From the NCBI RefSeq assembly GCF_000152845.1, contig NZ_CH902584.1, positions 357,239 to 421,238 of the forward strand: 64,000 bases of DNA, given 5' to 3'. The notes beneath the pieces were generated by a model. The model was not told the origin of the DNA, searched no databases, and saw nothing but the letters and a program-made list of their open reading frames with translations. The stretch is from Roseovarius sp. 217. GTDB taxonomy: Bacteria; Pseudomonadota; Alphaproteobacteria; Rhodobacterales; Rhodobacteraceae. This document shows, in pieces, positions 1 through 64,000 of the stretch. A program made the position numbers and the translations under genes. Every line of letters starts with the position of its first letter. The first letter of the stretch is position 1.

Positions 1-14
1 CCCGCGCGCAATCT

Positions 15-674
15 CTAAACCGCGCGAGGGTGACGGGCCTTGGTCAAAGGCGGTCCAAGCCGCAATCCGCCTTCTCGCTCGATAAACGCAACGACAGCCT
101 CGATCCCGGTCTCCCTGTGCAACTGTGCCAACACAAAGGGTCGTGCCCCCCGCGCGCGCGCTGAGTCTGCCTCCAAAAGCGCCAGATCAACGCCCACATA
201 GGGCGCGAGATCAGTCTTGTTCACCACAAGCAAGTCGGATTTTGTCACACCCGGTCCACGTTTACGCGGGATGTCCTGCCCGGCGGCAGTGTCGATGACA
301 TAGATTGTCAGGTCCGCGAGTTCAGGGCTGAAGGTCGCCGCGAGATTGTCACCACCCGATTCAATCAGGATCAGATCAAGATCGGGAAAGGTGGCGCTCA
401 AATCAGCCACCGCCGCCAGATTGATAGAGGCATCCTCTCGGATCGCGGTATGCGGACACCCTCCAGTTTCTACACCTCTGATCCGCTCATTTGGCAGAAC
501 TTGTGCGCGCATCAGGTAGTCCGCATCCTCGCGGGTGTAAATGTCATTGGTGATCACCGCCATCGAACATCGGCTTGCCAGCGCGCGCGCCAGTCCTTCG
601 GTCAGTGTGGTCTTGCCTGCGCCCACCGGACCACCGATGCCGACGCGCAAAGGACCGTTCATACGCTCGGTCAT
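15..674 (-). CDS. ureG: Urease accessory GTPase UreG
   Basis: UreG is the SIMIBI-class GTPase that drives nickel delivery into apo-urease together with UreD, UreF and UreE. The 219-aa product has a P-loop [10 protein letters not shown] at residues 14-23, the conserved segment around [15 protein letters not shown], and the guanine-specificity motif [10 protein letters not shown]. Length fits the family (about 205 aa). The ATG at 674 overlaps the ureF stop as ATGA, which suggests translational coupling; an in-frame ATG four codons later (662) is a possible alternative start. It is the last gene of the urease cluster before the window edge. The identification is secure; only the exact start is open. 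Confidence 0.97.
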
Positions 675-1303
675 GTCCTGAATATCCTTATCTCTTGGGT
701 TTCATGTTGTAACGCCGCAAGATCGCCCGCGAGCGCACAACCTCCTAAATCGTCCAGCGTCGCGTCAGCAGCACTGCGGGCGAGATCATGAATCAGCGGA
801 AGAAGTCGCGAGAGCACCAATTGCCCGTCCGTTTGCCCCAACGGGATGTGACGAATAGCGATCGTTACAAGATTCCCGGCCAACCCCTGCAGATATAAGG
901 AGATGACATCCAGTTTCGGCAGGTCTAACGGTTTTGCTGCCTCACCCAGTGCCACCGGCAACGAACGCATCGGCAAAACGCGCCCGGTAATCCCAGCTAC
1001 CGTCCGCGCGAGCGCCGCCCCTTGTTCGCGGGTTTCCTGTAACCGTTCGGCACAGGGCTGTAGCGCGCGCGCCAGATCATCGAGCGCCGAACTATCGCCA
1101 TCGAGCGACTGCGCCAGCAAAACCGCATCCTGCCAGCCTGCACCAAATCGAAGGACGTTTGTCAGCCAAACCTCTAGGCTTGCCGCATCGGTGACGACAC
1201 CGGTTGAAATCTGGCGCTCCAACCCGTGCGAATAGGCAAAGGCCCCGGTGGGAAAGGCGGGCGAGAGCCACTGGATCAGCGTCAGATGTGCAGGCGTCAG
1301 CAT
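671..1303 (-). CDS. ureF: Urease accessory protein UreF
   Basis: UreF is an all-helical chaperone that binds the urease-UreD complex and gates the GTPase UreG during nickel insertion. The 210-aa product begins with the family pattern [21 protein letters not shown] and ends in the conserved tail [11 protein letters not shown] (RLFRS-like in relatives). Length is slightly short but normal for alphaproteobacteria. Its start overlaps the ureE stop as TGATG and its stop overlaps the ureG start as ATGA, so the three accessory genes are probably translated in a coupled way. No odd features. Confidence 0.96.
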
Positions 1304-1770
1304 CAGGAATGATGATCTTGCGGGCCGTGATCATGCCCCATGGTGCGACCCTTGCCATAGGCTCCACCCTCGGGGCGAAACGGGCCGCTCACAGGCTGCA
1401 GCCGTGCGCCCAACTGGGACAGCATCGCTTCGATCACATGATCGCGGCGGATACGAAGGTGATCAGAGACCACTTCGCAAGGCGTATGCCGGTTGCCGAT
1501 GTGCCAAGCCAGCCGCGCCAAATCTCCGCGCACTTCAACTAGATCTTCGGGCGCGGCCTCAACCCCAACGGCGCGACCATCGTCGAGCGCAAAACCCCAG
1601 TGATCATCAAGGTTGCTCACCTCAGCCAGATCAGCCAGAAACTCCAATCCCCCCTTGCACACCAAGCGTCTGCGCCGCATCAACCGCGCCTCATAATCGA
1701 GCACGACAGTATCGGTCACTGCCTTGGGCCGGGCGTGCAACAGATGACGGGCAATCGGCAGATCAGACAT
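1303..1770 (-). CDS. ureE: Urease accessory metallochaperone UreE
   Basis: UreE dimerises and supplies Ni(II) to the UreD-UreF-UreG complex. The 155-aa product carries the C-terminal-domain pattern AWHIGNRHTPCEV with the interfacial nickel-binding histidine, followed by DHVIEAMLSQLGARLQPV. A short His-rich tail, GHDHGPQDHHS, is probably an extra nickel store. It lies 9 bp after ureC and overlaps ureF by one base. Family and function are clear from sequence; the capacity of the tail to bind metal is inferred from its composition. Confidence 0.96.
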   Translation of the reverse strand: MSDLPIARHLLHARPKAVTDTVVLDYEARLMRRRRLVCKGGLEFLADLAEVSNLDDHWGFALDDGRAVGVEAAPEDLVEVRGDLARLAWHIGNRHTPCEVVSDHLRIRRDHVIEAMLSQLGARLQPVSGPFRPEGGAYGKGRTMGHDHGPQDHHS

Positions 1771-1779
1771 GTTGGGCCC

Positions 1780-3489
1780 TCAAAACAGGAAATAGCGTTG
1801 TGCGAGGGGCAATTCAGAGGCCGGTTCGCAGGTGAGCAATTCGCCATTGGCGCGCACCTCATAGGTTTCGGGATGCACCTCGACCACGGGCGTCAGATTG
1901 TTGTGAATCATGTCGCGCTTGCTGATCTTGCGGGTATTCGAGACCGCCACGGTCGATTTCGCCAGCCCAAGTGCTGCGCCGATCCCGTCCGCCTGCGCCG
2001 CTTGCGACACGAACAACACCGCAGAACGTTCGACCGATCGCCCGTAGGCCCCGAACATGGGACGGGAATAGACCGGCTGCGGCGTGGGGATAGAGGCATT
2101 GGGATCGCCCATCTGCGCCAGCACGATAGAACCGCCCATCAGCACCATCTCGGGTTTCGCGCCGAAAAACGCCGGGCTCCATAGTACCAGATCAGCGCGT
2201 TTGCCGGGGCTGACACTTCCGATATGGGCGCTCATCCCGTGCACGATGGCGGGGTTGATGGTATATTTTGCGATATAGCGTTTCACCCGCATGTTGTCAT
2301 TGTCGCCGGTTTCCTCGGCCAGCCGCCCGCGCTGCTTGCGCATTTTTGAGGCTGTCTGCCACGTGCGGATGATCACCTCGCCCACGCGGCCCATCGCCTG
2401 ACTGTCTGAGGCCATCACTGAGAACGCGCCCATGTCGTGCAGGATATCCTCGGCGGCGATGGTTTCGCGCCGGATACGACTCTCAGCAAAGGCCACATCC
2501 TCGGGGATCGCCTTGTCGAGATGGTGACAGACCATCAGCATGTCGAGATGCTCTTCGATGGTGTTGACGGTATAGGGCATCGTCGGGTTGGTCGAGGAGG
2601 GTAGGATATGCTCATACCCCACCACTTTCATGATGTCGGGCGCGTGCCCGCCGCCCGCACCCTCGGTGTGAAAAGCATGGATCGTACGCCCCTTGATGGC
2701 AGCGAGCGTGTTCTCGACAAAACCGCTTTCATTCAGCGTGTCGGTGTGGATCATCACCTGCACATCCATGTCGTCGGCGACACTCAGACAACAATCAATA
2801 GCGCCGGGCGTGGTGCCCCAATCCTCGTGCAGTTTCATCGCACAGGCTCCGGCGTGAACCATCTCGATCAAGGCCTCGGGTTGGCTCGCGTTGCCCTTGG
2901 ACGAGAGGCCGAAATTCATCGGAAAGGCATCCAGCGATTGCAGCATCCGCCCAATATGCCACGCCCCCGGCGTGCAGGTGGTGGCCAGCGTGCCATGGGC
3001 GGGACCAGTGCCGCCGCCCAGCATGGTGGTGATGCCGGAATGCAGCGCGTCCTCGATCTGTTGTGGGCAGATGAAATGGATATGTGCGTCAAACCCCCCG
3101 GGGGTGAGGATTCTCCCCTCTCCGGCGATGATCTCGGTTCCCGGTCCGATTATGATATCCACGCCTGATTGCGTATCGGGATTGCCCGCCTTGCCAATCG
3201 CGGCGATGAGACCGTCGCGAAGGCCGACATCGGCTTTGATGATCCCCTGATGATCGACAATGAGCGCGTTGGTGATCACCGTATCCATCGCACCACCTGC
3301 ACGGGTGACTTGGGATTGGCCCATGCCGTCTCGGATCACCTTGCCGCCACCGAACTTCACCTCTTCGCCGTAAGCCGTCAGATCGCGCTCGACCTCGATA
3401 ATCAGGTCGGTATCGCCAAGCCGCAGGCGGTCACCCGTGGTGGGGCCATACATGGCGGCATAGGCGGAGCGGGGGATAGCATAGGGCAT
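1780..3489 (-). CDS. ureC: Urease alpha subunit UreC
   Basis: UreC is the catalytic subunit that hydrolyses urea to ammonia and carbamate in the cytoplasm. The 569-aa protein keeps every di-nickel ligand I can place: H136 and H138 (DAHIHFI), the carbamylated Lys K219 (AMKLHEDWG), H248 ([10 protein letters not shown]), H274 ([11 protein letters not shown]) and D362 ([10 protein letters not shown]). The flap Cys-His pair C321-H322 ([12 protein letters not shown]) is also present. Length matches bacterial UreC (about 567-570). The ATG lies directly against the ureB stop codon, so the alpha and beta chains are encoded back to back as separate subunits. All active-site residues are intact, so the enzyme should be functional once nickel is loaded. 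Confidence 0.99.
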
Positions 3490-3795
3490 CTAGAGGTCTC
3501 CCATCACCTGTTGATTAAAGCCGAACACCCGCCGCGCGCCGCCAAATGGGATAAGCCGCACCTCGCGGCTCTGACCCGGCTCGAACCGAACAGCGGTGCC
3601 AGCGGGGATGTCCAACCGCTGCCCGCGTGCAGCGGTGCGGTCGAACGCAAGCCCGGAATTGGCCTCGGCAAAATGATAATGGCTGCCCACCTGCACCGGC
3701 CTGTCGCCGGTATTGGCGACCATCAGCACGGTCACTGGCACGCCTGCGTTGAGGATAATCTCACCCTCGGCGCACAGCACCTCGCCGGGGATCAT
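3490..3795 (-). CDS. ureB: Urease beta subunit UreB
   Basis: UreB is the small beta-barrel subunit of the UreABC trimer of trimers. I chose the start at 3795 because the family N-terminus is MIPGEV; a longer reading frame upstream is the overlapping small gene read in another frame. This gives 101 aa, the usual size. Recognisable stretches are [39 protein letters not shown] and [14 protein letters not shown]. The ATG overlaps the stop of the preceding small gene as ATGA, and the stop abuts the ureC ATG. No anomalies. Confidence 0.97.
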
Positions 3796-3950
3796 TTCCG
3801 CACCTTTGCCAGCACATAGCCCCCTGCCGCCGCAAGAGCGCCAACCACGCCCAACCACATCGCGTCACTCCCATGCGGATGCAGATGCGGGCCGGAATGA
3901 GCCAGTGCCAGCGTGGGGGTAAGCAGGAAAAAGGCAACGGGATAGCGCAT
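3792..3950 (-). CDS. Small His-rich exported or membrane protein in the urease operon
   Basis: This is a 52-aa gene between ureA and ureB. Translation of the minus strand from the ATG at 3950 gives a signal-like start ([17 protein letters not shown]), then a His-rich patch [10 protein letters not shown], then one hydrophobic helix ([20 protein letters not shown]) and a basic end VRK. A good ribosome-binding site (AAAGGA, 8 nt upstream) and an ATGA overlap with ureB support it as a real translated gene. The signal or N-terminal helix, the metal-binding-type histidines and the second helix suggest a small envelope protein, perhaps handling nickel near the urease system. Similar small genes at this place in other Rhodobacterales operons are my recollection, not a search result. 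Function unknown. Confidence 0.8.
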
Positions 3951-3962
3951 GATCGGGTCCTT

Positions 3963-4265
3963 TCAGCGGATGGGATTATGGACAGTGACAAGCTTGGTGC
4001 CATCGGGAAAGGTCGCCTCGACCTGAACAGCATGGATCATCTGCGCGATGCCCTCCATACATTGCTCGACGCTCACGACATGCGCACCCGCCTCCATCAG
4101 ATCGGCTACCGTGCGCCCGTCGCGCGCGCCTTCGACCACGTAGTCGGTGATCAGCGCCACGGCCTCGGGGTGGTTGAGCTTGACGCCGCGTGCGAGCCTG
4201 CCGCGCGCGACCATGGCGGCGAGCGAGATCAACAGCTTGTCCTTTTCGCGGGGGGTGAGGTTCAT
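3963..4265 (-). CDS. ureA: Urease gamma subunit UreA
   Basis: UreA is the smallest structural subunit of urease. The 100-aa product starts [20 protein letters not shown] and contains the hallmark [21 protein letters not shown] and the C-terminal [16 protein letters not shown], all typical of the family at exactly the family length. A strong ribosome-binding site (AGGAGA) precedes the ATG. It sits 12 bp after ureD and 12 bp before the small His-rich gene. Gamma, beta and alpha are three separate genes here, the usual bacterial arrangement. Confidence 0.98.
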
Positions 4266-4277
4266 CGCGCTTCTCTC

Positions 4278-5090
4278 CTAGATCTGCCAGACGCGGGGCA
4301 ACGGACCAGGACGCAGGGCGCTGACAAGCCGCATGATCTGTCGCTTGAGTGGCCAGCCATCACCGGCCATGAGGCGGATCATCAGCTTGCCGTCAAAGCC
4401 CGAAGCGCCACCCATCACGCCATCCTCGGTCAGTTCCGCGCGGGCGCGGTCCACGGCATCCTCAGCCCCCCGTGCCACCAGCGCCAGCGTGGCAAAAGCC
4501 CCCGCAGAGCCCAGCACAGCGGGACCAGCGGTCAGTGCCTCGGTGCCTAAATGCAGCGGCTCGATCATCACGGGGCGGCCCAAACGGATAATACGGCGGG
4601 TGTCGCGCAACGAGACCTCGGCCAGCGTTTCGCCCATGGTGGCACGTCCCAGAACGACGGCCTCGAGCATGAGGCAAGAGGCATCCTCGGCCAGTTCAAT
4701 CACCGTCTCGCGGATCAGGTGGCTGCTGTCAAAGAGGATGGTTTCCTGCGGCAGCCAATCGAGATGCGCGCCCGCCCCCACCTCATGCCGGACGGTGACA
4801 TGCGCAGCCCCGCCTGTGCTGCGATAGGCCCGCTCGGCTGTTTGCGTGGTGGCCGTGGCCCGGCACCCCGCCGCCAGATCAAGGCGGTAGGCAAGGCTGT
4901 CGCCCCCCGCTAGGCCGCCAGAGGTGTTGAGAAAAACCACCTCAGGACCGGAGGCGCCGGAATGCACAAAGGCCTTGGCCGATCCCGCCTGATGCAGCCG
5001 GTTGAGCCGCGCGCCCGCTGGGCCGGGCAAGAGGCTCACATGGGCCGCGCCGTGGCTACGCTGATGCAAGGGGACGGGACAGGCGGTCAT
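4278..5090 (-). CDS. ureD: Urease accessory protein UreD (UreH)
   Basis: UreD is the scaffold accessory protein that binds apo-urease and recruits UreF and UreG. The 270-aa product has the family signatures FLNTSGGLAGGDSLAYRLDL, TTQTAERAYRSTGG and LDWLPQETILFDSSHL, and a C-terminal VWQI end. Length is in the normal range. It is the first gene of the urease block and is separated from the upstream urea transporter gene urtE by about 130 bp with two inverted repeats. UreD proteins are weakly conserved in general, but these motifs make the call safe. Confidence 0.96.
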   Translation of the reverse strand: MTACPVPLHQRSHGAAHVSLLPGPAGARLNRLHQAGSAKAFVHSGASGPEVVFLNTSGGLAGGDSLAYRLDLAAGCRATATTQTAERAYRSTGGAAHVTVRHEVGAGAHLDWLPQETILFDSSHLIRETVIELAEDASCLMLEAVVLGRATMGETLAEVSLRDTRRIIRLGRPVMIEPLHLGTEALTAGPAVLGSAGAFATLALVARGAEDAVDRARAELTEDGVMGGASGFDGKLMIRLMAGDGWPLKRQIMRLVSALRPGPLPRVWQI

Positions 5091-5154
5091 GGGTGATTCC
5101 AGTTCGTGACAGATCAGAGGCTACCTGTTGTGTCGGGGCCTGCCAGTAGCCCGT

Positions 5155-5214
5155 CGCGCCTGCCTGAAATCCCACAGGCGCGCCACCCGCATCTGCCTAT
5201 TTTTAGCGCAGATG
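5155..5214 (-). promoter_or_regulatory. Paired inverted repeats between urtE and ureD
   Basis: Two perfect inverted repeats lie in the 129-bp gap between the transporter and urease blocks. One has arms CGCGCCTG/CAGGCGCG (5155-5182, 12-nt loop); the other has arms CATCTGC/GCAGATG (5190-5214, 11-nt loop). Neither is followed by a clear T-run in the reading direction, so they look more like an attenuator, processing site or transcript-stabilising structure than a classical terminator. Role inferred only from position and base pairing. Confidence 0.35.
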
Positions 5215-5219
5215 GCCTA

Positions 5220-5915
5220 TTAAATAGACACCTCACGCAAGAGCCGGTCTCGCTCCACCATTGCCGCAGGTTCGGACAAACGAACCTCACCCCGGTTCAA
5301 CACCACCAGATCATCCGCCAGCCCATAGGCGAAATCGAAATACTGCTCGACAAGCACGATGGCGATTTCCCCCTCATCCCGCAGCAGACCGATCACCTCA
5401 CCAATCTGCTTGATGATATTGGGCTGGATGCCCTCGGTCGGTTCATCCAAGAGCAAAACGCGCGGGCGCGCGATCAGCGCGCGCGCGATGGCCAACTGCT
5501 GCTGTTGCCCGCCCGACAGATCTCCACCGCGCCGGTCCTTCATCTGTTCCAGCACCGGAAAGAGATCATAAATCCGCGACGGAATCCGATGTTCGGATTT
5601 GGGCAGGCAGGCAAAGCCGGTTTCTAGGTTCTCGGTGACGGTCAATAGCGGAAACACCTCTCGCCCCTGCGGCACATAACCGATGCCGGCCCGCGCCGCC
5701 TGCGCCGCGCTAAGATGATCGAGAGCCGCGCCGTCCAGCGTGATGCGCCCGCCGGAATAGGGATGCCGCCCGGCGATGGCCTTCAAAAGGCTGGTCTTGC
5801 CCACGCCATTTGTGCCCATCACCGCCGTCACCGCCCCCGGTCGCGCGGTCAGGCTGACGCCATGCAAGATTTGCGACGCACCGTATTGCAGTGTGAGGTT
5901 CTCAACGCTCAGCAT
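5220..5915 (-). CDS. urtE: Urea ABC transporter ATP-binding protein UrtE
   Basis: UrtE is one of two cytoplasmic ATPases of the high-affinity urea importer UrtABCDE. The 231-aa product has Walker A GTNGVGKTS, signature LSGGQQQQLAIARAL, Walker B VLLLDEPTEG with the branched-chain-transporter-type continuation IQPNIIKQIGEV, and an H-loop-region replacement VLVEQYFDFA as in the LivF/UrtE group. It lies 3 bp after urtD and is the last transporter gene. The assignment as UrtE rather than LivF rests on the adjoining urease cluster and the UrtABCD neighbours. Confidence 0.95.
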   Translation of the reverse strand: MLSVENLTLQYGASQILHGVSLTARPGAVTAVMGTNGVGKTSLLKAIAGRHPYSGGRITLDGAALDHLSAAQAARAGIGYVPQGREVFPLLTVTENLETGFACLPKSEHRIPSRIYDLFPVLEQMKDRRGGDLSGGQQQQLAIARALIARPRVLLLDEPTEGIQPNIIKQIGEVIGLLRDEGEIAIVLVEQYFDFAYGLADDLVVLNRGEVRLSEPAAMVERDRLLREVSI

Positions 5916-5918
5916 CGC

Positions 5919-6659
5919 TTATCTCCCCAGATAGACATCAATCACCTGCTGGTTCTGTGTCACGTGATCCAGACTGCCCTCGGCCAGAACCGAGCCTTCG
6001 TGGAGCACAGTTACCTTGCAGCCAAGGCGGCGGATGAATTCCATGTCATGCTCAATCACCACCACGGCGCGGGTCTCTGCCGCGCGTTTGAGAATATCGG
6101 TGGTATGTTCGCGCTCGGCAGGCGTCATCCCGGCGGCGGGTTCGTCCACCAACAAGAGACGCGGATCCTGCGCCAAGAGCATACCGATTTCCAGCCATTG
6201 CTTTTGCCCATGACTCAGCTCTCCGGCGCGGCGCGGCAGATCGTTGAGCAGGCCGATCTCCTCGGCCAGTTCGGCAATGCGGGCGGCCCCCCGGCTGGAG
6301 CGGCGGTAGAACAGGACATCGAACGGCCCCCGCTTGTTCTTGAGCGCCATGGCGAGGTTTTCGCGTACGGTCTGCGCCTCGAAGACCGTGGGTTTCTGGA
6401 ACTTGCGCCCTATCCCTGCGCGCGCGATCTGGCTCTCGGTCATCCCCAAGAGCGACACGTTCTTTTCGCCCCAGATCACCCGGCCCTCATCAGGGCGGGT
6501 CTTGCCGGTGACGATATCCATAAAGGTCGTCTTGCCCGCCCCGTTGGGGCCGATGACGGCGCGCAATTCCGGCTCTGCCACCTGGATCGACAGGTTGTTG
6601 ATGGCGCGGAACCCGTCAAAGGTGACGGAAACGCCCGAGACTTCGAGAAGCGTGGTCAT
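5919..6659 (-). CDS. urtD: Urea ABC transporter ATP-binding protein UrtD
   Basis: UrtD is the second ATPase subunit of the urea importer. The 246-aa protein has Walker A GPNGAGKTT, the family variant signature LSHGQKQWLEIGMLL, Walker B LLLVDEPAAGMT and the switch histidine in VVVIEHDMEFI. The LSHGQKQWLEIGM form is typical of UrtD. Its ATG overlaps the urtC stop (6656-6659, ATGA), and the gap to urtE is 3 bp, consistent with one transcript and stoichiometric production. No anomalies. Confidence 0.95.
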   Translation of the reverse strand: MTTLLEVSGVSVTFDGFRAINNLSIQVAEPELRAVIGPNGAGKTTFMDIVTGKTRPDEGRVIWGEKNVSLLGMTESQIARAGIGRKFQKPTVFEAQTVRENLAMALKNKRGPFDVLFYRRSSRGAARIAELAEEIGLLNDLPRRAGELSHGQKQWLEIGMLLAQDPRLLLVDEPAAGMTPAEREHTTDILKRAAETRAVVVIEHDMEFIRRLGCKVTVLHEGSVLAEGSLDHVTQNQQVIDVYLGR

Positions 6660-7840
6660 GGTTTTCTCACGATCATGTCAAAGAGGCCCCCGATGCCGCG
6701 GGGAAAAAACAGCGTGACCGCGACAAAGCCCAGCCCCAGTAGCACCAGCCACCAATCAGTCCAGTTGATCGTGTAGATCCCGAGGTTGATATTGAGCGCG
6801 CCGCCGCCGGTGAACCAGCTTGACGCAAGGCTGACGACCGCCGCCCCAATCACCGCGCCATAGAGCCGCCCGCGCCCGCCGATAGCCACCCATACCGCCA
6901 GATAAATCGAGGCAATCGGCGCAATCTCGGCCGGGTTTATGATGCCCGCCTGCGGATAATAGAGCGCACCCGCAATGGCCGACACCACTGCAGTCAGGGT
7001 AAAGATCACCAGCTTGTAACTCTCGACATCATAGCCCAGAAACCGCACCCGCGCCTCGTTGTCGCGAATGGCGCGGATGACCGAACCGAACTTGCCCGAC
7101 ACGAGCCATGCAAAGAGCAGATAGCCCAACCCAAGCGCCAGCGCGGACGCCCAGAAGAACCACAGCGACAGCGTGGACTGCGGCAAATGATCGAGACCAG
7201 GAATGTTCTGTAACCCCGAGAGACCGTTATTGCCGCGCAACCCGGTGTCGTTCTGAAACAGGTAGAGCGACAGCGCCAGCGTCATCGCCTGCGTTAGAAT
7301 GGACAGGTATACGCCGGTGACGCGACTGCGGAACGCCAGCCAGCCAAACACCAGCGCCAAAAGGCCCGGCACCAGTACCACCATCATCAGTTGCAGTGTG
7401 AGACTATGGGCAAACCCCCAGAGCCAAGGCAGTTCGTTGCTGCCCACCACGCCAAAGATTTGTGTGGCGATGGCGTTCTCAATTTCGCCCTGTGTCGGCG
7501 GAATGGGCGCACCTGAAAGGGAGCTAATCACGATCCCTTCGGTGCGCGCATACATCAGCCACATGCCGACGGCGTAACCCCCTAGGCCAAAGAAAGCGAA
7601 ATGCCCCAGGCTGAGGATACCGCAATAGCCCCAGACCACATCCATCGCCACGGCAATGAGACATAGGCAGAGCGTCATCCCAAGGATCTTGACCATCGAG
7701 GTGGAGAGGATTGCAAGGCCGAACCCTTCGGACAGAACGGTCACCCCCAGAGTAAAGAGCGCAAGGCAGCCAAGGAACCATAGCACCGACGGATTTTCCG
7801 CGAGGAACCGTTTACGCGGAGCAATTTCGGGTTTGCTCAT
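6656..7840 (-). CDS. urtC: Urea ABC transporter permease UrtC
   Basis: UrtC is an inner-membrane permease of the LivM class that pairs with UrtB. The 394-aa protein has about ten hydrophobic segments and the LivM-type stretch VRFLGYDVESYKLVIFTLTA followed by SAIAGALYYPQAGIINP. The insert GVVGSNELPWLWGFAHSLTLQ between early helices is as in other UrtC proteins. It begins 3 bp after urtB and overlaps urtD. Length is usual for UrtC. Substrate is inferred from the neighbouring urease genes. Confidence 0.95.
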   Translation of the reverse strand: MSKPEIAPRKRFLAENPSVLWFLGCLALFTLGVTVLSEGFGLAILSTSMVKILGMTLCLCLIAVAMDVVWGYCGILSLGHFAFFGLGGYAVGMWLMYARTEGIVISSLSGAPIPPTQGEIENAIATQIFGVVGSNELPWLWGFAHSLTLQLMMVVLVPGLLALVFGWLAFRSRVTGVYLSILTQAMTLALSLYLFQNDTGLRGNNGLSGLQNIPGLDHLPQSTLSLWFFWASALALGLGYLLFAWLVSGKFGSVIRAIRDNEARVRFLGYDVESYKLVIFTLTAVVSAIAGALYYPQAGIINPAEIAPIASIYLAVWVAIGGRGRLYGAVIGAAVVSLASSWFTGGGALNINLGIYTINWTDWWLVLLGLGFVAVTLFFPRGIGGLFDMIVRKP

Positions 7841-7843
7841 GGC

Positions 7844-9817
7844 TCAGTCCCCCGCCGCGCGGCCCTTGAGGGCGACGATGCCCTTGGGCCGGAATTGAAT
7901 GAAGAGAATGACGAAAAGCACCATATAGGTTTGTGCGGCCAGCGTGTTCGACGGGTTGAACCATTCGATCCCCTTTTGCAGAAAGCCGATCATCGAGGCC
8001 CCCGCCAGCGTGCCCCAGACGTTGCCAACGCCGCCCACAACAACGGTCATGAAACTCTGGACGATGTAATTCGCCCCCATCTCGGACGTGACCTGCGCAT
8101 AGAGGCCAATCGCCACGCCCGCGATGCCCGCGATGCCCGACCCAAGACCAAACGTCAGCATGTTGATGCGATCCGGGTCGATGCCCATACTCGCCGCCAT
8201 TCCGGGATTTTGCGTGACTGCCCGCACCTCAAGCCCCAGTCTTGTGCGCTTGAGGATAAAGAGCAGCAGCGTCAGAAAGATCAGGGCAAGGACAAAGATC
8301 GCCACACGGATATTGCTGATGCTCACGATATCATTCAGCGTCAGCGCCCCGCTCAGCCAGTCAGGTGCCGTAAGTGGCCGCGCCTGCGTGCCAAAGATGT
8401 TCTTGGCCAGTTGTTGCAGAGCGATCGAAATGCCAAAGGTCGCAAGCAGCGTTTCCAGCGGGCGTGTATAAAGATGCCGGATGACCAGCCGCTCCATCGC
8501 CACGCCCGCGCCAAAGGTCACGACAAAGGCCAGTGGCAAGGCGACAATCAGACTGACGGTGTAATCAGGGATGAAAAGCTGCACCACATAACCAGTATAG
8601 GCCCCCATCATGATGAACTCGCCATGCGCCATGTTGATGACACCCATCACGCCAAAGGTGATGGCAAGGCCAATAGCCGCGAGAAAGAAAATGGACGCGA
8701 GCGACAGCCCGTCCAACACCAGATCAAGTGTTTGATAGAGGCCAAGCGCGCGCGACGTGGTGGCCAGTGCGTCCTCGGCAGCGGTTGTGACCTCAGCATT
8801 TGGCTCGGTATAAACCTCATAGAAGGCATGCGCCGCCACGGCGCGCGCCACCTCATCCTCGGCGGCACGGGGGGGAACAGCGCCTTCAGCCTCCAGCGCC
8901 TCGTAGGCGCGGGTGCGGGCGGCATCGGTGTTGAGCAGGTGCAGGGGCACGCCGCCCACCGCGCCATCGACAATATGCTGCGCCAGCACGTCACGGCGAT
9001 CTGTGGCACTCTGGCGTGGCGGCGCAAGATTGGCCGCCACCAGCCGGTCATAGGCCTCAACTTCGGAAATATCCGTGCCCACCTCGAGCACGCGGGCCAT
9101 ATTGGCGCCCTCCGGCAGGGCGGTGCCAACCCCCGGCGAGCGTGTCGTCAACTGGTTAAGCACGCCGCGCGCCTCGATACTGGTATCCCCACTCAACCCT
9201 TCGATCGCCGCCAGCCGATAGGGCAGCGCTGATGCAAACTGCGCCGTCAACAGGGTCAAGAGCCGCTCTTTTCGCTCTTTCAGCACGGGATCAGTCTCAG
9301 TCTCGATAGACCGGCTGAGCGGGTCGATCTGACTTGCCTCACCGCTGCGAGCAATCGCATCCAGCGCCACTGCCCGCCGCGCCGGCTCGGGCGCGTTCAG
9401 CTCAAACGGCACCAGCGCCGCCGCGATCACCCCGCGCACCCCGGAATTGGGGCGAATCTGGTTGACCTCGCGGCTGCTCACCTCAGCCACCGCCGCGCCG
9501 CTGTCGATATCTATGAGCCGCAGCGCGTCGCCCCCTTCTTCAGCATAGAAAAAGAGGCCATCATCTGGCCGTTCATAAACCCCGCGATCCTGCCAACGCA
9601 GCAGAAATTCGGCAGTGCCGGGGCGGTCAGCCGCCATCAGCGCATCCAGAACGCTCTCGACCGTGCTACGCGACGGCTTGGCGATCTCGGCCTGATACTC
9701 TTGCAAGAGCGGCTGTAGCCCCTCTTGCGCCAGCCCTTCAGAGGGCCGCAACAGGGACAAAAGGCCAATGGCCAACACTGTCACCACAAGCCGGGCGAGT
9801 AAGAGAAACGAACGCAT
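7844..9817 (-). CDS. urtB: Urea ABC transporter permease UrtB with long periplasmic N-terminal domain
   Basis: UrtB is the LivH-class permease of the urea importer. I place the start at the ATG at 9817, which begins a signal-like helix (MRSFLLLARLVVTVLAIGLL); a longer frame begins with TTG at 9886 right after the urtA stop and is less likely. The resulting 657-aa protein has an N-terminal extra-membrane helical domain of about 300 residues with HEAT-like character (for example RRAVALDAIARSGE) before the permease core, which contains GVMGVINMAHGEFIMMGAY and the C-terminal RPKGIVALKGR. Such an N-terminal extension is usual for proteobacterial UrtB and absent from LivH. It lies 65 bp downstream of urtA. 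Confidence 0.94.
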   Translation of the reverse strand: MRSFLLLARLVVTVLAIGLLSLLRPSEGLAQEGLQPLLQEYQAEIAKPSRSTVESVLDALMAADRPGTAEFLLRWQDRGVYERPDDGLFFYAEEGGDALRLIDIDSGAAVAEVSSREVNQIRPNSGVRGVIAAALVPFELNAPEPARRAVALDAIARSGEASQIDPLSRSIETETDPVLKERKERLLTLLTAQFASALPYRLAAIEGLSGDTSIEARGVLNQLTTRSPGVGTALPEGANMARVLEVGTDISEVEAYDRLVAANLAPPRQSATDRRDVLAQHIVDGAVGGVPLHLLNTDAARTRAYEALEAEGAVPPRAAEDEVARAVAAHAFYEVYTEPNAEVTTAAEDALATTSRALGLYQTLDLVLDGLSLASIFFLAAIGLAITFGVMGVINMAHGEFIMMGAYTGYVVQLFIPDYTVSLIVALPLAFVVTFGAGVAMERLVIRHLYTRPLETLLATFGISIALQQLAKNIFGTQARPLTAPDWLSGALTLNDIVSISNIRVAIFVLALIFLTLLLFILKRTRLGLEVRAVTQNPGMAASMGIDPDRINMLTFGLGSGIAGIAGVAIGLYAQVTSEMGANYIVQSFMTVVVGGVGNVWGTLAGASMIGFLQKGIEWFNPSNTLAAQTYMVLFVILFIQFRPKGIVALKGRAAGD

Positions 9818-9882
9818 CTTGATAAGGGCCTTGCCTGAGAGGAAAGACGCGCGGAGGCTTGCCGCCGCGCGTCCGGTCCGCG

Positions 9883-11163
9883 TCAATAGTTCGACGTCAT
9901 CTGCACGCAGGTCTTGGTCTCGGTGTTATACATACCGCAGCCCAGATCTTTCCAATCGCTTGTGAGCGGCGCGCTCTCGGGCAAGTAGTCGGTCCAGGCA
10001 TCACCCGGCACCTCTGTTGTCTGGCTGATGATGTCAAACTGCCCATCAGCCCGGATTTCGCCGATCAGAACCGGCTTGGTCAGGTGATGGTTGGGCAGCA
10101 TCACAGCCGTGCCGCCCGTGAGGTTGGGGAACTCCTGCCCCCACATCGCTGTGCGCACCGCGTCGACGTCGGTGGTCCCCGCCGCTGTCACCGCGTTTAC
10201 CCACATGTTAAAGCCGATGTAATGTGCCTCCATCGGGTCGTTGGTCACGCGGTTGTCACCGGCATAGGCCTTCCACGACTTGACGAATTCGGCGTTGATC
10301 TCGGTATCGGCGGATTGGAAATAGTTCCACGCCGCGAGATGGCCCACGAGTTCGGTGGTATCCAGACCCGACAGTTCCTCTTCACCGACCGAGAAGGCGA
10401 CAACGGGAATGTCATCGGCGCTGACACCGGCGGCGGCCAGTTCTTTGTAAAAGCCGATATTGGCATCGCCATTGATGGTGGAAATCACGCCAACCTTCTT
10501 ACCACCCGCGCCAAGCGCCACGACATCCGCCACAATTGTCGCCCAGTCGGAATGACCGAACGGGGTGTAATTGACAAAGATGTCCTCAGCAGCGACGCCC
10601 TTGGATTTGAGATAGGCGTCAAGGATGTTGTTGGTGGTGCGGGGGTAGACATAATCCGTGCCCAAGAGCGCAAAACTCTCGACGCCCAACTCCTCGATAA
10701 AGTAATCCACTGCGGGGATCGCCTGCTGATTGGGCGCTGCTCCTGTGTAGAACACGTTTTTCGACGATTCCTCGCCCTCGTATTGCACCGGATAGAACAT
10801 CAAGCCGTTCAGTTCCTCCAGTACCGGCAGTGCCGACTTGCGGCTCACGCTGGTCCAGGAGCCAAAGATCACGTCAACCTCGTTCACCGTCAGCAACTCG
10901 CGCGCCTTTTCAGCAAAGAGCGGCCAATCAGAGGCCGGATCGACCACGACCGCCTCGATGGGACAACCCAACAACCCGCCCTTGGCGTTCTGCTGTTCGA
11001 CCAGCATCAGGACCGTGTCCTTGAGCGTGGTCTCGGAGATCGCCATCGTGCCCGAGAGCGAGTGCAGCACGCCCACCTTTACGGGACAATCCTGAGCCAG
11101 TGCCGGGGCCGTCGCAAGAACGGAGGTCGCAACGAGGCTCGCCATAAATGTTCTTTTTGTCAT
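9883..11163 (-). CDS. urtA: Urea ABC transporter substrate-binding protein UrtA
   Basis: UrtA is the periplasmic urea receptor of the UrtABCDE importer. From the ATG at 11163 (preceded by GAAAGAA; an upstream ATG at 11181 has no ribosome-binding site) it is 426 aa, with an export signal (MTKRTFMASLVATSVLATAPALAQ). The mature protein starts near DCPVKVGVLHSLSGTMAISE, a hallmark of UrtA/AmiC-like receptors. Other family stretches are VEQQNAKGGLLG, FGSWTSVSRKS and FYPVQYEGEESSKN. It is the first gene of the transporter block, preceded by about 320 bp holding the upstream operon terminator and presumably the urt promoter. In relatives this operon answers to nitrogen limitation, which I cannot see directly here. 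Confidence 0.96.
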   Translation of the reverse strand: MTKRTFMASLVATSVLATAPALAQDCPVKVGVLHSLSGTMAISETTLKDTVLMLVEQQNAKGGLLGCPIEAVVVDPASDWPLFAEKARELLTVNEVDVIFGSWTSVSRKSALPVLEELNGLMFYPVQYEGEESSKNVFYTGAAPNQQAIPAVDYFIEELGVESFALLGTDYVYPRTTNNILDAYLKSKGVAAEDIFVNYTPFGHSDWATIVADVVALGAGGKKVGVISTINGDANIGFYKELAAAGVSADDIPVVAFSVGEEELSGLDTTELVGHLAAWNYFQSADTEINAEFVKSWKAYAGDNRVTNDPMEAHYIGFNMWVNAVTAAGTTDVDAVRTAMWGQEFPNLTGGTAVMLPNHHLTKPVLIGEIRADGQFDIISQTTEVPGDAWTDYLPESAPLTSDWKDLGCGMYNTETKTCVQMTSNY

Positions 11164-11454
11164 TTCTTTCGGAACTCCCATGTCCGGGCTGCGCGCGTCG
11201 TGGCGTTGTTCAATTCCGATCCCCCACCGTCATTTTGGCAACGCAGCATTTTGTTTGCACCTCTCCACTGAAGAGCGCGGTCTATCTGGACCAGCGCCGC
11301 CCTGAGAGGGTCTGAGCCGTATCAGGCACGATGCAGCAAACAGATTTGACGCGAATTGCTCTAGGGAGAGCGTGCAGCGTCGCGGTGAACCCGCCAAGAT
11401 TGCCGCTTTTTGGGCAGTTCTCAGGCGCACCGCCCATTTTAATTGCGTTTGCAG
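11164..11454 (-). promoter_or_regulatory. Upstream region of urtA, presumed promoter zone
   Basis: No gene is supported in the roughly 290 bp between urtA and the terminator of the polyamine-transporter operon. The urt(-ure) promoter must lie here if the terminator works. I looked for a sigma-54 site (GG and GC elements 10 bp apart in the TGGCAC/TTGC context) because nitrogen genes often use one, and did not find a convincing match. No confident -10/-35 pair is named. Confidence 0.35.
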
Positions 11455-11483
11455 AAAAAATGCCGCATCGCAGCGTGGCGGCA
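11455..11483 (-). terminator. Intrinsic terminator after the polyamine transporter operon
   Basis: Read on the minus strand, TGCCGC pairs with GCGGCA across an 11-nt loop and is followed at once by TTTTTT (11460 to 11455). It starts 2 bp after the potC-like stop codon. This is a good rho-independent terminator that would separate the polyamine transporter from urtA. Confidence 0.8.
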
Positions 11484-11484
11484 G

Positions 11485-12345
11485 TTACGGCTTTGCCGCG
11501 CGCCCTTGCAAGAGAATACCCAAGAGGCCCAAGAGCCCCGATCCCACCATCAGTGTCACCGACACTGCGTTGAGCACCGGGGTCGAACCTTCGCGCATGC
11601 GGTCGAACATCGTTACCGTCAGCGGCGCATTCGATCCGTTGAGGATCAGCGTGGTGTTGAAATTCTCGAAGGAAATCAAAAAGGCCACAATCCCGGCCCC
11701 AAAGAGCGCCGGTCGCAGCCACGGAAGGGTGATGGTTCGAAAAACCACCGCCGGCGTTGCCCCAAGATTCAGCGCTGCCTCTTCCAGAGTGCGGTCAAAG
11801 CGGCGTAGCCGCGCGGCGATCACCAGCGTTGCAATGGTTGTGATGAATGAAAATTGCCCGAGAATCACCAGAAACAACCCCGGACGCAGCGCCCCGATCT
11901 CCAGACCTGTGAGGCTATTCACCGCCTCTGCAAGCGTCGACGAAAACACAAGAATGGAAATGCCAAGGATCACCCCTGGAATGACCAGCGGTGCCAGCAT
12001 CATGAGATAGGCGAATTCCTTGAACCGGAAATCGTGGCGATCAAAGAGAAACGCGGTCGTGGTCGCCACGGTCAGCGACAGGGCCGTGACCCAGAATGCC
12101 ACGAAGGCCGAGTTGAAAAAGCCCGCAACGATCCTTCGGTCGTTGATCAGCCCAAGCCGGGGCTGCTCTGCCCCGATGAACCAATCCAGCGTGAACCCTT
12201 CCCATGGCAGGCCGGGAAACTGGCTGTCGTTGAAGGCAAAGACCGCCACCACCGCCAGTGGCAGCGCCATGTAGACAAAAAACAGCGCCACATAGGCCGC
12301 ATAGGCAAAGCGCAAGAGCGGCGAGCGGGGGAGAGAGGCGAGCAT
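11485..12345 (-). CDS. potC: Spermidine/putrescine-type ABC transporter permease (PotC/PotI family)
   Basis: This is the second inner-membrane permease of a polyamine-type importer. The start at 12345 (ATG, one base after the potB stop) gives 286 aa beginning MLASLPRSPLLRFAYAAYVALF; the frame open further upstream lies inside potB. It has about six membrane helices, a PotC-like first loop (FAFNDSQFPGLPWEGFTLDWF) and the EAA-type motif EEAALNLGATPAVVFRTITLPWL. A rho-independent terminator follows. Substrate in this family ranges over putrescine, spermidine and related compounds, so the gene symbol states the family and not a proven substrate. Confidence 0.9.
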   Translation of the reverse strand: MLASLPRSPLLRFAYAAYVALFFVYMALPLAVVAVFAFNDSQFPGLPWEGFTLDWFIGAEQPRLGLINDRRIVAGFFNSAFVAFWVTALSLTVATTTAFLFDRHDFRFKEFAYLMMLAPLVIPGVILGISILVFSSTLAEAVNSLTGLEIGALRPGLFLVILGQFSFITTIATLVIAARLRRFDRTLEEAALNLGATPAVVFRTITLPWLRPALFGAGIVAFLISFENFNTTLILNGSNAPLTVTMFDRMREGSTPVLNAVSVTLMVGSGLLGLLGILLQGRAAKP

Positions 12346-12346
12346 T

Positions 12347-13204
12347 CTAGCGCCCCAATGTATTCGAGAGCGACTGCCCCGACAGCCGCAGCAAAAGCCA
12401 GACAAGCGCGCTCGACGTGGCCAAGAGGATAAAGCCAAAGGCCGATCCCAACTCCCAGTTAAAGCGGGTGATGAACTGCGAATAGATCTGCGCCGTGAAC
12501 CACTGTCCGCTTTTGCCGCCCAGCAGCGTGGGTGTCAGGTAATTGCCCAGTGCCAGCATGAACACCACGATAGAGCCTGCGATGATCCCCGGCATGGCAT
12601 AGGGAATAACGATCCGCGTCAGCACAGTCCAGCCATTGCCGCCCAGATCATAACCCGCCTCGACCAGCGCATCATCCATCCCGTCGATGGTGGAAATCAG
12701 CGGCACGATCATAAAGAGCATAGAAGTATAGACGAGGCCGATCAGAATGGCCGCGTCATTATAAAGAAACTCGACCGGCCCCGAGGTGATCCCCAACCCC
12801 TGCAAGGCGTTGGAGATCAGCCCGGTTTCCCGCAAGAGCAGCATCCAGCCAAATACCCGCACGATCTCGGATACCCAGAACGGCAAGAGGCATAGCATAA
12901 AGAGCGCCGCCTTGGTGCGACCCTGTGCAATCTTGGCGATGTAATAGGCCACCGGGAAACCGATGATGAATGTGAGGACCGTGGCGATGATCGAAAAGAC
13001 GACCGTACGTAACAGCGTCCAAGGATAGACCCAAGAGGCCGCGAAATCCGCATAGTTGCGAAACCCGGTTTCATAGACTCGCGGGGCCACTTTTTCACGC
13101 AGGGACAGGATCAGCATGTCGATATGCGGAATCACGATCAAGAGCGCGATCCACGCCGCGAAGGGTGCGAAGAGCAACCAGAAGACCAGCTTGCCTTCGC
13201 GCAT
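12347..13204 (-). CDS. potB: Spermidine/putrescine-type ABC transporter permease (PotB/PotH family)
   Basis: This is the first permease of the polyamine importer. It begins with MREGKLVFWLLFAPFAAWIA and has about six membrane helices and a permease loop, DALVEAGYDLGGNGWTVLTRIVIP, that docks on the ATPase. The sequence reads GTGATG at the start: the ATG at 13204 overlaps the potA stop as TGATG, and the GTG one codon earlier is an equal possibility. Length (285 aa) is standard. It is coupled on both sides to potA and potC, as expected for a stoichiometric complex. Confidence 0.9.
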   Translation of the reverse strand: MREGKLVFWLLFAPFAAWIALLIVIPHIDMLILSLREKVAPRVYETGFRNYADFAASWVYPWTLLRTVVFSIIATVLTFIIGFPVAYYIAKIAQGRTKAALFMLCLLPFWVSEIVRVFGWMLLLRETGLISNALQGLGITSGPVEFLYNDAAILIGLVYTSMLFMIVPLISTIDGMDDALVEAGYDLGGNGWTVLTRIVIPYAMPGIIAGSIVVFMLALGNYLTPTLLGGKSGQWFTAQIYSQFITRFNWELGSAFGFILLATSSALVWLLLRLSGQSLSNTLGR

Positions 13205-14364
13205 CACGCCCCCGTCGCCGCAAAGGACACGACCGACCCCGGCCCAAGCCCGAGCGCCACAGAGACCCCGCGGCGCAATGGCTCTGCTTCGCCCGATTGC
13301 GGCAAGAGCGCCTCGATCACATCTCCCCCCGGCAGGCGTGCCAAAATCCGACTCTGCGCGCCGTTAAAGAGCACATCCTCGATCACGGCCTCCAGCCTGT
13401 TGGTGCTGTCCTGTGCGGCGGTGCCGACCGCGATGGATTCAGGGCGGATAAAGATGTCAAACATCCCCCCCACCTCGGCCACGCCCTTGCGCGGCAAACC
13501 CGCCGCCAATGTCAGCCCCTGATCCGTCGCCAGCTTGCACCCTGTGCCATCCGCCGCGATCACCTTGGCGCGCAGTTTGTTGGCATCGCCCACGAAACCC
13601 GCAACAAAGGCGGTCTGAGGGCGGAAATACAGCTCTTCCGGCGTGCCCACCTGTTCAAACCGCCCGGCATTCATCACCGCCACCCGGTCTGACATCATCA
13701 TCGCCTCGGATTGGTCATGGGTGATATAGACGAATGTCGTGCCAAATTCATGCTGCAACTGTTTGAGTTCAATCTTCATATGCTCGCGCAGCTTGAGATC
13801 CAGAGCGCCCAACGGCTCATCCAAAAGCAACACCGCCGGGTCCAGAACCATCGCCCGCGCAATCGCAATCCGTTGCTTTTGACCGCCCGAGAGCTGATCA
13901 ATCTGCTTTGGTCCGGCATCCGGCAGCCCGACGCGGCCCAGAACATCCGCCACCGCGCGGGCAATATCAGCACGCGGCGTGCCGCGACGACGCAGCCCAT
14001 AGGCGATATTCTCGGCGACGGTCATCATCGGGAATAGCGCCAGATGCTGAAACACAAGATTGACGGGCCGCCGGTTGGGTGGGGTGTCGAGCACCGATGC
14101 ACCCTTGATCAGGATATCGCCCGCATCCGGGCGCGCAAACCCGGCCATCATCCGTAGCAAGGTGGTTTTACCACAGCCAGACGGGCCAAGAATGGAGAAG
14201 AACGATCCCTTGGGGATTGCAAAGGACACATCGTCCACAGCCGTGAAGCTACCGAACCGCTTGATCAGGTTGCGGCATTCGAGATCGGCGGAAAAGCTGT
14301 CCACGTCGTTTGACCTTTCGGGGGGTGACGCGGCGGTTGGCCCGCCGCGTCCCTCTCTTTTCAT
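13204..14364 (-). CDS. potA: Spermidine/putrescine-type ABC transporter ATP-binding protein (PotA family)
   Basis: This is the cytoplasmic ATPase of the polyamine importer. It has Walker A GPSGCGKTT, signature LSGGQKQRIAIARAM, Walker B AVLLLDEPLGALD, the switch His in VYITHDQSEAM, and a C-terminal TOBE regulatory domain typical of PotA/PotG. The first ATG (14364) overlaps the potD stop as ATGA. However, a GTG at 14304 has a better ribosome-binding site (GAAAGG) and would remove an atypical 20-residue N-terminal extension, so the true protein may be 366 aa rather than 386 aa. Confidence 0.93.
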   Translation of the reverse strand: MKREGRGGPTAASPPERSNDVDSFSADLECRNLIKRFGSFTAVDDVSFAIPKGSFFSILGPSGCGKTTLLRMMAGFARPDAGDILIKGASVLDTPPNRRPVNLVFQHLALFPMMTVAENIAYGLRRRGTPRADIARAVADVLGRVGLPDAGPKQIDQLSGGQKQRIAIARAMVLDPAVLLLDEPLGALDLKLREHMKIELKQLQHEFGTTFVYITHDQSEAMMMSDRVAVMNAGRFEQVGTPEELYFRPQTAFVAGFVGDANKLRAKVIAADGTGCKLATDQGLTLAAGLPRKGVAEVGGMFDIFIRPESIAVGTAAQDSTNRLEAVIEDVLFNGAQSRILARLPGGDVIEALLPQSGEAEPLRRGVSVALGLGPGSVVSFAATGA

Positions 14365-15422
14365 TGCGCCGCGATCTGGTCCAGCAGACGACCTTCGATA
14401 TCCTCAAGACCTGCGGGAATCGGCGGGAACCACTTGATGTTGGATATCACCTCAGGTGGGAACGCCTCTTGATAGGCGGCACGCAGCGCCGGATCGACCA
14501 ACTCGTCAGAGCCTTTGGAGGCCGAGAACGACCCAGCCTGATTGACGATCTGTGCAGCTACATCAGGGCGCATCACGAAGTTGATCCATTTGTACGCCGC
14601 CGCGTCATTTTCGCCCTTGGCGGGAATGGTAAAGGTGTCAATCCAGCCCAGGGCGCCGGTCGAGGGGGCGACAAAATTCCACTTGGCATCCTCGGCATTC
14701 AACTTGAATCCGGTCGCGTCCCACGCCTCTGCGGCCACGACTTCGCCCGAGCGCATCATCGCCAAGAGATCGTCGGCACCGCTCCAGTAGGCTTTCACAT
14801 TGGCCTTGCATTCGCCCATTGCGGTGGCGGCGGCGGTGATGATTTCCTCGTATTTCGCGGGGTCCGAATAGGCTGCAAACGGGTCCTCCCCGGCGGCAAA
14901 GGCAAAGCCCAGAAGGGCAATCCGCTTGGTCCGCATGGAAATCTTGCCCGCATAATCCGCCGAGCAGAGATCGGCATAGGTTTTAATGTCGCCCGCAACA
15001 GAGCGATCCACGGCAAAGCCAGACACGCCCCAGATATGCGCCACGCCATAAGCCGCGCCATCCACCGTGGTTGCCGCAACCGACGCATCGTAGAGATCGC
15101 CGATGAATTGCGACTGGTCGATCTGGCTCAGGTCGAGCGGTTTGTATATGCCGAATTCCTGTTGCGGCCCAAGGATACGGTCCTGACTGGGCTGTGCAAG
15201 ATCAAAACCAGCCCCGCCGGTGGCGCGGAGCTTGGAAATCATGTCCTCGTTATTCGACAAGGTGACTTCGACATCAATGCCGGTTTCAGCTTTGAATGCT
15301 GAAATCACGGATTCGGGTGCGTAACCGCCCCAGGTCAAAAGACGCAAGGTCTCGGCAGACCCGGCGGTGCCAACCAACGCAAAAGCAGCGCTGGTCAGGA
15401 CAGTTCCCAACAGCTTTCTCAT
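14361..15422 (-). CDS. potD: Spermidine/putrescine-type periplasmic binding protein (PotD/PotF family)
   Basis: This is the periplasmic receptor of the polyamine importer. From the ATG at 15422, which has a good ribosome-binding site (AGGGAG), it is 353 aa with an N-terminal signal peptide (MRKLLGTVLTSAAFALVGTAGSA). The mature start, ETLRLLTWGGYAPESVISAF, matches the family. Later stretches, WGVSGFAVDRS and AYKWINFVMRPDVAAQIVN, are typical of PotD/PotF proteins. The stop overlaps the ATPase gene. The cognate ligand (putrescine, spermidine or an analogue) cannot be decided from motifs alone. Confidence 0.9.
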   Translation of the reverse strand: MRKLLGTVLTSAAFALVGTAGSAETLRLLTWGGYAPESVISAFKAETGIDVEVTLSNNEDMISKLRATGGAGFDLAQPSQDRILGPQQEFGIYKPLDLSQIDQSQFIGDLYDASVAATTVDGAAYGVAHIWGVSGFAVDRSVAGDIKTYADLCSADYAGKISMRTKRIALLGFAFAAGEDPFAAYSDPAKYEEIITAAATAMGECKANVKAYWSGADDLLAMMRSGEVVAAEAWDATGFKLNAEDAKWNFVAPSTGALGWIDTFTIPAKGENDAAAYKWINFVMRPDVAAQIVNQAGSFSASKGSDELVDPALRAAYQEAFPPEVISNIKWFPPIPAGLEDIEGRLLDQIAAQ

Positions 15423-15441
15423 AGTCCACTCCCTGTGTATC

Positions 15442-15456
15442 GCTCGGTTCCCGAGC
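15442..15456. promoter_or_regulatory. Short hairpin in the potD leader
   Basis: GCTCGG-TTC-CCGAGC forms a perfect 6-bp stem with a 3-nt loop about 20 bp upstream of the potD start. It could be an operator or a leader structure. No T-run is associated. Role unknown. Confidence 0.3.
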
Positions 15457-15521
15457 CGTTGTTGTGGCCAGACGCTATGCCTCTGCCCGCCATGCGTCAA
15501 GCCATGCGCAGATCACGCATC

Positions 15522-15547
15522 GGCGAGGGCTGTCGCCACCCCTCGCC
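15522..15547. terminator. Inverted repeat downstream of the quinone oxidoreductase gene
   Basis: GGCGAGGG pairs with CCCTCGCC over a 10-nt loop, starting 28 bp past the oxidoreductase stop. The stem is strong but no T-tract follows on the minus strand, so it is at best a weak or factor-assisted terminator between this gene and potD. Confidence 0.4.
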
Positions 15548-15574
15548 ATTTGACAGCGGCGGTGTCGAGAGGGA

Positions 15575-16549
15575 TCAGAGCGTCAGGATAGTCGAGCCCG
15601 TGGTCTGGCGTCCTTCCAGCGCGCGATGCGCCTCAGCGACCTGATCCAGCGGGAAGCGCTGCCCGATATTGACCTTGACCGCGCCGCTCTCAACCTTGTC
15701 GAAGAGATGGCGCGCCATATCCTGACACCGCGCATGGTCGGCAAGAAAGGTGAACAGTGTCGTGCGAGTCAGCTTGAGCGATCCCTTGGCGGCGAGGGTC
15801 AGCAGGCTCACCGGCGCGACCGGGCCAGAGGCATTGCCAAAGGACATCATCATGCCAAGCGGCTTGAGGCAGTCGAGGGAACGCTCAAACGTATCCTTGC
15901 CCACCCCATCCATGACCACATCCACCCCTTTGCCATCGGTCAACGACTTGACCTCAGACACGAAATCTTGATCGCGATAATTGATGCAGGCGGAAGCACC
16001 GTTTTCCACCGCAAGTTTGCACTTTTCATCCGTGCCCGCTGTCCCGATCAGAGTGATCCCCTCCGAGCGCGCCCATTGGCAGGCCAAAAGCCCAACGCCC
16101 CCCGCAGCAGCGTGGAACAGGACCGTTTGCCCAGCTTCCAGCGGCCAGACCCGGTGAAAGAGATATTCGACCGTCATCCCCTGCAACATGATCGAGGCCG
16201 CATCCTCAAACGAAATGCCATCCGGCAGCGGACAGACCTGCGACGCGGGCATCACCCGCGCCTCGGCATAAGCACCCGGCGGGGTTGCGGCATAGGCGGC
16301 ACGGTCGCCGGGCTTGAGGTGGGTAACACCCTCGCCCACCGCCTCGACAACACCTGCCGCCTCCATGCCCAAGGCATGCGGATAGGTCAGCGGGTAGAGG
16401 CCTGTGCGCTGATAGACGTCAATGAAATTCAACCCACAAGCCATATGCCGGATACGAATCTCACCCGGCCCCGGTTCGCCGACCTCAAGGTCAACGAGCT
16501 TCAACTCCTCGGCCCCGCCTGCTTTTTCGATAATTACCGTTCGCGACAT
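15575..16549 (-). CDS. NADPH:quinone oxidoreductase (zeta-crystallin-like, zinc-free MDR family)
   Basis: This is a cytoplasmic NADPH-dependent one-electron quinone reductase or related enoyl-type reductase. The ATG at 16549 has a clear ribosome-binding site (AAAGGAAA) and gives 324 aa; an open frame further upstream lacks support. Recognisable elements are GLNFIDVYQRTGLYP and GMEAAGVV of the N-terminal catalytic domain, the nucleotide-binding LFHAAAGGVGLLACQWA, and the C-terminal GRQTTGSTIL. The zinc-ligand pattern of alcohol dehydrogenases is missing, as expected for the QOR subgroup. It appears monocistronic. Substrate is not predictable. Confidence 0.9.
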   Translation of the reverse strand: MSRTVIIEKAGGAEELKLVDLEVGEPGPGEIRIRHMACGLNFIDVYQRTGLYPLTYPHALGMEAAGVVEAVGEGVTHLKPGDRAAYAATPPGAYAEARVMPASQVCPLPDGISFEDAASIMLQGMTVEYLFHRVWPLEAGQTVLFHAAAGGVGLLACQWARSEGITLIGTAGTDEKCKLAVENGASACINYRDQDFVSEVKSLTDGKGVDVVMDGVGKDTFERSLDCLKPLGMMMSFGNASGPVAPVSLLTLAAKGSLKLTRTTLFTFLADHARCQDMARHLFDKVESGAVKVNIGQRFPLDQVAEAHRALEGRQTTGSTILTL

Positions 16550-16827
16550 GAGTGTTTTCCTTTCGGTCTGAGTGATGCGACTTTTCGCACCATACAAATT
16601 TGCCCGACTAAAGGGCAGTCCTCCGCGAAAGGCAATCCCACGCGAACCCGAATTAGGTGCAGGTATGCCCGTTCATCGTGGCGGCTCTGGCTGATAGAGC
16701 GATTGAAGCGTTTGTTTGTTGCGAAAGTTTGTATTGGCGCGGCAGTTGGTTGCATCCGTTCGTCGCGCAAGTCTTGCTCAGTATCCCGGGCCATGATTAG
16801 AGAAACGAAGCAATTTTATAATCGATG

Positions 16828-17215
16828 GATTGACGCCAGAACGTAGGGTGAAGTCCAAGCTGCCCGATGACCGTGCCGAAGCCGTCGGGCCGAGCGATGT
16901 TTGGGCAATGGATCTTGTCAAAGACGAATTGGCGACGGGTAAGAAGCTGCGGGTTTTGACGGTCGCGGACACGTTCTCGCGCTACGTTCCGGTGCTCGAA
17001 ATGCGGTTCAGCCATTGTTGGGAGGATGCCGCGGCGACGTTGGACCGGGTGTGCCGCAAATCGGGCTATCCCAAGACGATCCTGGGCGATCAGGCCAGCG
17101 AGTTCATCTCCCGCGACATGGACCTCTGGGCCTATCAGTGCTGTGTCACGCTCAATTTCTCACGGCACAGAAAGCCGACTGACATTGCGTTCATCGAAGC
17201 GTTCAACGGAGGGTT
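16828..17215 (+). pseudogene. IS3-family transposase (OrfB) fragment, degenerate
   Basis: The reading frame contains the start and core of an IS3-family DDE transposase: PSDVWAMDLVKDELATG (first Asp), LRVLTVADTFSRY, SGYPKTILGDQASEF (second Asp; usually DQGSEF) and IAFIEAFNG (Glu). It begins in the middle of OrfB, with no OrfA and no upstream helix-turn-helix, and similarity stops soon after FNGGF, where the usual RAECLN tail should follow. Several normally invariant residues are changed. No terminal inverted repeats were seen. This is a dead relic at the left border of the T6SS island. Confidence 0.8.
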
Positions 17216-17602
17216 CGGGGTTGGACCACCGGGAAACATTCATGGCTCCATTTCAATATGTGGACTTTGTTGTACTAATCTATTCCGAACGTGAATAACT
17301 CCTGCGGCGATGCTGATCCAGATCCACACACCATACTTTGCCAGCGGCGTATCCTACATTCATTGCCGTTCGCTATCCGGCGCGAGAATACGGGTTCGGT
17401 GACACGAAGTTTATCACGAGACATCTCCGCAATTTTCCTCGACAAAATCAAGTTCTCAGCCGTCAACGTCAGAATGGAACTGGTCCACAAAGAAACGCAA
17501 AATGTTGCTCACAGCGAGATTTTCGCATCACTTCCGTGGTGTATTCTTTCACTGCCGTTTTCCTTGCGTTCTGTAAGGTGCCACGCTTGATCCTGTCGAA
17601 GG
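17216..17602. other. Gene-free stretch next to the transposase relic
   Basis: About 390 bp with short open frames on both strands, none with a recognisable product or a convincing ribosome-binding site. It probably contains further decayed insertion-sequence or island-border DNA. I see no terminal repeats, tRNA or attachment-site-like sequence. Confidence 0.5.
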
Positions 17603-18475
17603 TCATAGCTTCCCTTCAGCGACCCATTTTTCCACGAGATCACGGCCTACTTCAAAATGCATGCTGTCCTCGCGGCCGAACGCTGCGCCCCAATACCAGC
17701 CTTCGTTGCGGAAGAAATCGGCGAGGATCGTCAGGCCCAGTTGGGTCTTACCGTCGCCCAGCGTATCAAGACTGCCATCGATGTTCAGATCGACGGATAG
17801 GCCGAAGGCATGTGTAGACGTGCTGTTCCGCGCGCCCCTAATGTGGCGTACGCAAAGTGCGCCAGCGGTGTTGATCCGGTCATAGAGATCCTTGTCAGCG
17901 GCCTTGATCTTGTCAAAAATCACGGCAAGTGAAACAATCGCAGGCTGCAACATGGTCACCCTGATCGGGCCAACCTCCGCCGTCACGAGCTTGCTCGCCA
18001 GCCGATCGTTGGTCATGCCTTGGCATTTGTCCGTCAGGCTCTCGCGGGGCTTTCCGAAAATCCCTTCGAGGAATCGGGGCGAAGCGATGTTGACCCCCTT
18101 GTTCAACTCGCGCCGGTTCGCAATCAGAACCACCTGGGCATAGGCGTCAATGATCTGGTTCGGCCCGTCAGTGGGAAAGGCGGCCTGCTCCTGGCCCTGC
18201 AATGGCGCAGAAGAAGCCGGGGCGCGGTCGGCGATCGCGGCGATCTGCCTTTCTAGTTGTTGCAACTGTTCGGTCAGCGCGTCGATCTGAGCGCGCAGGC
18301 CTTCGATCTCGATCCGAGCGCCGCTGTCAACCGCAGGACCGGAGAACGTGGCGTCGCCGTCCGCTTCGTAGCGTATTTCGGCGTCCGACCGGAACTGCAT
18401 CCAGATCAGAACGGCCACCCCGAAAAGGATCAGCACCATGACGCTGACGATTGCGGGAATGATGCGCTTGTCCAT
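17603..18475 (-). CDS. Membrane-anchored M15-family (VanY/DacY-type) peptidoglycan peptidase
   Basis: The 290-aa protein has one N-terminal transmembrane helix (residues about 6-27), a coiled coil (about 55-85, LRAQIDALTEQLQQLERQI) and a C-terminal M15 peptidase domain. Metal ligands fit the family: H222 and D229 in THAFGLSVDLN, and H273 in DSMHFE. A periplasmic L,D- or D,D-peptidase acting on peptidoglycan is the natural prediction. It is transcribed divergently from an OmpA gene at the edge of a T6SS island, so a role in opening the cell wall for the secretion apparatus is plausible but not shown. Identity of the domain is fairly sure; exact bond specificity is not. Confidence 0.82.
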   Translation of the reverse strand: MDKRIIPAIVSVMVLILFGVAVLIWMQFRSDAEIRYEADGDATFSGPAVDSGARIEIEGLRAQIDALTEQLQQLERQIAAIADRAPASSAPLQGQEQAAFPTDGPNQIIDAYAQVVLIANRRELNKGVNIASPRFLEGIFGKPRESLTDKCQGMTNDRLASKLVTAEVGPIRVTMLQPAIVSLAVIFDKIKAADKDLYDRINTAGALCVRHIRGARNSTSTHAFGLSVDLNIDGSLDTLGDGKTQLGLTILADFFRNEGWYWGAAFGREDSMHFEVGRDLVEKWVAEGKL

Positions 18476-18612
18476 GTAAATGCCTGCACGACCTCAATGC
18501 GAGAACATTGGGTCACTGCCGGTCTCGTGTCAATAAAGCGACCTATCAAGGACGTTGTTTCAGTCCCGGAGCTGGTGTACCCTTTGGCTGTCCGATATTG
18601 GAAGGTTCATCA

Positions 18613-19191
18613 ATGTATAGGCAAACTATTTTAGTTCTGAGCTTGGCTTTGGCTGGAGTCCCGGCACTGAGCGGGATCGCATATGCGCAAGCAAACGATG
18701 CGAGCAACCTGTCTGCGGAACAGCTGGAAGAGTTTTTCAACAAGCAAAAGACTCGCGGACTGGTGCTTGCCCCGACAAACGCGCAAGACAATACTGGCGT
18801 GGGAGACACCGCCGCCACTCCGAGCGCGACGCAAACCTATGTAGAGCTTGCCCCGGAAGAGCAAGTCAGCATCCAGATCAGTTTCGATTTCGACAGTTCA
18901 GCCCTACGCGCGGACCAGAAACCTAAGCTGGTGACGCTTTGCAAGGTTATGCAGACCGCCGATATCGGGTCCTTCCGGATTGTCGGTCATACGGATTCCA
19001 GCGGATCGGCGAGCTACAACGAACGACTGTCCTTGCTGCGGGCACAGGAAGTTAAGCGCCACCTAGAGACCGACTGCGGGATTGAACCCGAGCGGCTGGA
19101 AGCGGTCGGCGTTGGGGAGGCGTTTCTGCTCGACAAGGCGGATCCGGACTCGGATGCAAACCGGCGGGTCGAATTTCAGGCGCTCAGCTAA
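18613..19191 (+). CDS. OmpA-family periplasmic protein
   Basis: This is a 192-aa exported protein with a signal peptide (MYRQTILVLSLALAGVPALS to AYAQ) and a C-terminal OmpA-like peptidoglycan-binding domain. The domain shows FDFDSSALRADQKPKL, FRIVGHTDSSGSASYNERLS and the end DANRRVEFQ. The start at 18613 is favoured by the ribosome-binding site GAAGG and the signal peptide; the frame is open for 35 codons further upstream without support. A 36-bp gap separates it from the kinase gene on the same strand, suggesting a two-gene unit. It may anchor or mark the T6SS site on peptidoglycan. Confidence 0.88.
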   Translation: MYRQTILVLSLALAGVPALSGIAYAQANDASNLSAEQLEEFFNKQKTRGLVLAPTNAQDNTGVGDTAATPSATQTYVELAPEEQVSIQISFDFDSSALRADQKPKLVTLCKVMQTADIGSFRIVGHTDSSGSASYNERLSLLRAQEVKRHLETDCGIEPERLEAVGVGEAFLLDKADPDSDANRRVEFQALS

Positions 19192-19227
19192 GGTGGTTGC
19201 TCGCCCCTTGACCGTTGGCGGTGCGGC

Positions 19228-21390
19228 ATGACTTCGATGCAGCCCGGAGATATTTTTAGTCCAGGCGATCTGCTGAACAACACCTACCGGATCGAGGCAA
19301 TCCTCGGACGTGGTGGCACCTCGGAGGTGTATAAAGCCCGGTCCGAGATTTCCGGCCGGGTGATGGCGGTAAAGGCCCTTCGCGCGGAGTTTGCCAGCAA
19401 CGAGGATTTCCTCGTGCTTATGACCCGCGAGGAAGACGTGCGGGAGATTCAGCACGATGCGGTCGTGCGGTATTTCGACACCCAGCGGATGCCCGACGGC
19501 GTGGTTTATCTCGTGATGGATTACGTGGATGGCCCCGGCCTTGACCGCAAACTGGCAGATGGCGGCATGCCGGCAAGTGACCTGTTGGTGGTGGGCCGAC
19601 GCGTGTGTGAAGGCCTGATCGCAGCGCATGCGCGCAATATCGTGCACCGCGACCTCTCACCCGACAACATCATCCTGCGAAACGACAAGGCAGATCAGGC
19701 CGTGATCATCGATTTCGGCATCGCCAAGGACACCAATCCAGGCGCGCAGACCATTGTGGGCAATGAATTCGCTGGAAAATACGCCTATGCGGCGCCCGAA
19801 CAACTGAGTGGCACCACCGATGCCCGTTCGGACATCTATTCTCTGGGAGCACTCTTACTATCGACCTTCCGTGGCAAGAAGCCAGATATCGGGGCGAACC
19901 CGATGGAAGTGGTGAAGAAGAAGGCCGAGCCGCTGGACTTGGAAGGCGTGCCTGAGCCGCTGCGCCGGCTGATCACTAAGATGTGTGAACCGAACCCCGA
20001 CCTGCGATTCCAATCGGCCGAGGCGCTTCTGGAAGCGTTCAAGGACCCCGACAGCATGAAAGAGGACGATCTGGCCTCGGTGATGCTGGACGATGCGACC
20101 GTGATTGCCCCGGTCACGGCCCGGGTCGCCCCCGCCCCCCCTGTCCAGGGTCCGATATCGGAAGCACCTCAGGACGCCGCGCCCAAACGGCAGTCACTGC
20201 TGCCGATTCTGGCATTCGTCGCCCTCTTGGTGATTGGTGCAGGTGCCTATTTTGGTGGGGTTTTCGACGGGTTGACCGGGCCGCGCTATCCTGTAGCCGA
20301 TCCCTATTCGATGATTATCGAAAAGGGATCGACTGGGAATGCACAGGCGGTAGGGTACGTGCCGTCAAAAGAGGTCGAAGCAGCCTTGACGGAACGGATT
20401 GAGGGGGTGGGAGGCTCTGCGCAGCTGACGCTTGCCAGCGGTGACATTTCGCCGACTTGGGGCATTGGGCTGTTACAGATGTTCGAGACCCTCCTGCCGC
20501 TAGAGGAGTTTCGCATCGCGGTGTCCGACGATCAGGTGAATGTGACCGGACTTGCCGCGACCAAGTCCGATCAAGCTATGGTACAGGAAGGCTTTGCCAA
20601 TGGCTTTCCAGAAGGATTCAACGGAACAGCCGAGATCGGCCTCGGACCACGATTTCTGCTGCCCAAAGACGTGCACCCGTTGTTGGAAGAGCACGCGGAT
20701 TGCGGCCCTCTGCAGCTCATGGCACCGCCACCAATTGGATACGGGCTTGAAGATAGGGTGATCGTCAACGGCAGGTTCGCCAACGAAACCAGTCGTTCGG
20801 CGCTGCAAGCGGCCATTTCCGATGTTGCAGGTGTTAGGCCGGTACGTGTGGAGGGTGAGGTGTTGAACGCCAGTCTGTGCCGGATCGACGGGGTTTTGCC
20901 CACGGCTGGTCCGGGCGGTTTCGATATCCGTCTCGGATATGGAGATCGCGAAGGCGACAACCTTGCCGGGCGCTATCAGGTCGGGGAGAATCCGACGATC
21001 GACGTCAGACTGCCCGACGAGCTAACAGAGGGTTACCTTTGGGTCTCGGTGGTGGATGTGCAGGGCGTCGTATTCCATCTGCTGCCAAACCGGACGCGCC
21101 CGGACAACAGCTTGACGGCTTTGCGTGCAGAGGCGGAGGATGGGTTCGTGCGTGTCGCTTTTGGCCTGGAAGAAGCGCAGGCAAGCGGGAAGTTGGCCTT
21201 CACCGTCGATGGCTCGGTGCTGGGTAAATCCAAGATCATCGCGCTGCATTCCGATGGTTCCCTGTTCGACGACCTGCGCCCGACGACGGAGTCCGTGGAA
21301 AGTTATGCCGAAGCGCTGATCGCGGCCCGCGAGGCAAGCGACGTCACCGTGACCTCACTGGATTCAGCGTTGCTAACCACGGAAGAGTGA
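19228..21390 (+). CDS. ppkA: T6SS-associated transmembrane Ser/Thr protein kinase (PpkA-like)
   Basis: This 720-aa kinase has an N-terminal Hanks-type domain: glycine loop GRGGTSEVY (27-35), ATP lysine K49 in VMAVKA, catalytic loop HRDLSPDN (140-147), DFG at 162-164 and APE at 189-191. A transmembrane helix follows near residues 325-345, then a periplasmic part of about 370 residues. Its C-terminal region (about 600-700) contains YLWVSVVDVQGVVFHLLPN, a DUF4384-like pattern shared with the TonB-like protein at 54280-55839. In known systems PpkA phosphorylates Fha or TssL to switch the T6SS on. The partner phosphatase and FHA protein are both in this island. The periplasmic part is a likely sensor domain. 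Confidence 0.9.
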   Translation: MTSMQPGDIFSPGDLLNNTYRIEAILGRGGTSEVYKARSEISGRVMAVKALRAEFASNEDFLVLMTREEDVREIQHDAVVRYFDTQRMPDGVVYLVMDYVDGPGLDRKLADGGMPASDLLVVGRRVCEGLIAAHARNIVHRDLSPDNIILRNDKADQAVIIDFGIAKDTNPGAQTIVGNEFAGKYAYAAPEQLSGTTDARSDIYSLGALLLSTFRGKKPDIGANPMEVVKKKAEPLDLEGVPEPLRRLITKMCEPNPDLRFQSAEALLEAFKDPDSMKEDDLASVMLDDATVIAPVTARVAPAPPVQGPISEAPQDAAPKRQSLLPILAFVALLVIGAGAYFGGVFDGLTGPRYPVADPYSMIIEKGSTGNAQAVGYVPSKEVEAALTERIEGVGGSAQLTLASGDISPTWGIGLLQMFETLLPLEEFRIAVSDDQVNVTGLAATKSDQAMVQEGFANGFPEGFNGTAEIGLGPRFLLPKDVHPLLEEHADCGPLQLMAPPPIGYGLEDRVIVNGRFANETSRSALQAAISDVAGVRPVRVEGEVLNASLCRIDGVLPTAGPGGFDIRLGYGDREGDNLAGRYQVGENPTIDVRLPDELTEGYLWVSVVDVQGVVFHLLPNRTRPDNSLTALRAEAEDGFVRVAFGLEEAQASGKLAFTVDGSVLGKSKIIALHSDGSLFDDLRPTTESVESYAEALIAAREASDVTVTSLDSALLTTEE

Positions 21391-21484
21391 CGGAAAAGTC
21401 GCGTCGGCAAACGCCTTCGGGTCCTCAGAGACATTGGTGAAACAGTGATATTACATGAAAGTGCTACGCTTAAATCACCCCGCG

Positions 21485-21712
21485 TTTAACCTGCGACCTA
21501 CGCGGCAGCGTTGAAGGACTTCCAGAACTCGTCGGGTGAGCAGTGATCTCAGACCTTGGCGATTGCGTTGACCATGTCGGCGAAGATGCGTACGCCGATC
21601 CGGATCTGATATTGTTTGAACTTGGAGAATGCCATCTCAACGGGCCTGAGGTCTGGCCTCTAGGAGAGCAAGGGCAGTGACCAGCATTCTGTCCCCCGCG
21701 TTGTTTCTTCCA
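21485..21712 (-). pseudogene. IS630-family transposase C-terminal remnant
   Basis: Minus-strand translation gives RPDLRPVEMAFSKFKQYQI, matching the IS630 signature SPDLNPIEMAFSKFK, then a region ending in CSPDEFWKSFNAAA, which fits the usual transposase C-terminus. Three in-frame stops interrupt it: one before RPDL, one after NAIAKV and one after FNAAA. Only the last 70 or so codons are left. It lies in the convergent gap between the kinase and the PP2C phosphatase, so it is a relic of an insertion inside the T6SS island. Confidence 0.75.
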
Positions 21713-21771
21713 CATCGGCGAAACTGTGTAGCGAGACTTTTTAGATTGACCAAGGTTTGGGGCGGGATGCT

Positions 21772-22485
21772 TTAGATCACGTCAATCACTATGATCGAAA
21801 TATTGTCGGCCCCGCCGCCGTCAAGAGCGATCTGCTGCAGTGCGTCGGCAACCGTCTCTATCGGTTCGCGAGATAGGACGCGTTCCAGAGTGTCGAAGGT
21901 CGCGTATTTCGTGAGCCCGTCTGAACACAGCAAGAACCGGTCACCGGGCAGGATTTCGCCGCGAATCTTTTCAAGTTCGAGCGTATCACCGACGCCGACT
22001 GCACGGGTGATAGCGTTCGATTGCGGGTGCTTCTCGGCTTGGTCCCAAGTCATCTGCCCCGCCAGCACGAAAGCTGCAACCATGGAGTGATCAGTGGTCA
22101 ACATCTCGATCCGCTTGTTTTGCAAGCGATACAGGCGGCTGTCGCCCGCCCAGAAGGCCGCAAAGTGGTTATTCGCGATGGCCAGAGTCACGACTGTAGC
22201 CCCAATCGTGCCGCTGCCTCGGGCCTCTGCTTCTGCTCGGATCGCGTCATGGGCACCGTTGATCGCGTCGCGCAGGGCACGGATCAGCTCCTGTGATGGC
22301 AGGTCTGGGTTGATCATCGCAATTCGGTCCACGACCACCTGCGAGGCGAAATCACCCGCGTCGTGGCCGCCCATGCCATCCGATACGGCCCAGAGCAGCT
22401 GATCCGGCAAGGCTAAGATGCTGTCCTCGTTGACCTTGCGTTTGTGGCCGACGTGTGTGGTGGCGGAATAGCGGACGTGTGTCAT
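21772..22485 (-). CDS. pppA: T6SS PP2C-type protein phosphatase (PppA)
   Basis: The 237-aa PP2C/PPM phosphatase has RKVNEDS (residues 16-22), SDGMGGHDAGD (35-45), WAGDSRLYRL, LCSDGLTKYA and GGADNISIIVI, covering the metal-binding aspartates. In other systems PppA reverses phosphorylation made by PpkA and so turns T6SS assembly off. It overlaps tagF as ATGA at the end of the T6SS operon. The kinase lies convergently on the opposite strand, separated by an insertion-sequence relic, which may mean the two were once in one operon. Cytoplasmic, no membrane segment. Confidence 0.93.
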   Translation of the reverse strand: MTHVRYSATTHVGHKRKVNEDSILALPDQLLWAVSDGMGGHDAGDFASQVVVDRIAMINPDLPSQELIRALRDAINGAHDAIRAEAEARGSGTIGATVVTLAIANNHFAAFWAGDSRLYRLQNKRIEMLTTDHSMVAAFVLAGQMTWDQAEKHPQSNAITRAVGVGDTLELEKIRGEILPGDRFLLCSDGLTKYATFDTLERVLSREPIETVADALQQIALDGGGADNISIIVIDVI

Positions 22486-23147
22486 GCAGAAACCGCCAGC
22501 CCGCCGGGGTGCCAGAATGGCGCGGACAGATCGAACAGTGCAGTCAATTCGGCACCCGCTGGCAGGCCGGGAATCGCCATCAGCCTGTGGTCGCTGCCCA
22601 GGCAGGTCGACCAGAACGCGCTGTCGCCGTGTAGACGGGAGATCACTTCGGCGGCGATGATCTCTGCAACTGGCAAGGCCGTCACATAGGGCGTCCCGCT
22701 AAGCGATTCGACAGCAGGCTCGATCAATGTGACGTCTTTCAATGCCGCTAGAAGGTTGTCGCGGCTGAAATCATCCTCCAACGCCGCCAGCGCGATGTCC
22801 TCCAGCGCCTCGAAAACGGTACAGTTTGCGAAATGAACCAAGGCTGTGGCCGAGGTGGCGTGGGCACAAGCCAAGGTCAGAGGATATTGCCGTCCCACCC
22901 GATCGACTGACGGCATCATGATACCCGAAACCGCAGTTGGTCCCGCAACCTGAGGCGGTAGGGTAAACCGCCATATCCGTGCCGACATGTAGGCTGCATC
23001 CCAGCCTTGCCCCAGCTTGTCTCGGACTGAAACGATGCTGCGCTGAAGCCAGTCGTCCCAAGGGCTGAGAAACGACACCGGAAGATCGAGCCGCAAAAAA
23101 TCTCCCATGCTGGGGATCTTGCCGAAGGCGCCGAAGCCCTGCCCCAT
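22482..23147 (-). CDS. tagF: T6SS-associated regulator TagF (ImpM family)
   Basis: The 221-aa protein starts GFGAFGKIPSMGDFLRLDLP and continues with FLSPWDDWLQRSI and SARIWRFTLPP, all standard for TagF/ImpM. TagF is a post-translational repressor of the T6SS in Pseudomonas and, in some alphaproteobacteria, is fused to the phosphatase PppA. Here it is a separate gene directly upstream of pppA with an ATGA overlap, which fits that functional link. Its start overlaps the tssM stop as TGATG. No odd features. Confidence 0.93.
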   Translation of the reverse strand: MGQGFGAFGKIPSMGDFLRLDLPVSFLSPWDDWLQRSIVSVRDKLGQGWDAAYMSARIWRFTLPPQVAGPTAVSGIMMPSVDRVGRQYPLTLACAHATSATALVHFANCTVFEALEDIALAALEDDFSRDNLLAALKDVTLIEPAVESLSGTPYVTALPVAEIIAAEVISRLHGDSAFWSTCLGSDHRLMAIPGLPAGAELTALFDLSAPFWHPGGLAVSA

Positions 23148-26100
23148 CAGAACGAGCTCGGGCAGCTGAATTGGCCGAGTGCCGGGAGGGCAAAGGGGTT
23201 CAGCACCGATCCAGACTGGAGCTGGAAAATCGAAATTCGCCCACCCACGTTAAAGATCACGCGGTTGCGGTCCGAAACGTTGGTACGCCTGATTTCCGCC
23301 GCGCTCAGCAGTCGAAACCAGGCCCAAGGACCGTCTCGGGTCATCGCATTGGACGTGTTGTTAACCACGGGCTGAAAGATCACCCGCGCCGACCCGACAG
23401 AGCCGGGCCAGGTGATCGCCACAGGCTTGGGCGCGCTATTGTGAGCAAAGACGATCTCTTGCCCGTCGATGTCCAGCGTAACCTCCTGCGCCGATGGATC
23501 CAGCGCTTCGGGTGTGATCTGGAACCTTACTGCGGGCTGGTCCCCTCCTGTGAAAAAGGCGTCGCGGATTTCGGTGGCATGTTGAAACTGCTGCAAAACG
23601 GCCTGGGAGATCCCCAGATCCGCATCGTTGACCTTTTTCCACGCCCAAGGTCGTGCGCGCGTGTCGACATATTCACGCAGGTTCTCGGTGAAAAAGCTGT
23701 CGATCATACCGTTCGGCGCAAAGAGCTTTGCAAAGTCGGCCATTGCAACGTCAGCCTTCGCCTGCCGGTCGAAAGGATAGCGTCCGCCAAGCGCCTGAGT
23801 ACAGAAAGGCAGCACTTGCGACTGCCATTTGGCGTTGATCGATGCCCGGGTACCGTCGGCCGTGATCCCCGACGAACCGCTGGTTATCTGGGTCGACCAA
23901 CGCTGGATCGGTCCCGGCAGACGATTGGCCAGTTCCTGGAACCGCACGATGGCTGTCGCGTCGCCCGTCGCCGCCCCGACACCGCCCGCGAAGCTGAGCT
24001 TGTTGAGCTCTTGGTACACTTCTGTCAGGCGTCCCGTCAGCTCCGACAGTTGAGAGGGCTGGCCGTTCTTGTCCTCAACCAGCTCATGCAGCCAACTAAA
24101 CCTGTCCTCGACATAGGCGCCGGGTTGTTTGGGCGCAGGACCCTGCTCGGTCTGCACATTGCTGCGCAGCGCCTGCAGAAACAGTTGGCTGCGGCTAGAC
24201 AGCGAGGATTGCAATTCGATCTCTCCAATTTCGGAGACCCCGGCGGCAAGGCCATCGGTGCTGGCATTACTGCGTTCTTCGGTCAGCTTGGTTTCGTCCG
24301 AGATCGCATTGAGAATGTTGACCAAGGGCGAGGTTGGCCCTGACAGGACGTTGGTGACTTCGACCGCGTGGCTTAGGCTTTCCATCGGGATGATGTCGAT
24401 ATCGCCGAGAATCTGGTCATACCGTGTGATATAGTCGTTGTAGTACAGATCAAGGACATCGCGGCTCATCGCGATCAGGGCCGTTTCCGATTGCTCGGTT
24501 TCGCCGCGAGGGCCAAGCACCCAGCTCTCGCTCTGAATGCGCTGAGCTACGCCAAGAGCTTCATCCAGAAAGACAGAATTGAATCCGTCGTAAGTGAATA
24601 TTCCCTCCACCCCTTCATTGAGGGGTTTGCCCGAGGATCGCACGATCACCCGGCTGATTGCAGGCCCGCCTACATCGGTCAGCCGCCAGTCCGCCAGGTC
24701 CTTCGCGCGGGGTGAATTGATGATCCCATTATAGACTCTCTGCGCAAGCGGCATCTCCGACAGCAGCCCCTGGATTTGCTCGACCAGCGGACCGTTCAGG
24801 CTGATCGTGTCCATTGGGTTTTCAAGCAAAGCGGCAAGGTGCACGGTCAGGTCCCCACGAAGGGCTTCCCGGGCGGGACCTTCGAATGCGACAGACCAGT
24901 CAAGCGCCATCCATTCCTTGACCAGATCTTGGTTCATAGGACCTTGCTGGCCCAGCATCAGATAGATCTTGAGCACTTCGTAAAGGAAATCAGAGTTGTT
25001 CATGTTGGCCTGCATCTGGTCTTCGAGACGCAGGAGAAGGCGGGGCAGAAAATGTTCGTTCAGTGCGGCGCGATAGCTTTGCGCGGCCTGGTTGCCGATT
25101 ATCTTGCCTTGATAGAGCCCATAGGTCAGCGCGCGCGGCGGGGCGGGATCCAGCACAGCAGGATTGGTGGGCATATCGCGCAGCACATTGAGCGCTGGTA
25201 CGACGCTCACCAGATCGGAATCCTCGATTGGGCTGCCGGGGACTTGCGCCACGGCAGCGCGGTAGTCTTCGATCGATCTGCCGGTCTGCGCTAACAGCTC
25301 AGTATTGCCCAAATAACTCCGGATCCAGAGCGCGGACAAGCCGATGCCGCCTACAAGGGCGGCGGCGATTGCGGCGCGTTTGGTCCACCGATAGCGGCGT
25401 TCGACCTTGTCATCCGCCGACACCAGTCCCGCCTCGGGAAAAATGACACCCTCGAACAAGCGGGTCAGGAAAAAGCTGCGCCCCGTGCCGCGCCCTGTCC
25501 CGATGGCCTGTCGCCCGATTCCAAATGTCCGAGCCATTCCCATCATAAGCCGGTCGATCGGTGTGCCCTCTTGGGTTCCAGACGTAAAATAGATGCCGCG
25601 AAGCAGATGCCGTTTTTCAAACCGGCTGTCCTGAAACACCTCCTCTAGGAACGACTTCGCAGTGGCCCGCACCGAGGCGACCTGTGACGTGAAGCTGGCG
25701 ACAAGCGCGCGGCGCTGGTGGTCGGTCTCCTGTTGCATCCGCTCCAGCGACTGGGCGTTGAGCTGCGCTAGCAACTGACCAAACTCGTCGTCAAAAGCCG
25801 CGACAGGCGATACTTCGGATTTTGTCCTTTTAGAAACGGGCAGAGTAAAGCCCCAGACCTGCTCACGTTCTTCCTTTCCGAGATCATCAAAGAATTCGGT
25901 GAAGCCAGCAATGAGGTCCGACTTGGTGAACAGAACATAAACCGGGAACCGCACGCCGAGTTTATCACGCAATTCGTGCAATCGTCGACGGATCGCAGCG
26001 GCGTGGCTTTTCTGGGTTTCCTCATCCTGAAGGCTGAGGTCCGCCAGGGAGATGGCGACGATCGCACCGTTTATAGGCTGACGCTTGCGATGTCTTTTCA

Positions 26101-26731
26101 GCAGCTTCAAGAAGCCGTTCCAGCCAGCGTTGTCCTCTTCTGCTGCGCTGTCCTGAGTCGTGTATCGCCCGGCGGTGTCAATCAGTACCGCATTATTGGT
26201 GAACCACCAGTCGCAATTCCGCGTCCCACCGACGCCGCCGATGGCCTGCTTGCCCAGGGTATCGGCCAGCGGAAACTGCAGCCCAGAGTTTACGATCGCC
26301 GTTGTCTTGCCCGCACCGGGCGGTCCGATCATAACGTACCAAGGGAGTTGATACAGTGACTTTCGCCCCAGCTTGGATTTGCGCAGGGCGGCTATCGCCT
26401 CCTTCAGTTTGCCTTTCAGCTCGCTCAACTCAGCTTTGACCAGTTCGTCATCCTCGTTCTCAACCTCGGCGGCGGACTCGACGATATCCTCTTCCATTTT
26501 GCGCGCCCGTCGCGACCGGCGCAGCAGGATGAGCAGAATGGTGAAAAGACCAAGGAAAACGATGATGCCAATTGTGATAAGGCGCGCGAACAGGGTCACG
26601 AAGGGTGCGGTTTCCCCAAAGCTCAGAATCGGCCCGAGAAACCAGATCATCAGGCTGAAGGCGAGGGACACCAAGACCACGATCGAAATGGCCGATCCCA
26701 GCAAATGGAACATGCGGCGGATAAAAATCAT
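23147..26731 (-). CDS. tssM: T6SS membrane-complex protein TssM (IcmF family)
   Basis: TssM spans the inner membrane and reaches through the periplasm as the central piece of the T6SS membrane complex. The 1194-aa protein has two N-terminal helices (about 10-33 and 45-70), a cytoplasmic NTPase-like domain with Walker A GPPGAGKTT (136-144) and VLIDTAGRYTTQD, a third helix near 450, and a long periplasmic part with the C-terminal beta domain. Walker A is intact, which is not the case in all TssM proteins. It overlaps both tssL (ATGA) and tagF (TGATG). Length is normal. Confidence 0.96.
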   Translation of the reverse strand: MIFIRRMFHLLGSAISIVVLVSLAFSLMIWFLGPILSFGETAPFVTLFARLITIGIIVFLGLFTILLILLRRSRRARKMEEDIVESAAEVENEDDELVKAELSELKGKLKEAIAALRKSKLGRKSLYQLPWYVMIGPPGAGKTTAIVNSGLQFPLADTLGKQAIGGVGGTRNCDWWFTNNAVLIDTAGRYTTQDSAAEEDNAGWNGFLKLLKRHRKRQPINGAIVAISLADLSLQDEETQKSHAAAIRRRLHELRDKLGVRFPVYVLFTKSDLIAGFTEFFDDLGKEEREQVWGFTLPVSKRTKSEVSPVAAFDDEFGQLLAQLNAQSLERMQQETDHQRRALVASFTSQVASVRATAKSFLEEVFQDSRFEKRHLLRGIYFTSGTQEGTPIDRLMMGMARTFGIGRQAIGTGRGTGRSFFLTRLFEGVIFPEAGLVSADDKVERRYRWTKRAAIAAALVGGIGLSALWIRSYLGNTELLAQTGRSIEDYRAAVAQVPGSPIEDSDLVSVVPALNVLRDMPTNPAVLDPAPPRALTYGLYQGKIIGNQAAQSYRAALNEHFLPRLLLRLEDQMQANMNNSDFLYEVLKIYLMLGQQGPMNQDLVKEWMALDWSVAFEGPAREALRGDLTVHLAALLENPMDTISLNGPLVEQIQGLLSEMPLAQRVYNGIINSPRAKDLADWRLTDVGGPAISRVIVRSSGKPLNEGVEGIFTYDGFNSVFLDEALGVAQRIQSESWVLGPRGETEQSETALIAMSRDVLDLYYNDYITRYDQILGDIDIIPMESLSHAVEVTNVLSGPTSPLVNILNAISDETKLTEERSNASTDGLAAGVSEIGEIELQSSLSSRSQLFLQALRSNVQTEQGPAPKQPGAYVEDRFSWLHELVEDKNGQPSQLSELTGRLTEVYQELNKLSFAGGVGAATGDATAIVRFQELANRLPGPIQRWSTQITSGSSGITADGTRASINAKWQSQVLPFCTQALGGRYPFDRQAKADVAMADFAKLFAPNGMIDSFFTENLREYVDTRARPWAWKKVNDADLGISQAVLQQFQHATEIRDAFFTGGDQPAVRFQITPEALDPSAQEVTLDIDGQEIVFAHNSAPKPVAITWPGSVGSARVIFQPVVNNTSNAMTRDGPWAWFRLLSAAEIRRTNVSDRNRVIFNVGGRISIFQLQSGSVLNPFALPALGQFSCPSSF

Positions 26732-28113
26732 GTGGATTTCCTGATCAGGACAACTTCGATACGTCGGTTCTTGGCACGACCCTCCGAGGTGCCGTTATCG
26801 GCAATCGGATCCTTGTCGGCATGGCCTTCCGCCTTCAGGCGGGCCTTGTCGTCGATCTGCGTGGACAGGGTGCGCATTACACTTTCAGCGCGCGCCAGCG
26901 ACAGGTGCATGTTGGTGGGAAAGCGCGACGACTTAATCGGGACATTGTCAGAATGGCCGACGATAATGATCGGTCCCTCTGCATCGTTCAGGGCGTTGGC
27001 GACGCGCGAAAGCGGCGTATCGAACGCCGGTTGCAACTGGTCCGAACCTGAGCCGAACATGCCCGAACCGGTCAGACGCACCGTGATCGTAGATTGGTCC
27101 TGAAACACTTCTACGATCCCTTCCCGGATTTCGGCCTCAAGAAAGCCCTTGACCCGTTCGATCTGTCCGTCGTTGGGCGGCGGTGGCGGCGGCGGCGGCG
27201 GGGCGCGGCGAAGCAGCTCTGCCACCTGCCCGGTATCGAGAACAGAAAGCTGGCCCAATACTCGATCAGTCGAGCGGTTGAGCAGCCAGCTCAGCGTCAT
27301 GAAGGCGGCAGTCAGCAGGATCGCGACTGTCGCCGAGGTGATCCAGACCGGCTTCCACAACGACAGCACCTTGTGCGGTTGATCAATGCCCTTCCAGCGC
27401 GGGGACAGGTCCTTTTCGATAACACCACGCTGGCCCCGGATAATCCGGGCGAGTCCTGCGCGAATCTGAAGGTGCTTGTCTGATCCTTGCTGCTCGACCC
27501 GCAGACGCCCCTCGAACCCAAGAGCCAGACACATGTATAGGAATTCCAGCAGGTCGATGTTCTTACCAGGTTCCTTTTCCAGCCGTGCGAGCAGGTCATA
27601 GAACCGGTCGCCGCCAACTGTCTCCTTGTGGAACGTGCCCACCATGGATTGCTGCGCCCAGATAGATTGTCCGCCCCAAGGCGTGTTCAGCACGACATCA
27701 TCGAGCGTGGCACAAATCGCGTAGCGGGCAATCTTGACGTCCTGCGCATCAACGCCGTTCTGCAGTGCGCGGGCCTCGAACCCTCGCACTTCCGCCACTA
27801 CAGAGCGGCGCAATTTTTCCGGGTCCATGTGCTGCGCGCGATTCCGGATGCGGCTGACGAGACTGAAGAGCGTGGCAGCAGCGGCATTGATCCGGTTCAT
27901 GCCGGTCATGCCTTGATCCATAGAGGGCTCGGTGTTGCCGCCTTTCGCCGTGGGGATGCCGGTAGCCTGACCGGTAGGGGCAGATCCCAGATCCGGCGTC
28001 GCTTGTAGCTGCGCCTGCGGGGTTACGGTAGCGGGCCGGCGCCCGCCGGGATTCGGTTTGATAACCGTACGGTCGGCATCATCCGGTTCTGCAAAGGGGT
28101 CGTTGTCAGACAT
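26728..28113 (-). CDS. tssL: T6SS membrane-complex protein TssL (DotU) with C-terminal OmpA domain
   Basis: The 461-aa protein has a cytoplasmic DotU domain (AICATLDDVVLNTPWGGQS and FHKETVGGDRFYDLLARL), one transmembrane helix (WITSATVAILLTAAFMTLSW), a run of prolines (APPPPPPPPPND) and a periplasmic OmpA-like domain (IIIVGHSDNVPIKSSRFP, C-terminal KNRRIEVVLIRK). The OmpA domain makes it an evolved TssL that binds peptidoglycan directly. The N-terminus has DADRTVIKPNPGG with Thr16 in an FHA-favoured context. In Agrobacterium, PpkA phosphorylates TssL on an N-terminal threonine so that Fha can bind, so the same switch is likely here. Confidence 0.96.
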   Translation of the reverse strand: MSDNDPFAEPDDADRTVIKPNPGGRRPATVTPQAQLQATPDLGSAPTGQATGIPTAKGGNTEPSMDQGMTGMNRINAAAATLFSLVSRIRNRAQHMDPEKLRRSVVAEVRGFEARALQNGVDAQDVKIARYAICATLDDVVLNTPWGGQSIWAQQSMVGTFHKETVGGDRFYDLLARLEKEPGKNIDLLEFLYMCLALGFEGRLRVEQQGSDKHLQIRAGLARIIRGQRGVIEKDLSPRWKGIDQPHKVLSLWKPVWITSATVAILLTAAFMTLSWLLNRSTDRVLGQLSVLDTGQVAELLRRAPPPPPPPPPNDGQIERVKGFLEAEIREGIVEVFQDQSTITVRLTGSGMFGSGSDQLQPAFDTPLSRVANALNDAEGPIIIVGHSDNVPIKSSRFPTNMHLSLARAESVMRTLSTQIDDKARLKAEGHADKDPIADNGTSEGRAKNRRIEVVLIRKST

Positions 28114-28137
28114 GTCTCGGCGCTTCCCTTTTTGCGG

Positions 28138-29478
28138 TTATCCTTGCCGGATCGCCCATAGCTCCATGCTCAGCCCCGGGAAATCCCCTGATACATGAAC
28201 TGCGATCCCGCCGGACGTTGACATCTTTCCCCAATGTGGGCTGTCACCATCCAGTTCAAAATACACCACTCCAGTGTGATAAGGAATCTGGCGCGGTGCC
28301 ACCGGCAGCGGACGCAGCGGAATCCCCGGCAGCGCGGAATTCACTAACTGACGGATTTCCTCGACCGGGCCGATCTTTGCCTGGTTCTGGAAGTGTCGGC
28401 GGATGTTTTCGGCTGGGATGTCAGCCTTGACCGCAAGCACGAAACCGGCGGTCGACAGCAGTTTTCGGTCACTGATCACGCCGACACTGATGCCATATTT
28501 CCGAGGATCCAGTGGAATCGAGATCGCAGTCTGTTCCAGCACCGAGGACAGGTATTGCCGCAAGGCCTTGATCACTGGTCTGAAGGTGGCGGTCAGGTCG
28601 TCGTGCTTGTAGGCCGGAAATTTCGGAGTTGTCTTTTCCACGGCCATGAATGTCGCCAGCTCCCCGGCGAGGGCGAGGCAGGTCTCGTAAAGTCTTTCCG
28701 GGTGGAGGTTTTCAATCTGCGACATGTGGTGAATCACTGGCCGCATCCGGTTGACGCACATCAAGAGCAGGAAATCAGAAATCTCAGCCACGCCTTTCGT
28801 TCCGCCACCATCGCTGAGCCGTCCGGCAAGTGCGGTCGTCCGATGGCCCAATAAGCCGTCTAATTCGCGCACGAAATCGGCTAGTGGTCCCGCCGCGCGC
28901 AGGTCTAGACAGGACGGAATGAACGCCTTGTCGAGCACAATCTCCTGATCCGGCTTAACTTCGATGATCCTGGCAATTGGAATGCACAGCCGATCAGCAA
29001 GATCATCGACGGCCAAGGCGAACTGCAATCGCAGCTTTCCTACACCCATGGTCACAGCCTTTTTGCCGGTCGAGGTCACATCGGTAATCTCAAACTCTGC
29101 TGGGCGCAGCCGTGCCGCCGACAGTTCGGCGCCGGTCATATCGACCTCTTGCGCGCCTTGGCGGCGTTGCGGCACGGTCAGGTAGACCACACAATCCTTG
29201 ATCGTATCGGGCACGTCCAGCGCCGGCGGGTGATCCTCGAAGGCAGGAGCGCGAAAGACAGTACCATCCTGGGTCAGCCCTGAACACGACTTGATCGCGA
29301 ACTGGCCGACTTTCAGTACCTCTTCGTCGATATCTAGGTGGCTGAAGCCCCAAACATACGGCGAAACGCGCCGGGCGAGCCCCGACACGAGGCTTTCAGT
29401 ATAGCGATCCGCCTGCTGAAAGTGATGCGGCTGCAAAAACAGCCCTTCGGTCCATAGTACCTTACTTTCCCAAGACAT
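28138..29478 (-). CDS. tssK: T6SS baseplate protein TssK
   Basis: TssK is the trimeric adaptor linking the baseplate to the membrane complex. The 446-aa product starts MSWESKVLWTEGLFLQPHHF, the clear family N-terminus, and contains the C-terminal stretch GVVYFELDGDSPHW and FPGLSMELWAIRQ. The ATG has a good ribosome-binding site (AAGGAA). It lies between tagH and tssL, 24 bp from tssL. Length and motifs are standard. Confidence 0.96.
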   Translation of the reverse strand: MSWESKVLWTEGLFLQPHHFQQADRYTESLVSGLARRVSPYVWGFSHLDIDEEVLKVGQFAIKSCSGLTQDGTVFRAPAFEDHPPALDVPDTIKDCVVYLTVPQRRQGAQEVDMTGAELSAARLRPAEFEITDVTSTGKKAVTMGVGKLRLQFALAVDDLADRLCIPIARIIEVKPDQEIVLDKAFIPSCLDLRAAGPLADFVRELDGLLGHRTTALAGRLSDGGGTKGVAEISDFLLLMCVNRMRPVIHHMSQIENLHPERLYETCLALAGELATFMAVEKTTPKFPAYKHDDLTATFRPVIKALRQYLSSVLEQTAISIPLDPRKYGISVGVISDRKLLSTAGFVLAVKADIPAENIRRHFQNQAKIGPVEEIRQLVNSALPGIPLRPLPVAPRQIPYHTGVVYFELDGDSPHWGKMSTSGGIAVHVSGDFPGLSMELWAIRQG

Positions 29479-29506
29479 CAGACAGCGTTCCTTGTTGGTT
29501 CTTTGG

Positions 29507-31054
29507 TCATTTCAGTTTATCCAACTGTGCCTTGTAGGCGCGGGCGAACTCCTTGGCGAAAAGCTCGTGGAAATCGTTCTCCGCCTGATCCGATATCTCG
29601 GCATACATGCTTTCGTAAATCTCCCAATAACGGGCCTTGCGGCTTTTCAGCAGGTTGGAAAACCCGCCCGAAACGGCGATCTTTTCCTCAAGCACCTTGG
29701 GGTCGAGCCGCGCCAGAATACCCTTTAGCGCAGCTTCCATTCCGGTGATCATCGCCACTTCGTGCGCCTTGATGTCCTGCAAGGCCTGAGTAGTCGCCTC
29801 TGTTGCGTCGAGATATCCCTTGGACTTCGGCTTGACCAAAGCCTCGATCGCCTGTTCGGGGCTGATCGAGAACTTCAACGGGTTATTTCCGCCGGCCTGA
29901 ATCATCGTTTGCTCAATGCGAAATTCAGACTTGATTGAGGTTCGCGTCATCAGGATCTCGCGTAGCCCTTCGATCATCAGGCGCAAGACGTGGCCCATGC
30001 GTGACAGGGTCGGCGTCAGGTCGGCATCCGACAGTTGCATCTCCTCGACACCGAGGGACTTGAAAAACGCCCGCGCTGCGACGCTATCGCTAGGCAAAGG
30101 CGCCGGGGTAGTGGCCGGTTTTGGAATTGGTGGCACGGGCACGGACGGTGCTGAATCGTCCCGCTGTAGAGGAGCGTCCGGCGGGGTTGCAAATGTGGGT
30201 CCGGTTGGTATGCCTACACCTTTGTCAGGTTCTTCCAGGCCGAAAGCGTCGGGCACGAAGACCGGTCCGTCGGCGGCAGCCCTGTCGTTCGGAGCTGCGA
30301 ATGGGTCAGAGTCATCGCCCGCCACATAGGCCGGCTGGCCTGGTTCACCGCCCTTGTTCGAAGACGGCACCAGAAAGTCGTCGTCCCAGTCGTCTGGGAT
30401 CGCTGAAGTGCTCGTGCTATGTCGAGGTGCAGTGAAACTGTCCTGCGCAGAAGGGTTGTGCCACGCGGCACTCGCTCCCTGACCTGCATCGGGAGCGGAC
30501 GCAGGTGGCAGGAGATCGTCGTCGCTCAGCGGTGGCAACAGGTCATTGCCGTCGTCTTCGTCACGATCAACGCTGCCGGGCCCGACCAAGCCGTCGCGAC
30601 CGCCGAGCAGATCGTCGAGGAAATCGCCGCCGTCGCCGGGCGCATCGAGCAGATCGTCAGTGCTTGGTGCGCTGTCGGCTATGCCGTGCGACACGGGTCC
30701 ATCCTGCAACGGATCTGCGATCTGGCTTTCCGATCCCGCAGTCACGATGTTAACCAGAATTTCATAGGGGCCGACCGACAGGATGTCGCCATCGTTCAAA
30801 GGCGTCGGCGTCGCGCCGAGCGGCAGCTTGCCGTAGTTTAGAAAGGTGCCGTTGGTCGAGATATCCACCACGACTAAATTGCCGTTGTGATCCTCGATTG
30901 CACAATGCCGCTTGGACAGCACCCGGTCAGGGTCCGGCAGCACCAGATCGTTCTCATCTCCCCGTCCGACGGTCAGGCTTGGTCCACGCATGGCAACGGG
31001 CTGTCCATTGCCGGGGATGCTGCCTGTCGACTGAAACTTCAGCAAAACCGCCAT
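29507..31054 (-). CDS. tagH: T6SS FHA-domain protein TagH (Fha)
   Basis: The 515-aa protein has an N-terminal FHA domain with the phosphothreonine-reading residues in GRGDENDLVLPD, SKRHCAIED and STNGTFLNYGKLPL. A long acidic, Pro-rich linker (about 110-335) with repeated DDLL motifs follows, then a C-terminal T6SS-specific helical domain (FFKSLGVEEMQLSD and PLKFSISPEQAIEAL). It would read the phosphorylation made by the kinase, probably on TssL Thr16, and promote assembly. The ribosome-binding site AGGAGG lies inside the end of the PAAR gene. Linker DDLL motifs resemble those in the fused sheath-like protein at 34450-38160. Confidence 0.94.
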   Translation of the reverse strand: MAVLLKFQSTGSIPGNGQPVAMRGPSLTVGRGDENDLVLPDPDRVLSKRHCAIEDHNGNLVVVDISTNGTFLNYGKLPLGATPTPLNDGDILSVGPYEILVNIVTAGSESQIADPLQDGPVSHGIADSAPSTDDLLDAPGDGGDFLDDLLGGRDGLVGPGSVDRDEDDGNDLLPPLSDDDLLPPASAPDAGQGASAAWHNPSAQDSFTAPRHSTSTSAIPDDWDDDFLVPSSNKGGEPGQPAYVAGDDSDPFAAPNDRAAADGPVFVPDAFGLEEPDKGVGIPTGPTFATPPDAPLQRDDSAPSVPVPPIPKPATTPAPLPSDSVAARAFFKSLGVEEMQLSDADLTPTLSRMGHVLRLMIEGLREILMTRTSIKSEFRIEQTMIQAGGNNPLKFSISPEQAIEALVKPKSKGYLDATEATTQALQDIKAHEVAMITGMEAALKGILARLDPKVLEEKIAVSGGFSNLLKSRKARYWEIYESMYAEISDQAENDFHELFAKEFARAYKAQLDKLK

Positions 31055-31061
31055 CTATCGG

Positions 31062-31370
31062 TTATCCTCCTGTGAAAACGGTGAACTCACCCAAGTTGAC
31101 GACACCCCCCAGCGCGCACATGTCACCGATGCGGATCGCTGGAAGCTTTTGAATGAGAACGGTCATTGACCCCTTAGCCAGCGGATGCGGCGACGGCACG
31201 GGTCCCGCCGGCGTGGCCGTTGCGCCCATCACCATGTCGGTAACTCGCGCTGCGGGCCGTTTGGCGACAAGCACGGTCAGCGCGCAGACCGGCATGATCG
31301 GCATTGGAGACCCCAGCGTGCAAACACCGATATGCGTATCACCGACACGGGCCTGTGGGGGTCCAGGCAT
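31062..31370 (-). CDS. PAAR-domain spike-tip protein
   Basis: PAAR proteins form the sharp zinc-bound cone on the VgrG spike. The 102-aa protein has the repeating pattern ARVGDTHIG, AARVTDMVMG and AIRIGDMCALGG, with metal ligands expected at H13, C17, H62 and C84 by position in the fold. There is no C-terminal toxin extension, so cargo would have to bind non-covalently. Its start overlaps the DUF6931 gene stop (TGATG), making a vgrG-DUF6931-PAAR tip cassette. Confidence 0.9.
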   Translation of the reverse strand: MPGPPQARVGDTHIGVCTLGSPMPIMPVCALTVLVAKRPAARVTDMVMGATATPAGPVPSPHPLAKGSMTVLIQKLPAIRIGDMCALGGVVNLGEFTVFTGG

Positions 31371-31993
31371 CAGTCGCCTCCTTCCAGTGAAACGGGTTCA
31401 GGGGGCGGCGGCTCAGTGATCTTATCGATCCTGCCATTTCCGCCGCGGGCCACGTTGACCGCTCGGTCAATAATGAGCTGCAATTGCAACAGCGGGATCT
31501 TGGCGGTGCCAAGCGTCGTCATGTTCATGCCAAGGGCACAGGCCGCAACCGCCCCCGGTGGGGCTGCCATTTTTGACAGATCGCCAATGCCCAGGCTGCC
31601 CCCGGCGTAAAGCGCGGCGGTAGCGACCAGCACAGTGTCGTCATCCGGATCGGCTGTATCGAGTGCAATCTGCACCTTCTCGCGGTTGGCATCATTTGGC
31701 TCAAACACCCATGCCTCCGACGCTTTGAGGCTAGGCGTCCCGGGGTTGTCACCGCAGATATCGCGCGCAGCAAGACAAGCCCACCAGACCGCCTCGCGGT
31801 CCGGCAGGGCCGCAGACAGCATCCGCAAGACGCAGACCCAAGCCTTTTGCGCTCCCAGCTCTTCCAAAACAGCCTCGACCGGGGCACTGGCGGGTGTCTT
31901 GAGCTTTGTATCCAGCTTGATGCGCTTTGCGGCGAGCAGACGCATCGCGGGCTCACGCGGCACTTTCTTAAGATCTGAAAACCGTTTTTTCAT
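31370..31993 (-). CDS. DUF6931-like T6SS-associated protein between vgrG and PAAR
   Basis: The 207-aa soluble protein has a central helical region containing VCVLRMLSAALPDREAVWWACLAAR and ends in a proline-rich acidic tail (EPPPPEPVSLEGGD). I recall similar proteins next to PAAR genes under the name DUF6931, but cannot confirm this by search. The tight coupling to PAAR and its place directly after vgrG suggest a tip adaptor or chaperone role. No catalytic motif is visible. Confidence 0.65.
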   Translation of the reverse strand: MKKRFSDLKKVPREPAMRLLAAKRIKLDTKLKTPASAPVEAVLEELGAQKAWVCVLRMLSAALPDREAVWWACLAARDICGDNPGTPSLKASEAWVFEPNDANREKVQIALDTADPDDDTVLVATAALYAGGSLGIGDLSKMAAPPGAVAACALGMNMTTLGTAKIPLLQLQLIIDRAVNVARGGNGRIDKITEPPPPEPVSLEGGD

Positions 31994-32003
31994 GAACGTG
32001 CCC

Positions 32004-34136
32004 TCAATTGATCATCGTGATCCCGCCCTTAAGGACAAGCAGGCCGTCCCCTTTGACGGTCGTCATGGGCGCCTTGGCTTCCATCATAGCGGTGCCCTCG
32101 ATCTTTATAATCATGCCCTTTATGGTCACGCCGGTCTGATCGATCTTGATTGAGCTGCTGCCGACTTTCAATTCGATTTCCTGCATCGCCTCTTCCTTGA
32201 TCGACCCCAGCGCAGTCTTGAGGCTGTAGTTTCCCATGCTTACCGTGACTGCCTCGTTGCCCTTGGCCACCTTTCGGGTAAGGTTACCGGTATCGACATT
32301 CTGCACAAAGTTTCCGGTCTTGACCTGCTGCTTCGTGTCACCGGTGATAGTTTGCGTCGCTTTTCCCTCGATCGTCTCGGTATGGTCGGTCTTGATAAAG
32401 ACCTCCTGGTTTCCCGTCTCGACCTTGAACACGTGATCACCGGTCTTGATGGTTTCGGTCTTGTGGCGGTGGATCGTCTGGGTCAGGTCGCCCTTATCCT
32501 TATGCTCCAAGCCGATTGTCACGGTCGCGTTGTTCTTGATCGTCTGTATATAGTCTCTCTCGGACTGGAAGCGGACGAATTCCGCTTCTTTCTTGTCATC
32601 AAAGATTAGCTCATTGAAGGTTTGAGCGCTGCCATCCTTGGTCGAGCGCGTAACGATCCCGCTCTGCGTCTCGTTGGCCGGCAGTTCGTAGGGAGGCATC
32701 GTATCCGCATTGTACAACATTCCGGTGCAGATCGGCCTGTCAGGGTCGCCTTCTTCAAATTGGATCGCGACCTCCTGCCCGATCCGAGGGATAGAGATCA
32801 TGCCCCAGTTCTTGCCTGTCCAAGGCATCACGCAGCGCACCCAGCACGTGGTGTTCTCGTCCTTCTTGCCCGCCCTGTCCCAATGGAACTGCACCTTTAT
32901 GCGTCCATACTTGTCCGTATAGATTTCCTCGCCCGCTGGACCGGTCACGACTGCGGTCTGCAACCCGGGAATGCGCGGCCAACGGGTTTCTTGCGGCGCG
33001 CGAAACGGCTCTGATTTGGGGATGACATCAAAGGTGATCCTGTAGGTGTCCTTGTTGTCCTCGTCGACCGGGATCGTAGTGTTGAACAATGGTTTCTTGG
33101 TTTCCTGATCCTCATAGTCGGTTTCGATCTGCAACCGATGCTCTGCTCGGACCACAAGATATTCGATATTGACGCTCGTGCGTGTATGGCCCTTGAGCTT
33201 GAAGGTTTGACCGGCGCCCAGCGTCCGAACGTTGCCCGCCCCGCGCGCCAATTTATGCTGGACCGCCTCGGCCTGCATCCGGACCTTGGCAAAATTGGCG
33301 GGCTGATTGCCCAGACGCATATGCCCGGGATAGCGGTAGTGTTCGTATTTCTTGTGCGAGTGCTTACCTTTTTCAATTGAAGAGACCGCCTGCAATTCGG
33401 CGCGCGGTTTTTCAAAATCGTAGTCCTTCAGGGTTACTTTGCCAGTCACGACGCTGGTGTTGTGCGCCCAGTCGAAGATGTGATCGGATTTCCGACGGTA
33501 CTCGGACTCCTTGAAATAGAAATCTAGGTCTGGCCCTGTGGTATTGGGCTTATGCGCCGCGATGCCGTCGGCCAGCACCATTTTCAGCTCTTTGTTCCCT
33601 TGCCCAGCCTGTACAAAGAAATAATAGATCCCTTCTTCTTCCATCAACCGGCTGATGAAGTCGAAATCGGTTTCATGATACTGCACGCAGTAGATGCGTT
33701 TGTCGTAGGTCTCTGTCAGTTTATTGATCTGCCCGGTGAAACCATACTCGTCCAGAACGAGTTTGATGATTTCGGGCACAGTCTTGTCCTGAAAAATCCG
33801 GCTTTCGTAGGTTCGATCCAGGAACCATAGCCACGGCCGCACTTCCGCCACGAAATGCATCATGCCTTGGTACACGCCGACATATTCAACCGCTGTGCAC
33901 GTGCCGGTGAAATACCGGCTCTCGTCCTTGTCGTCCTTCAGCCCAAGATGAATCGTCTTGCCCAGCATTTCCTGCAGATCAAGCTCAACGTTGGAGGACA
34001 CAAATTCAACTGTCGTCTCCGTAAGAAAGCTCAGCCCCTCGATCACCCGCGCGTTCTTGAGGTTGACCGGTTTGCAGGTATAGTCCCCCTCCATCCAGAC
34101 AAGCCGGTTTTCAAGATCGATCTCTGTATTTGCCAT
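32004..34136 (-). CDS. vgrG: T6SS spike protein VgrG (TssI)
   Basis: The 710-aa protein has the gp27-like base (MHFVAEVRPWLWFLDRTYESRIFQ, YCVQYHETDFDFISRLMEEEG), the gp5-like OB fold (DKYGRIKVQFHWDRAGK, WVRCVMPWTGKNWGMISIPRIGQEV, FEEGDPDRPICTGMLYN) and a C-terminal beta-helix of short repeats (TKQQVKTGNFVQNVDTGN, SSIKIDQTGVTIKG). It ends with the helix and carries no added effector domain. It is the only VgrG in the window and probably works with the PAAR protein encoded 0.6 kb downstream. Confidence 0.97.
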   Translation of the reverse strand: MANTEIDLENRLVWMEGDYTCKPVNLKNARVIEGLSFLTETTVEFVSSNVELDLQEMLGKTIHLGLKDDKDESRYFTGTCTAVEYVGVYQGMMHFVAEVRPWLWFLDRTYESRIFQDKTVPEIIKLVLDEYGFTGQINKLTETYDKRIYCVQYHETDFDFISRLMEEEGIYYFFVQAGQGNKELKMVLADGIAAHKPNTTGPDLDFYFKESEYRRKSDHIFDWAHNTSVVTGKVTLKDYDFEKPRAELQAVSSIEKGKHSHKKYEHYRYPGHMRLGNQPANFAKVRMQAEAVQHKLARGAGNVRTLGAGQTFKLKGHTRTSVNIEYLVVRAEHRLQIETDYEDQETKKPLFNTTIPVDEDNKDTYRITFDVIPKSEPFRAPQETRWPRIPGLQTAVVTGPAGEEIYTDKYGRIKVQFHWDRAGKKDENTTCWVRCVMPWTGKNWGMISIPRIGQEVAIQFEEGDPDRPICTGMLYNADTMPPYELPANETQSGIVTRSTKDGSAQTFNELIFDDKKEAEFVRFQSERDYIQTIKNNATVTIGLEHKDKGDLTQTIHRHKTETIKTGDHVFKVETGNQEVFIKTDHTETIEGKATQTITGDTKQQVKTGNFVQNVDTGNLTRKVAKGNEAVTVSMGNYSLKTALGSIKEEAMQEIELKVGSSSIKIDQTGVTIKGMIIKIEGTAMMEAKAPMTTVKGDGLLVLKGGITMIN

Positions 34137-34165
34137 GTGATCAGTCCCTGGCCCAAAGTGGGGCG

Positions 34166-34453
34166 CTATGCTTCTGTTTCTATCAGACTTCTGGTTTCAC
34201 GCAGTCGGTTGATGATGCCCGGGTGAATGCCCCACAACGCGCCAAGGTTGAAATGGTCGCCCAGCAGACGTTTCGACTCAAAGACGTCCTCAAAATAAAC
34301 GCAGAGTATAGGCTTGGGAAACTCACCATCTGCGAGCAGGATCTGGTCCAGATACGTATCGCCCTTCAACAGGTAATACGACTTTCGCGCGATCGCTACG
34401 ATAATGATCGGCGGCTCTTCGGGTTCGGGTGGCCCAATCAACGCATTCATCAT
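34166..34453 (-). CDS. Small unknown protein between fused sheath-like gene and vgrG
   Basis: A 95-aa product that I do not recognise. It starts MMNALIGPPEPEEPPIIIVAIARKSYYLL; the sequence reads ATGATGA at the junction, so start and upstream stop overlap and either ATG (34453 or 34450) may be used. The middle is a mix of hydrophobic strands and acidic residues (ILCVYFEDVFESKRLLGD). No signal peptide or membrane helix. Coupling to the sheath-like fusion and position before vgrG suggest a small structural adaptor; this is inference from context only. Confidence 0.6.
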   Translation of the reverse strand: MMNALIGPPEPEEPPIIIVAIARKSYYLLKGDTYLDQILLADGEFPKPILCVYFEDVFESKRLLGDHFNLGALWGIHPGIINRLRETRSLIETEA

Positions 34454-37400
34454 AATCCCTCCAGCATGGCGGCGAGCTCCGGATCCATATCGCCGTCATT
34501 GCCTGTGTCGTCCCCAGCGTCAGCTCCGATATGGTCGAATCCCGCAAGTAAATCGTCAAGCGACGAATCTTCAGACTCCTCTAAAACCGGCAGTTCCATT
34601 TCTATATCCGCTGCCGGTGCATCCGGAGCGGCGCGCGGTGCCGGTGTCGCTCCCGACCAAGGGCCCGAGATCTCTTCACCGTCGAGCGCGCGGAACGACC
34701 CAAGCCTGATTTCGTCGCGGCCCTTGACCCAGATCACAGGCATGAAGCCCCGAGCCAAGGTGTGCTGCGCCAGATCAGTCGTCAGGTTCCGTTCGGTACA
34801 GGGAAGCGCCACCTGGTCGCCAAACCGATCCGTGACGAAATGAAACGGAATGTCCCCCAGCGACATGACACTGCCCAAATCCATCGCTGCACCGTCTTTC
34901 TTGTACGTCGCAGCCAACAGAATGGCCACCAAAACCGCCGGGTTTGCCCACAACATGCCTTTCAGCCCCTCTACCTGACTGAATTCTTCAAACGCAAAGG
35001 AGTCGATGGGTTCAGTTTTCGCACCGTAGGGTCGGCGCAAAAGGAAACGTGGCGACGCTAGTCCCAGATAGGCAGCCTCGCGACGCGCACGCAGATTGTC
35101 CCAAGCCTTCGCCACCAGGGGGTGGCGGTCCTGCTTTTCCACATCCAGATAGGCAGGGGTCACGGCGGTAAAAAATGGTGCGTCCACATGGGCCGCAACC
35201 TGGCCGATCCGGGCCAGCAACTCCGCATGCGGCGGCGTTTCTTCGAAGGTGTAAAGCCCGAACAGCGCCGAAAATCCGCCAGCGCCTTCTTCGGGATCCA
35301 ACACGTCTGTAAGCAGCCGGAAGATACCGCTTTCTGCCAGATCCTCTGACGCCGCGAGATCGGCGGCAAGCTCTTCGGCTGAGACATCATAGAGAACGAT
35401 CTGCAGGTCGCTGTTCGTCTCGATCCGTCGCGCCAGCAGGTCGAGTGAACGCCACTGCGCCTCCACCGCCTGAAAATCCGGATGGTGCAGAACAAGCCGC
35501 ATCGCCGTGCTGAGCGCCTGATCCACTGCGTCTGCAAGCGCCCCGGCCCCGGCATCGGGTGCCTTGACGACATGCGGGCCTACAATCTGTGCGATCAGGT
35601 CATCCGCCGGTCCCATCTTGGACAACCTGCCGGACGTGTCGCCGATCAGCGACTGGAATTCGCTCAGCTTCATATGCGCCGGGATCGATGTGGCCCCGGA
35701 CCGCTTGGGCAGACGGATCGGCGTGCCATAAGCCTCGGCCCAGTCCTTGAGCCGCTGCGCCGCTTTCTCGACCATGGAGCCCATGCCAAGCTGCTGGCGG
35801 AGCCCAGAAATCTCGCCGAAAATCCCGAGCTTCTCGTAAATTGCATCCGGGTGCAGATCATCTATCTCGGACAGTTCTACCGAGACACTGCCGCCATTCT
35901 TACCGATGGGTAGGGTCAGAGTAGTGGCAAAGCCTTCGATCACCTCGTCCAGCGTATCGACATCCAGAATGACGGGCTGGCGCGCGGCCATCGCATCGCC
36001 GGTTTCGATAGCACCGCGTGCCGCACGACCGGTAAAGTCGCCGAAGAAGGCCATCCTGAACCCGTTCCGGTTCAACGCATCGCGTTCGGGCCGCGCGGCG
36101 CTAATGGTGCCGAACGGCGACTGCGGCGGCGGGCTATCCGCAGTAGCATTGCCTAGGTCTGTCCGGGGATGATCCCCCGCATCCCCATCCAGATCGGCCA
36201 ACATGGCGTCCAGATTGTCCAGCTCGTTATCTGCGACCGTCGGATGGGTTTCTGCTACAGCTGAGACGTCCAGATCGTCGAGCAAATCGTCCAGAATGTC
36301 CGACACCTCATCTGCGGTCCCATCCAGTTCCGGTTCCGCAGCTTCCATCCCAGCCGACAGACCATCAAGATCGTCAACCGTTGGCTCGTCCTCGGCACCT
36401 GCCTCAGCCTGCGTCAGAAAGCCTTCTAGGTCATCGGTCTTGGTGGCCATTGTTTCCGCATTGGCGGGGCCTTCCAGATCGGCTAGGAGGTCCGCAAAAT
36501 CGTCCGGTACGTCGGTATCAATCCGATCCGGCTCTGGCGTCTCCATATCTGCCAGCAAAACGCCAAGGCCGTCGGGTGTGGCGGGGACCGAAGCCTCGCC
36601 CGAAGAGTCGCCAAAGTCGGAAAGCAAAGCGTCGAAGTCATCCAGATCTTGCACTTGCGCGTCCATGTTTTCGGCAACTGACTGAGGCTCCGCCAGCAAC
36701 GCATCCAGATCGATGTTGTCGGTGGGCGTCGTCGCCTCCACGGCCGAGCTCTCCAGAACGGCCAACATATCATCAAGATCGTCCAAGGCCGTTGCAGGGT
36801 CCGCCATGTCGGTCGCGGCAGGTATGTCATCGGGTGACAGCTCATTGGGGGCGGGAACCGTGTTGTCGTGAAGGCCCGCGAGAATGTCCTTCGTGTCCTC
36901 TTGGACCTCGGTTTCGGGGGTCGCCCTGATCCCTGAAAGTACCGCATCGGACGACGCCGTCGACACCTCAGCGATTTCGGGCAGTTCAAGCGCATCGAGT
37001 ATGTCGTCGATCGCATCCGCCTGTGCTGCCGATGCGACGGAGGCGATCCCAGACAGCACGTTACCGGTGTCGTTTTCTGCGGTCTCAGGCTCTACTACGG
37101 GTTCTATACCCGAGAAGATACTGTCGAGATCGTCTTCCGGCGCAATCTCAGCCACCCGGTCGATGGCAGAAAGCACGTCCGCAGCACTGTCTTCTCCAAC
37201 CTCTTCAGCGTCAGCTACGGGCGTAAGGCCCGACAAGACGGCAACGGTCTGGGACTCCGGTTCCGTCTCCGGCACGCGGGCGATGGCGTACAGAATATCG
37301 TTGCTGGTCGCTCGCGGCGGCGGTGCATCTTCCGCGTACTCTGCAAGGGCCGATAACACGTCTGCCGTCGAATCCAGATCCTCCGGCGTTTCGATCCGAG

Positions 37401-38160
37401 TAATGCCGGACAAAACATCGCCGGCAGTGTCCGTCTCAGGCGATTGTATCATCTCAGCCACACGCAATCCGGTCAAGGCTGCCGATACGTCGTCCTGCTC
37501 TTCCGGCTCGGGCGCAGGCCCTAGGGAGTTGAGCGCATCCGCCACGGATGTGTCCGGCGGTGCATCGACCGGGGCCTGCGCCGCCAAATTCGCTAGGGTG
37601 TCGTCAGTGGTGTCTTCCGGTCCATCCAATGCAGAAATCGGCGCGCGCAGCGACTCAAGCGCCGCCTGCCTGTCATCCGACGATGTCCCGGTGCCAGTCA
37701 GCGCCTGCAACAGACCTGGCTGCGCGAGCAGCTGCTCGATCAGCGCCTCGGCACCGGCCTTGCCGTCCATATAGGCCATCAGATCTGTCAGCTGCCTACG
37801 CGCCTCCAGCAGCGGGCGAAGCGGATCGAACTGTTCGGCAATTCCTTGCGGCGTGAAATCGGACATCTTTTTGAAAGTCAGATCGACCGCGAGCGATCCC
37901 TCACCGGTTAGGCTGTTAGGCACGCTAAATTGCGCCCTGGGTGCCATCGCCCGCATCCGGTTATCGAAATTGTCGACGTCGATTTCCAGAAAGCTGCGAT
38001 CAGCCACGGGAGGTTGCTCCGAGGTGCCCGACAGATCCGACAGCACGCCCATCACAAAGGGAAGTTGTACCTTCTTCTCGGCACCGTAAAGTTCCACGTC
38101 ATATTCGATCTGCACGCGCGGTGCGCGGTTGCGCGCGATAAATTTTTGACTGTCGCTCAT
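34450..38160 (-). CDS. TssB - acidic repeat spacer - TssB/TssC-like fusion protein
   Basis: The 1236-aa protein begins with a near copy of the TssB encoded at 50544 (shared KFIARNRAPRVQIEYDVELY and IDVDNFDNRMRAMAPRA; residues about 5-150). A very acidic spacer follows (about 165-690) with two classes of short repeats. From about 699 comes a second TssB-type module (FRMAFFGDFTGRAARG, DDLHPDAIYEKL), then a TssC-like part (LHHPDFQAVEAQWRSL near 890; SPRFLLRRPYGAKTEPIDSF near 1040). The C-terminal portion of normal TssC is missing and replaced by an acidic tail. Complete tssB and tssC genes exist elsewhere in the operon, so this is an extra sheath-like protein, perhaps a cap or baseplate connector. 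It is coupled by ATGA to the channel gene. Confidence 0.85.
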   Translation of the reverse strand: MSDSQKFIARNRAPRVQIEYDVELYGAEKKVQLPFVMGVLSDLSGTSEQPPVADRSFLEIDVDNFDNRMRAMAPRAQFSVPNSLTGEGSLAVDLTFKKMSDFTPQGIAEQFDPLRPLLEARRQLTDLMAYMDGKAGAEALIEQLLAQPGLLQALTGTGTSSDDRQAALESLRAPISALDGPEDTTDDTLANLAAQAPVDAPPDTSVADALNSLGPAPEPEEQDDVSAALTGLRVAEMIQSPETDTAGDVLSGITRIETPEDLDSTADVLSALAEYAEDAPPPRATSNDILYAIARVPETEPESQTVAVLSGLTPVADAEEVGEDSAADVLSAIDRVAEIAPEDDLDSIFSGIEPVVEPETAENDTGNVLSGIASVASAAQADAIDDILDALELPEIAEVSTASSDAVLSGIRATPETEVQEDTKDILAGLHDNTVPAPNELSPDDIPAATDMADPATALDDLDDMLAVLESSAVEATTPTDNIDLDALLAEPQSVAENMDAQVQDLDDFDALLSDFGDSSGEASVPATPDGLGVLLADMETPEPDRIDTDVPDDFADLLADLEGPANAETMATKTDDLEGFLTQAEAGAEDEPTVDDLDGLSAGMEAAEPELDGTADEVSDILDDLLDDLDVSAVAETHPTVADNELDNLDAMLADLDGDAGDHPRTDLGNATADSPPPQSPFGTISAARPERDALNRNGFRMAFFGDFTGRAARGAIETGDAMAARQPVILDVDTLDEVIEGFATTLTLPIGKNGGSVSVELSEIDDLHPDAIYEKLGIFGEISGLRQQLGMGSMVEKAAQRLKDWAEAYGTPIRLPKRSGATSIPAHMKLSEFQSLIGDTSGRLSKMGPADDLIAQIVGPHVVKAPDAGAGALADAVDQALSTAMRLVLHHPDFQAVEAQWRSLDLLARRIETNSDLQIVLYDVSAEELAADLAASEDLAESGIFRLLTDVLDPEEGAGGFSALFGLYTFEETPPHAELLARIGQVAAHVDAPFFTAVTPAYLDVEKQDRHPLVAKAWDNLRARREAAYLGLASPRFLLRRPYGAKTEPIDSFAFEEFSQVEGLKGMLWANPAVLVAILLAATYKKDGAAMDLGSVMSLGDIPFHFVTDRFGDQVALPCTERNLTTDLAQHTLARGFMPVIWVKGRDEIRLGSFRALDGEEISGPWSGATPAPRAAPDAPAADIEMELPVLEESEDSSLDDLLAGFDHIGADAGDDTGNDGDMDPELAAMLEGL
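36180..37480 (-). repeat. Two degenerate acidic repeat families in the fusion protein spacer
   Basis: Protein-level repeats are visible. The first class (nt about 36880-37480) has about eleven copies of a core such as DVLSGI, DVLSAL, NVLSGI or DILAGL spaced 20-33 residues. The second class (nt about 36180-36800) has about nine copies of cores such as LDDMLAVLE, FADLLADLE and LDAMLADLD. Both are amphipathic short helices in an acidic, otherwise low-complexity context. Confidence 0.8.
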
Positions 38161-39077
38161 TCCTCACCTCCACGCGCCTTGCGCAGTTCATCCCGCAACG
38201 CTCGGATTTCCTCGTGCAAAGCGTTCACCTGCGCGCCGACTTGATCGGTCTCTTTGCGCACCAGAGTGCGCAGCGTCTCGAACTCCGCCTCGGTCTCCTC
38301 TTCCACCGCTGATTGCATTGTGTTGACCAGCAGACCGATAAACAGATTGAGGACTGAAAAAGCGGTGATCACGATAAAGGGCACAAAAAAGGCCCAAGCC
38401 ATCGGATAGACCTCCATTACCGGTCGAACAATTCCCATCGACCAGCTTTCCAGAGTCATGATTTGGAATAGAGAGTACAGACTTCGCCCTAGCGTACCAA
38501 ACCATTCGTCAAACGAGTTGCCGTACATGATCGTCGCCATCACAGCAAAGACGTAGAACACGATCGAGATCATGATGATGACCGCACCCATGCCTGGCAG
38601 CGCATCCAACAAAGCCTGAACCACCGCGCGCATCTGCGGAATCACCGACAACAGGCGCATCGCGCGGATCACCCGCAGCCCACGCAGCGCCGACATGCTG
38701 TCGGTCTGCGGCAATAGTCCGATGCTCACCACGCAGAAATCAAAGATGTTCCACGAATTTCGAAAGAACTTCAGCCCGTAGGCATAGAGCTTGATCAGCA
38801 ATTCCAACACGAAGATGACCAGCACCACCCTGTCAATCGTATACAGAAAATCACCGATATGGGCCTGCATATAGTCCGATGTGCTCAGGCCCAGAGTGAT
38901 GGCGTTAAAGATGATGACGCCCATGATGAAAGTCTGCACCGAGGGCCGCTCGACGAACCTGCGCAATCGGGCGCGGAAGTAGGGATCCCGCTCCTTGCCC
39001 AAAGTCGTTCCATCACCTGTCCCCTCGGCGGCGCCGGGCACCTCAGACTGCTCATGGATCGACGCGTCGCTCGACAT
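38157..39077 (-). CDS. Voltage-gated sodium channel (NavBac/NaChBac family) inside the T6SS operon
   Basis: The 306-aa protein has the one-domain six-helix plan: S1 near 48-65, S2 82-99, S3 110-121, S4 with regularly spaced arginines R132, R135, R138 and R141 (LRGLRVIRAMRLLSVIP), S5 162-184, pore with selectivity filter TLESWS (208-213), S6 228-253, then a cytoplasmic coiled coil (to 304). The TLESWS filter is the NaChBac/NavAb sodium signature. The N-terminus is longer than usual. The stop overlaps the start of the sheath-like fusion (ATGA) and its start overlaps the previous gene by one base, so it is translated as part of the T6SS operon. A T6SS role is unknown to me. Confidence 0.93.
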   Translation of the reverse strand: MSSDASIHEQSEVPGAAEGTGDGTTLGKERDPYFRARLRRFVERPSVQTFIMGVIIFNAITLGLSTSDYMQAHIGDFLYTIDRVVLVIFVLELLIKLYAYGLKFFRNSWNIFDFCVVSIGLLPQTDSMSALRGLRVIRAMRLLSVIPQMRAVVQALLDALPGMGAVIIMISIVFYVFAVMATIMYGNSFDEWFGTLGRSLYSLFQIMTLESWSMGIVRPVMEVYPMAWAFFVPFIVITAFSVLNLFIGLLVNTMQSAVEEETEAEFETLRTLVRKETDQVGAQVNALHEEIRALRDELRKARGGEE

Positions 39078-40090
39078 TACTTTACCTTTCTAGCCGCTTC
39101 GTTGAATTTCTTGCTGACAATCTTGACCGACTTTACCGCATCAGCCACCGCCTTGTCCTTGTTCTTATGCTCGTTGCCGAAACGCGTCGCCCAGTTCTTG
39201 GCCGCAGAACCAGTCGATTTTCCGCCCTTGACGAACGCAATCGTCTCGTCAAGGGCCTTCTCGTAGGTGTCGATAGTGCCTGACAACTTGACCAGCGACG
39301 CATTAACCTTGCCCGACTTCGAGATCATCTTACCGATGTCCTGCAACGCCGGATCGGCTTTGGTGTCGGTCGCCATCTTCGCACCCTTGGTCAGCAGGAA
39401 ATTGGCCACGTCCTTGGTGGACTTGGCAGTCCCGTCGTACTCCTTCCTGACTTTGTCCAGAGCTGCGGCGGACTTCTTGAACGCCTCTTGCGCTGCCTCA
39501 TCGCCTGACTTCTCAATCTCCACGCCAAGCGTGTAGACGGCTTTCACTACCTGGCTGGTCAGTTTCGAGAACATGCCAGATGTGTCGAGCGTATCGAATT
39601 TCTTCAGCGCTTCCTTGCCCGCAGCCAGTGCATTCTTGTTGTCACCCTTGTCGCTCTCGACTTCGTCCAGCGCGACCGAAACCTTGTCCTCTATCTGACC
39701 GGACATTTTCTTGAACAGCTTTTTTACCTGCGCCTCGGCATCATCGAGCGCCTTCTTCTCGTCTGGCGTCTCGTCCTTGTCGTTGCGCTGGAATTTGGCC
39801 TTTTTGCGCTCTTTGGGTCGGGCATTCAGGATATCCTTTTCCAACGCCCCCAGAACGGTCGCGAAAAGTGACAGCTCATAGCGGGCGACGGCATAGATAC
39901 CGTCCTCGATCACTTTCTTCTTCCACTTTCGCGGATCAAGCTCCATCGTCCGCTTGAAAGTCAGATCGGTCACCCCACTCTCGGCGCCGGGCCGCGCCCG
40001 GAACCAGTCAGGGGGCTTCTTGGTCTTAGTCTCTCCGAACGGATTGATCTTGCGCTCGACGCTGATCTTGGTCTTTCCAACATCTGCCAT
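39077..40090 (-). CDS. Lys-rich helical protein of unknown function in the T6SS operon
   Basis: The ATG at 40090 (ribosome-binding site AGAGGA) gives 337 aa; a GTG three codons earlier is too close to that site. I do not recognise a family. The N-terminus is polar (KTKISVERKINPFGETKTK), followed by a long mostly helical region rich in Lys and Asp/Glu (KKAKFQRNDKDETPDEKKALDDAEAQ) and a basic end. No signal peptide or strong membrane segment. It is coupled to the channel gene by a one-base overlap. It could be an effector, a helper of the upstream helical protein, or a structural part; none can be chosen from sequence. Confidence 0.75.
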   Translation of the reverse strand: MADVGKTKISVERKINPFGETKTKKPPDWFRARPGAESGVTDLTFKRTMELDPRKWKKKVIEDGIYAVARYELSLFATVLGALEKDILNARPKERKKAKFQRNDKDETPDEKKALDDAEAQVKKLFKKMSGQIEDKVSVALDEVESDKGDNKNALAAGKEALKKFDTLDTSGMFSKLTSQVVKAVYTLGVEIEKSGDEAAQEAFKKSAAALDKVRKEYDGTAKSTKDVANFLLTKGAKMATDTKADPALQDIGKMISKSGKVNASLVKLSGTIDTYEKALDETIAFVKGGKSTGSAAKNWATRFGNEHKNKDKAVADAVKSVKIVSKKFNEAARKVK

Positions 40091-40158
40091 TGTGTTCACA
40101 TCCTCTTTGTAGGGGTTTGCCTAATTGGGCAGAACCACAAATCAGCCCACCTGCCCGC

Positions 40159-41406
40159 TCAGGCCACGTCGAAGAAAGTGCCGTCGATGGCCTTACTGCT
40201 GATCTTATCAAAGGCATAACCACCCACCGCGCCACCCAAGCCCATGCCCAGATCCTTGGCCGTCGTCGCAACCGAATTTCCATCAATGGGGGCTAGGGCC
40301 AGCGAGGCGAACTTGAGCCCCTCACGAAACACTTTAAGCGCCTTTGGGTCCTTCATCGACAGTTGCTTGACCCTGATCTTGAGCGTTTTGACCGGCACCT
40401 TCCACTTGACCGTTTCGGCATACATCTTCTGCACATCGCCGATCGCATCCGTGACTTTGACGTAATTGGCCCCCAGCGCATCATCGAGCTGTTTTTCGAT
40501 CACCTTGCGCTGCGCAGTCTTGTTGGGTGCGGGGTGGCTCTTCAACCGATTGTCCACATCTCTCATGAACTCTTTTTTCATCTTGTCCTGTTGCGCGAGG
40601 ATTTTGTTGAGCACCTTGCTCAGCTCATGCACCTTGACCACGATCTGCGCATATTTGGCGCTCAGCGTGTCAGCAGCCCCCTCAGTGGACTTGATCGTGG
40701 GCTGCGATATGCCGACGAATTCGTTAAAGACCGCGCCTGATATCTCGTTCGCCGCATAAACCCCAGACTTCTTCGCTGCCGTTTCAACGACCTTGAGGTT
40801 CAGCTCGACCACCTTCTTGGCGGCATCAATGGAAATTGCAATCTTGCCGATCTCGGTCGCCAGAGTGACGCCGGACTTCACGAAACCGATGATGCCCAAT
40901 GCGGCTCCGGCCCCACCCGAGAAAGGCGAGGTCGCCATCGCCGCAATCGACACCGCTAGCCCCGCAAGTGTGCCCACGATGGTGGTGGCGATCTTGATTC
41001 TGAACTTCGACCATTCCTTCCTTTTCTTCTGCAGGCTGGCCCAAGCCTTCGCGACCTGGATCTCCGCCGCTTTCTCGGCCACCTTGACGTCGTTCTTTAT
41101 CGCATTGTTCAACCCGTCGAGCTGCTTTTTCAGATCGGACTTGCTTGCCCCCTTGGAGACCATTTCAAGGAAACCCTTGTCGAACACCTTGCATTTCTGT
41201 TCGATCGTCTTGACGGTCTGGTCGTAGACCTCCATCGCCGCATTCTGGAATTCTTGGATCAACAGCGGGTCCTTCTCCGCCCCCTTCTCCATCTTCTTGT
41301 CCAACTCGACCACTACCTTGAAGCTAAGCGCAGGGGGTTTTACCATCCTTAGCCCCGAGACATTGATCTCGACGTTCTTCTTATCCATCACTGTATGCTT
41401 GGTCAT
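40159..41406 (-). CDS. Helical protein with central hydrophobic hairpin, candidate pore-forming effector
   Basis: The 415-aa product has a strong ribosome-binding site (GGAGGA) and directly follows clpV. It is dominated by long amphipathic helices with many lysines. A hydrophobic segment at about 139-195 (ATTIVGTLAGLAVSIAAMATS, a glycine-rich turn, ALGIIGFVKSGVTLATEI) could fold as a membrane hairpin. This layout of long helices around a hydrophobic hairpin is like alpha-pore-forming toxins of the ClyA/Hbl type, but there is no sequence match I can name. There is also a small hydrophobic glycine patch near the C-terminus (GMGLGGAVGGYAFD). No signal peptide, so release through the T6SS would be required if it is a toxin. 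Confidence 0.7.
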   Translation of the reverse strand: MTKHTVMDKKNVEINVSGLRMVKPPALSFKVVVELDKKMEKGAEKDPLLIQEFQNAAMEVYDQTVKTIEQKCKVFDKGFLEMVSKGASKSDLKKQLDGLNNAIKNDVKVAEKAAEIQVAKAWASLQKKRKEWSKFRIKIATTIVGTLAGLAVSIAAMATSPFSGGAGAALGIIGFVKSGVTLATEIGKIAISIDAAKKVVELNLKVVETAAKKSGVYAANEISGAVFNEFVGISQPTIKSTEGAADTLSAKYAQIVVKVHELSKVLNKILAQQDKMKKEFMRDVDNRLKSHPAPNKTAQRKVIEKQLDDALGANYVKVTDAIGDVQKMYAETVKWKVPVKTLKIRVKQLSMKDPKALKVFREGLKFASLALAPIDGNSVATTAKDLGMGLGGAVGGYAFDKISSKAIDGTFFDVA

Positions 41407-41439
41407 GAGCCGTCCTCCATGCTCACTGCGTCCTGAGGA

Positions 41440-44175
41440 TCAATCGAAGCTGTAGATGAATTCGCCGTCAACAACGTCGATGGCTACCTTCTCAACCTTG
41501 TTGCCCTCCATCATCCGACGCAGGAATTCGGCCGAGATGTCGGGCAGCATCGTGTTGGTCACGATCGCGTCGATCATCCGCCCGCCACTCTCCAGTTCCT
41601 GACACCGGTTAACGATCTCATCTACCACCGCATCGGAATACTCGAACGGCACACCGTGCGCTGCCGTCACACGCTTCTTGATCCGACCCAGCTGCAGCTT
41701 GGTGATTTCCGCAATCATGTGCGGGCTTAGCGGGTAATACGGGATAGCCACCAAACGCCCCAGCAGCGCCGGCGGAAACACCTTGAGCAACGGCTCGCGC
41801 AGGGCCTTGGCCATGCCTTCGGGTTCTGGCAGCAACTCGGGGTCCGAACACAGATCCATGATCAGCTCAGTGCCCGCGTTAGATGTCAACAAGATCAGCG
41901 TGTTCTTGAAATCAATCACCCGACCCTCGCCGTCCTCCATGACGCCCTTGTCGAATACTTGGAAAAATATCTCATGCACGTCCGGATGTGCCTTTTCCAC
42001 CTCGTCGAGTAGCACCACCGAGTAAGGCTTGCGCCGCACTGCCTCGGTCAGCACACCACCCTCGCCGTACCCAACATAGCCCGGCGGCGCACCCTTCAGC
42101 GACGACACAGTATGCGCCTCCTGATACTCCGACATGTTAATCGTGATCACATTCTGCTCGCCACCGTATAGTACTTCTGCCAGTGCCAACGCAGTTTCCG
42201 TCTTGCCAACGCCGCTGGTGCCCGCCAACAGGAACACGCCGATCGGTTTACTGGGGTTGTCGAGCCCGGCTCGGCTGGTCTGAATACGCTTGGCGATCAT
42301 CTTCATCGCGTGGTCCTGACCGATGACCCGGCGCGCTAGGTGTTGCTCCAGATTCAGTATTGTTTCGATCTCGTCCTTAACCATGCGTCCCACTGGAATG
42401 CCAGTCCAGTCGCCGACGACGTTGGCAACCGCCTGATGGTCCACGATGGGGAGGATCAGGGGGCTATCGCCCTGCTGCTCCACCAACTCGGCGTTCTTTG
42501 CCCTGAGCAGCGCCATCAACTCGGCGCGCTCAACGTCGCTCATCAGCGCAAGGCCCGCCTCCACCGACGCGGCCTCTGTCACGGCCAAACCCTGTGGCGG
42601 TTCGGCCTCATCCACCGGATGACCCGCGCCCCGTAGCTGCGCGCGCAGGCCAATTATCTCGGCAACCAAGGCCTTCTCGGCGTCCCAGTTCGCATTCAAT
42701 CCAGCCAGCCTAACCTCTTCCTCATTCTTGGCTTCGGTCACCGCAGCGCGGCGCTCATCCACATCGAAACCGGCGCTTTCATCGCGCCCGATGATGTCAA
42801 GCTCCGTGCTGAAGGCTTCGATCCTGCGTCGACTGTCATCGACCTGCGCGGGCACCGCGTGCTGACTGACAGCGACCCGCGCACAGGCGGTATCTAGCAG
42901 GCTGACCGACTTGTCCGGCAATTGTCGCGCTGGAATATATCGCGCAGACAAAGTCACTGCGGCCTCGATTCCCTCGTCCAGCACTTGGACTCTATGATGC
43001 TTCTCCAACATCCCGGTGATGCCGCGCATCATCATGATCGCCTTGGGGATACTCGGCTCTTGTACGTGAACGACCTGAAATCGGCGGGTCAGCGCAGGGT
43101 CTTTTTCAATGTATTTCTTGTACTCGGCCCATGTCGTCGCACCTATGGTCCGCAGCGTACCGCGCGCGAGCGCTGGCTTAAGCAGGTTCGCAGCATCACC
43201 GGTTCCGGCAGCCCCGCCCGCACCTACCAACGTATGTGTCTCGTCCACGAACATCACGATCGGTGTGGGTGAACCCTGCACCTCGTCGATCACTTGCCGC
43301 AATCGGTTCTCAAATTCGCCTTTCATGCTGGCACCCGCCTGCAACAGGCCGACATCCAACATCAAAAGCCGTACGTCTTTCAGCGCCGGGGGTACATCGC
43401 CCCGCGCGATACGTAATGCGAAACCCTCGACCACAGCGGTTTTGCCTACGCCCGCCTCGCCGGTGAGGATCGGGTTGTTCTGCCGCCGCCGCATCAAAAC
43501 GTCGACGATCTGCCTAATCTCCTCATCCCGACCAACGATCGGATCAATTTCGCCGTTGCGCGCCTGTTTGGTTAGGTCAGTGCAGAACTGATCCAACGCC
43601 TCTTGCTTGCCCATCTGCGACGGTGCCATGGCTCCCGATGCCTCGCCCGGTTCGGCCCCTCCGCCCGTCACCGATCCATCCTGTGGGCGCATCCGATCCT
43701 CGGGCGAGCCATCGGTTATCTTGTGAAAGTGCTCTGCCAGATCGTTTGACTTCACCCCGGCCAGCGTCGGCGAAATGCTGACGAGGGTATTGCGCAGGTT
43801 CGGTGTTTCAAGCATTCCGAGCAGGATATGCCCGGTCCGTACTTGGTTCGAGGAATAAAGGAGAGACCCCCAGACCCAGGCCCGTTCCATCGCATCCTCC
43901 AGATGCGACGACAGATCCGACACCGAACTCGCCCCGCGCGGCAGGTTGTCCAGCGCCCTCGTGATCTCAGTGGCGATCTTGCCCATGTCCAGATTGAAAT
44001 GGTCGATAATCCGGTGCAGGTCGCTATCCTGGTTGTTCAGGATCTGGTGGATCCAGTGCACGATCTCGACATAGGGGTTGCCGCGCATCTTGCAGAACAC
44101 CGTCGCCCCTTCGATGGCCTTGTAACCAAGGCTGTTCAGCTTGCCAAATAGCGCAACGCGGCTGATTTCCGTCAT
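41440..44175 (-). CDS. clpV: T6SS sheath-disassembly ATPase ClpV (TssH)
   Basis: ClpV is the AAA+ hexamer that disassembles contracted sheath. The 911-aa protein has an N-domain, a first AAA module with Walker A GEAGVGKTA (near 238) and MFVDETHTLVGAGGAAG, a coiled-coil middle domain, and a second AAA module with Walker A GTSGVGKTE (near 651) and VVLLDEVEKAHPDV. The GAGGAAGTGDAANLLKPALARG stretch is typical of ClpV rather than ClpB. It lies directly after tssG and before the unusual cassette of helical proteins and sodium channel. Confidence 0.96.
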   Translation of the reverse strand: MTEISRVALFGKLNSLGYKAIEGATVFCKMRGNPYVEIVHWIHQILNNQDSDLHRIIDHFNLDMGKIATEITRALDNLPRGASSVSDLSSHLEDAMERAWVWGSLLYSSNQVRTGHILLGMLETPNLRNTLVSISPTLAGVKSNDLAEHFHKITDGSPEDRMRPQDGSVTGGGAEPGEASGAMAPSQMGKQEALDQFCTDLTKQARNGEIDPIVGRDEEIRQIVDVLMRRRQNNPILTGEAGVGKTAVVEGFALRIARGDVPPALKDVRLLMLDVGLLQAGASMKGEFENRLRQVIDEVQGSPTPIVMFVDETHTLVGAGGAAGTGDAANLLKPALARGTLRTIGATTWAEYKKYIEKDPALTRRFQVVHVQEPSIPKAIMMMRGITGMLEKHHRVQVLDEGIEAAVTLSARYIPARQLPDKSVSLLDTACARVAVSQHAVPAQVDDSRRRIEAFSTELDIIGRDESAGFDVDERRAAVTEAKNEEEVRLAGLNANWDAEKALVAEIIGLRAQLRGAGHPVDEAEPPQGLAVTEAASVEAGLALMSDVERAELMALLRAKNAELVEQQGDSPLILPIVDHQAVANVVGDWTGIPVGRMVKDEIETILNLEQHLARRVIGQDHAMKMIAKRIQTSRAGLDNPSKPIGVFLLAGTSGVGKTETALALAEVLYGGEQNVITINMSEYQEAHTVSSLKGAPPGYVGYGEGGVLTEAVRRKPYSVVLLDEVEKAHPDVHEIFFQVFDKGVMEDGEGRVIDFKNTLILLTSNAGTELIMDLCSDPELLPEPEGMAKALREPLLKVFPPALLGRLVAIPYYPLSPHMIAEITKLQLGRIKKRVTAAHGVPFEYSDAVVDEIVNRCQELESGGRMIDAIVTNTMLPDISAEFLRRMMEGNKVEKVAIDVVDGEFIYSFD

Positions 44176-44176
44176 T

Positions 44177-45223
44177 TCATGTCCTTCCTGTCATTGTCGC
44201 CAGATGTATCTGGGCGTTCGGCTCCAGAAACAGGTTATCGGCATCTTTCTTGATCTTGTTCTCTCCGATCCAGCTGGTCTGACCCAGCCGCACCGTCTCG
44301 CCCAGCTTGGCGCGCGGTATTTCGTCGGCGCACAGCACCAAGTTCACATCCCAGTCCATCGCATCACCCGCGTAATTGCGCACGATGGCGCGCAGCCGTG
44401 GCAGAGACTCGCCGCCCGGCAGCAAGCGGATGTAATCGGACAGACTCAGTGGCCCCAGCCGCAGCCGGAACTTAGCCGAACGTGTCCAGACCCGCTCTCC
44501 AATCGAGGTTGTGCGCCCCAGCGCCGCTGGCACTCCCATTCGCCAGCGGTCATCTGGCTCCAGATACAGCCAGCAGCCGACAAATTCCTGCACCTGGACC
44601 TTCGTGCCAAAGAAGGCCTCGACGATGGACCGCAGACCCTCGGCGTTCTTCGGCCCTTGCGCGAGCAGCCCGGTAAAATGACGCTTGGCCAGATCTGGCA
44701 GGTCGTCCGATTTGCGTAAATGGGTCCCGTGATAGCCCGCTATGGCCGCGATCTTTCGTTCAATCCCGTCGTTGTTGCCGCGGTCGAAGCTCGGCGCGGG
44801 TTGTCCGGAACGCCAGGCACGGTAAAGCAATGTCATCAGCCGATGAGTCAGGATGTTCGCAAATTCCACGAAGGTCGGATCTCGGTGATGGCGCAACCGG
44901 GCGCGGGCATGTTCCGTCAGGTGCAGCGGTAGCGGCCCTTGCGGGCCGAACAGGCCGAAGAAGCGGTTGGTCAAACGCCCCGGCTTGCCGCCACGGGGCG
45001 GCGTGAACCCGGCCACAGTCGAAGGCGGAAACGACAGCTCAGCCTCTTGACCAAAACGCACCTTGTCCTCACGCGGGCGGCGCGCCTCCCCGAACCGGGG
45101 CGCGTCCGGAAACGCCGCTTCCAGTATCCGGAAAGCATGGAATATATGATGTTTTTCAGGGTCCTGACTCAGCCGCTCCAGATGCGTCAGAGGATCCGTC
45201 CCAGACCTGTCCGGGGGCGCCAT
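44177..45223 (-). CDS. tssG: T6SS baseplate protein TssG
   Basis: TssG forms the baseplate wedge with TssF and TssE. The 348-aa protein contains HIFHAFRILEAAFPDAPRFGEAR, then VRFGQEAELSFPPSTVAGF and GLFGPQGPLPLHLTEHARARL, the family hallmarks. The chosen ATG (45223) has a good ribosome-binding site (GGAGAG) and overlaps the tssF coding end by 37 bp, as is common for this pair. Only 1 bp separates it from clpV. Confidence 0.95.
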   Translation of the reverse strand: MAPPDRSGTDPLTHLERLSQDPEKHHIFHAFRILEAAFPDAPRFGEARRPREDKVRFGQEAELSFPPSTVAGFTPPRGGKPGRLTNRFFGLFGPQGPLPLHLTEHARARLRHHRDPTFVEFANILTHRLMTLLYRAWRSGQPAPSFDRGNNDGIERKIAAIAGYHGTHLRKSDDLPDLAKRHFTGLLAQGPKNAEGLRSIVEAFFGTKVQVQEFVGCWLYLEPDDRWRMGVPAALGRTTSIGERVWTRSAKFRLRLGPLSLSDYIRLLPGGESLPRLRAIVRNYAGDAMDWDVNLVLCADEIPRAKLGETVRLGQTSWIGENKIKKDADNLFLEPNAQIHLATMTGRT

Positions 45224-47064
45224 CGGGTAATCTCTCCGCGCTGCTGGGTGACAAGCACCGTTTCTGTGAAACTGTTGATAGATACATATTTACGAAAAAA
45301 CCGCTCAAGCACGGCACCCAACAAATAGACGCTGGTGCCTTCAAAAAAACTTTCGTCGAAGGTGATGGAAATCTCCAAACCGCGCACTGCCGTAGACAGT
45401 ACCTCGTCCGACATGCGCCGCACGATGGGCCGAGTCGACACGCCAGTCAGCCCTTCAAGTTGCTTTTCAAGGACTTTGTTGCCCGACGGCGCGTATATTC
45501 CAATCAACTCACGCAGCGCCGCACCGCCGTCGTCCTTGCCGGTTTCGGCGATAGACAAGTAGTTGAGGCTGAGATGCGAAATCAGACGCCACGCCGTGTC
45601 CCCTTGGGCCAGCGTCGGGCGCGGGCGCGTTGGGCTGACCGGCGTGGTGACATGCGCCACCGGTCCACCTTCGGGCAGGTGGAAAACGTCCTTTGATCCG
45701 GTTGGCAACAATAACGGTAGGTCGCGGTTCGTGACCATCGCCTGAACCGCCAGTTGATCCAGGCTGGCCGAAAACGGGGCCTGCGCGCTGTCCACAAGAG
45801 AAAGATACAGCTCGGACCCCAGATAGGATGTCCGCACTCCCTTGAGCCGCTCACGTTCTGCACGTTGCCGCATCTTGCGTGACTGTGTGTAATAGGCCGT
45901 GTGCCGCTCTCCAGCGGCGGTCAGGTCGTCAGCAGAATAGAATGGGCGAAACGGGACGTCCTGATCTCCCTCCCCCGAAATCCCGGCCACGCTCTCAATC
46001 GAGAATATCTCGAAATCGAGCGGCGCGGTACGATCAGCGACAACATGGTGATCAACGTCGGCTCCCGATACATGTACCCTGTCGCAGCGCTTGTGGAACA
46101 GGTTGATTGCCGGCGTCGCATGCAGCGTGAAGGCCTCGGGCGTAACGCCGGACGCGATGTCCGGCGCGCCATCTCGCAAAAGGATATAGATATCAACTTC
46201 GTGCCCCTTGGCGCGACCGATGGCCATGCTCAGCCCCTGCAATTCCACAAAATGGAACCGCTCCGGCATTGCAAAATACTCCTGCAACAGGCGGTAGCCG
46301 TCGAATGACCGCTGCGGCGTAGGCAACAGCGCCTCTTCGGGTTCGTAGCCGCGCGGCACCACGCGACCGTTCGGCAGTTCCGCGATCCAATCGTTCCGCC
46401 GGTCGGTGGACCGGCCCACCATTCCCGTTACCTGCGTGCCGAGAAGCTCGTGCAGTTCCCAGTTCTTGCCCTCTTGTCCGTTTAGGAACAGAACCAAATT
46501 GTCCAGCGACAGATCGGCAATCGGCAGCTTGCCGAACCTGCTTAACCGCAGCCGTATTCCCGCCCGCGCCTCGGTGTCGCGCGATATGCCTGCCGCTGCA
46601 AGCTCCCCGCGACCGTCGATATATTCAGCTTGCGTGATTGTGATCGGCCACAGCGTCACGTCGCTGGAGCTGCGAAAGACGCAGGGCGTGTGGTCATCCT
46701 CACCAAGCGTGCTGCGCATGACGGAATGGCGCGGAATCAAATAACCATCGGCAAGTGCGGCGTTCTGCATGTCGGGCTCGAATGCGGCTACCATCATCGA
46801 GGGTAACGGCGCCAAGTAATGCGGATAGATGATTTCCAACAGATGCGACGTCAGCATTGGATATTGCAGCTCCAGCTCAAGCTGGACACGCGCAGACAAG
46901 AATGCAACGCCCTCAAGCAACCGTTCCACGTAGGGATCGACAACTTCGACACCGTCCATACCCAGCCTAGCCGCGATCTTGGGGAAAGCTTCTGCGAACT
47001 CGGCGCCCATATCGCGCATGAAGGCCAGTTCACCTTCGTAATGTTTCAACAGGCGTGTATCCAT
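45187..47064 (-). CDS. tssF: T6SS baseplate protein TssF
   Basis: TssF is the main wedge protein of the T6SS baseplate. The 625-aa product starts MDTRLLKHYEGELAFMRDMG, continues with EFAEAFPKIAARLGM and PYVERLLEGVAFLSARVQLELE, and has the C-terminal TYVSINSFTETVL-like segment (KYVSINSFTETVLVTQQRG). Length is normal. It follows tssE after 6 bp and overlaps tssG. No anomaly seen. Confidence 0.96.
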   Translation of the reverse strand: MDTRLLKHYEGELAFMRDMGAEFAEAFPKIAARLGMDGVEVVDPYVERLLEGVAFLSARVQLELELQYPMLTSHLLEIIYPHYLAPLPSMMVAAFEPDMQNAALADGYLIPRHSVMRSTLGEDDHTPCVFRSSSDVTLWPITITQAEYIDGRGELAAAGISRDTEARAGIRLRLSRFGKLPIADLSLDNLVLFLNGQEGKNWELHELLGTQVTGMVGRSTDRRNDWIAELPNGRVVPRGYEPEEALLPTPQRSFDGYRLLQEYFAMPERFHFVELQGLSMAIGRAKGHEVDIYILLRDGAPDIASGVTPEAFTLHATPAINLFHKRCDRVHVSGADVDHHVVADRTAPLDFEIFSIESVAGISGEGDQDVPFRPFYSADDLTAAGERHTAYYTQSRKMRQRAERERLKGVRTSYLGSELYLSLVDSAQAPFSASLDQLAVQAMVTNRDLPLLLPTGSKDVFHLPEGGPVAHVTTPVSPTRPRPTLAQGDTAWRLISHLSLNYLSIAETGKDDGGAALRELIGIYAPSGNKVLEKQLEGLTGVSTRPIVRRMSDEVLSTAVRGLEISITFDESFFEGTSVYLLGAVLERFFRKYVSINSFTETVLVTQQRGEITRWRPRTGLGRIL

Positions 47065-47070
47065 GGGAGG

Positions 47071-47568
47071 TCAGACGATCCTTTCCAGCTCAAGCTCTCC
47101 AGTCGTCACATCAACCTGGCTGCGCAGGTAAAGCTCCATTGGCATAGGTTGAGCCCACATGTCGGCGCGTATATCGAATGTCACGATGCTGCCGCCGCTT
47201 TCTTGGCCGACACGCAGCGCAACCGCGACAGAATCGGGATGTATTCGGGTCTCGAAGGTCCGTATTGCGCCGACGATGGATTTGCGGATCAACTCTGCAC
47301 GCTCGGCAGTGGAATAATCACCAGCCACTTCCCGGATACCGAAATTCAGCACCGACCGGGCCACGTTGGGATATTTGTCCACGTCGATCATGGTGCTGTT
47401 GTCCGAAGTATTCAGCAGCCAAGCTAAATCGCGCTGAATGATCTCGCGCAACTTGCGCAGGTCAATCACTCGATCCTCGCGCCGCTCGGTCTTTTCCGAC
47501 GGTCCCTGATCGGTCAGCCGGTCCAGAAGCGACGGTTGCAGCCGTTCGGATATCGTCCGGTCAGACAT
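47071..47568 (-). CDS. tssE: T6SS baseplate gp25-like protein TssE
   Basis: TssE is the gp25-like baseplate protein that starts sheath polymerisation. The start at 47568 (ATG) gives 165 aa with MSDRTISERLQPSLLDRL at the N-terminus; a longer frame starts with GTG inside tagJ and is less likely. The gp25 core shows LRKLREIIQRDLAWLLNT, YPNVARSVLNFGI and TFDIRADMWAQPMP. It overlaps the end of tagJ by 8 bp and is followed by tssF. Confidence 0.95.
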   Translation of the reverse strand: MSDRTISERLQPSLLDRLTDQGPSEKTERREDRVIDLRKLREIIQRDLAWLLNTSDNSTMIDVDKYPNVARSVLNFGIREVAGDYSTAERAELIRKSIVGAIRTFETRIHPDSVAVALRVGQESGGSIVTFDIRADMWAQPMPMELYLRSQVDVTTGELELERIV

Positions 47569-48379
47569 CCGCGAGTTCCCCGGCACCGCTGACCGCGTCC
47601 ATCTCGAGCAGACGTAGATCCATCAACGCAGTGTCTCCTAGATCCGTGGTTAACAACCGCTGGCCAAGTCCCGCAAAGGTGTCGTGACCGAGATCGACCC
47701 ATTCCGTTGCCCGCGCTAGTTTTATAGCTGCTCCGTCGGCGGCAACGGTCCCGGCATAGCGGGTCGGAATCAGGGCGACGAATTCTCCTCCGTTGGTCAA
47801 GGTGATCGTACAGGGCGTCCAGACCACATCGCGCAAATCTGCAGGGTCTTCGAATTCAGCCTTGGAGATCGATGTGAACGGCATCCAGTAATATTTACCG
47901 TTCACGATGATCTCCAGTAGTGGGCCAAGCCGCATGTCGGCATCCGCGATCCACGCGAACGACTGCCCATCGACCTTACCTGACACCGTCGGCGCGGCGT
48001 CGAATGCGCGCGCCCGGATCTCGGCAGCCTTGCCCGTGTTGCCTGCGGCATTTGCTTTCAACGCTTCGACGATCAGTGCCGTCCATTCCTGCGGTTCGCC
48101 GAAAATTAGCGGCGCCTTCTCGCCCTCAAACACCTTCTCGCGGTACACTTCGCAAATGATGGCTTCGCGGTAAGTTTGCGCCATAGGTGTAGCGGTCGGA
48201 TCCAGTTCAGCCGAGATTTTGAGCTGCGCAATCGCGCGCTTCCAGTCACCGCGCACACAAAGAAGCTGAAAAAGGAAAATGCGCAGCGCTGGGTTCGCTG
48301 CATCCCCGCGCACAGCTTCTTGCAACGCGACAAGCGCTCCATCCAGATCACCGGCTTCTAACAGATCCTCGGCTATCAT
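47561..48379 (-). CDS. tagJ: T6SS accessory protein TagJ (ImpE family)
   Basis: TagJ/ImpE proteins bind the sheath protein TssB and assist ClpV-dependent recycling in some T6SSs. The start at 48379 (ribosome-binding site AGGGAG) gives 272 aa beginning MIAEDLLEAGDLDGALVALQ, with TPR-like helices (ALRIFLFQLLCVRGDWKRAIAQL) and the ImpE part DADMRLGPLLEIIVNGKYYW and PTRYAGTV. The gene lies between hcp and tssE, behind a strong hairpin that may reduce its expression relative to hcp. Confidence 0.94.
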   Translation of the reverse strand: MIAEDLLEAGDLDGALVALQEAVRGDAANPALRIFLFQLLCVRGDWKRAIAQLKISAELDPTATPMAQTYREAIICEVYREKVFEGEKAPLIFGEPQEWTALIVEALKANAAGNTGKAAEIRARAFDAAPTVSGKVDGQSFAWIADADMRLGPLLEIIVNGKYYWMPFTSISKAEFEDPADLRDVVWTPCTITLTNGGEFVALIPTRYAGTVAADGAAIKLARATEWVDLGHDTFAGLGQRLLTTDLGDTALMDLRLLEMDAVSGAGELADV

Positions 48380-48403
48380 CGCGTTCTCCCTGGAAAATAA
48401 CCT

Positions 48404-48439
48404 CGTAAAGGCTGGCTCGATTGCGGGCCAGCCTTTACG
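48404..48439 (-). terminator. Strong hairpin after hcp (attenuator or partial terminator)
   Basis: A perfect 13-bp inverted repeat (CGTAAAGGCTGGC and GCCAGCCTTTACG) with a 10-nt loop lies between the hcp stop and the tagJ start. On the minus strand it is followed by AGGTTATTTTCC, only a loose T-rich tract. It probably acts as a partial terminator or a 3-prime stabiliser that allows high Hcp output while lowering downstream expression. Confidence 0.6.
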
Positions 48440-48460
48440 CATTTCTGCAAGGCACAAGGG

Positions 48461-48982
48461 TCACACGGTAAGCTCGGCCTTGTTCTTGACGCGGCTCCAC
48501 ATCGCATCGCTGTGCTTTTTCATCGTACCTTTGACGTCCTGCTGGCTGTATTCGACTTTCATCGCGCCATATTGCATGACCAGGGTCTCTTCACAGATGT
48601 CGTCGCCGTCCGAACCCGACCAGCTAATGTCCTGGATCATGACAAGTTTGAAGTCGAACTTCAGGAAGGTCGCGCCAGATTTACCAGCAGTGCCACCCGA
48701 GCGGCGCAGCACGATGTGAACGTCCTGAATGTGGCCACCTTCACAAAGGCGAGTAAACAAGCCGCAGGACGCCGTGTCTGTCTTCTTTGTGACAGTCAAT
48801 TCCTTGAACGTGGCCTTGCCAGCCCCACCACCGGACGAAATCGACCCAATGTTGATGTTGTTCTCGGCCCCGATTTCGAAACTTAGGATTTCAAAGGCCT
48901 TTTCTTTGGCCATATCATCATCTTGAGTTTCACCTTGGAGCTTGGATTCACCGGGCATGTACATAAATGCGTCGAATGACAT
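48461..48982 (-). CDS. hcp: T6SS inner-tube protein Hcp (TssD)
   Basis: Hcp forms the hexameric rings of the ejected tube. The 173-aa protein has FDAFMYMPGESKLQGETQDD, KAFEILSFEIGAENN and FKELTVTKKTDTASCGLF, fitting the imp-type Hcp of alphaproteobacteria. There is no C-terminal toxin extension. A Shine-Dalgarno GAGGAA precedes the ATG, and a strong hairpin follows the gene, consistent with high expression. It sits between tssC and tagJ in the canonical order. Confidence 0.96.
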   Translation of the reverse strand: MSFDAFMYMPGESKLQGETQDDDMAKEKAFEILSFEIGAENNINIGSISSGGGAGKATFKELTVTKKTDTASCGLFTRLCEGGHIQDVHIVLRRSGGTAGKSGATFLKFDFKLVMIQDISWSGSDGDDICEETLVMQYGAMKVEYSQQDVKGTMKKHSDAMWSRVKNKAELTV

Positions 48983-49046
48983 TTTTGTTTTTCCTCATTG
49001 TTGATGCTTCTAAGAAATTAGATTGCCGAGAGAAGCAGTGATAACG

Positions 49047-50540
49047 TCAGGCCTTTTCGCTCGGCAGCTTCGAAACCAATCGAAGGGAAACAGACAGGCC
49101 CTCCAACTGATAGTGCGGTCGAAGAAAGAACTTCGACGTATAGTACCCCGGGTTACCCTCCACTTCCTCAATCACTACTTCTGCCGCAGCAAGGGGGTGC
49201 TGCGCCTTTACGGATTCGGGTGAGCTTTCCGGATTGAAATCAACATACTGGTTAATCCATTTCTGCAGCCATTCCTGCATATCGTCGCGACTTTTGTAGC
49301 TGCCCACCTTGTCCCGCACGATGCATTTGAGGTAATGGGCAAAGCGGCAAGTGGCGAACAAATACGGCAGCCTCGCAGCTAGGTTTGCGTTGGCCGTCGC
49401 GTCGTCGTCGTCATATTCTGCTGGCTTGTGCAGCGACTGCGCCCCGATAAAGGCCGCAAGGTCAGAATTCTTGCGGTGGATCAGGGGCATCATGCCGTTT
49501 TTGGCAAGCTCGCCCTCGCGCCGATCCGAGATTGCGATTTCAGTCGGACATTTCTGATCCACACCGCCATCATCAGTCGGAAAGGTATGCGAAGGCAGAT
49601 TGGTCAGCGCACCGCCACTTTCGATGCCTCGGATACGGCTGCACCATCCGTATTCCTTGAACGAACGGTTGATGTTGACCGCCATGCCATAGGCAGCGTT
49701 GACCCAACCGTATTTGGTGCTGTCAGACCCGTCCGTGTCCTCCTCGAAGGCGAAATCCTCGACGGGGTCAGTTTTTGCACCATATGGCAGTCTGCCCAAG
49801 AAACGCGGCATAGCGAGACCAACATACTTGGAATCCTCGCTTTCGCGCAGGGATCGCCAAGACGCATATTCTGGCGTCTGGAAGATCTTGGTCAGGTCGC
49901 GCGGATTGGCCAACTCTGACCAGCTATCCATCTGGAAGAGTGTTGGATTGGCACCGGTGATCAGCGGCGCATGCGCGGCAGCGGCGATCTTGGACATCTC
50001 GCCGAGCAGCTCCACGTCGGGCGGGCTGTGGTCGAAATGGTAATCTGCCACCAGCGCGCCGAAAGGCTCGCCGCCGAACTGGCCGAATTCCTCTTCGTAA
50101 ACCTTCTTGAAGATCGGCGACTGGTCCCATGCGGTGCCCTTGAACTTGCGCAGGGTCTTGTGCATGTCCTTCTTCGAGATGTTCATCACCCGGATCTTTA
50201 GCATCTCGTCGGTCTCGGTGTTGTTGACGAGATAATGGAGGCCGCGCCAGGCGCTTTCAAGTTGCTGAAAATCGGCGTGGTGCAGGATCAGGTTGACCTG
50301 TTCGGTCAATTTCTTGTCAATCTGCGCGACGATGCTTTCAATGGTTCGCAGCGCGTCGTCCGAAACCAAGCTAGTGTTGGCCAACGCCTGTTCCGCAAGG
50401 GTCTTGACCGCTTGTTCGACCGCCGTCTTTGCTTGATCGGACTTGGGGCGGAACTCCTTTTTCAGCAAATTCTCGAAATCGGACGAACCAAAAGCCGTAG
50501 ATTTGGCGCCGCCTGCTGCTTCTGTTTCTGTCTCGGCCAT
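49047..50540 (-). CDS. tssC: T6SS sheath large subunit TssC
   Basis: TssC (VipB) forms the contractile sheath with TssB. The 497-aa protein is complete: it contains LHHADFQQLESAWRGLHYLV, FGALVADYHFDHSP, MPRFLGRLPYGAKTDPVEDF, HYLKCIVRDKVGSYKSRDDM and the C-terminal YYTSKFFLRPHYQLEGLSVS. A strong ribosome-binding site (AGGAG) precedes the start, 3 bp after tssB. This intact copy is the working sheath subunit, in contrast to the shortened TssC-like part in the 1236-aa fusion. Confidence 0.97.
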   Translation of the reverse strand: MAETETEAAGGAKSTAFGSSDFENLLKKEFRPKSDQAKTAVEQAVKTLAEQALANTSLVSDDALRTIESIVAQIDKKLTEQVNLILHHADFQQLESAWRGLHYLVNNTETDEMLKIRVMNISKKDMHKTLRKFKGTAWDQSPIFKKVYEEEFGQFGGEPFGALVADYHFDHSPPDVELLGEMSKIAAAAHAPLITGANPTLFQMDSWSELANPRDLTKIFQTPEYASWRSLRESEDSKYVGLAMPRFLGRLPYGAKTDPVEDFAFEEDTDGSDSTKYGWVNAAYGMAVNINRSFKEYGWCSRIRGIESGGALTNLPSHTFPTDDGGVDQKCPTEIAISDRREGELAKNGMMPLIHRKNSDLAAFIGAQSLHKPAEYDDDDATANANLAARLPYLFATCRFAHYLKCIVRDKVGSYKSRDDMQEWLQKWINQYVDFNPESSPESVKAQHPLAAAEVVIEEVEGNPGYYTSKFFLRPHYQLEGLSVSLRLVSKLPSEKA

Positions 50541-50543
50541 CTG

Positions 50544-51059
50544 TTACTCCTGGTCCGTGCTGTCGGTTTTGGGGGCTGGCTGAGCGGCAAGTGTCTTGAG
50601 CAGAGCCGGATCCTGCATGATCTTTGCGATCAGGTCCTCGGCACCGGACTTGCCGTCCATATAGGTCATAAGGTTACTCAGCTGCATGCGAGCATCCAGC
50701 AATTCTTTTAGGGGTTCGACCTTGGCAGCAATTGCCGCAGGGCTGAAATCGTTCATGCTGTCAAAGGTGATATCGACCGCCATGTTTCCTTCACCAGTCA
50801 GCGTGTTGGGCACCGTGAACGCCGCACGCGGCGCCATGGACTTCATCCGGTCGTCGAAATTATCGACGTCGATCTCAAGGAACTTCCGGTCAGCCACAAC
50901 AGGCTGCGCGACCTCGGACTTGCCGGCCAGATCGGACATTACGCCCATAACAAAAGGCAGCTGCACCTTCTTCTCGGAACCGTAAAGCTCCACATCATAT
51001 TCGATCTGCACGCGAGGCGCGCGGTTGCGGGCTATGAACTTCTGTGAACTTCCGGCCAT
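50544..51059 (-). CDS. tssB: T6SS sheath small subunit TssB
   Basis: TssB (VipA) pairs with TssC in the sheath. The ATG at 51059, with ribosome-binding site AAGGAGA, gives 171 aa; a TTG six codons upstream is unlikely. Family patterns are QKFIARNRAPRVQIEYDVEL, FVMGVMSDLAG and VDNFDDRMKSMAPR. The N-terminal 150 residues are closely similar to the first part of the fusion at 34450-38160, pointing to a gene duplication. It lies 3 bp before tssC and 70 bp after tssA. Confidence 0.97.
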   Translation of the reverse strand: MAGSSQKFIARNRAPRVQIEYDVELYGSEKKVQLPFVMGVMSDLAGKSEVAQPVVADRKFLEIDVDNFDDRMKSMAPRAAFTVPNTLTGEGNMAVDITFDSMNDFSPAAIAAKVEPLKELLDARMQLSNLMTYMDGKSGAEDLIAKIMQDPALLKTLAAQPAPKTDSTDQE

Positions 51060-51129
51060 CGCCTTTGTCTCCTTCAAATCTCGTTATGGTTGGACTGTAT
51101 CGCCTTGGAATTGTAGCGTCATCAAATCA

Positions 51130-52152
51130 TCACTCATCTTGCTCGATTCCGCCAATCATGTTGACATGTTCCAGTCCTGTCGGTGCCATGTCCCGCATGA
51201 TTGTTAGGAAATCCGCATTTACCAGCTTCTTGGCGCGCCTCAGAAGAATCGGCAGTGGGCTAGACGGTTCCCTGCGCTCGTAATAGCCGATGATACGGTC
51301 GAGTGCGTTTTCCACGTCAACGGGTGAGTTGATGGCCCCGCTACCTCCGCTAGCGGCACGCGCTTCGGGGACTGCGTCAGCTAGATCTTTATCGGCCACA
51401 TCCAATTCTGCAACCACCGGTTCGCCGATGGCATTGCGGAGATGTTTGTTGATCTTTTTGAGGAGCTTCAGCACTGGATCAAGATCCGGACCCTGCCCGG
51501 GCGTCTGCGTGTCGAAGATGTCGCTGATCGCTGTCACGTCCGACATCGCCGTTGCGGCCGCCTCCGCAATTCGTCGCAGAGTGTCCTCGTCCGTGTCTTG
51601 GAACGCGGCCGCAATGGCGGAGGCGTCGGGCACATTTTCCATGTCGGCAGGCCGCGTTATATCGCCGTCGGCCACGGCAATATGGCGCAGTGAAATCATT
51701 CCAAACGTCCGACTTGCTGTCAGGGGCGCTTTGCGCAGTCCCCGCAAGATGCGGTCGTCATCGGCTAAAGCCAGAACCGCATTCACCCGCATCGTAGGAT
51801 CGTCATCGTCCTCCGCATCCAGCTGCGGATGACACGTCTCCCAGTAATCCTCGAGACAGCGGCGGATATAGCTGGTTCCGTCAGCAAATCCTGGCAATCC
51901 GTTCAGCCGCAGCTGCGCTTCCGCCAGAAAAACCCCCGCCCGCAAATCGTGGCTACGTGCGATTATCGCAAGTGCCAGCCTTGACACTTCCTTGTAGTCA
52001 GGATCGTCACCTGGAACGAACTCGTTCCCGACCTGCTTCTCCTCGCCGGGCGTCGCCGCGATCTCCATCTCGGTGAATTCAGGATCGTATTCAAGGTCTT
52101 CGCCGCTGGGAGGAAATTCTCCATGCTCCTGAAGAAGCGCATCAACATCCAT
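51130..52152 (-). CDS. tssA: T6SS cap/baseplate protein TssA
   Basis: TssA guides tube and sheath assembly. The 340-aa protein has the ImpA_N-type start (LLQEHGEFPPSGEDLEYDPEF), the conserved DYKEVSRLALAIIARSHDLRAGVFL and GYIRRCLEDYWETCHPQ-like segment (SYIRRCLEDYWETCHPQ), and a C-terminal helical part IGYYERREPSSPLPILLRRA and DMAPTGLEHVNMIGG. This short form resembles other TssA of the imp type with a GYYE/EP C-terminal segment. It is the first gene of the minus-strand T6SS operon, with ribosome-binding site AAGGA. Confidence 0.95.
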   Translation of the reverse strand: MDVDALLQEHGEFPPSGEDLEYDPEFTEMEIAATPGEEKQVGNEFVPGDDPDYKEVSRLALAIIARSHDLRAGVFLAEAQLRLNGLPGFADGTSYIRRCLEDYWETCHPQLDAEDDDDPTMRVNAVLALADDDRILRGLRKAPLTASRTFGMISLRHIAVADGDITRPADMENVPDASAIAAAFQDTDEDTLRRIAEAAATAMSDVTAISDIFDTQTPGQGPDLDPVLKLLKKINKHLRNAIGEPVVAELDVADKDLADAVPEARAASGGSGAINSPVDVENALDRIIGYYERREPSSPLPILLRRAKKLVNADFLTIMRDMAPTGLEHVNMIGGIEQDE

Positions 52153-52372
52153 AGAATTTCCTTAAGGACAGGCGTGTTGGTCGTGGCTCGGCGAAAATGC
52201 GCCATAACTTAGAAGCTGGTTTATCCGAATTAACCTTAGCATAATTTCTATTTTTGGCTAGAAAAACTCTCATCAAGTCGACGGACGGATTTAGCTGCCC
52301 CTTGAGCTTGTCTTGACCGCTACGCGGTAAAGCGATTTCATCGCGGGTGCAGACCTTCGAAAAGGAACTCCC
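52153..52372. promoter_or_regulatory. Divergent regulatory region between tssA and the ExbBD operon
   Basis: This 220-bp gap separates the two divergent T6SS operons and has an AT-rich core (about 52200-52265) that stands out from the GC-rich surroundings. On the plus strand CATAAT, and on the minus strand TATGCT, could be -10 elements, but I see no good -35 partner at the right distance. No sigma-54 type GG/GC pair was found. Confidence 0.4.
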
Positions 52373-52813
52373 ATGCCCCGGTTCACCAGATTTACAGCGC
52401 GCTGTGCCACGGCTTTCACCGTTGCCGCGACTGTCTTGCCGATGCCCGCCACCGCGCAGGAGCAAGGCCTTACCGTTGAATTGAACAAGTTCGAACCTGC
52501 GGAAGACGGTGGCTGTCGAGCCTTCTTTCTTTTCCGCAACGAAACCGGCAAGGCGTTCGAGGGCTTCGCGATGTCTCTTGCCATTCTCGATGGTCAGGGC
52601 GTGATCGACAGGCTGTTGAACATCGACGCGGCTCCCTTGCCGGTCGCGCGCACCACCCTCAAACTTTTCGAGATCCCGCAGATCGCTTGCAGCGACATCT
52701 CGGAAATCCTGCTGCATGCCATCGACAGCTGCCAACCGCAGAACGAGGACAACATCGATTGCTTTCCGCTCGTCAAGTTGGTCAGTCGCACCACCGCACC
52801 GCTGGTGAAATGA
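52373..52813 (+). CDS. Small exported protein leading the ExbBD-type operon
   Basis: The 146-aa product has a clear signal peptide (MPRFTRFTARCATAFTVAATVLPMPATAQ) and a ribosome-binding site AAAGGA. The mature part of about 117 residues has four cysteines (GGCRAFF, IACSDIS, SCQPQ, IDCFPL) that could form two disulfides in the periplasm, and a strand-rich pattern LFRNETGKAFEGFAMSLAIL. There is no lipobox, so it is not a TssJ-type lipoprotein. No family recognised. It is immediately followed by the ExbB/TolQ gene (adjacent ATG), so it probably works with that complex. Confidence 0.8.
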   Translation: MPRFTRFTARCATAFTVAATVLPMPATAQEQGLTVELNKFEPAEDGGCRAFFLFRNETGKAFEGFAMSLAILDGQGVIDRLLNIDAAPLPVARTTLKLFEIPQIACSDISEILLHAIDSCQPQNEDNIDCFPLVKLVSRTTAPLVK

Positions 52814-53440
52814 ATGAACGCGGCCCTGTCCATAGTCGGCACCGGCGGGCCGATAATCGTGATTCTGGCACTGATGTCGCTGCTGTCCGTCGCCCTGATC
52901 GTGGTCAAGGTATTGCAACTGGCGCACGTCCGGTCGGCCGGCACGGCACGGCACGATGCGCTCGAACGCTGGTCCAAGGGAGACCGCGAGACAGCCATTG
53001 CCAACCTTGCAAAAGGCACGTCCCCCGCCGACCGCATCCTTCACTATGCTCTGAACGCCGCGCAGGGAAAAATGCCCCGCAAACCGCTTGAGGCCGAACT
53101 TGTGCGCCGTGGCAATGCAGAGGTCGAGGTGATGTCCCGCCACATCCGACTGCTAGAGCTCGTGGCAATGGTGTCACCGCTGCTGGGGCTGCTGGGCACC
53201 GTGCTGGGAATGATCCAGTCGTTTCAGGAACTCGAGCTGGCGCAGGGCGCGGCCAATGCATCAGTGCTGGCAGGCGGCATCTGGCAGGCGCTTCTGACCA
53301 CCGCTGCGGGCCTTGTTGTGGCGATTCCGGCGGCCATTGCCGCGACCCTGCTGGCCACCCGCGTAGACGCAGCTGCCCACGACATTGAATCCGCCGCAGG
53401 TGAATTCTTCCTGCTGGAGGACACCGGGACGATACCGTGA
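52814..53440 (+). CDS. MotA/TolQ/ExbB-family proton-channel protein
   Basis: The 208-aa protein has three membrane helices: an N-terminal one (PIIVILALMSLLSVALIVVK), and the typical pair with LELVAMVSPLLGLLGTVLGMIQSF and GGIWQALLTTAAGLVVAIPAAI. This is the ion-motive-force stator core of the TolQ/ExbB family. It starts right after the stop of the secreted-protein gene and precedes two ExbD/TolR genes. Together they would use the proton (or sodium) gradient to move a periplasmic partner, probably the TonB-like protein at 54280. Confidence 0.92.
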   Translation: MNAALSIVGTGGPIIVILALMSLLSVALIVVKVLQLAHVRSAGTARHDALERWSKGDRETAIANLAKGTSPADRILHYALNAAQGKMPRKPLEAELVRRGNAEVEVMSRHIRLLELVAMVSPLLGLLGTVLGMIQSFQELELAQGAANASVLAGGIWQALLTTAAGLVVAIPAAIAATLLATRVDAAAHDIESAAGEFFLLEDTGTIP

Positions 53441-53471
53441 TGGCGGCCACCTCTCACCTTGGAGCTCTCCT

Positions 53472-53882
53472 GTGCAGCTGACCCGCAAGGCGACACCACG
53501 CCAGCTAATCTCGCTGGTGCCAATGATCGACGTCCTGCTAATACTGCTGGTATTCTTCATGGTCACGTCGACCTATCTAAATCTCAGCATGGTCCCTATC
53601 GTCGACCGGGCCGAGCAGTCCGAGTCCCAAGCGGCAGGCAACGGCACAACGCTGCTCGTCCGCATCGACGCAGACGGCGCAACTCATATCAGGGGTCAAC
53701 TCCACGCGCCCGATGCGCTTGTAGACCTGGTTCGGTCCGGTCTGGCGGAGAACCCCCTGCTCTCGGTCGTGCTTCTGCCCTCCTCACGCGCGACAACGCA
53801 GGCACTGGTCGGCACCATGGACATGCTTACGACGGCGGGCGCTACACGCCTGCGCCTGATGCGACTGGAGGGGCAGCAATGA
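53472..53882 (+). CDS. ExbD/TolR-family protein, first copy
   Basis: I place the start at the GTG at 53472 (GTG CAG CTG ACC), preceded by TTGGAG; the longer frame upstream overlaps the ExbB gene. This gives 136 aa with a short basic N-terminus (QLTRKATPRQL), one membrane helix holding the conserved aspartate (LVPMIDVLLILLVFFMVTS) and a periplasmic ExbD/TolR domain. That aspartate is the ion-carrying residue of the family. The stop overlaps the second ExbD start as ATGA. Confidence 0.88.
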   Translation: MQLTRKATPRQLISLVPMIDVLLILLVFFMVTSTYLNLSMVPIVDRAEQSESQAAGNGTTLLVRIDADGATHIRGQLHAPDALVDLVRSGLAENPLLSVVLLPSSRATTQALVGTMDMLTTAGATRLRLMRLEGQQ

Positions 53883-54283
53883 AACTGTCCCGTCCGCAGC
53901 GCCGCACCCCACCCGAAACCATTATCGCGCTTATTGACGTGGTTTTCTTCCTGCTGGTGTTCTTTATGCTGATTGGGCGCATGGATGCCACCGCCCCGTT
54001 CGAGGTTCGGCCCGCCACCGCCTTCACGGGATCGCACATGCCTGCAGGCGGGGCGACCGTATCGGTCGCTCCCGCGGGAACACTGGCGCTCGATGGCAAA
54101 GAAACAATCGCGTCCGCCCTGCTCACTATCCTTTCAGAACAGCTCAATGCTGAACCCGGCCTGCTGGTGCGGATCAATGCCCATCGCGACGTGGTCATGG
54201 CGGACCTGCTGCCGCTGGTGGCAGAGATCGAAGCTCTTGGCGCGCGCGATATTGTCCTCGTCGTCACGCCAGAGATCCAATGA
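53879..54283 (+). CDS. ExbD/TolR-family protein, second copy
   Basis: The ATG at 53879 overlaps the first copy as ATGA and gives 134 aa. It starts KLSRPQRRTPPETIIALIDV, with one membrane helix carrying the conserved Asp (ALIDVVFFLLVFFMLIG) and a periplasmic domain ending VVTPEIQ. Two different ExbD proteins with one ExbB is a known arrangement in some Tol/Exb systems. The stop overlaps the TonB-like gene start (ATGA). Confidence 0.9.
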   Translation: MKLSRPQRRTPPETIIALIDVVFFLLVFFMLIGRMDATAPFEVRPATAFTGSHMPAGGATVSVAPAGTLALDGKETIASALLTILSEQLNAEPGLLVRINAHRDVVMADLLPLVAEIEALGARDIVLVVTPEIQ

Positions 54284-55839
54284 CAAGCCGCGCCGTCCTA
54301 TGGGCCGTCGGGCTCGCCGGCTCCGCGCTGGTGCATCTCGCGGCGGGCAGTCTATATCTTGTTACCCGCGCATTTGATGATGTCCCTGATCAGCCCGGAC
54401 CAGAATCGCGCCTACATATGGACACGGTCACCGCGCCAACCCAAACCGCACAGGAGCATGAGCCGCAATCCGATGCGGCGCGAGAGGCGAAGGCAGACGG
54501 CACCGATCTGAATGCCGGGACCGTGCCGCAGTCCGAGGCATTCCCTGTCACGCCTCGCGCGGCACCACTCGTAGCACAAGCCGCACCGGCACAGACTTTG
54601 TCGCAGGCATCGCCGCAAACCGCAGCTCTTTCCGCGGCCCCCGCCGCGGCGCAGATCGCTGCAACGATCCGTCCTGCCGGTACAACCGTCCGCAACAGCC
54701 CCGCTCTGTCCGAACAAATCGCTAAAGCCACCCTGATCGAATCGGTCGGCGTGGCGCCGGCAGAGCTGATCCAAGCCAGCCTTGCTCCCGGCCGGATCAC
54801 GAGCGACACATTTTCAGCCGCCACACCGGACGGCGACCCGGTGTCGCCCAGCCAGCCCATAGCTGCATCCGCAGCCACGACCACACCGGTTGTCCAGCCA
54901 GCCAACACACTACAGCCCGACGCCGATGCCGCTGCTCATCAAGCAGCGACAGGAACACCCGCGCGTGAAGCACTCGCTGACATCACTTCGGCTATAGAAC
55001 CGCCCCTACCCGTCACCCGGACTAAAGCCGAGCTTGCCTGGCGCTTCGGCGACAGGCTGGTGACCGATCCACAGGCCCTCGCCACCATTCAAGCATTCAT
55101 GGCCCCCAGTGCGCTTGAGGATGCGGCCACATTGCGCGACGGTCTTTCAGCACTGCTGACCGACCTTGACTGCGCGCGCGTCTCCGGCACCTTCGTGCCA
55201 GAGACGGGAACGCTTGAACTACGCGGTCACATCCCAGATCCGTCCCTCGCCGGTCCCCTACTCGAGGCTCTGCGATCACAGGTCGGCGGCGACATTCCAG
55301 TAGCCGCGAACCTTCAGCACCTGCCCGCTCCCCAATGCCGCGCACTTTCCGGCATTGCGACTCTGGGGCTGCCTCAATCGACCGACCAATTCACCGACTC
55401 GCGGCTCATTGGTGACACCGCGCAGGCGCAGGACTACCTCTTTTCCGAAGGCAAGGTGCTGCGCTTCGATCTGCAAGCCCCGGAGTATCCCGCGCATGTC
55501 TATGTCGATTATTTCGACGCCGCGGGGCAGGTCATCCACCTGATGCCAAACCTCACCGATGGCAACGGTCCTTTTGCTGCGACCTCAACCTTGCAGGTGG
55601 TGCCCACCCAACCCGGCAGCGACGCGCCGATCCTGATTGGTCCGCCGTTCGGTCAGGAAATCGCCGTCGCCTTCGCCGCTTCGGCCCCCCTCTACGACAC
55701 GCGGCGCCCGACCATCGAACCCGCGGCAGAATATCTCGGCTGGCTGCGTGACAGGGTGGCCGCAGCCGAAGCCGCCGATCCAGATTTCAAAGGCGAATGG
55801 GTGTATTTCTTCGTAACGACCCGTCCCGCCATACGATAG
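54280..55839 (+). CDS. TonB/TolA-like anchored periplasmic protein with DUF4384-like C-terminus
   Basis: The 519-aa protein has one N-terminal membrane helix (VLWAVGLAGSALVHLAAGSLY), a long Ala/Pro/Gln-rich periplasmic stretch (about 40-240) like TonB or TolA, and a folded C-terminal region. The latter has a BON-like part (GTLELRGHIPDPSLAGPLLE), LPAPQCRALSG, and VYVDYFDAAGQVIHLMPN, then PLYDTRRPTIEPAAEYLGWL. The last two stretches match the pattern at the end of the T6SS kinase (WVSVVDVQGVVFHLLPN and SLFDDLRPTTESVESYAEAL). It is the last gene of the ExbB-ExbD-ExbD operon and the natural energised partner of that complex. Confidence 0.8.
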   Translation: MTSRAVLWAVGLAGSALVHLAAGSLYLVTRAFDDVPDQPGPESRLHMDTVTAPTQTAQEHEPQSDAAREAKADGTDLNAGTVPQSEAFPVTPRAAPLVAQAAPAQTLSQASPQTAALSAAPAAAQIAATIRPAGTTVRNSPALSEQIAKATLIESVGVAPAELIQASLAPGRITSDTFSAATPDGDPVSPSQPIAASAATTTPVVQPANTLQPDADAAAHQAATGTPAREALADITSAIEPPLPVTRTKAELAWRFGDRLVTDPQALATIQAFMAPSALEDAATLRDGLSALLTDLDCARVSGTFVPETGTLELRGHIPDPSLAGPLLEALRSQVGGDIPVAANLQHLPAPQCRALSGIATLGLPQSTDQFTDSRLIGDTAQAQDYLFSEGKVLRFDLQAPEYPAHVYVDYFDAAGQVIHLMPNLTDGNGPFAATSTLQVVPTQPGSDAPILIGPPFGQEIAVAFAASAPLYDTRRPTIEPAAEYLGWLRDRVAAAEAADPDFKGEWVYFFVTTRPAIR

Positions 55840-55867
55840 AAGCCATATGCATCAAGCTGGTCGATCG

Positions 55868-57391
55868 CTATTTGCAGTCGTTCTCAGCCCAGAGTCGAAG
55901 ATGGCGCTTAAGGCTGCCGCCGAACGGATGTTCCTTGCGAAGCGCCCGCGCCCCGCCCTCCTTGATGTACGTGGCCGCTTGGGTACAAAGCGTATCGCGC
56001 GTCCACTTGTGGCAGGTACTGCAGGACCTGTTCTTCCAAGCCGCGTCGGGCAGCCCATCGATCGGCGGGAAAAGCGGCGAAAGCTCGATTATTTCCAGGA
56101 TCGTCTTACCGACGATCTCTGACGGGCCCTCAGTAAGCGGTTGGTTGAAAAACATTGGGTCCAACCGTGGTTGCGCAGAGGCCGGTTCTAACAAACCCTC
56201 AGGAGCAGGAGCAGGAGCAGGCGCAGCCGCCACTCGCGAGGTTGCCGCCTGGGTTTCCTTGCCCTCCAGCCCGGCGATCTCAATCCGCACCAATTCCTTG
56301 AACGTGCCGTCGGGATAAGCGTCGAGATAGGACTGATAGTCTTCCTTCAGGCCCGACACTCGCGCCTTTTCCAGCATCTGCACTTCAGTCTCGGCAGGGG
56401 CCGTCGACACGAAGGGCGCATCTGGCTCCGGGGTTGCAGCGACTGGCTGCGCCGGCTTTCCCCCTTTTAGCTCAAGCTCCAGCACATCCGATAGCATCGC
56501 CCGCGCCTCGTCTTGGTAAAGCCCGCGTGGATAGGATCGCAGAAACAACATGATCTGAACTGGGTCTCGGCTTTTGGCTACCGAATTCCACAACTGCTGT
56601 TCGGCCATTTCCTCTGCCGACAATTGCTTGCCCGGGCGGAACACGAACTCGCGGGTCAGCGATGACGTATCCCAAGGCGTCTGCACGCCGCCAGTCTGGG
56701 CGATGACCTTCACCCGCACATCCTTGAACACACGCTCGATAGGTGCGCCCTCGATCTGGATCGCCTCTGCCAGCGCATAGCTGAAGGGGCTATTCTGGCC
56801 CGTGCCGTCCATCGCAACCCTACCCGGTGCTGTGGCATAAGCAAGATACGTGCCTGTCGGGGCCTTCATCTCGGCCAGGCCATTATCGTCCAGATCCCGG
56901 ATGTTCTCGAACGGATTGTTTCGACAAGCATCTAGGATCACAATGTTGGTCCGGTTACGTGCCGATGCCATCTGCCGCAGCACGCTCGAGGCATCCATCG
57001 CCACCAGGTCCAGATCCGCTGCATCGGTCAGGCCAGCATCCACTGGCAACAGGTAGTTCGTCCCAAAACTCTGTACCCCGTGACCTGCATAGTAGAATAG
57101 GCCCACGGTCTCGGGTCCTCCATCGCGCAAAGCCCGCCCGAAGTCCGCAATTGCCCGACGCATGTCAATTTGCGTCGCGTCTTGCAGCAACGTCACGCTG
57201 AAGCCAGCATCGCGGATGGACTGTGTAATCAGTTGCGCATCATTGATCGCATTATCGAGCGGCGACACGTGCATATAAGTGCTGTTGCCGATGACCAGCG
57301 CAATCCGTTCCTGCGGTGGAGAATTCTGCGCCTGTCCAACAGTCGCACCGAACAGTGAAACTGTCATGATCAGCACCCAAAGCCGTATCAT
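55868..57391 (-). CDS. Secreted caspase-family (C14) peptidase with C-terminal CxxCH motif
   Basis: The 507-aa protein has a signal peptide (MIRLWVLIMTVSLFGATVGQAQ) and a caspase-like domain with catalytic H104 (FYYAGHGVQSFG) and C156 (VILDACRNNPF), plus KAPTGTYLAYATAPG and PFSYALAEAI. Then follow a helical part, a Pro/Ala-rich linker (APAPAPAP) and a C-terminal domain with CSTCH (457-461), which has the form of a covalent haem-binding motif, and two more cysteines. In the periplasm that motif could carry haem c or form disulfides. Good ribosome-binding site AAGGAA. It is convergent to the TonB-like gene. Substrate unknown. Confidence 0.87.
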   Translation of the reverse strand: MIRLWVLIMTVSLFGATVGQAQNSPPQERIALVIGNSTYMHVSPLDNAINDAQLITQSIRDAGFSVTLLQDATQIDMRRAIADFGRALRDGGPETVGLFYYAGHGVQSFGTNYLLPVDAGLTDAADLDLVAMDASSVLRQMASARNRTNIVILDACRNNPFENIRDLDDNGLAEMKAPTGTYLAYATAPGRVAMDGTGQNSPFSYALAEAIQIEGAPIERVFKDVRVKVIAQTGGVQTPWDTSSLTREFVFRPGKQLSAEEMAEQQLWNSVAKSRDPVQIMLFLRSYPRGLYQDEARAMLSDVLELELKGGKPAQPVAATPEPDAPFVSTAPAETEVQMLEKARVSGLKEDYQSYLDAYPDGTFKELVRIEIAGLEGKETQAATSRVAAAPAPAPAPEGLLEPASAQPRLDPMFFNQPLTEGPSEIVGKTILEIIELSPLFPPIDGLPDAAWKNRSCSTCHKWTRDTLCTQAATYIKEGGARALRKEHPFGGSLKRHLRLWAENDCK

Positions 57392-57535
57392 AAATCCATT
57401 CCTTCGCTAGGCTCTCCACCACCTTAAAGCAAACGCTCGACATGGCAATCGGTCCCCACAGGCTGACACAAGAGTGTTGCTTTTGATCAGCCTTGGCGCG
57501 ATAGTTTGGTCATCTCCACTGCCAAGGAGCTTTTT

Positions 57536-58597
57536 ATGCTGTATTTTAGACGCTTCTCGTTCGCGGTGCTTCTATCCACGTTATTTTCTATTAGCGCGGC
57601 TGCACAGCACGCAACGTTCGGCGACGGGTGGTTGCTCGAAGGCGACGCATCCTCTTTGCAGTTTCAGTCGATCAAGAACGGCTCAGCGATCGAAACCTCT
57701 TCCTTCGCCACGATGACCGGCACAATCGACCCCAACGGGAACGCGTCTCTAAAGGTTCTGCTCGACAGTGTCGATACCAAGGTCGATTTGCGCAACGTGC
57801 GCATGCGCTTTTTATTCTTTGAGACGTTTCAGTACCCCGAGGCGACAGTGACGGCGCGGATCGACCCCACACTTATCGCTGACCTGCCGCAGGTGAAGCG
57901 CAAGACCGTCACACTACCGTTCACACTAGCGCTGCACGGCGTCACCAAGTCGCTTGAGGCAAAGCTCGTCCTGACCCTAGTGGGAGACGATCTCGTTGCT
58001 GTTTCGACGGAGGAGCCCGTGCCGCTGGCGGTGGCCGATTTCAACCTCACCGAAGGGCTGCAAAAACTTGAAGAAGCCGCAAATGTCACCATCGTGCCCT
58101 CGACGACAGTCAGCTTTGATCTCATCTTCAGCAAGGCCACCGGGAGCGAAGGTGCGGTTACCACAGGGGAAATCATCACGCCGACCGACAAGCCCGCCGC
58201 CGCCGCCCTAGAGGCCGAGGGCGATTTCTCGCTCGAGGCGTGCGTAGGCCGGTTCGATATCCTGTCGCGTACCGGCAACATCTACTTCAAGCCCGCTTCG
58301 GCCCAACTCGACGGGGCATCGGGCCCGCTGCTCGACGCGGTGGCACAGATCGTGACCCGCTGCCCGGATCTTACTATTCAGATCGCTGGACATACCGACA
58401 GCTTCGGCAGCGCTGCCGCTAACCAAACTCTGTCGGAACGCCGCGCACAATCCGTGGTTGACTATCTGGCGACCCGCGACGTCAGCCCTTCGCGACTGAT
58501 TGCCTTGGGCTATGGCGAGACACGGCCGGTGGCGGACAACTCTACCGAACAGGGCCGCCGTGAAAATCGCCGCATCGAATTCTCTATATCCGACTGA
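57536..58597 (+). CDS. YceI-like plus OmpA-domain periplasmic protein
   Basis: The ATG at 57536 (ribosome-binding site AAGGAG) gives 353 aa with a signal peptide (MLYFRRFSFAVLLSTLFSISAAAQ). Residues about 25-205 have a YceI-like lipocalin pattern (SSFATMTGTIDPNGNASLKV, VRMRFLFFETFQYPEATVTA, ALHGVTKSLEAKLVL). The C-terminal 110 residues form an OmpA-like domain (IQIAGHTDSFGSAAANQTLS, RRENRRIEFSI). It is the second stand-alone OmpA-type protein of this island and may tie the secretion system or its helpers to peptidoglycan. Confidence 0.87.
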   Translation: MLYFRRFSFAVLLSTLFSISAAAQHATFGDGWLLEGDASSLQFQSIKNGSAIETSSFATMTGTIDPNGNASLKVLLDSVDTKVDLRNVRMRFLFFETFQYPEATVTARIDPTLIADLPQVKRKTVTLPFTLALHGVTKSLEAKLVLTLVGDDLVAVSTEEPVPLAVADFNLTEGLQKLEEAANVTIVPSTTVSFDLIFSKATGSEGAVTTGEIITPTDKPAAAALEAEGDFSLEACVGRFDILSRTGNIYFKPASAQLDGASGPLLDAVAQIVTRCPDLTIQIAGHTDSFGSAAANQTLSERRAQSVVDYLATRDVSPSRLIALGYGETRPVADNSTEQGRRENRRIEFSISD

Positions 58598-58659
58598 GAT
58601 GCGTATCACACGTCGAACACAGGCTCCGTGGGGGCCACAACATATGCGAGGATGCCGCC

Positions 58660-60030
58660 ATGGGAATGTCGACCGAAAACCTTGATGAAATGCAGGCACT
58701 GCTGAAGAAGGCGCGTCAAAAGGATCTAGCTTTCGGCCTGTGCCTCGGCAAAAAACCAGAAGACAACGTGTTCTTCCTCGACCTTAAGAAATCTGGCGAG
58801 GTCATGATGCGCAAGGCCAAGGCCGAGGGCGAAACCGGCAAGGTTACATACGGCACCGTGGGGGTGAAAGGCAAGATCGCGACGCTAATGGTCGAAGGCA
58901 ATATGCTTCCAGGCCTTGCCAAGAACATGAAGATGTTCATGACCAAGAGCGGCATCAAGATGAAGGTGGTCATCACCGACCCGAACGGTCAGGTGCTTGA
59001 ATCCGAAGGCGACGAGGACGAAGACGACAACGAGGCGGCCACAGACGCCAATTCGGCGGACGAGAACACCGACGACATTCAAAACCGTGACGCGTCGGCC
59101 GACGACGGAAATGACGGCAGTAATGACGACAACGATCCCGCCGCCGGACAATGGGGCCAAGTCGCTGCGGCACTCGCACCGCTGGCCGCAAAGTTCGAGG
59201 GGTCCTCCGACCCGCGGGCCGCACAGATCGTCAAGGTTTGGGCCGGGGCCGAAGCCGCCGCTGGAAACGGCGATTACAAATCCGCCATGGGCGTCGCTGC
59301 CAAGCTCAAACCGCTCCTTGATGCTGGACCTGCAGAGGGCAACGAGGCAAAGACCCCTGGCGACACCAACTCCGACGGTAATACCCCCGATGCAGACAGC
59401 CCCGACCGCAAGAAGTGGGAGGCTGTCCAAAGCCCGTTGGAGGTGCTTTATAAAAAGGCACTCGGCAACAACCCGGCCAACCGCAGCAAGCTGGAAGCGG
59501 CGTGGGGCATGGCCTCGGAGAAAGCCGAAGCCGGTGATTACACCGCCGCACTGGCCATCGCCGCCAAGCTCAAGCCGCATCTGGAAGAAGCCGCCGCGGC
59601 CGCAGCAAGTGGCCAGCAGGATGAAGTACCCAAAGACGTGGTTCCGTTCCAGAAATCCCGTGTGCTTTGGGTAAACACCCGCCGAAAGATGCTGACCGAG
59701 ATCGAGAAACTGGAACAAGCCATAATCGATGTGTGTGCAAACGATCCCGAACTGGCCCCGGTCGCCGACGAGGCACGTGGCCTGAACAAGCGACTTCAGG
59801 TCTTCGACGGCGAACTCGAGGATTTGCTCGACCAGATCACCAACACGCCCGAAGGACCCGACCGAACCAAGCTCAAGGGCGATGCTAATGCCAAGATCCG
59901 CGAATTCCAAGCGGCTCTACAGGATGACTTCTTCAAGGACGTGGATGCAGACAACGGATTTGTAAACGTCGCCGTAACCGCCACGGCGACCCAATCGTTG
60001 CAAGCCATCGCGAACGTACTCGCCAGGTAA
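58660..60030 (+). CDS. Unknown cytoplasmic protein with two duplicated helical repeats
   Basis: The 456-aa protein has an N-terminal alpha/beta region (LLKKARQKDLAFGLCLGKKP, FFLDLKKSGEVMMRKAKAEG), a highly acidic linker (about 115-165), then two copies of a helical unit. Unit one ends AAAGNGDYKSAMGVAAKLKP and unit two ends KAEAGDYTAALAIAAKLKP. A further coiled-coil C-terminus follows. No signal peptide or membrane helix. The ATG has ribosome-binding site GAGGA. The gene stands 46 bp before the metallopeptidase gene, so it may be its adaptor or chaperone. Family not identified by me. Confidence 0.75.
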   Translation: MGMSTENLDEMQALLKKARQKDLAFGLCLGKKPEDNVFFLDLKKSGEVMMRKAKAEGETGKVTYGTVGVKGKIATLMVEGNMLPGLAKNMKMFMTKSGIKMKVVITDPNGQVLESEGDEDEDDNEAATDANSADENTDDIQNRDASADDGNDGSNDDNDPAAGQWGQVAAALAPLAAKFEGSSDPRAAQIVKVWAGAEAAAGNGDYKSAMGVAAKLKPLLDAGPAEGNEAKTPGDTNSDGNTPDADSPDRKKWEAVQSPLEVLYKKALGNNPANRSKLEAAWGMASEKAEAGDYTAALAIAAKLKPHLEEAAAAAASGQQDEVPKDVVPFQKSRVLWVNTRRKMLTEIEKLEQAIIDVCANDPELAPVADEARGLNKRLQVFDGELEDLLDQITNTPEGPDRTKLKGDANAKIREFQAALQDDFFKDVDADNGFVNVAVTATATQSLQAIANVLAR

Positions 60031-60076
60031 TCCCGGACCGTCACGGTCAGCAACCTTTGACACGGAACTCTGAACC

Positions 60077-62974
60077 ATGCCCTTTTCCGATCTTTCCCCC
60101 GCAAGCCAGAAATTCCTGAAGAAGCATTTCAAGTCAGGCGGTCTGTTCCGTTCAGGCACCTCCCAGGTCGAAAAGGATGATATGGCCGACACGCTGATCG
60201 CCTTCCAGACCGAACGCGCCCGCCTTGCGCAACGCATCCAGGCGATTCCGCCCTTCGTGGACGGTGGCGTTCTGACGTCCGACATCCAGCGCGTCACCGA
60301 CATGGTCGAGAAGGACAAGAAAAACTTCAACGCCGCCCAAGCAACGAAGATCCTCGGCGCGCTCGACCTCAAGATCACCAACACTTCCGATACTTGGATC
60401 GCCAAGCAGAAGGCTGAGGCCAAGACCGCGCTTGACATCAGCAAGACCTACCACGGCGTTGCGCTCAAGCTTCCTACCCACGAAGCGCGCTTTCTAACCA
60501 TCGACAGCGACGCTGGCAAAACTCCACCTGACTATGCCGCGATAAAGGCCTCACGCGATTTCATCGTTAACGGGCGCGCAGATCTCAAGGTGATCTCCGA
60601 CAATTACAAGAGCGATTACGATGCCGTCACTAAGATGATCAAAGATGATTGCACCGACCGACTACCGAGCATCACCGATCCCGTTGTTTCGGAAGAACGG
60701 TCGGCGATCCTGACCAAGATCGCGCTGGCAAAGCAAAAACTCGAGGAACACAGCGCCTGGCTCGCCGCGCGCCTGTCATCCACCATCTATCACGAGATCA
60801 CCGGAGCCGTGAAAATCATCCAACAAAAGAACGACTACGCCGTGGTCAAGCAGACCGCAATGGCCGAGTTCAAGAAGCTGACAACGGCCCTCAACCCCGG
60901 TGCCGACGCCGAGTATCCGCTGATCAATGCCGACATCGAACTGGCTGCGGAGGAGGAAGCCAGACGCGATTACTACAACGCCACCCTGATCATGAAATCG
61001 ATGCCTGATCGCATCAAAACCCTTCTTAACCTGTGCAACGCTTATGAGGAATTCGAGGCGGCCCTGATCCCGGCCAATACGGCCATCGATCAACTGAAAA
61101 AACATCACCTCGCCGAATACGTGCAGGCTGATATCAGGGCGATTGAGGCCTTCCGCGACGCCTGCATCAATCAGGCAAGCGAGTTAAAATACGGCGCCGC
61201 CACCTCACGCCTCGAAATGGTACCGCAGCGCTGCACCGACGCGGTGACCGAGGCGGAAAAGGCCGCGCCTTTTGCTGCGCTGCTCAAGGATGCCCCGAAA
61301 GGCGATCTGTCAAAGCTGCTAAAGGACGTCCAATCCAGCCATAAGGCGCTTGTCGATCACAAACGCGCTGCGCAGATCGACGAACCGATCAAGACCCTGG
61401 CAAATTCGATCGAAACTGCCGAGACCGCAATCAAAAATGGTGACGAATCGAACGCCCGCGCGGCCCTCAGCCGGGCGGCCGATACCGCTACCTTCGCTTA
61501 CCGGCTTGCCCAGAACGTCGATCAGATCTACTCCCGCGCCGATGCTTTGGACGAACGTGTGTCCGGGCTTGAGGCCACACACGAACAGGCTGGCTACATC
61601 AAGGACCGGCTCGCCGCCGTAACGAAACTGGCCGAGGATGCCCGCAAGGCCGCGCTCGCAGATGACGAAACGGCACTCGCACACCTAATCGATGGCGAAA
61701 CCAAGGTAGAGATCGCCCGCAAGCTGGCCGACGCCGAAGATGCTTTCCGCATCCGCCTCACGGACACTCAAAAGGCCGCGACTGAGCTAGCCAAGACCAA
61801 TTACCCCGACAAGGCCAAAACCGAGCCAAAAATTAACGAGCACCTGACAAAGGCGCAGGAGCATTCGGCCAAGTTCGACCAGATCAAGGCCAACGGATCG
61901 CTCTCCGCCGCCGACGCGCTGCTCGCGGTCGCGAAACTGGCGACCTTGGCAGACACCAACGGCGACCTGAGTGAGGCGGACATCCGCGCCCTGATTGCCC
62001 TGCCGGACGGTCAGCGGCAGCTCGATGCAATGGTGGCGAGCCTGCCCGACAACGCCTCGCAAAAGGTCATGTCCACACTCCTGTCGGTCCGCTTCAACAT
62101 GGACGTGAAGCTATTCACCAGCAAGGCGACACGCACCGAGGACGGCAGCGGGGCCAAGACCGGTCCGGCACTCGATGCCCCCGTGCCAAACCTCAAGGCC
62201 TATTACGAGATGCTCGCCTCGGTTCCCGAGACGAACACCAAGCTCAACCCCAGCCTCGCCCGCTTTGACCGGATCGAGGATGAAAGCGGCTCCTATTACG
62301 AGCCCTCCAACGGCGCCGTGGTTATGGCCTGCTTCAACGATTTCAATCTGGACGGCAACGCCTTGGGCGACCCCGACCAACTCGACGCCATCGACGACGA
62401 ATGCAAACCCGTGCCGGATACCGAAGTGCCCAATCCAACCTACGGCAAATGGACAACGCTTCATGAAATCGGCCATGCAGTTGATGATCGCAAGGGCTTC
62501 ATGCGCTCGAAGGGCGCGGGTGCGGAATTCGGCGGCTGGCGCGAACATGGTGGCGATACCTCGCAGATCAGTGTCGAAGTCGCGGACGAGTTCGATTTCG
62601 ATGCGCATTTTGTCGAACGCAAGATGGCGGGCGGCAATCCTGACCTGCCGCCGCCGCCCGACGGCGTCACGCAAGGTGAATGGGAAACGCGACGGGACAA
62701 TTTCCTCGACTGGCTGGGCGCCGTGCGCACCACCACGGACATCTGGGACAGTGCCACCAATTCCAACGCCCGCCATATGTCGAAGACCGGCCGGATGATC
62801 CATGAGGCCTATCCCAACCATTGGGTCTCCTACGATCTGTCGGCGCGCCGCAAGGGCATTACGGGCTACCAGTTCCGCGCTCCCGGTGAATGGTTCTCGG
62901 AACTATACGCAGCGTATCACACCAAGAAACTCAAGCCCTCCCACCCGGCACAGACGTGGCTCAGCAAGCTTTGA
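60077..62974 (+). CDS. Large helical protein with C-terminal zinc metallopeptidase domain, candidate T6SS effector
   Basis: The 965-aa protein is made of long helices and coiled coils (about 1-620) and ends in a folded domain with the zinc motif HEIGH (796-800, in TTLHEIGHAVDDRKGF) and a likely third ligand E942 in GEWFSELYAAY, a gluzincin-type layout. No signal peptide, no VgrG, PAAR or Rhs delivery domain. Other conserved-looking pieces of the domain are FGGWREHGGD and GITGYQFRAPGEW. The domain and its position next to a T6SS suggest a toxin released by the system with the help of neighbouring proteins, but an intracellular protease cannot be ruled out. A CpXC protein gene follows after 39 bp. 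Confidence 0.75.
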   Translation: MPFSDLSPASQKFLKKHFKSGGLFRSGTSQVEKDDMADTLIAFQTERARLAQRIQAIPPFVDGGVLTSDIQRVTDMVEKDKKNFNAAQATKILGALDLKITNTSDTWIAKQKAEAKTALDISKTYHGVALKLPTHEARFLTIDSDAGKTPPDYAAIKASRDFIVNGRADLKVISDNYKSDYDAVTKMIKDDCTDRLPSITDPVVSEERSAILTKIALAKQKLEEHSAWLAARLSSTIYHEITGAVKIIQQKNDYAVVKQTAMAEFKKLTTALNPGADAEYPLINADIELAAEEEARRDYYNATLIMKSMPDRIKTLLNLCNAYEEFEAALIPANTAIDQLKKHHLAEYVQADIRAIEAFRDACINQASELKYGAATSRLEMVPQRCTDAVTEAEKAAPFAALLKDAPKGDLSKLLKDVQSSHKALVDHKRAAQIDEPIKTLANSIETAETAIKNGDESNARAALSRAADTATFAYRLAQNVDQIYSRADALDERVSGLEATHEQAGYIKDRLAAVTKLAEDARKAALADDETALAHLIDGETKVEIARKLADAEDAFRIRLTDTQKAATELAKTNYPDKAKTEPKINEHLTKAQEHSAKFDQIKANGSLSAADALLAVAKLATLADTNGDLSEADIRALIALPDGQRQLDAMVASLPDNASQKVMSTLLSVRFNMDVKLFTSKATRTEDGSGAKTGPALDAPVPNLKAYYEMLASVPETNTKLNPSLARFDRIEDESGSYYEPSNGAVVMACFNDFNLDGNALGDPDQLDAIDDECKPVPDTEVPNPTYGKWTTLHEIGHAVDDRKGFMRSKGAGAEFGGWREHGGDTSQISVEVADEFDFDAHFVERKMAGGNPDLPPPPDGVTQGEWETRRDNFLDWLGAVRTTTDIWDSATNSNARHMSKTGRMIHEAYPNHWVSYDLSARRKGITGYQFRAPGEWFSELYAAYHTKKLKPSHPAQTWLSKL

Positions 62975-63013
62975 ACGCCCCTGCCTTCGCAGCCAAACGA
63001 AAGGACCCTACGG

Positions 63014-63715
63014 ATGTCCCTATTTACAGTTGAACAAGCCCCTTGCCCGAACTGCGGCACCATCGCCGAGATGGAGATATTTTCCAGTGTCAACGGCGAC
63101 CGCCGCGTCGACCTAACCGAGGCGATCCTCACAGGCACGATCCAGTCGCACACCTGCAAGAAATGCGAGACCGCATTCCGGGTTGAACCGTCAATCAACT
63201 ATCTCTCAGTCGGCGAGGGGCTGTGGATGATGGCCCGCCCCCTGTCTGCCATGGCCCATTGGAAGGAAGAGGAAGAGGCCGCCAACACCGCCTTTGAGGA
63301 AGCATATGGATCTGGCGCGCCCGACGCTGCGAAGGAGATAGGCGAACTACTCACCGTGCGTCTCAGCTTTGGCTGGCCCGCCTTCCGCGAAAAAGTTCTG
63401 ATAGCGCAGCACGGGCTGCGGGATGTATCGGTCGAGTTGATGAAGCTTGCGATCCTGCGCAACCGTCCCGCCAATCCCCTGGCACCGGGCGTCGAACTGC
63501 GGCTCGTAAACCTTCACGGCGACCAGTTGGAAATGGCCTGGATCGACGCCATTTCCAATACGCCGTTGGATTTGTTCACGGCCCAAAGATCGCTTTATGA
63601 CGAGGTCGACGGCGGTGAAGCTTGGGCAAAACTGGCCGCCGAACTCTCGGCGGGCAGCTTTGTCGACATCCAGCGTCTCACCATCGTGCCGAAGCCAATG
63701 GAACCAGCGAGATGA
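63014..63715 (+). CDS. CpXC-domain zinc-finger protein
   Basis: The 233-aa cytoplasmic protein begins with a CpXC domain: C11-x2-C14 (CPNC) and C48-x2-C51 (CKKC) would bind one zinc. The rest is helical (WKEEEEAANTAFEEAYGSG, AREKVLIAQHG-like FREKVLIAQHGLRDVSVEL) with no catalytic motif. It directly follows the metallopeptidase gene, so an immunity or regulatory role is possible; nothing in sequence proves this. Good length for CpXC-family proteins. Confidence 0.75.
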   Translation: MSLFTVEQAPCPNCGTIAEMEIFSSVNGDRRVDLTEAILTGTIQSHTCKKCETAFRVEPSINYLSVGEGLWMMARPLSAMAHWKEEEEAANTAFEEAYGSGAPDAAKEIGELLTVRLSFGWPAFREKVLIAQHGLRDVSVELMKLAILRNRPANPLAPGVELRLVNLHGDQLEMAWIDAISNTPLDLFTAQRSLYDEVDGGEAWAKLAAELSAGSFVDIQRLTIVPKPMEPAR

Positions 63716-64000
63716 AGCTGTAAATCGGGGGCAAAAAACTAGTAAGCGTGTCTGAGCAGGCAGACGGACTTTTAGTCCTATGAGTAGACCATGATAGCGG
63801 GGACAGAGGCGAGTTCGACCAAACGAACTTCGACCGTATGAATTAAGCGGCACCAGACTGCGGCTTGGCACCAGTATTCTTAACAAAGTTGGCGGCGGGC
63901 GGCCTATGAGTGTCACATATCCGGATACGGTGCGCTCGGAGCTTTCGCTGGCAACCTGTTCTTAATCTATGGGGTGTCGCTCACTCCAGTCGCAGAAAAA
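63716..64000. other. End of the window, no supported gene; weak terminator-like hairpins
   Basis: After the CpXC gene two small hairpins follow one another (GTCTG/CAGAC at 63750-63765 and GGACT-TTT-AGTCC at 63766-63778), the first with a CTTTT tract downstream, so they may end the plus-strand operon. A short open frame from the ATG at 63906 and a minus-strand frame across this part are not convincing as genes. Confidence 0.4.

What the first reader, a model, noticed from the sequence alone, without database searches (positions are those of the whole stretch)
38157..39077. Voltage-gated sodium channel embedded and translationally coupled inside a T6SS operon
Seen: S4 with R132, R135, R138 and R141, filter TLESWS, and coiled-coil tail; ATGA overlap with the sheath-like gene and one-base overlap with the upstream unknown gene. 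Known: NavBac channels pass Na+ on depolarisation. Inference: the channel may link membrane potential or Na+ entry to T6SS firing, or protect against pore effectors that depolarise the membrane. I know of no described T6SS with such a subunit.
Basis: partly seen in the sequence, partly recalled or inferred. Interest (0 to 1): 0.9.

Follow-up and report, generated by a model that had tools for sequence, protein, structure and literature searches.

The report
Sodium channel built into bacterial weapon
A voltage-gated sodium channel gene sits inside the operon for a bacterial injection weapon (type VI secretion), and the same special branch of channel sits in the same slot in dozens of related bacteria, which suggests that these weapons may be wired to the electrical state of the cell membrane.

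Summary
Window 38157-39077, minus strand, encodes a 306-aa NavBac channel with S4 arginines 132/135/138/141 and filter TLESWSM. It shares one base with the upstream gene and an ATGA with the sheath-like gene TssCL, inside a T6SS operon.

It is no accident of one genome. Among 394 family genomes, all 36 channels of this type (own included) lie in T6SS loci. They form one clade, apart from the NavBacs these bacteria carry elsewhere. Sensor arginines and filter are invariant in 42 of 42 rows, and the C-terminal coiled coil is longer. Of 60 resolved T6SS loci, 39 have channel plus TssCL, 15 neither, 5 TssCL only, 1 channel only. The gene between TssH and the channel varies or is missing (14 of 41 distinct loci), which speaks against a simple immunity role. 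TssCL was described in 2022; my searches found no paper linking a sodium channel to a T6SS.

Best reading: a dedicated channel that couples membrane voltage or sodium entry to this T6SS through TssCL. The association is strong; the mechanism is inferred, without wet evidence.

The parts
38157..39077 (-). T6SS-embedded NavBac voltage-gated sodium channel, 306 aa
   Evidence: clade of 42 rows
38655..38684 (-). S4 voltage-sensor arginines R132, R135, R138, R141
   Evidence: each Arg in 42 of 42 T6SS rows and 69 of 69 other NavBac rows
38436..38456 (-). selectivity filter TLESWSM, residues 208-214
   Evidence: identical in 42 of 42 T6SS rows; TLESWxxG is stated as conserved in prokaryotic Na+ channels in PMC4225499 (passages)
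38169..38303 (-). cytosolic neck and C-terminal coiled coil (residues 259-303), longer in this clade
   Evidence: median 52.5 residues after M254 against 39 in other NavBacs
38157..38160 (-). ATGA overlap of channel stop and TssCL start
   Evidence: stop/start overlap with the TssCL-type ORF in 38 of 42 rows
39075..39079 (-). TAATG: one-base overlap of upstream gene stop and channel start
34450..38160 (-). TssCL: VipA-like domain, acidic repeat linker, second TssB-like part and VipB N-terminal domain, 1236 aa
   Evidence: VipA and VipB by profile, linker; second VipA part as described for the family in PMC9515649
34166..34453 (-). small ORF of 95 aa overlapping the end of TssCL (ATGA), kept in a subset of loci
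   Evidence: tblastn match in 20 of 67 sequences (66 loci plus window)
39077..40099 (-). variable slot gene UB (U2), 340 aa, no known family
40159..41406 (-). variable slot gene UA (U1), 415 aa, with central hydrophobic stretches at about 139 and 165; candidate pore-forming effector
   Evidence: low-confidence helical model
41440..44175 (-). TssH (ClpV)
   Evidence: TIGR03345
44177..45223 (-). TssG
   Evidence: matching order and blastp to annotated loci
45187..47064 (-). TssF
47071..47586 (-). TssE
47561..48457 (-). TagJ/ImpE
   Evidence: PF07024
48461..48982 (-). Hcp
   Evidence: order as; blastp to the annotated Hcp of L050
49047..50540 (-). TssC
   Evidence: TIGR03355
50544..51077 (-). TssB
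   Evidence: TIGR03358
51130..52152 (-). TssA
   Evidence: position and order only, as
32004..34136 (-). VgrG (TssI)
31370..31993 (-). DUF6931 protein
   Evidence: PF22011
31062..31370 (-). PAAR protein
29507..31054 (-). TagH (FHA)
28138..29478 (-). TssK
26728..28113 (-). TssL with OmpA-type domain
   Evidence: TIGR03349/TIGR03350
23147..26731 (-). TssM
   Evidence: position and order only, as
22482..23147 (-). TagF
   Evidence: position and order only, as
21772..22485 (-). PppA-type phosphatase
   Evidence: position and order only, as
19228..21390 (+). PpkA-type Ser/Thr kinase
   Evidence: PF00069

Best explanation
It is a NavBac channel dedicated to one subtype of T6SS, an accessory part of the machine in the producing cell, working together with the sheath-like fusion protein TssCL made from the overlapping next gene. 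Proposed working: four copies form a voltage-gated Na+ channel in the inner membrane. When the membrane depolarises, for instance because a neighbour's pore-forming effector has struck, S4 moves, the pore opens and Na+ enters from the salty outside. The gating motion and/or the Na+ entry is passed through the lengthened four-stranded C-terminal coiled coil to TssCL, which then alters sheath assembly or firing. Shown here: channel family, intact voltage-sensor arginines and filter, purifying selection, location in T6SS loci only (within the genomes searched), one clade, near-fixed position and reading-frame overlap with TssCL, mostly joint presence and absence with TssCL, clade-specific residues in the S4-S5 linker, neck and coiled coil. 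Inferred: conduction, tetramer, contact with TssCL, direction of control. I put about 0.9 on 'dedicated T6SS-associated channel' and about 0.4 on the voltage/Na+ coupling mechanism; the score below is for the whole statement.
For: All 36 channels of this type (own included) among 394 family genomes lie in T6SS loci; the next 16 hits (E 4.8e-92 or weaker, 53-57% identity) are in 14 genomes without TssC and in 2 with TssC on another contig. 22 of 22 plasmid records with TssH of 80% identity or more carry the channel within about 1.5 kb of TssH by position, one of them a degraded copy (17 are Leisingera). The 42 T6SS rows form one clade, SH-aLRT 96. Arginines and filter 42 of 42; A155 42 of 42 against G in 68 of 69 others; V258 42 of 42 against H in 65 of 69. 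Coiled-coil positions 287, 291, 294, 298 are large hydrophobic in 42/42, 41/41, 39/39, 39/40 rows with a residue there, against 11/69, 4/48, 5/32, 2/14 in other NavBacs. Channel and TssCL: 39 both, 15 neither, 5 TssCL only, 1 channel only, of 60 resolved loci. The TssCL-type ORF can start at or before the channel's last base in 38 of 42 rows, and in 34 of 42 it begins with the conserved TssB-like sequence. dN/dS 0.096 against the nearest relative (one pair).
Against: No wet evidence. Five loci keep TssCL without the channel and one keeps the channel without a recognisable TssCL, so neither strictly needs the other. The phylogeny-aware test has only 2 independent pairs on well-supported branches (4 the other way round) and cannot reach significance. 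15 of 60 loci of the same T6SS subtype lack both (one of them, L097, keeps a 105-aa TssCL-like fragment), so the machine can apparently be built without them. Seven channel-bearing rows have short TssCL forms without the first TssB-like part (L054, L059, L071, L078, L079, L084, L088). In the four annotated records opened, the annotated start of TssCL lies further downstream, so the overlap there rests on my reading of the open frame. Both structure models failed (pLDDT 43.5 and 30.0), so no contact could be assessed.
Confidence: 0.5

Rival explanations
1. Self-protection: the slot genes UA/UC (and UB) are pore-forming effectors, and the channel helps the producer or its kin survive the ion imbalance they cause, an immunity-like role.
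For: UA and UC members mostly have central hydrophobic stretches. The UC profile matches ClyA-type pore-forming toxin structures (MakA and Nhe entries E=2.1e-4, Hbl L1 E=0.0028). Slot genes are in 27 of 41 distinct channel-bearing loci, and relatives of them by tblastn in 2 of 20 channel-less loci.
Against: 14 of 41 distinct channel-bearing loci have no slot gene; for those 14 genomes a UA profile found a relative elsewhere in only 2 (UB and UC profiles were not run). L093 keeps a UA-type and L089 a UB-type gene without the channel. A conserved channel is an odd immunity protein for three unlike gene families, and letting Na+ in would deepen depolarisation.
Confidence: 0.17
2. Passenger: a channel gene caught in a mobile T6SS island, co-inherited but without T6SS function.
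For: These T6SS clusters often sit on plasmids (PMC4337385 passages), so genes can ride along; Navs are common in the family (71 of 84 genus genomes).
Against: Same slot across the 36 genera of the survey, one clade not found elsewhere in 394 genomes, low dN/dS, clade-specific cytosolic tail, mostly joint presence with TssCL.
Confidence: 0.1
3. Cargo: the channel itself is delivered into target membranes, where it short-circuits the sodium gradient.
For: Ion-selective pore effectors of T6SS exist (Ssp6, Tse4, Tse5; starts of abstracts in listings); in seawater an inserted Na+ channel could be harmful.
Against: Only Ion_trans/PKD channel domains and no PAAR, VgrG or MIX-type part found by Pfam; the next gene is TssCL, not a small immunity-like gene, in nearly all rows; conserved rather than diversifying (dN/dS 0.096); S4 arginines fully kept.
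Confidence: 0.06
4. Local ion supply: the channel feeds Na+ (or sets local potential) for an energy-using step near the T6SS rather than acting as a sensor.
For: Intact Na+ filter and voltage sensor; ExbB/ExbD-type genes stand next to tssA in three opened relatives.
Against: No known Na+-driven T6SS step (recall); no ExbB/ExbD gene is annotated beside tssA in the Qingshengfaniella locus; the window's genes beyond tssA were not tested for this.
Confidence: 0.12

Closest known systems
NavBac family (NavMs, NavAb, NaChBac and kin)
   Same: Ion_trans fold family, S4 arginines, TLESWSM filter, coiled-coil tail
   Different: Forms its own clade, found only in T6SS loci in the genomes searched, longer coiled coil, own residues in S4-S5 linker and neck. 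A role recorded for a NavBac is motility, chemotaxis and pH homeostasis in an alkaliphilic Bacillus (Ito et al. 2004, seen only as a reference title in PMC4225499 and PMC7041947)
Roseobacter T6SS1 with TssCL (Suria et al. 2022, PMC9515649)
   Same: Same kind of T6SS with a TssB/TssC-type fusion, FHA, PAAR, impE
   Different: That paper's main text has no occurrence of 'channel', 'sodium' or 'ion trans' and its figure legend says genes without known T6SS function are grey 'other'; the figures and supplements were not seen
P. aeruginosa H1-T6SS tit-for-tat control (recalled; Basler 2013 seen only as a reference in PMC12169545)
   Same: A PpkA/PppA/TagF/FHA set stands here too (kinase by Pfam; the others by order); a membrane-damage sensor would fit the same slot in logic
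   Different: There the recalled sensor is TagQRST; I did not search the genome for TagQRST. A channel as sensor is not described in what I searched
ClyA-type alpha pore-forming toxins (MakA, Nhe, Hbl)
   Same: UC slot genes of relatives match by profile
   Different: UA, the window's own gene, gives no such match; only a weak colicin N hit E=0.017

Membership tests
NavBac voltage-gated sodium channel | six-transmembrane Ion_trans domain | tested here: met
   PF00520 E=4.5e-41 over 47-260; phmmer alignment to 5hvx over 36-272
NavBac voltage-gated sodium channel | repeated S4 arginines | tested here: met
   R132/135/138/141, 42 of 42 clade rows
NavBac voltage-gated sodium channel | Na+ filter TLESWxxG | tested here: met
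   TLESWSMG, 42 of 42; motif as stated in PMC4225499
NavBac voltage-gated sodium channel | C-terminal coiled coil | tested here: met
   heptad-spaced large hydrophobics 273, 280, 284, 287, 291, 294, 298; 277 is mostly Thr; judged by spacing, no coiled-coil program was run
NavBac voltage-gated sodium channel | homotetramer, voltage-gated Na+ current | not testable with these tools
   needs expression and patch clamp
T6SS accessory component | encoded inside T6SS operon, same strand, overlapping frames | tested here: met
T6SS accessory component | co-conserved with the T6SS and not found outside it | tested here: met
   36 of 36 in 394 family genomes; outside the family 0 of 14 genomes with a channel and TssC have them near each other (80 of 102 channel-bearing genomes given; draft contigs limit this)
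T6SS accessory component | needed for or modulates secretion | not testable with these tools
   needs deletion mutants
T6SS core component | present in all T6SSs of the subtype | tested here: not met
   20 of 60 resolved loci lack it
T6SS immunity protein | always paired with its cognate effector | tested here: not met
   no slot gene in 14 of 41 distinct loci; effectors elsewhere in the genome not excluded
ClyA-type pore-forming toxin (for window gene UA) | profile or fold match to the family | tested here: inconclusive
   no match for UA; UC in relatives matches; UA model pLDDT 43.5
TssCL sheath fusion (gene 34450-38160) | TssB-type and TssC-type domains in one protein besides separate TssB and TssC | tested here: met
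   VipA E=1.2e-58 and VipB E=2.8e-45; TssB and TssC at 49047-51077

The most novel reading that the evidence does not exclude
A contractile injection machine under electrical control: a dedicated voltage-gated sodium channel senses depolarisation of the producer's membrane and, through its long coiled coil and the sheath-like TssCL, triggers or brakes T6SS firing. It would be a bacterial excitation-contraction coupling, with pore-forming effectors on the other end of the fight.
Probability: 0.3. Interest if true: 0.95.

Novelty: new variant of a known kind. Interest (0 to 1): 0.82.

Why it matters
The physiological role of most bacterial sodium channels is open (my recall), although they are standard models for human Nav channels. 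Here one branch of them is tied to a defined machine in many genera, with a candidate partner protein, so the role becomes directly testable by deletion. If the channel controls firing, it would be the first secretion system known to me that is gated by membrane voltage, and it would explain how an attacked cell could sense a pore-forming strike at once.

Tried and rejected
Structure models: UA with 2 sequences (pLDDT 43.5) and TssCL residues 680-1236 with 2 sequences (pLDDT 30.0) were too poor, so no fold search was run. Relatives among viral contigs: none for UA or the channel. The genome-contig scan with UB gave one locus, Pseudosulfitobacter koreensis L046. Slot-gene identity: Pfam and NCBIfam give nothing convincing; UB profile hits are generic coiled coils. 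Considered and rejected: channel as obligatory immunity partner (14 of 41 distinct loci without slot gene), channel as chance insertion, channel as the ordinary family NavBac copy (separate clade; the own genome has another copy at C4:1379356). The association test by independent pairs had too few supported pairs to be significant. Both trees are quick searches with SH-aLRT only, no bootstrap. Rows dropped before counts: L005 (same place as L094) and L051 (degraded copy) from the channel alignment and tree; L050 equals L066, so 42 rows are 41 distinct channels; for the tree only 8 of 28 genus channels were used, for the column table all 28. Left out of the 60-locus table: L050 (duplicate), L051 (degraded), L080 (channel and TssCL present, TssH beyond the contig start), L099 and L112 (contig ends), L111 (TssC fragment without following T6SS genes), L113 (other T6SS type). 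21 of the 101 other TssC-bearing family genomes were not, but all 394 were.
Full report
What is there. The gene at 38157-39077 is on the minus strand and encodes a 306-residue NavBac channel. Pfam Ion_trans covers 47-260 at E=4.5e-41, and phmmer against the PDB gives 5hvx at 2.3e-78 and NavAb-type chains near 1e-69 (the names NavMs and NavAb for these entries are partly recalled). S4 has Arg at 132, 135, 138 and 141, and the filter is TLESWSM. The sequence shows TAATG at its start and ATGA at its end. The downstream gene (1236 aa) has a VipA domain (E=1.2e-58) and a VipB N-terminal domain (E=2.8e-45) joined by a long acidic linker. The rest of the operon holds T6SS genes; separate TssB, TssC, TssH, TssL and ImpE/TagJ are identified by profile, the others by matching order and mostly blastp to annotated plasmid loci. 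The genome also carries another NavBac copy (C4:1379356, 51% identity) and a weaker Ion_trans protein.

Is it one odd genome? No. In the genus, 71 of 84 genomes have some channel match, but only the window's genome and G044 have one of this type (75% identity). In PLSDB plasmids 39 records match; 21 do so at 69-76% and one more (52%) is a degraded copy. Four records opened show the same order: TssH, a hypothetical gene, 'ion transporter', TssC-like fusion, VgrG (with one small extra gene in Qingshengfaniella); the degraded one shows it from the hypothetical gene on. TssH of 80% identity or more occurs in 22 plasmid records, and all 22 have the channel about 1.5 kb away by position (two of these matches run across the record start; 17 of 22 are Leisingera). 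The 23rd record, at 79% (Rhodobacteraceae SC52), has no channel hit. The Peteryoungia channel at 47% is not in a T6SS.

Family survey. Of 394 genomes (393 genera), 102 have TssC. 80 of the 101 others were searched for the channel. Of the 58 with TssC at 71% identity or more, 35 have the channel in the T6SS locus, 20 do not, 2 end at a contig edge and 1 has only a TssC fragment. Of the 22 with other T6SS types none has a channel near the T6SS, the nearest being about 68 kb away (positions). A search of all 394 with the channel gives 36 hits at E 1.9e-97 or better, own included. All 36 are in T6SS loci (one, G347, on a contig that starts inside the operon). The next 16 hits listed (E 4.8e-92 to 7.9e-89, 53-57% identity) are in 14 genomes without TssC and in 2, G270 and G428, with TssC on another contig. 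So no channel of this type was found outside a T6SS. In 385 class genomes no hit beyond the own genome exceeds 56% identity. Of 102 channel-bearing genomes outside the family 80 were searched for TssC; 14 have it and none has the two near each other (several are drafts, so contig breaks could hide a case).

Phylogeny and residues. In a quick maximum-likelihood tree of 92 rows, the 42 T6SS rows (41 distinct) form one clade, SH-aLRT 96, apart from 49 other channels of the family and one Peteryoungia plasmid, with NavMs as outgroup (the 49 include Peteryoungia). In the column table (42 T6SS rows, 69 others) the four arginines and TLESWSM are invariant in the T6SS rows. Differences lie in the S4-S5 linker (Q148 41 of 42; A155 42 of 42 against G 68 of 69; D158 39 of 42), elsewhere in S4 and S5, and in the neck and tail (T253, V258, E259, F266, L269, E276). 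The tail is longer: median 52.5 residues after M254 against 39, with large hydrophobics kept at 287, 291, 294 and 298. Compared with P. koreensis (L046), the channel has dN/dS 0.096; TssCL 0.19, TssH 0.046 (one pair of species). So the protein is kept by selection, with a cytosolic part of its own kind.

Partner. In most of the 15, TssH is followed closely by VgrG; L097 keeps a 105-aa TssCL-like fragment and L100 the small ORF, which point to loss. On a TssH tree the channel needs 9 changes and TssCL 8; only 2 independent pairs lie on well-supported branches, so the joint change is suggestive, not proven. The TssCL-only loci L090, L092 and L098 form a separate group on that tree, which would fit TssCL being older in this operon than the channel, but the tree is unrooted. 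The TssCL-type ORF can start at or before the channel's last base in 38 of 42 rows, and 34 of 42 begin with the conserved TssB-like sequence there (the exceptions to overlap are L079, L085, L087, L088). In the annotated records the called start of TssCL is further downstream; the homology at the overlapping start argues that these calls are too short. TssCL was described by Suria et al. 2022 (PMC9515649) in 20 of 28 roseobacter reference genomes with this T6SS; I read sections 12 and 13 and ran a term search, which has no 'channel', 'sodium' or 'ion trans'.

Slot genes. Between TssH and the channel lie none (14 of 41 distinct loci, ORFs of 120 aa or more), one or two genes of three families: UA (15 genes, the window's 40159-41406), UB (13 genes, the window's 39077-40099) and UC (5 genes). 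Most UA and UC members have central hydrophobic stretches. The UC profile matches ClyA-type toxin structures (MakA and Nhe entries at 2.1e-4, Hbl L1 at 0.0028; no reversed or shuffled control was run); UA does not beyond a weak colicin N hit of the window protein (E=0.017). A UA profile finds a relative elsewhere in 2 of the 14 genomes that have the channel but no slot gene, and in 1 of 20 channel-less genomes, where it is the one in the L093 slot. Relatives of slot genes occur in 2 of 20 channel-less loci, against 27 of 41 with the channel, so slot genes and channel are associated, though neither needs the other. I read the slot genes as swappable candidate effectors.

Mechanism. The channel is most likely a dedicated accessory part of this T6SS in the producing cell, coupling voltage or Na+ entry to the machine through TssCL. 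The steps shown are sequence, place, clade, selection and co-occurrence. The steps inferred are conduction, tetramer, contact with TssCL and the sign of the control. T6SS effectors that depolarise targets are known (Ssp6, Tse4, Tse5; starts of abstracts in listings), so a depolarisation sensor beside a T6SS makes sense as an attack detector, and the operon carries a PpkA/PppA/TagF/TagH set that could pass on such a signal (for the kinase; the others by order). The rivals are given with their tests.

Literature. Searches for T6SS with sodium channel, NavBac, ion transporter, roseobacter, TssCL and membrane potential listed no paper whose title or abstract start links the two; lists were capped. 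The library holds open-licence PMC papers only. Papers looked into by term search: PMC9515649, PMC4337385, PMC3910702, PMC5014874, PMC11556119, PMC9113992, PMC4225499, PMC7041947, PMC8942018, PMC12169545.

Noticed in passing
window 34450-38160, about residues 200-680 of TssCL: Long acidic linker with about ten copies of a roughly 20-residue DVLSGI-type repeat and several LDxLLxxL (LD-motif-like) stretches; looks like an unfolded arm with many binding motifs.
   Followed up: partly
window 34166-34453, minus strand: Small 95-aa ORF sharing ATGA with the end of TssCL; related ORFs in 19 of 66 other loci, also in some without the channel and in L085 and L100 without TssCL.
   Followed up: partly
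L055, L068, L069, L081, L094 (slot between TssH and channel): UC-family slot genes resemble ClyA-type pore-forming toxins (MakA, Nhe, Hbl) by profile, E about 2e-4.
   Followed up: partly
window 60077-62974, plus strand: 965-aa protein with an HEIGH motif near the C-terminus and no Pfam match; may be a metallopeptidase-type T6SS effector.
   Followed up: no
window 55868-57391 minus; 54280-55839 plus: Caspase-domain protein and DUF4384 protein beside the T6SS; caspase-family or DUF4384 genes are also annotated beside the relatives' loci opened.
   Followed up: no
L047, L048, L049 upstream of tssA: ExbB/ExbD-type genes stand next to the T6SS in Leisingera, Phaeobacter and Ruegeria but none is annotated there in the Qingshengfaniella locus.
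   Followed up: no
L051 (Parasedimentitalea marina pW43D): Channel, TssCL, VgrG and kinase genes all appear split in this plasmid T6SS: the island may be decaying, or the sequence may hold frame errors.
   Followed up: partly
class-level genomes G658, G751, G828: Two NavBac-type genes in tandem on one contig in three relatives of one genus outside the family (positions).
   Followed up: no
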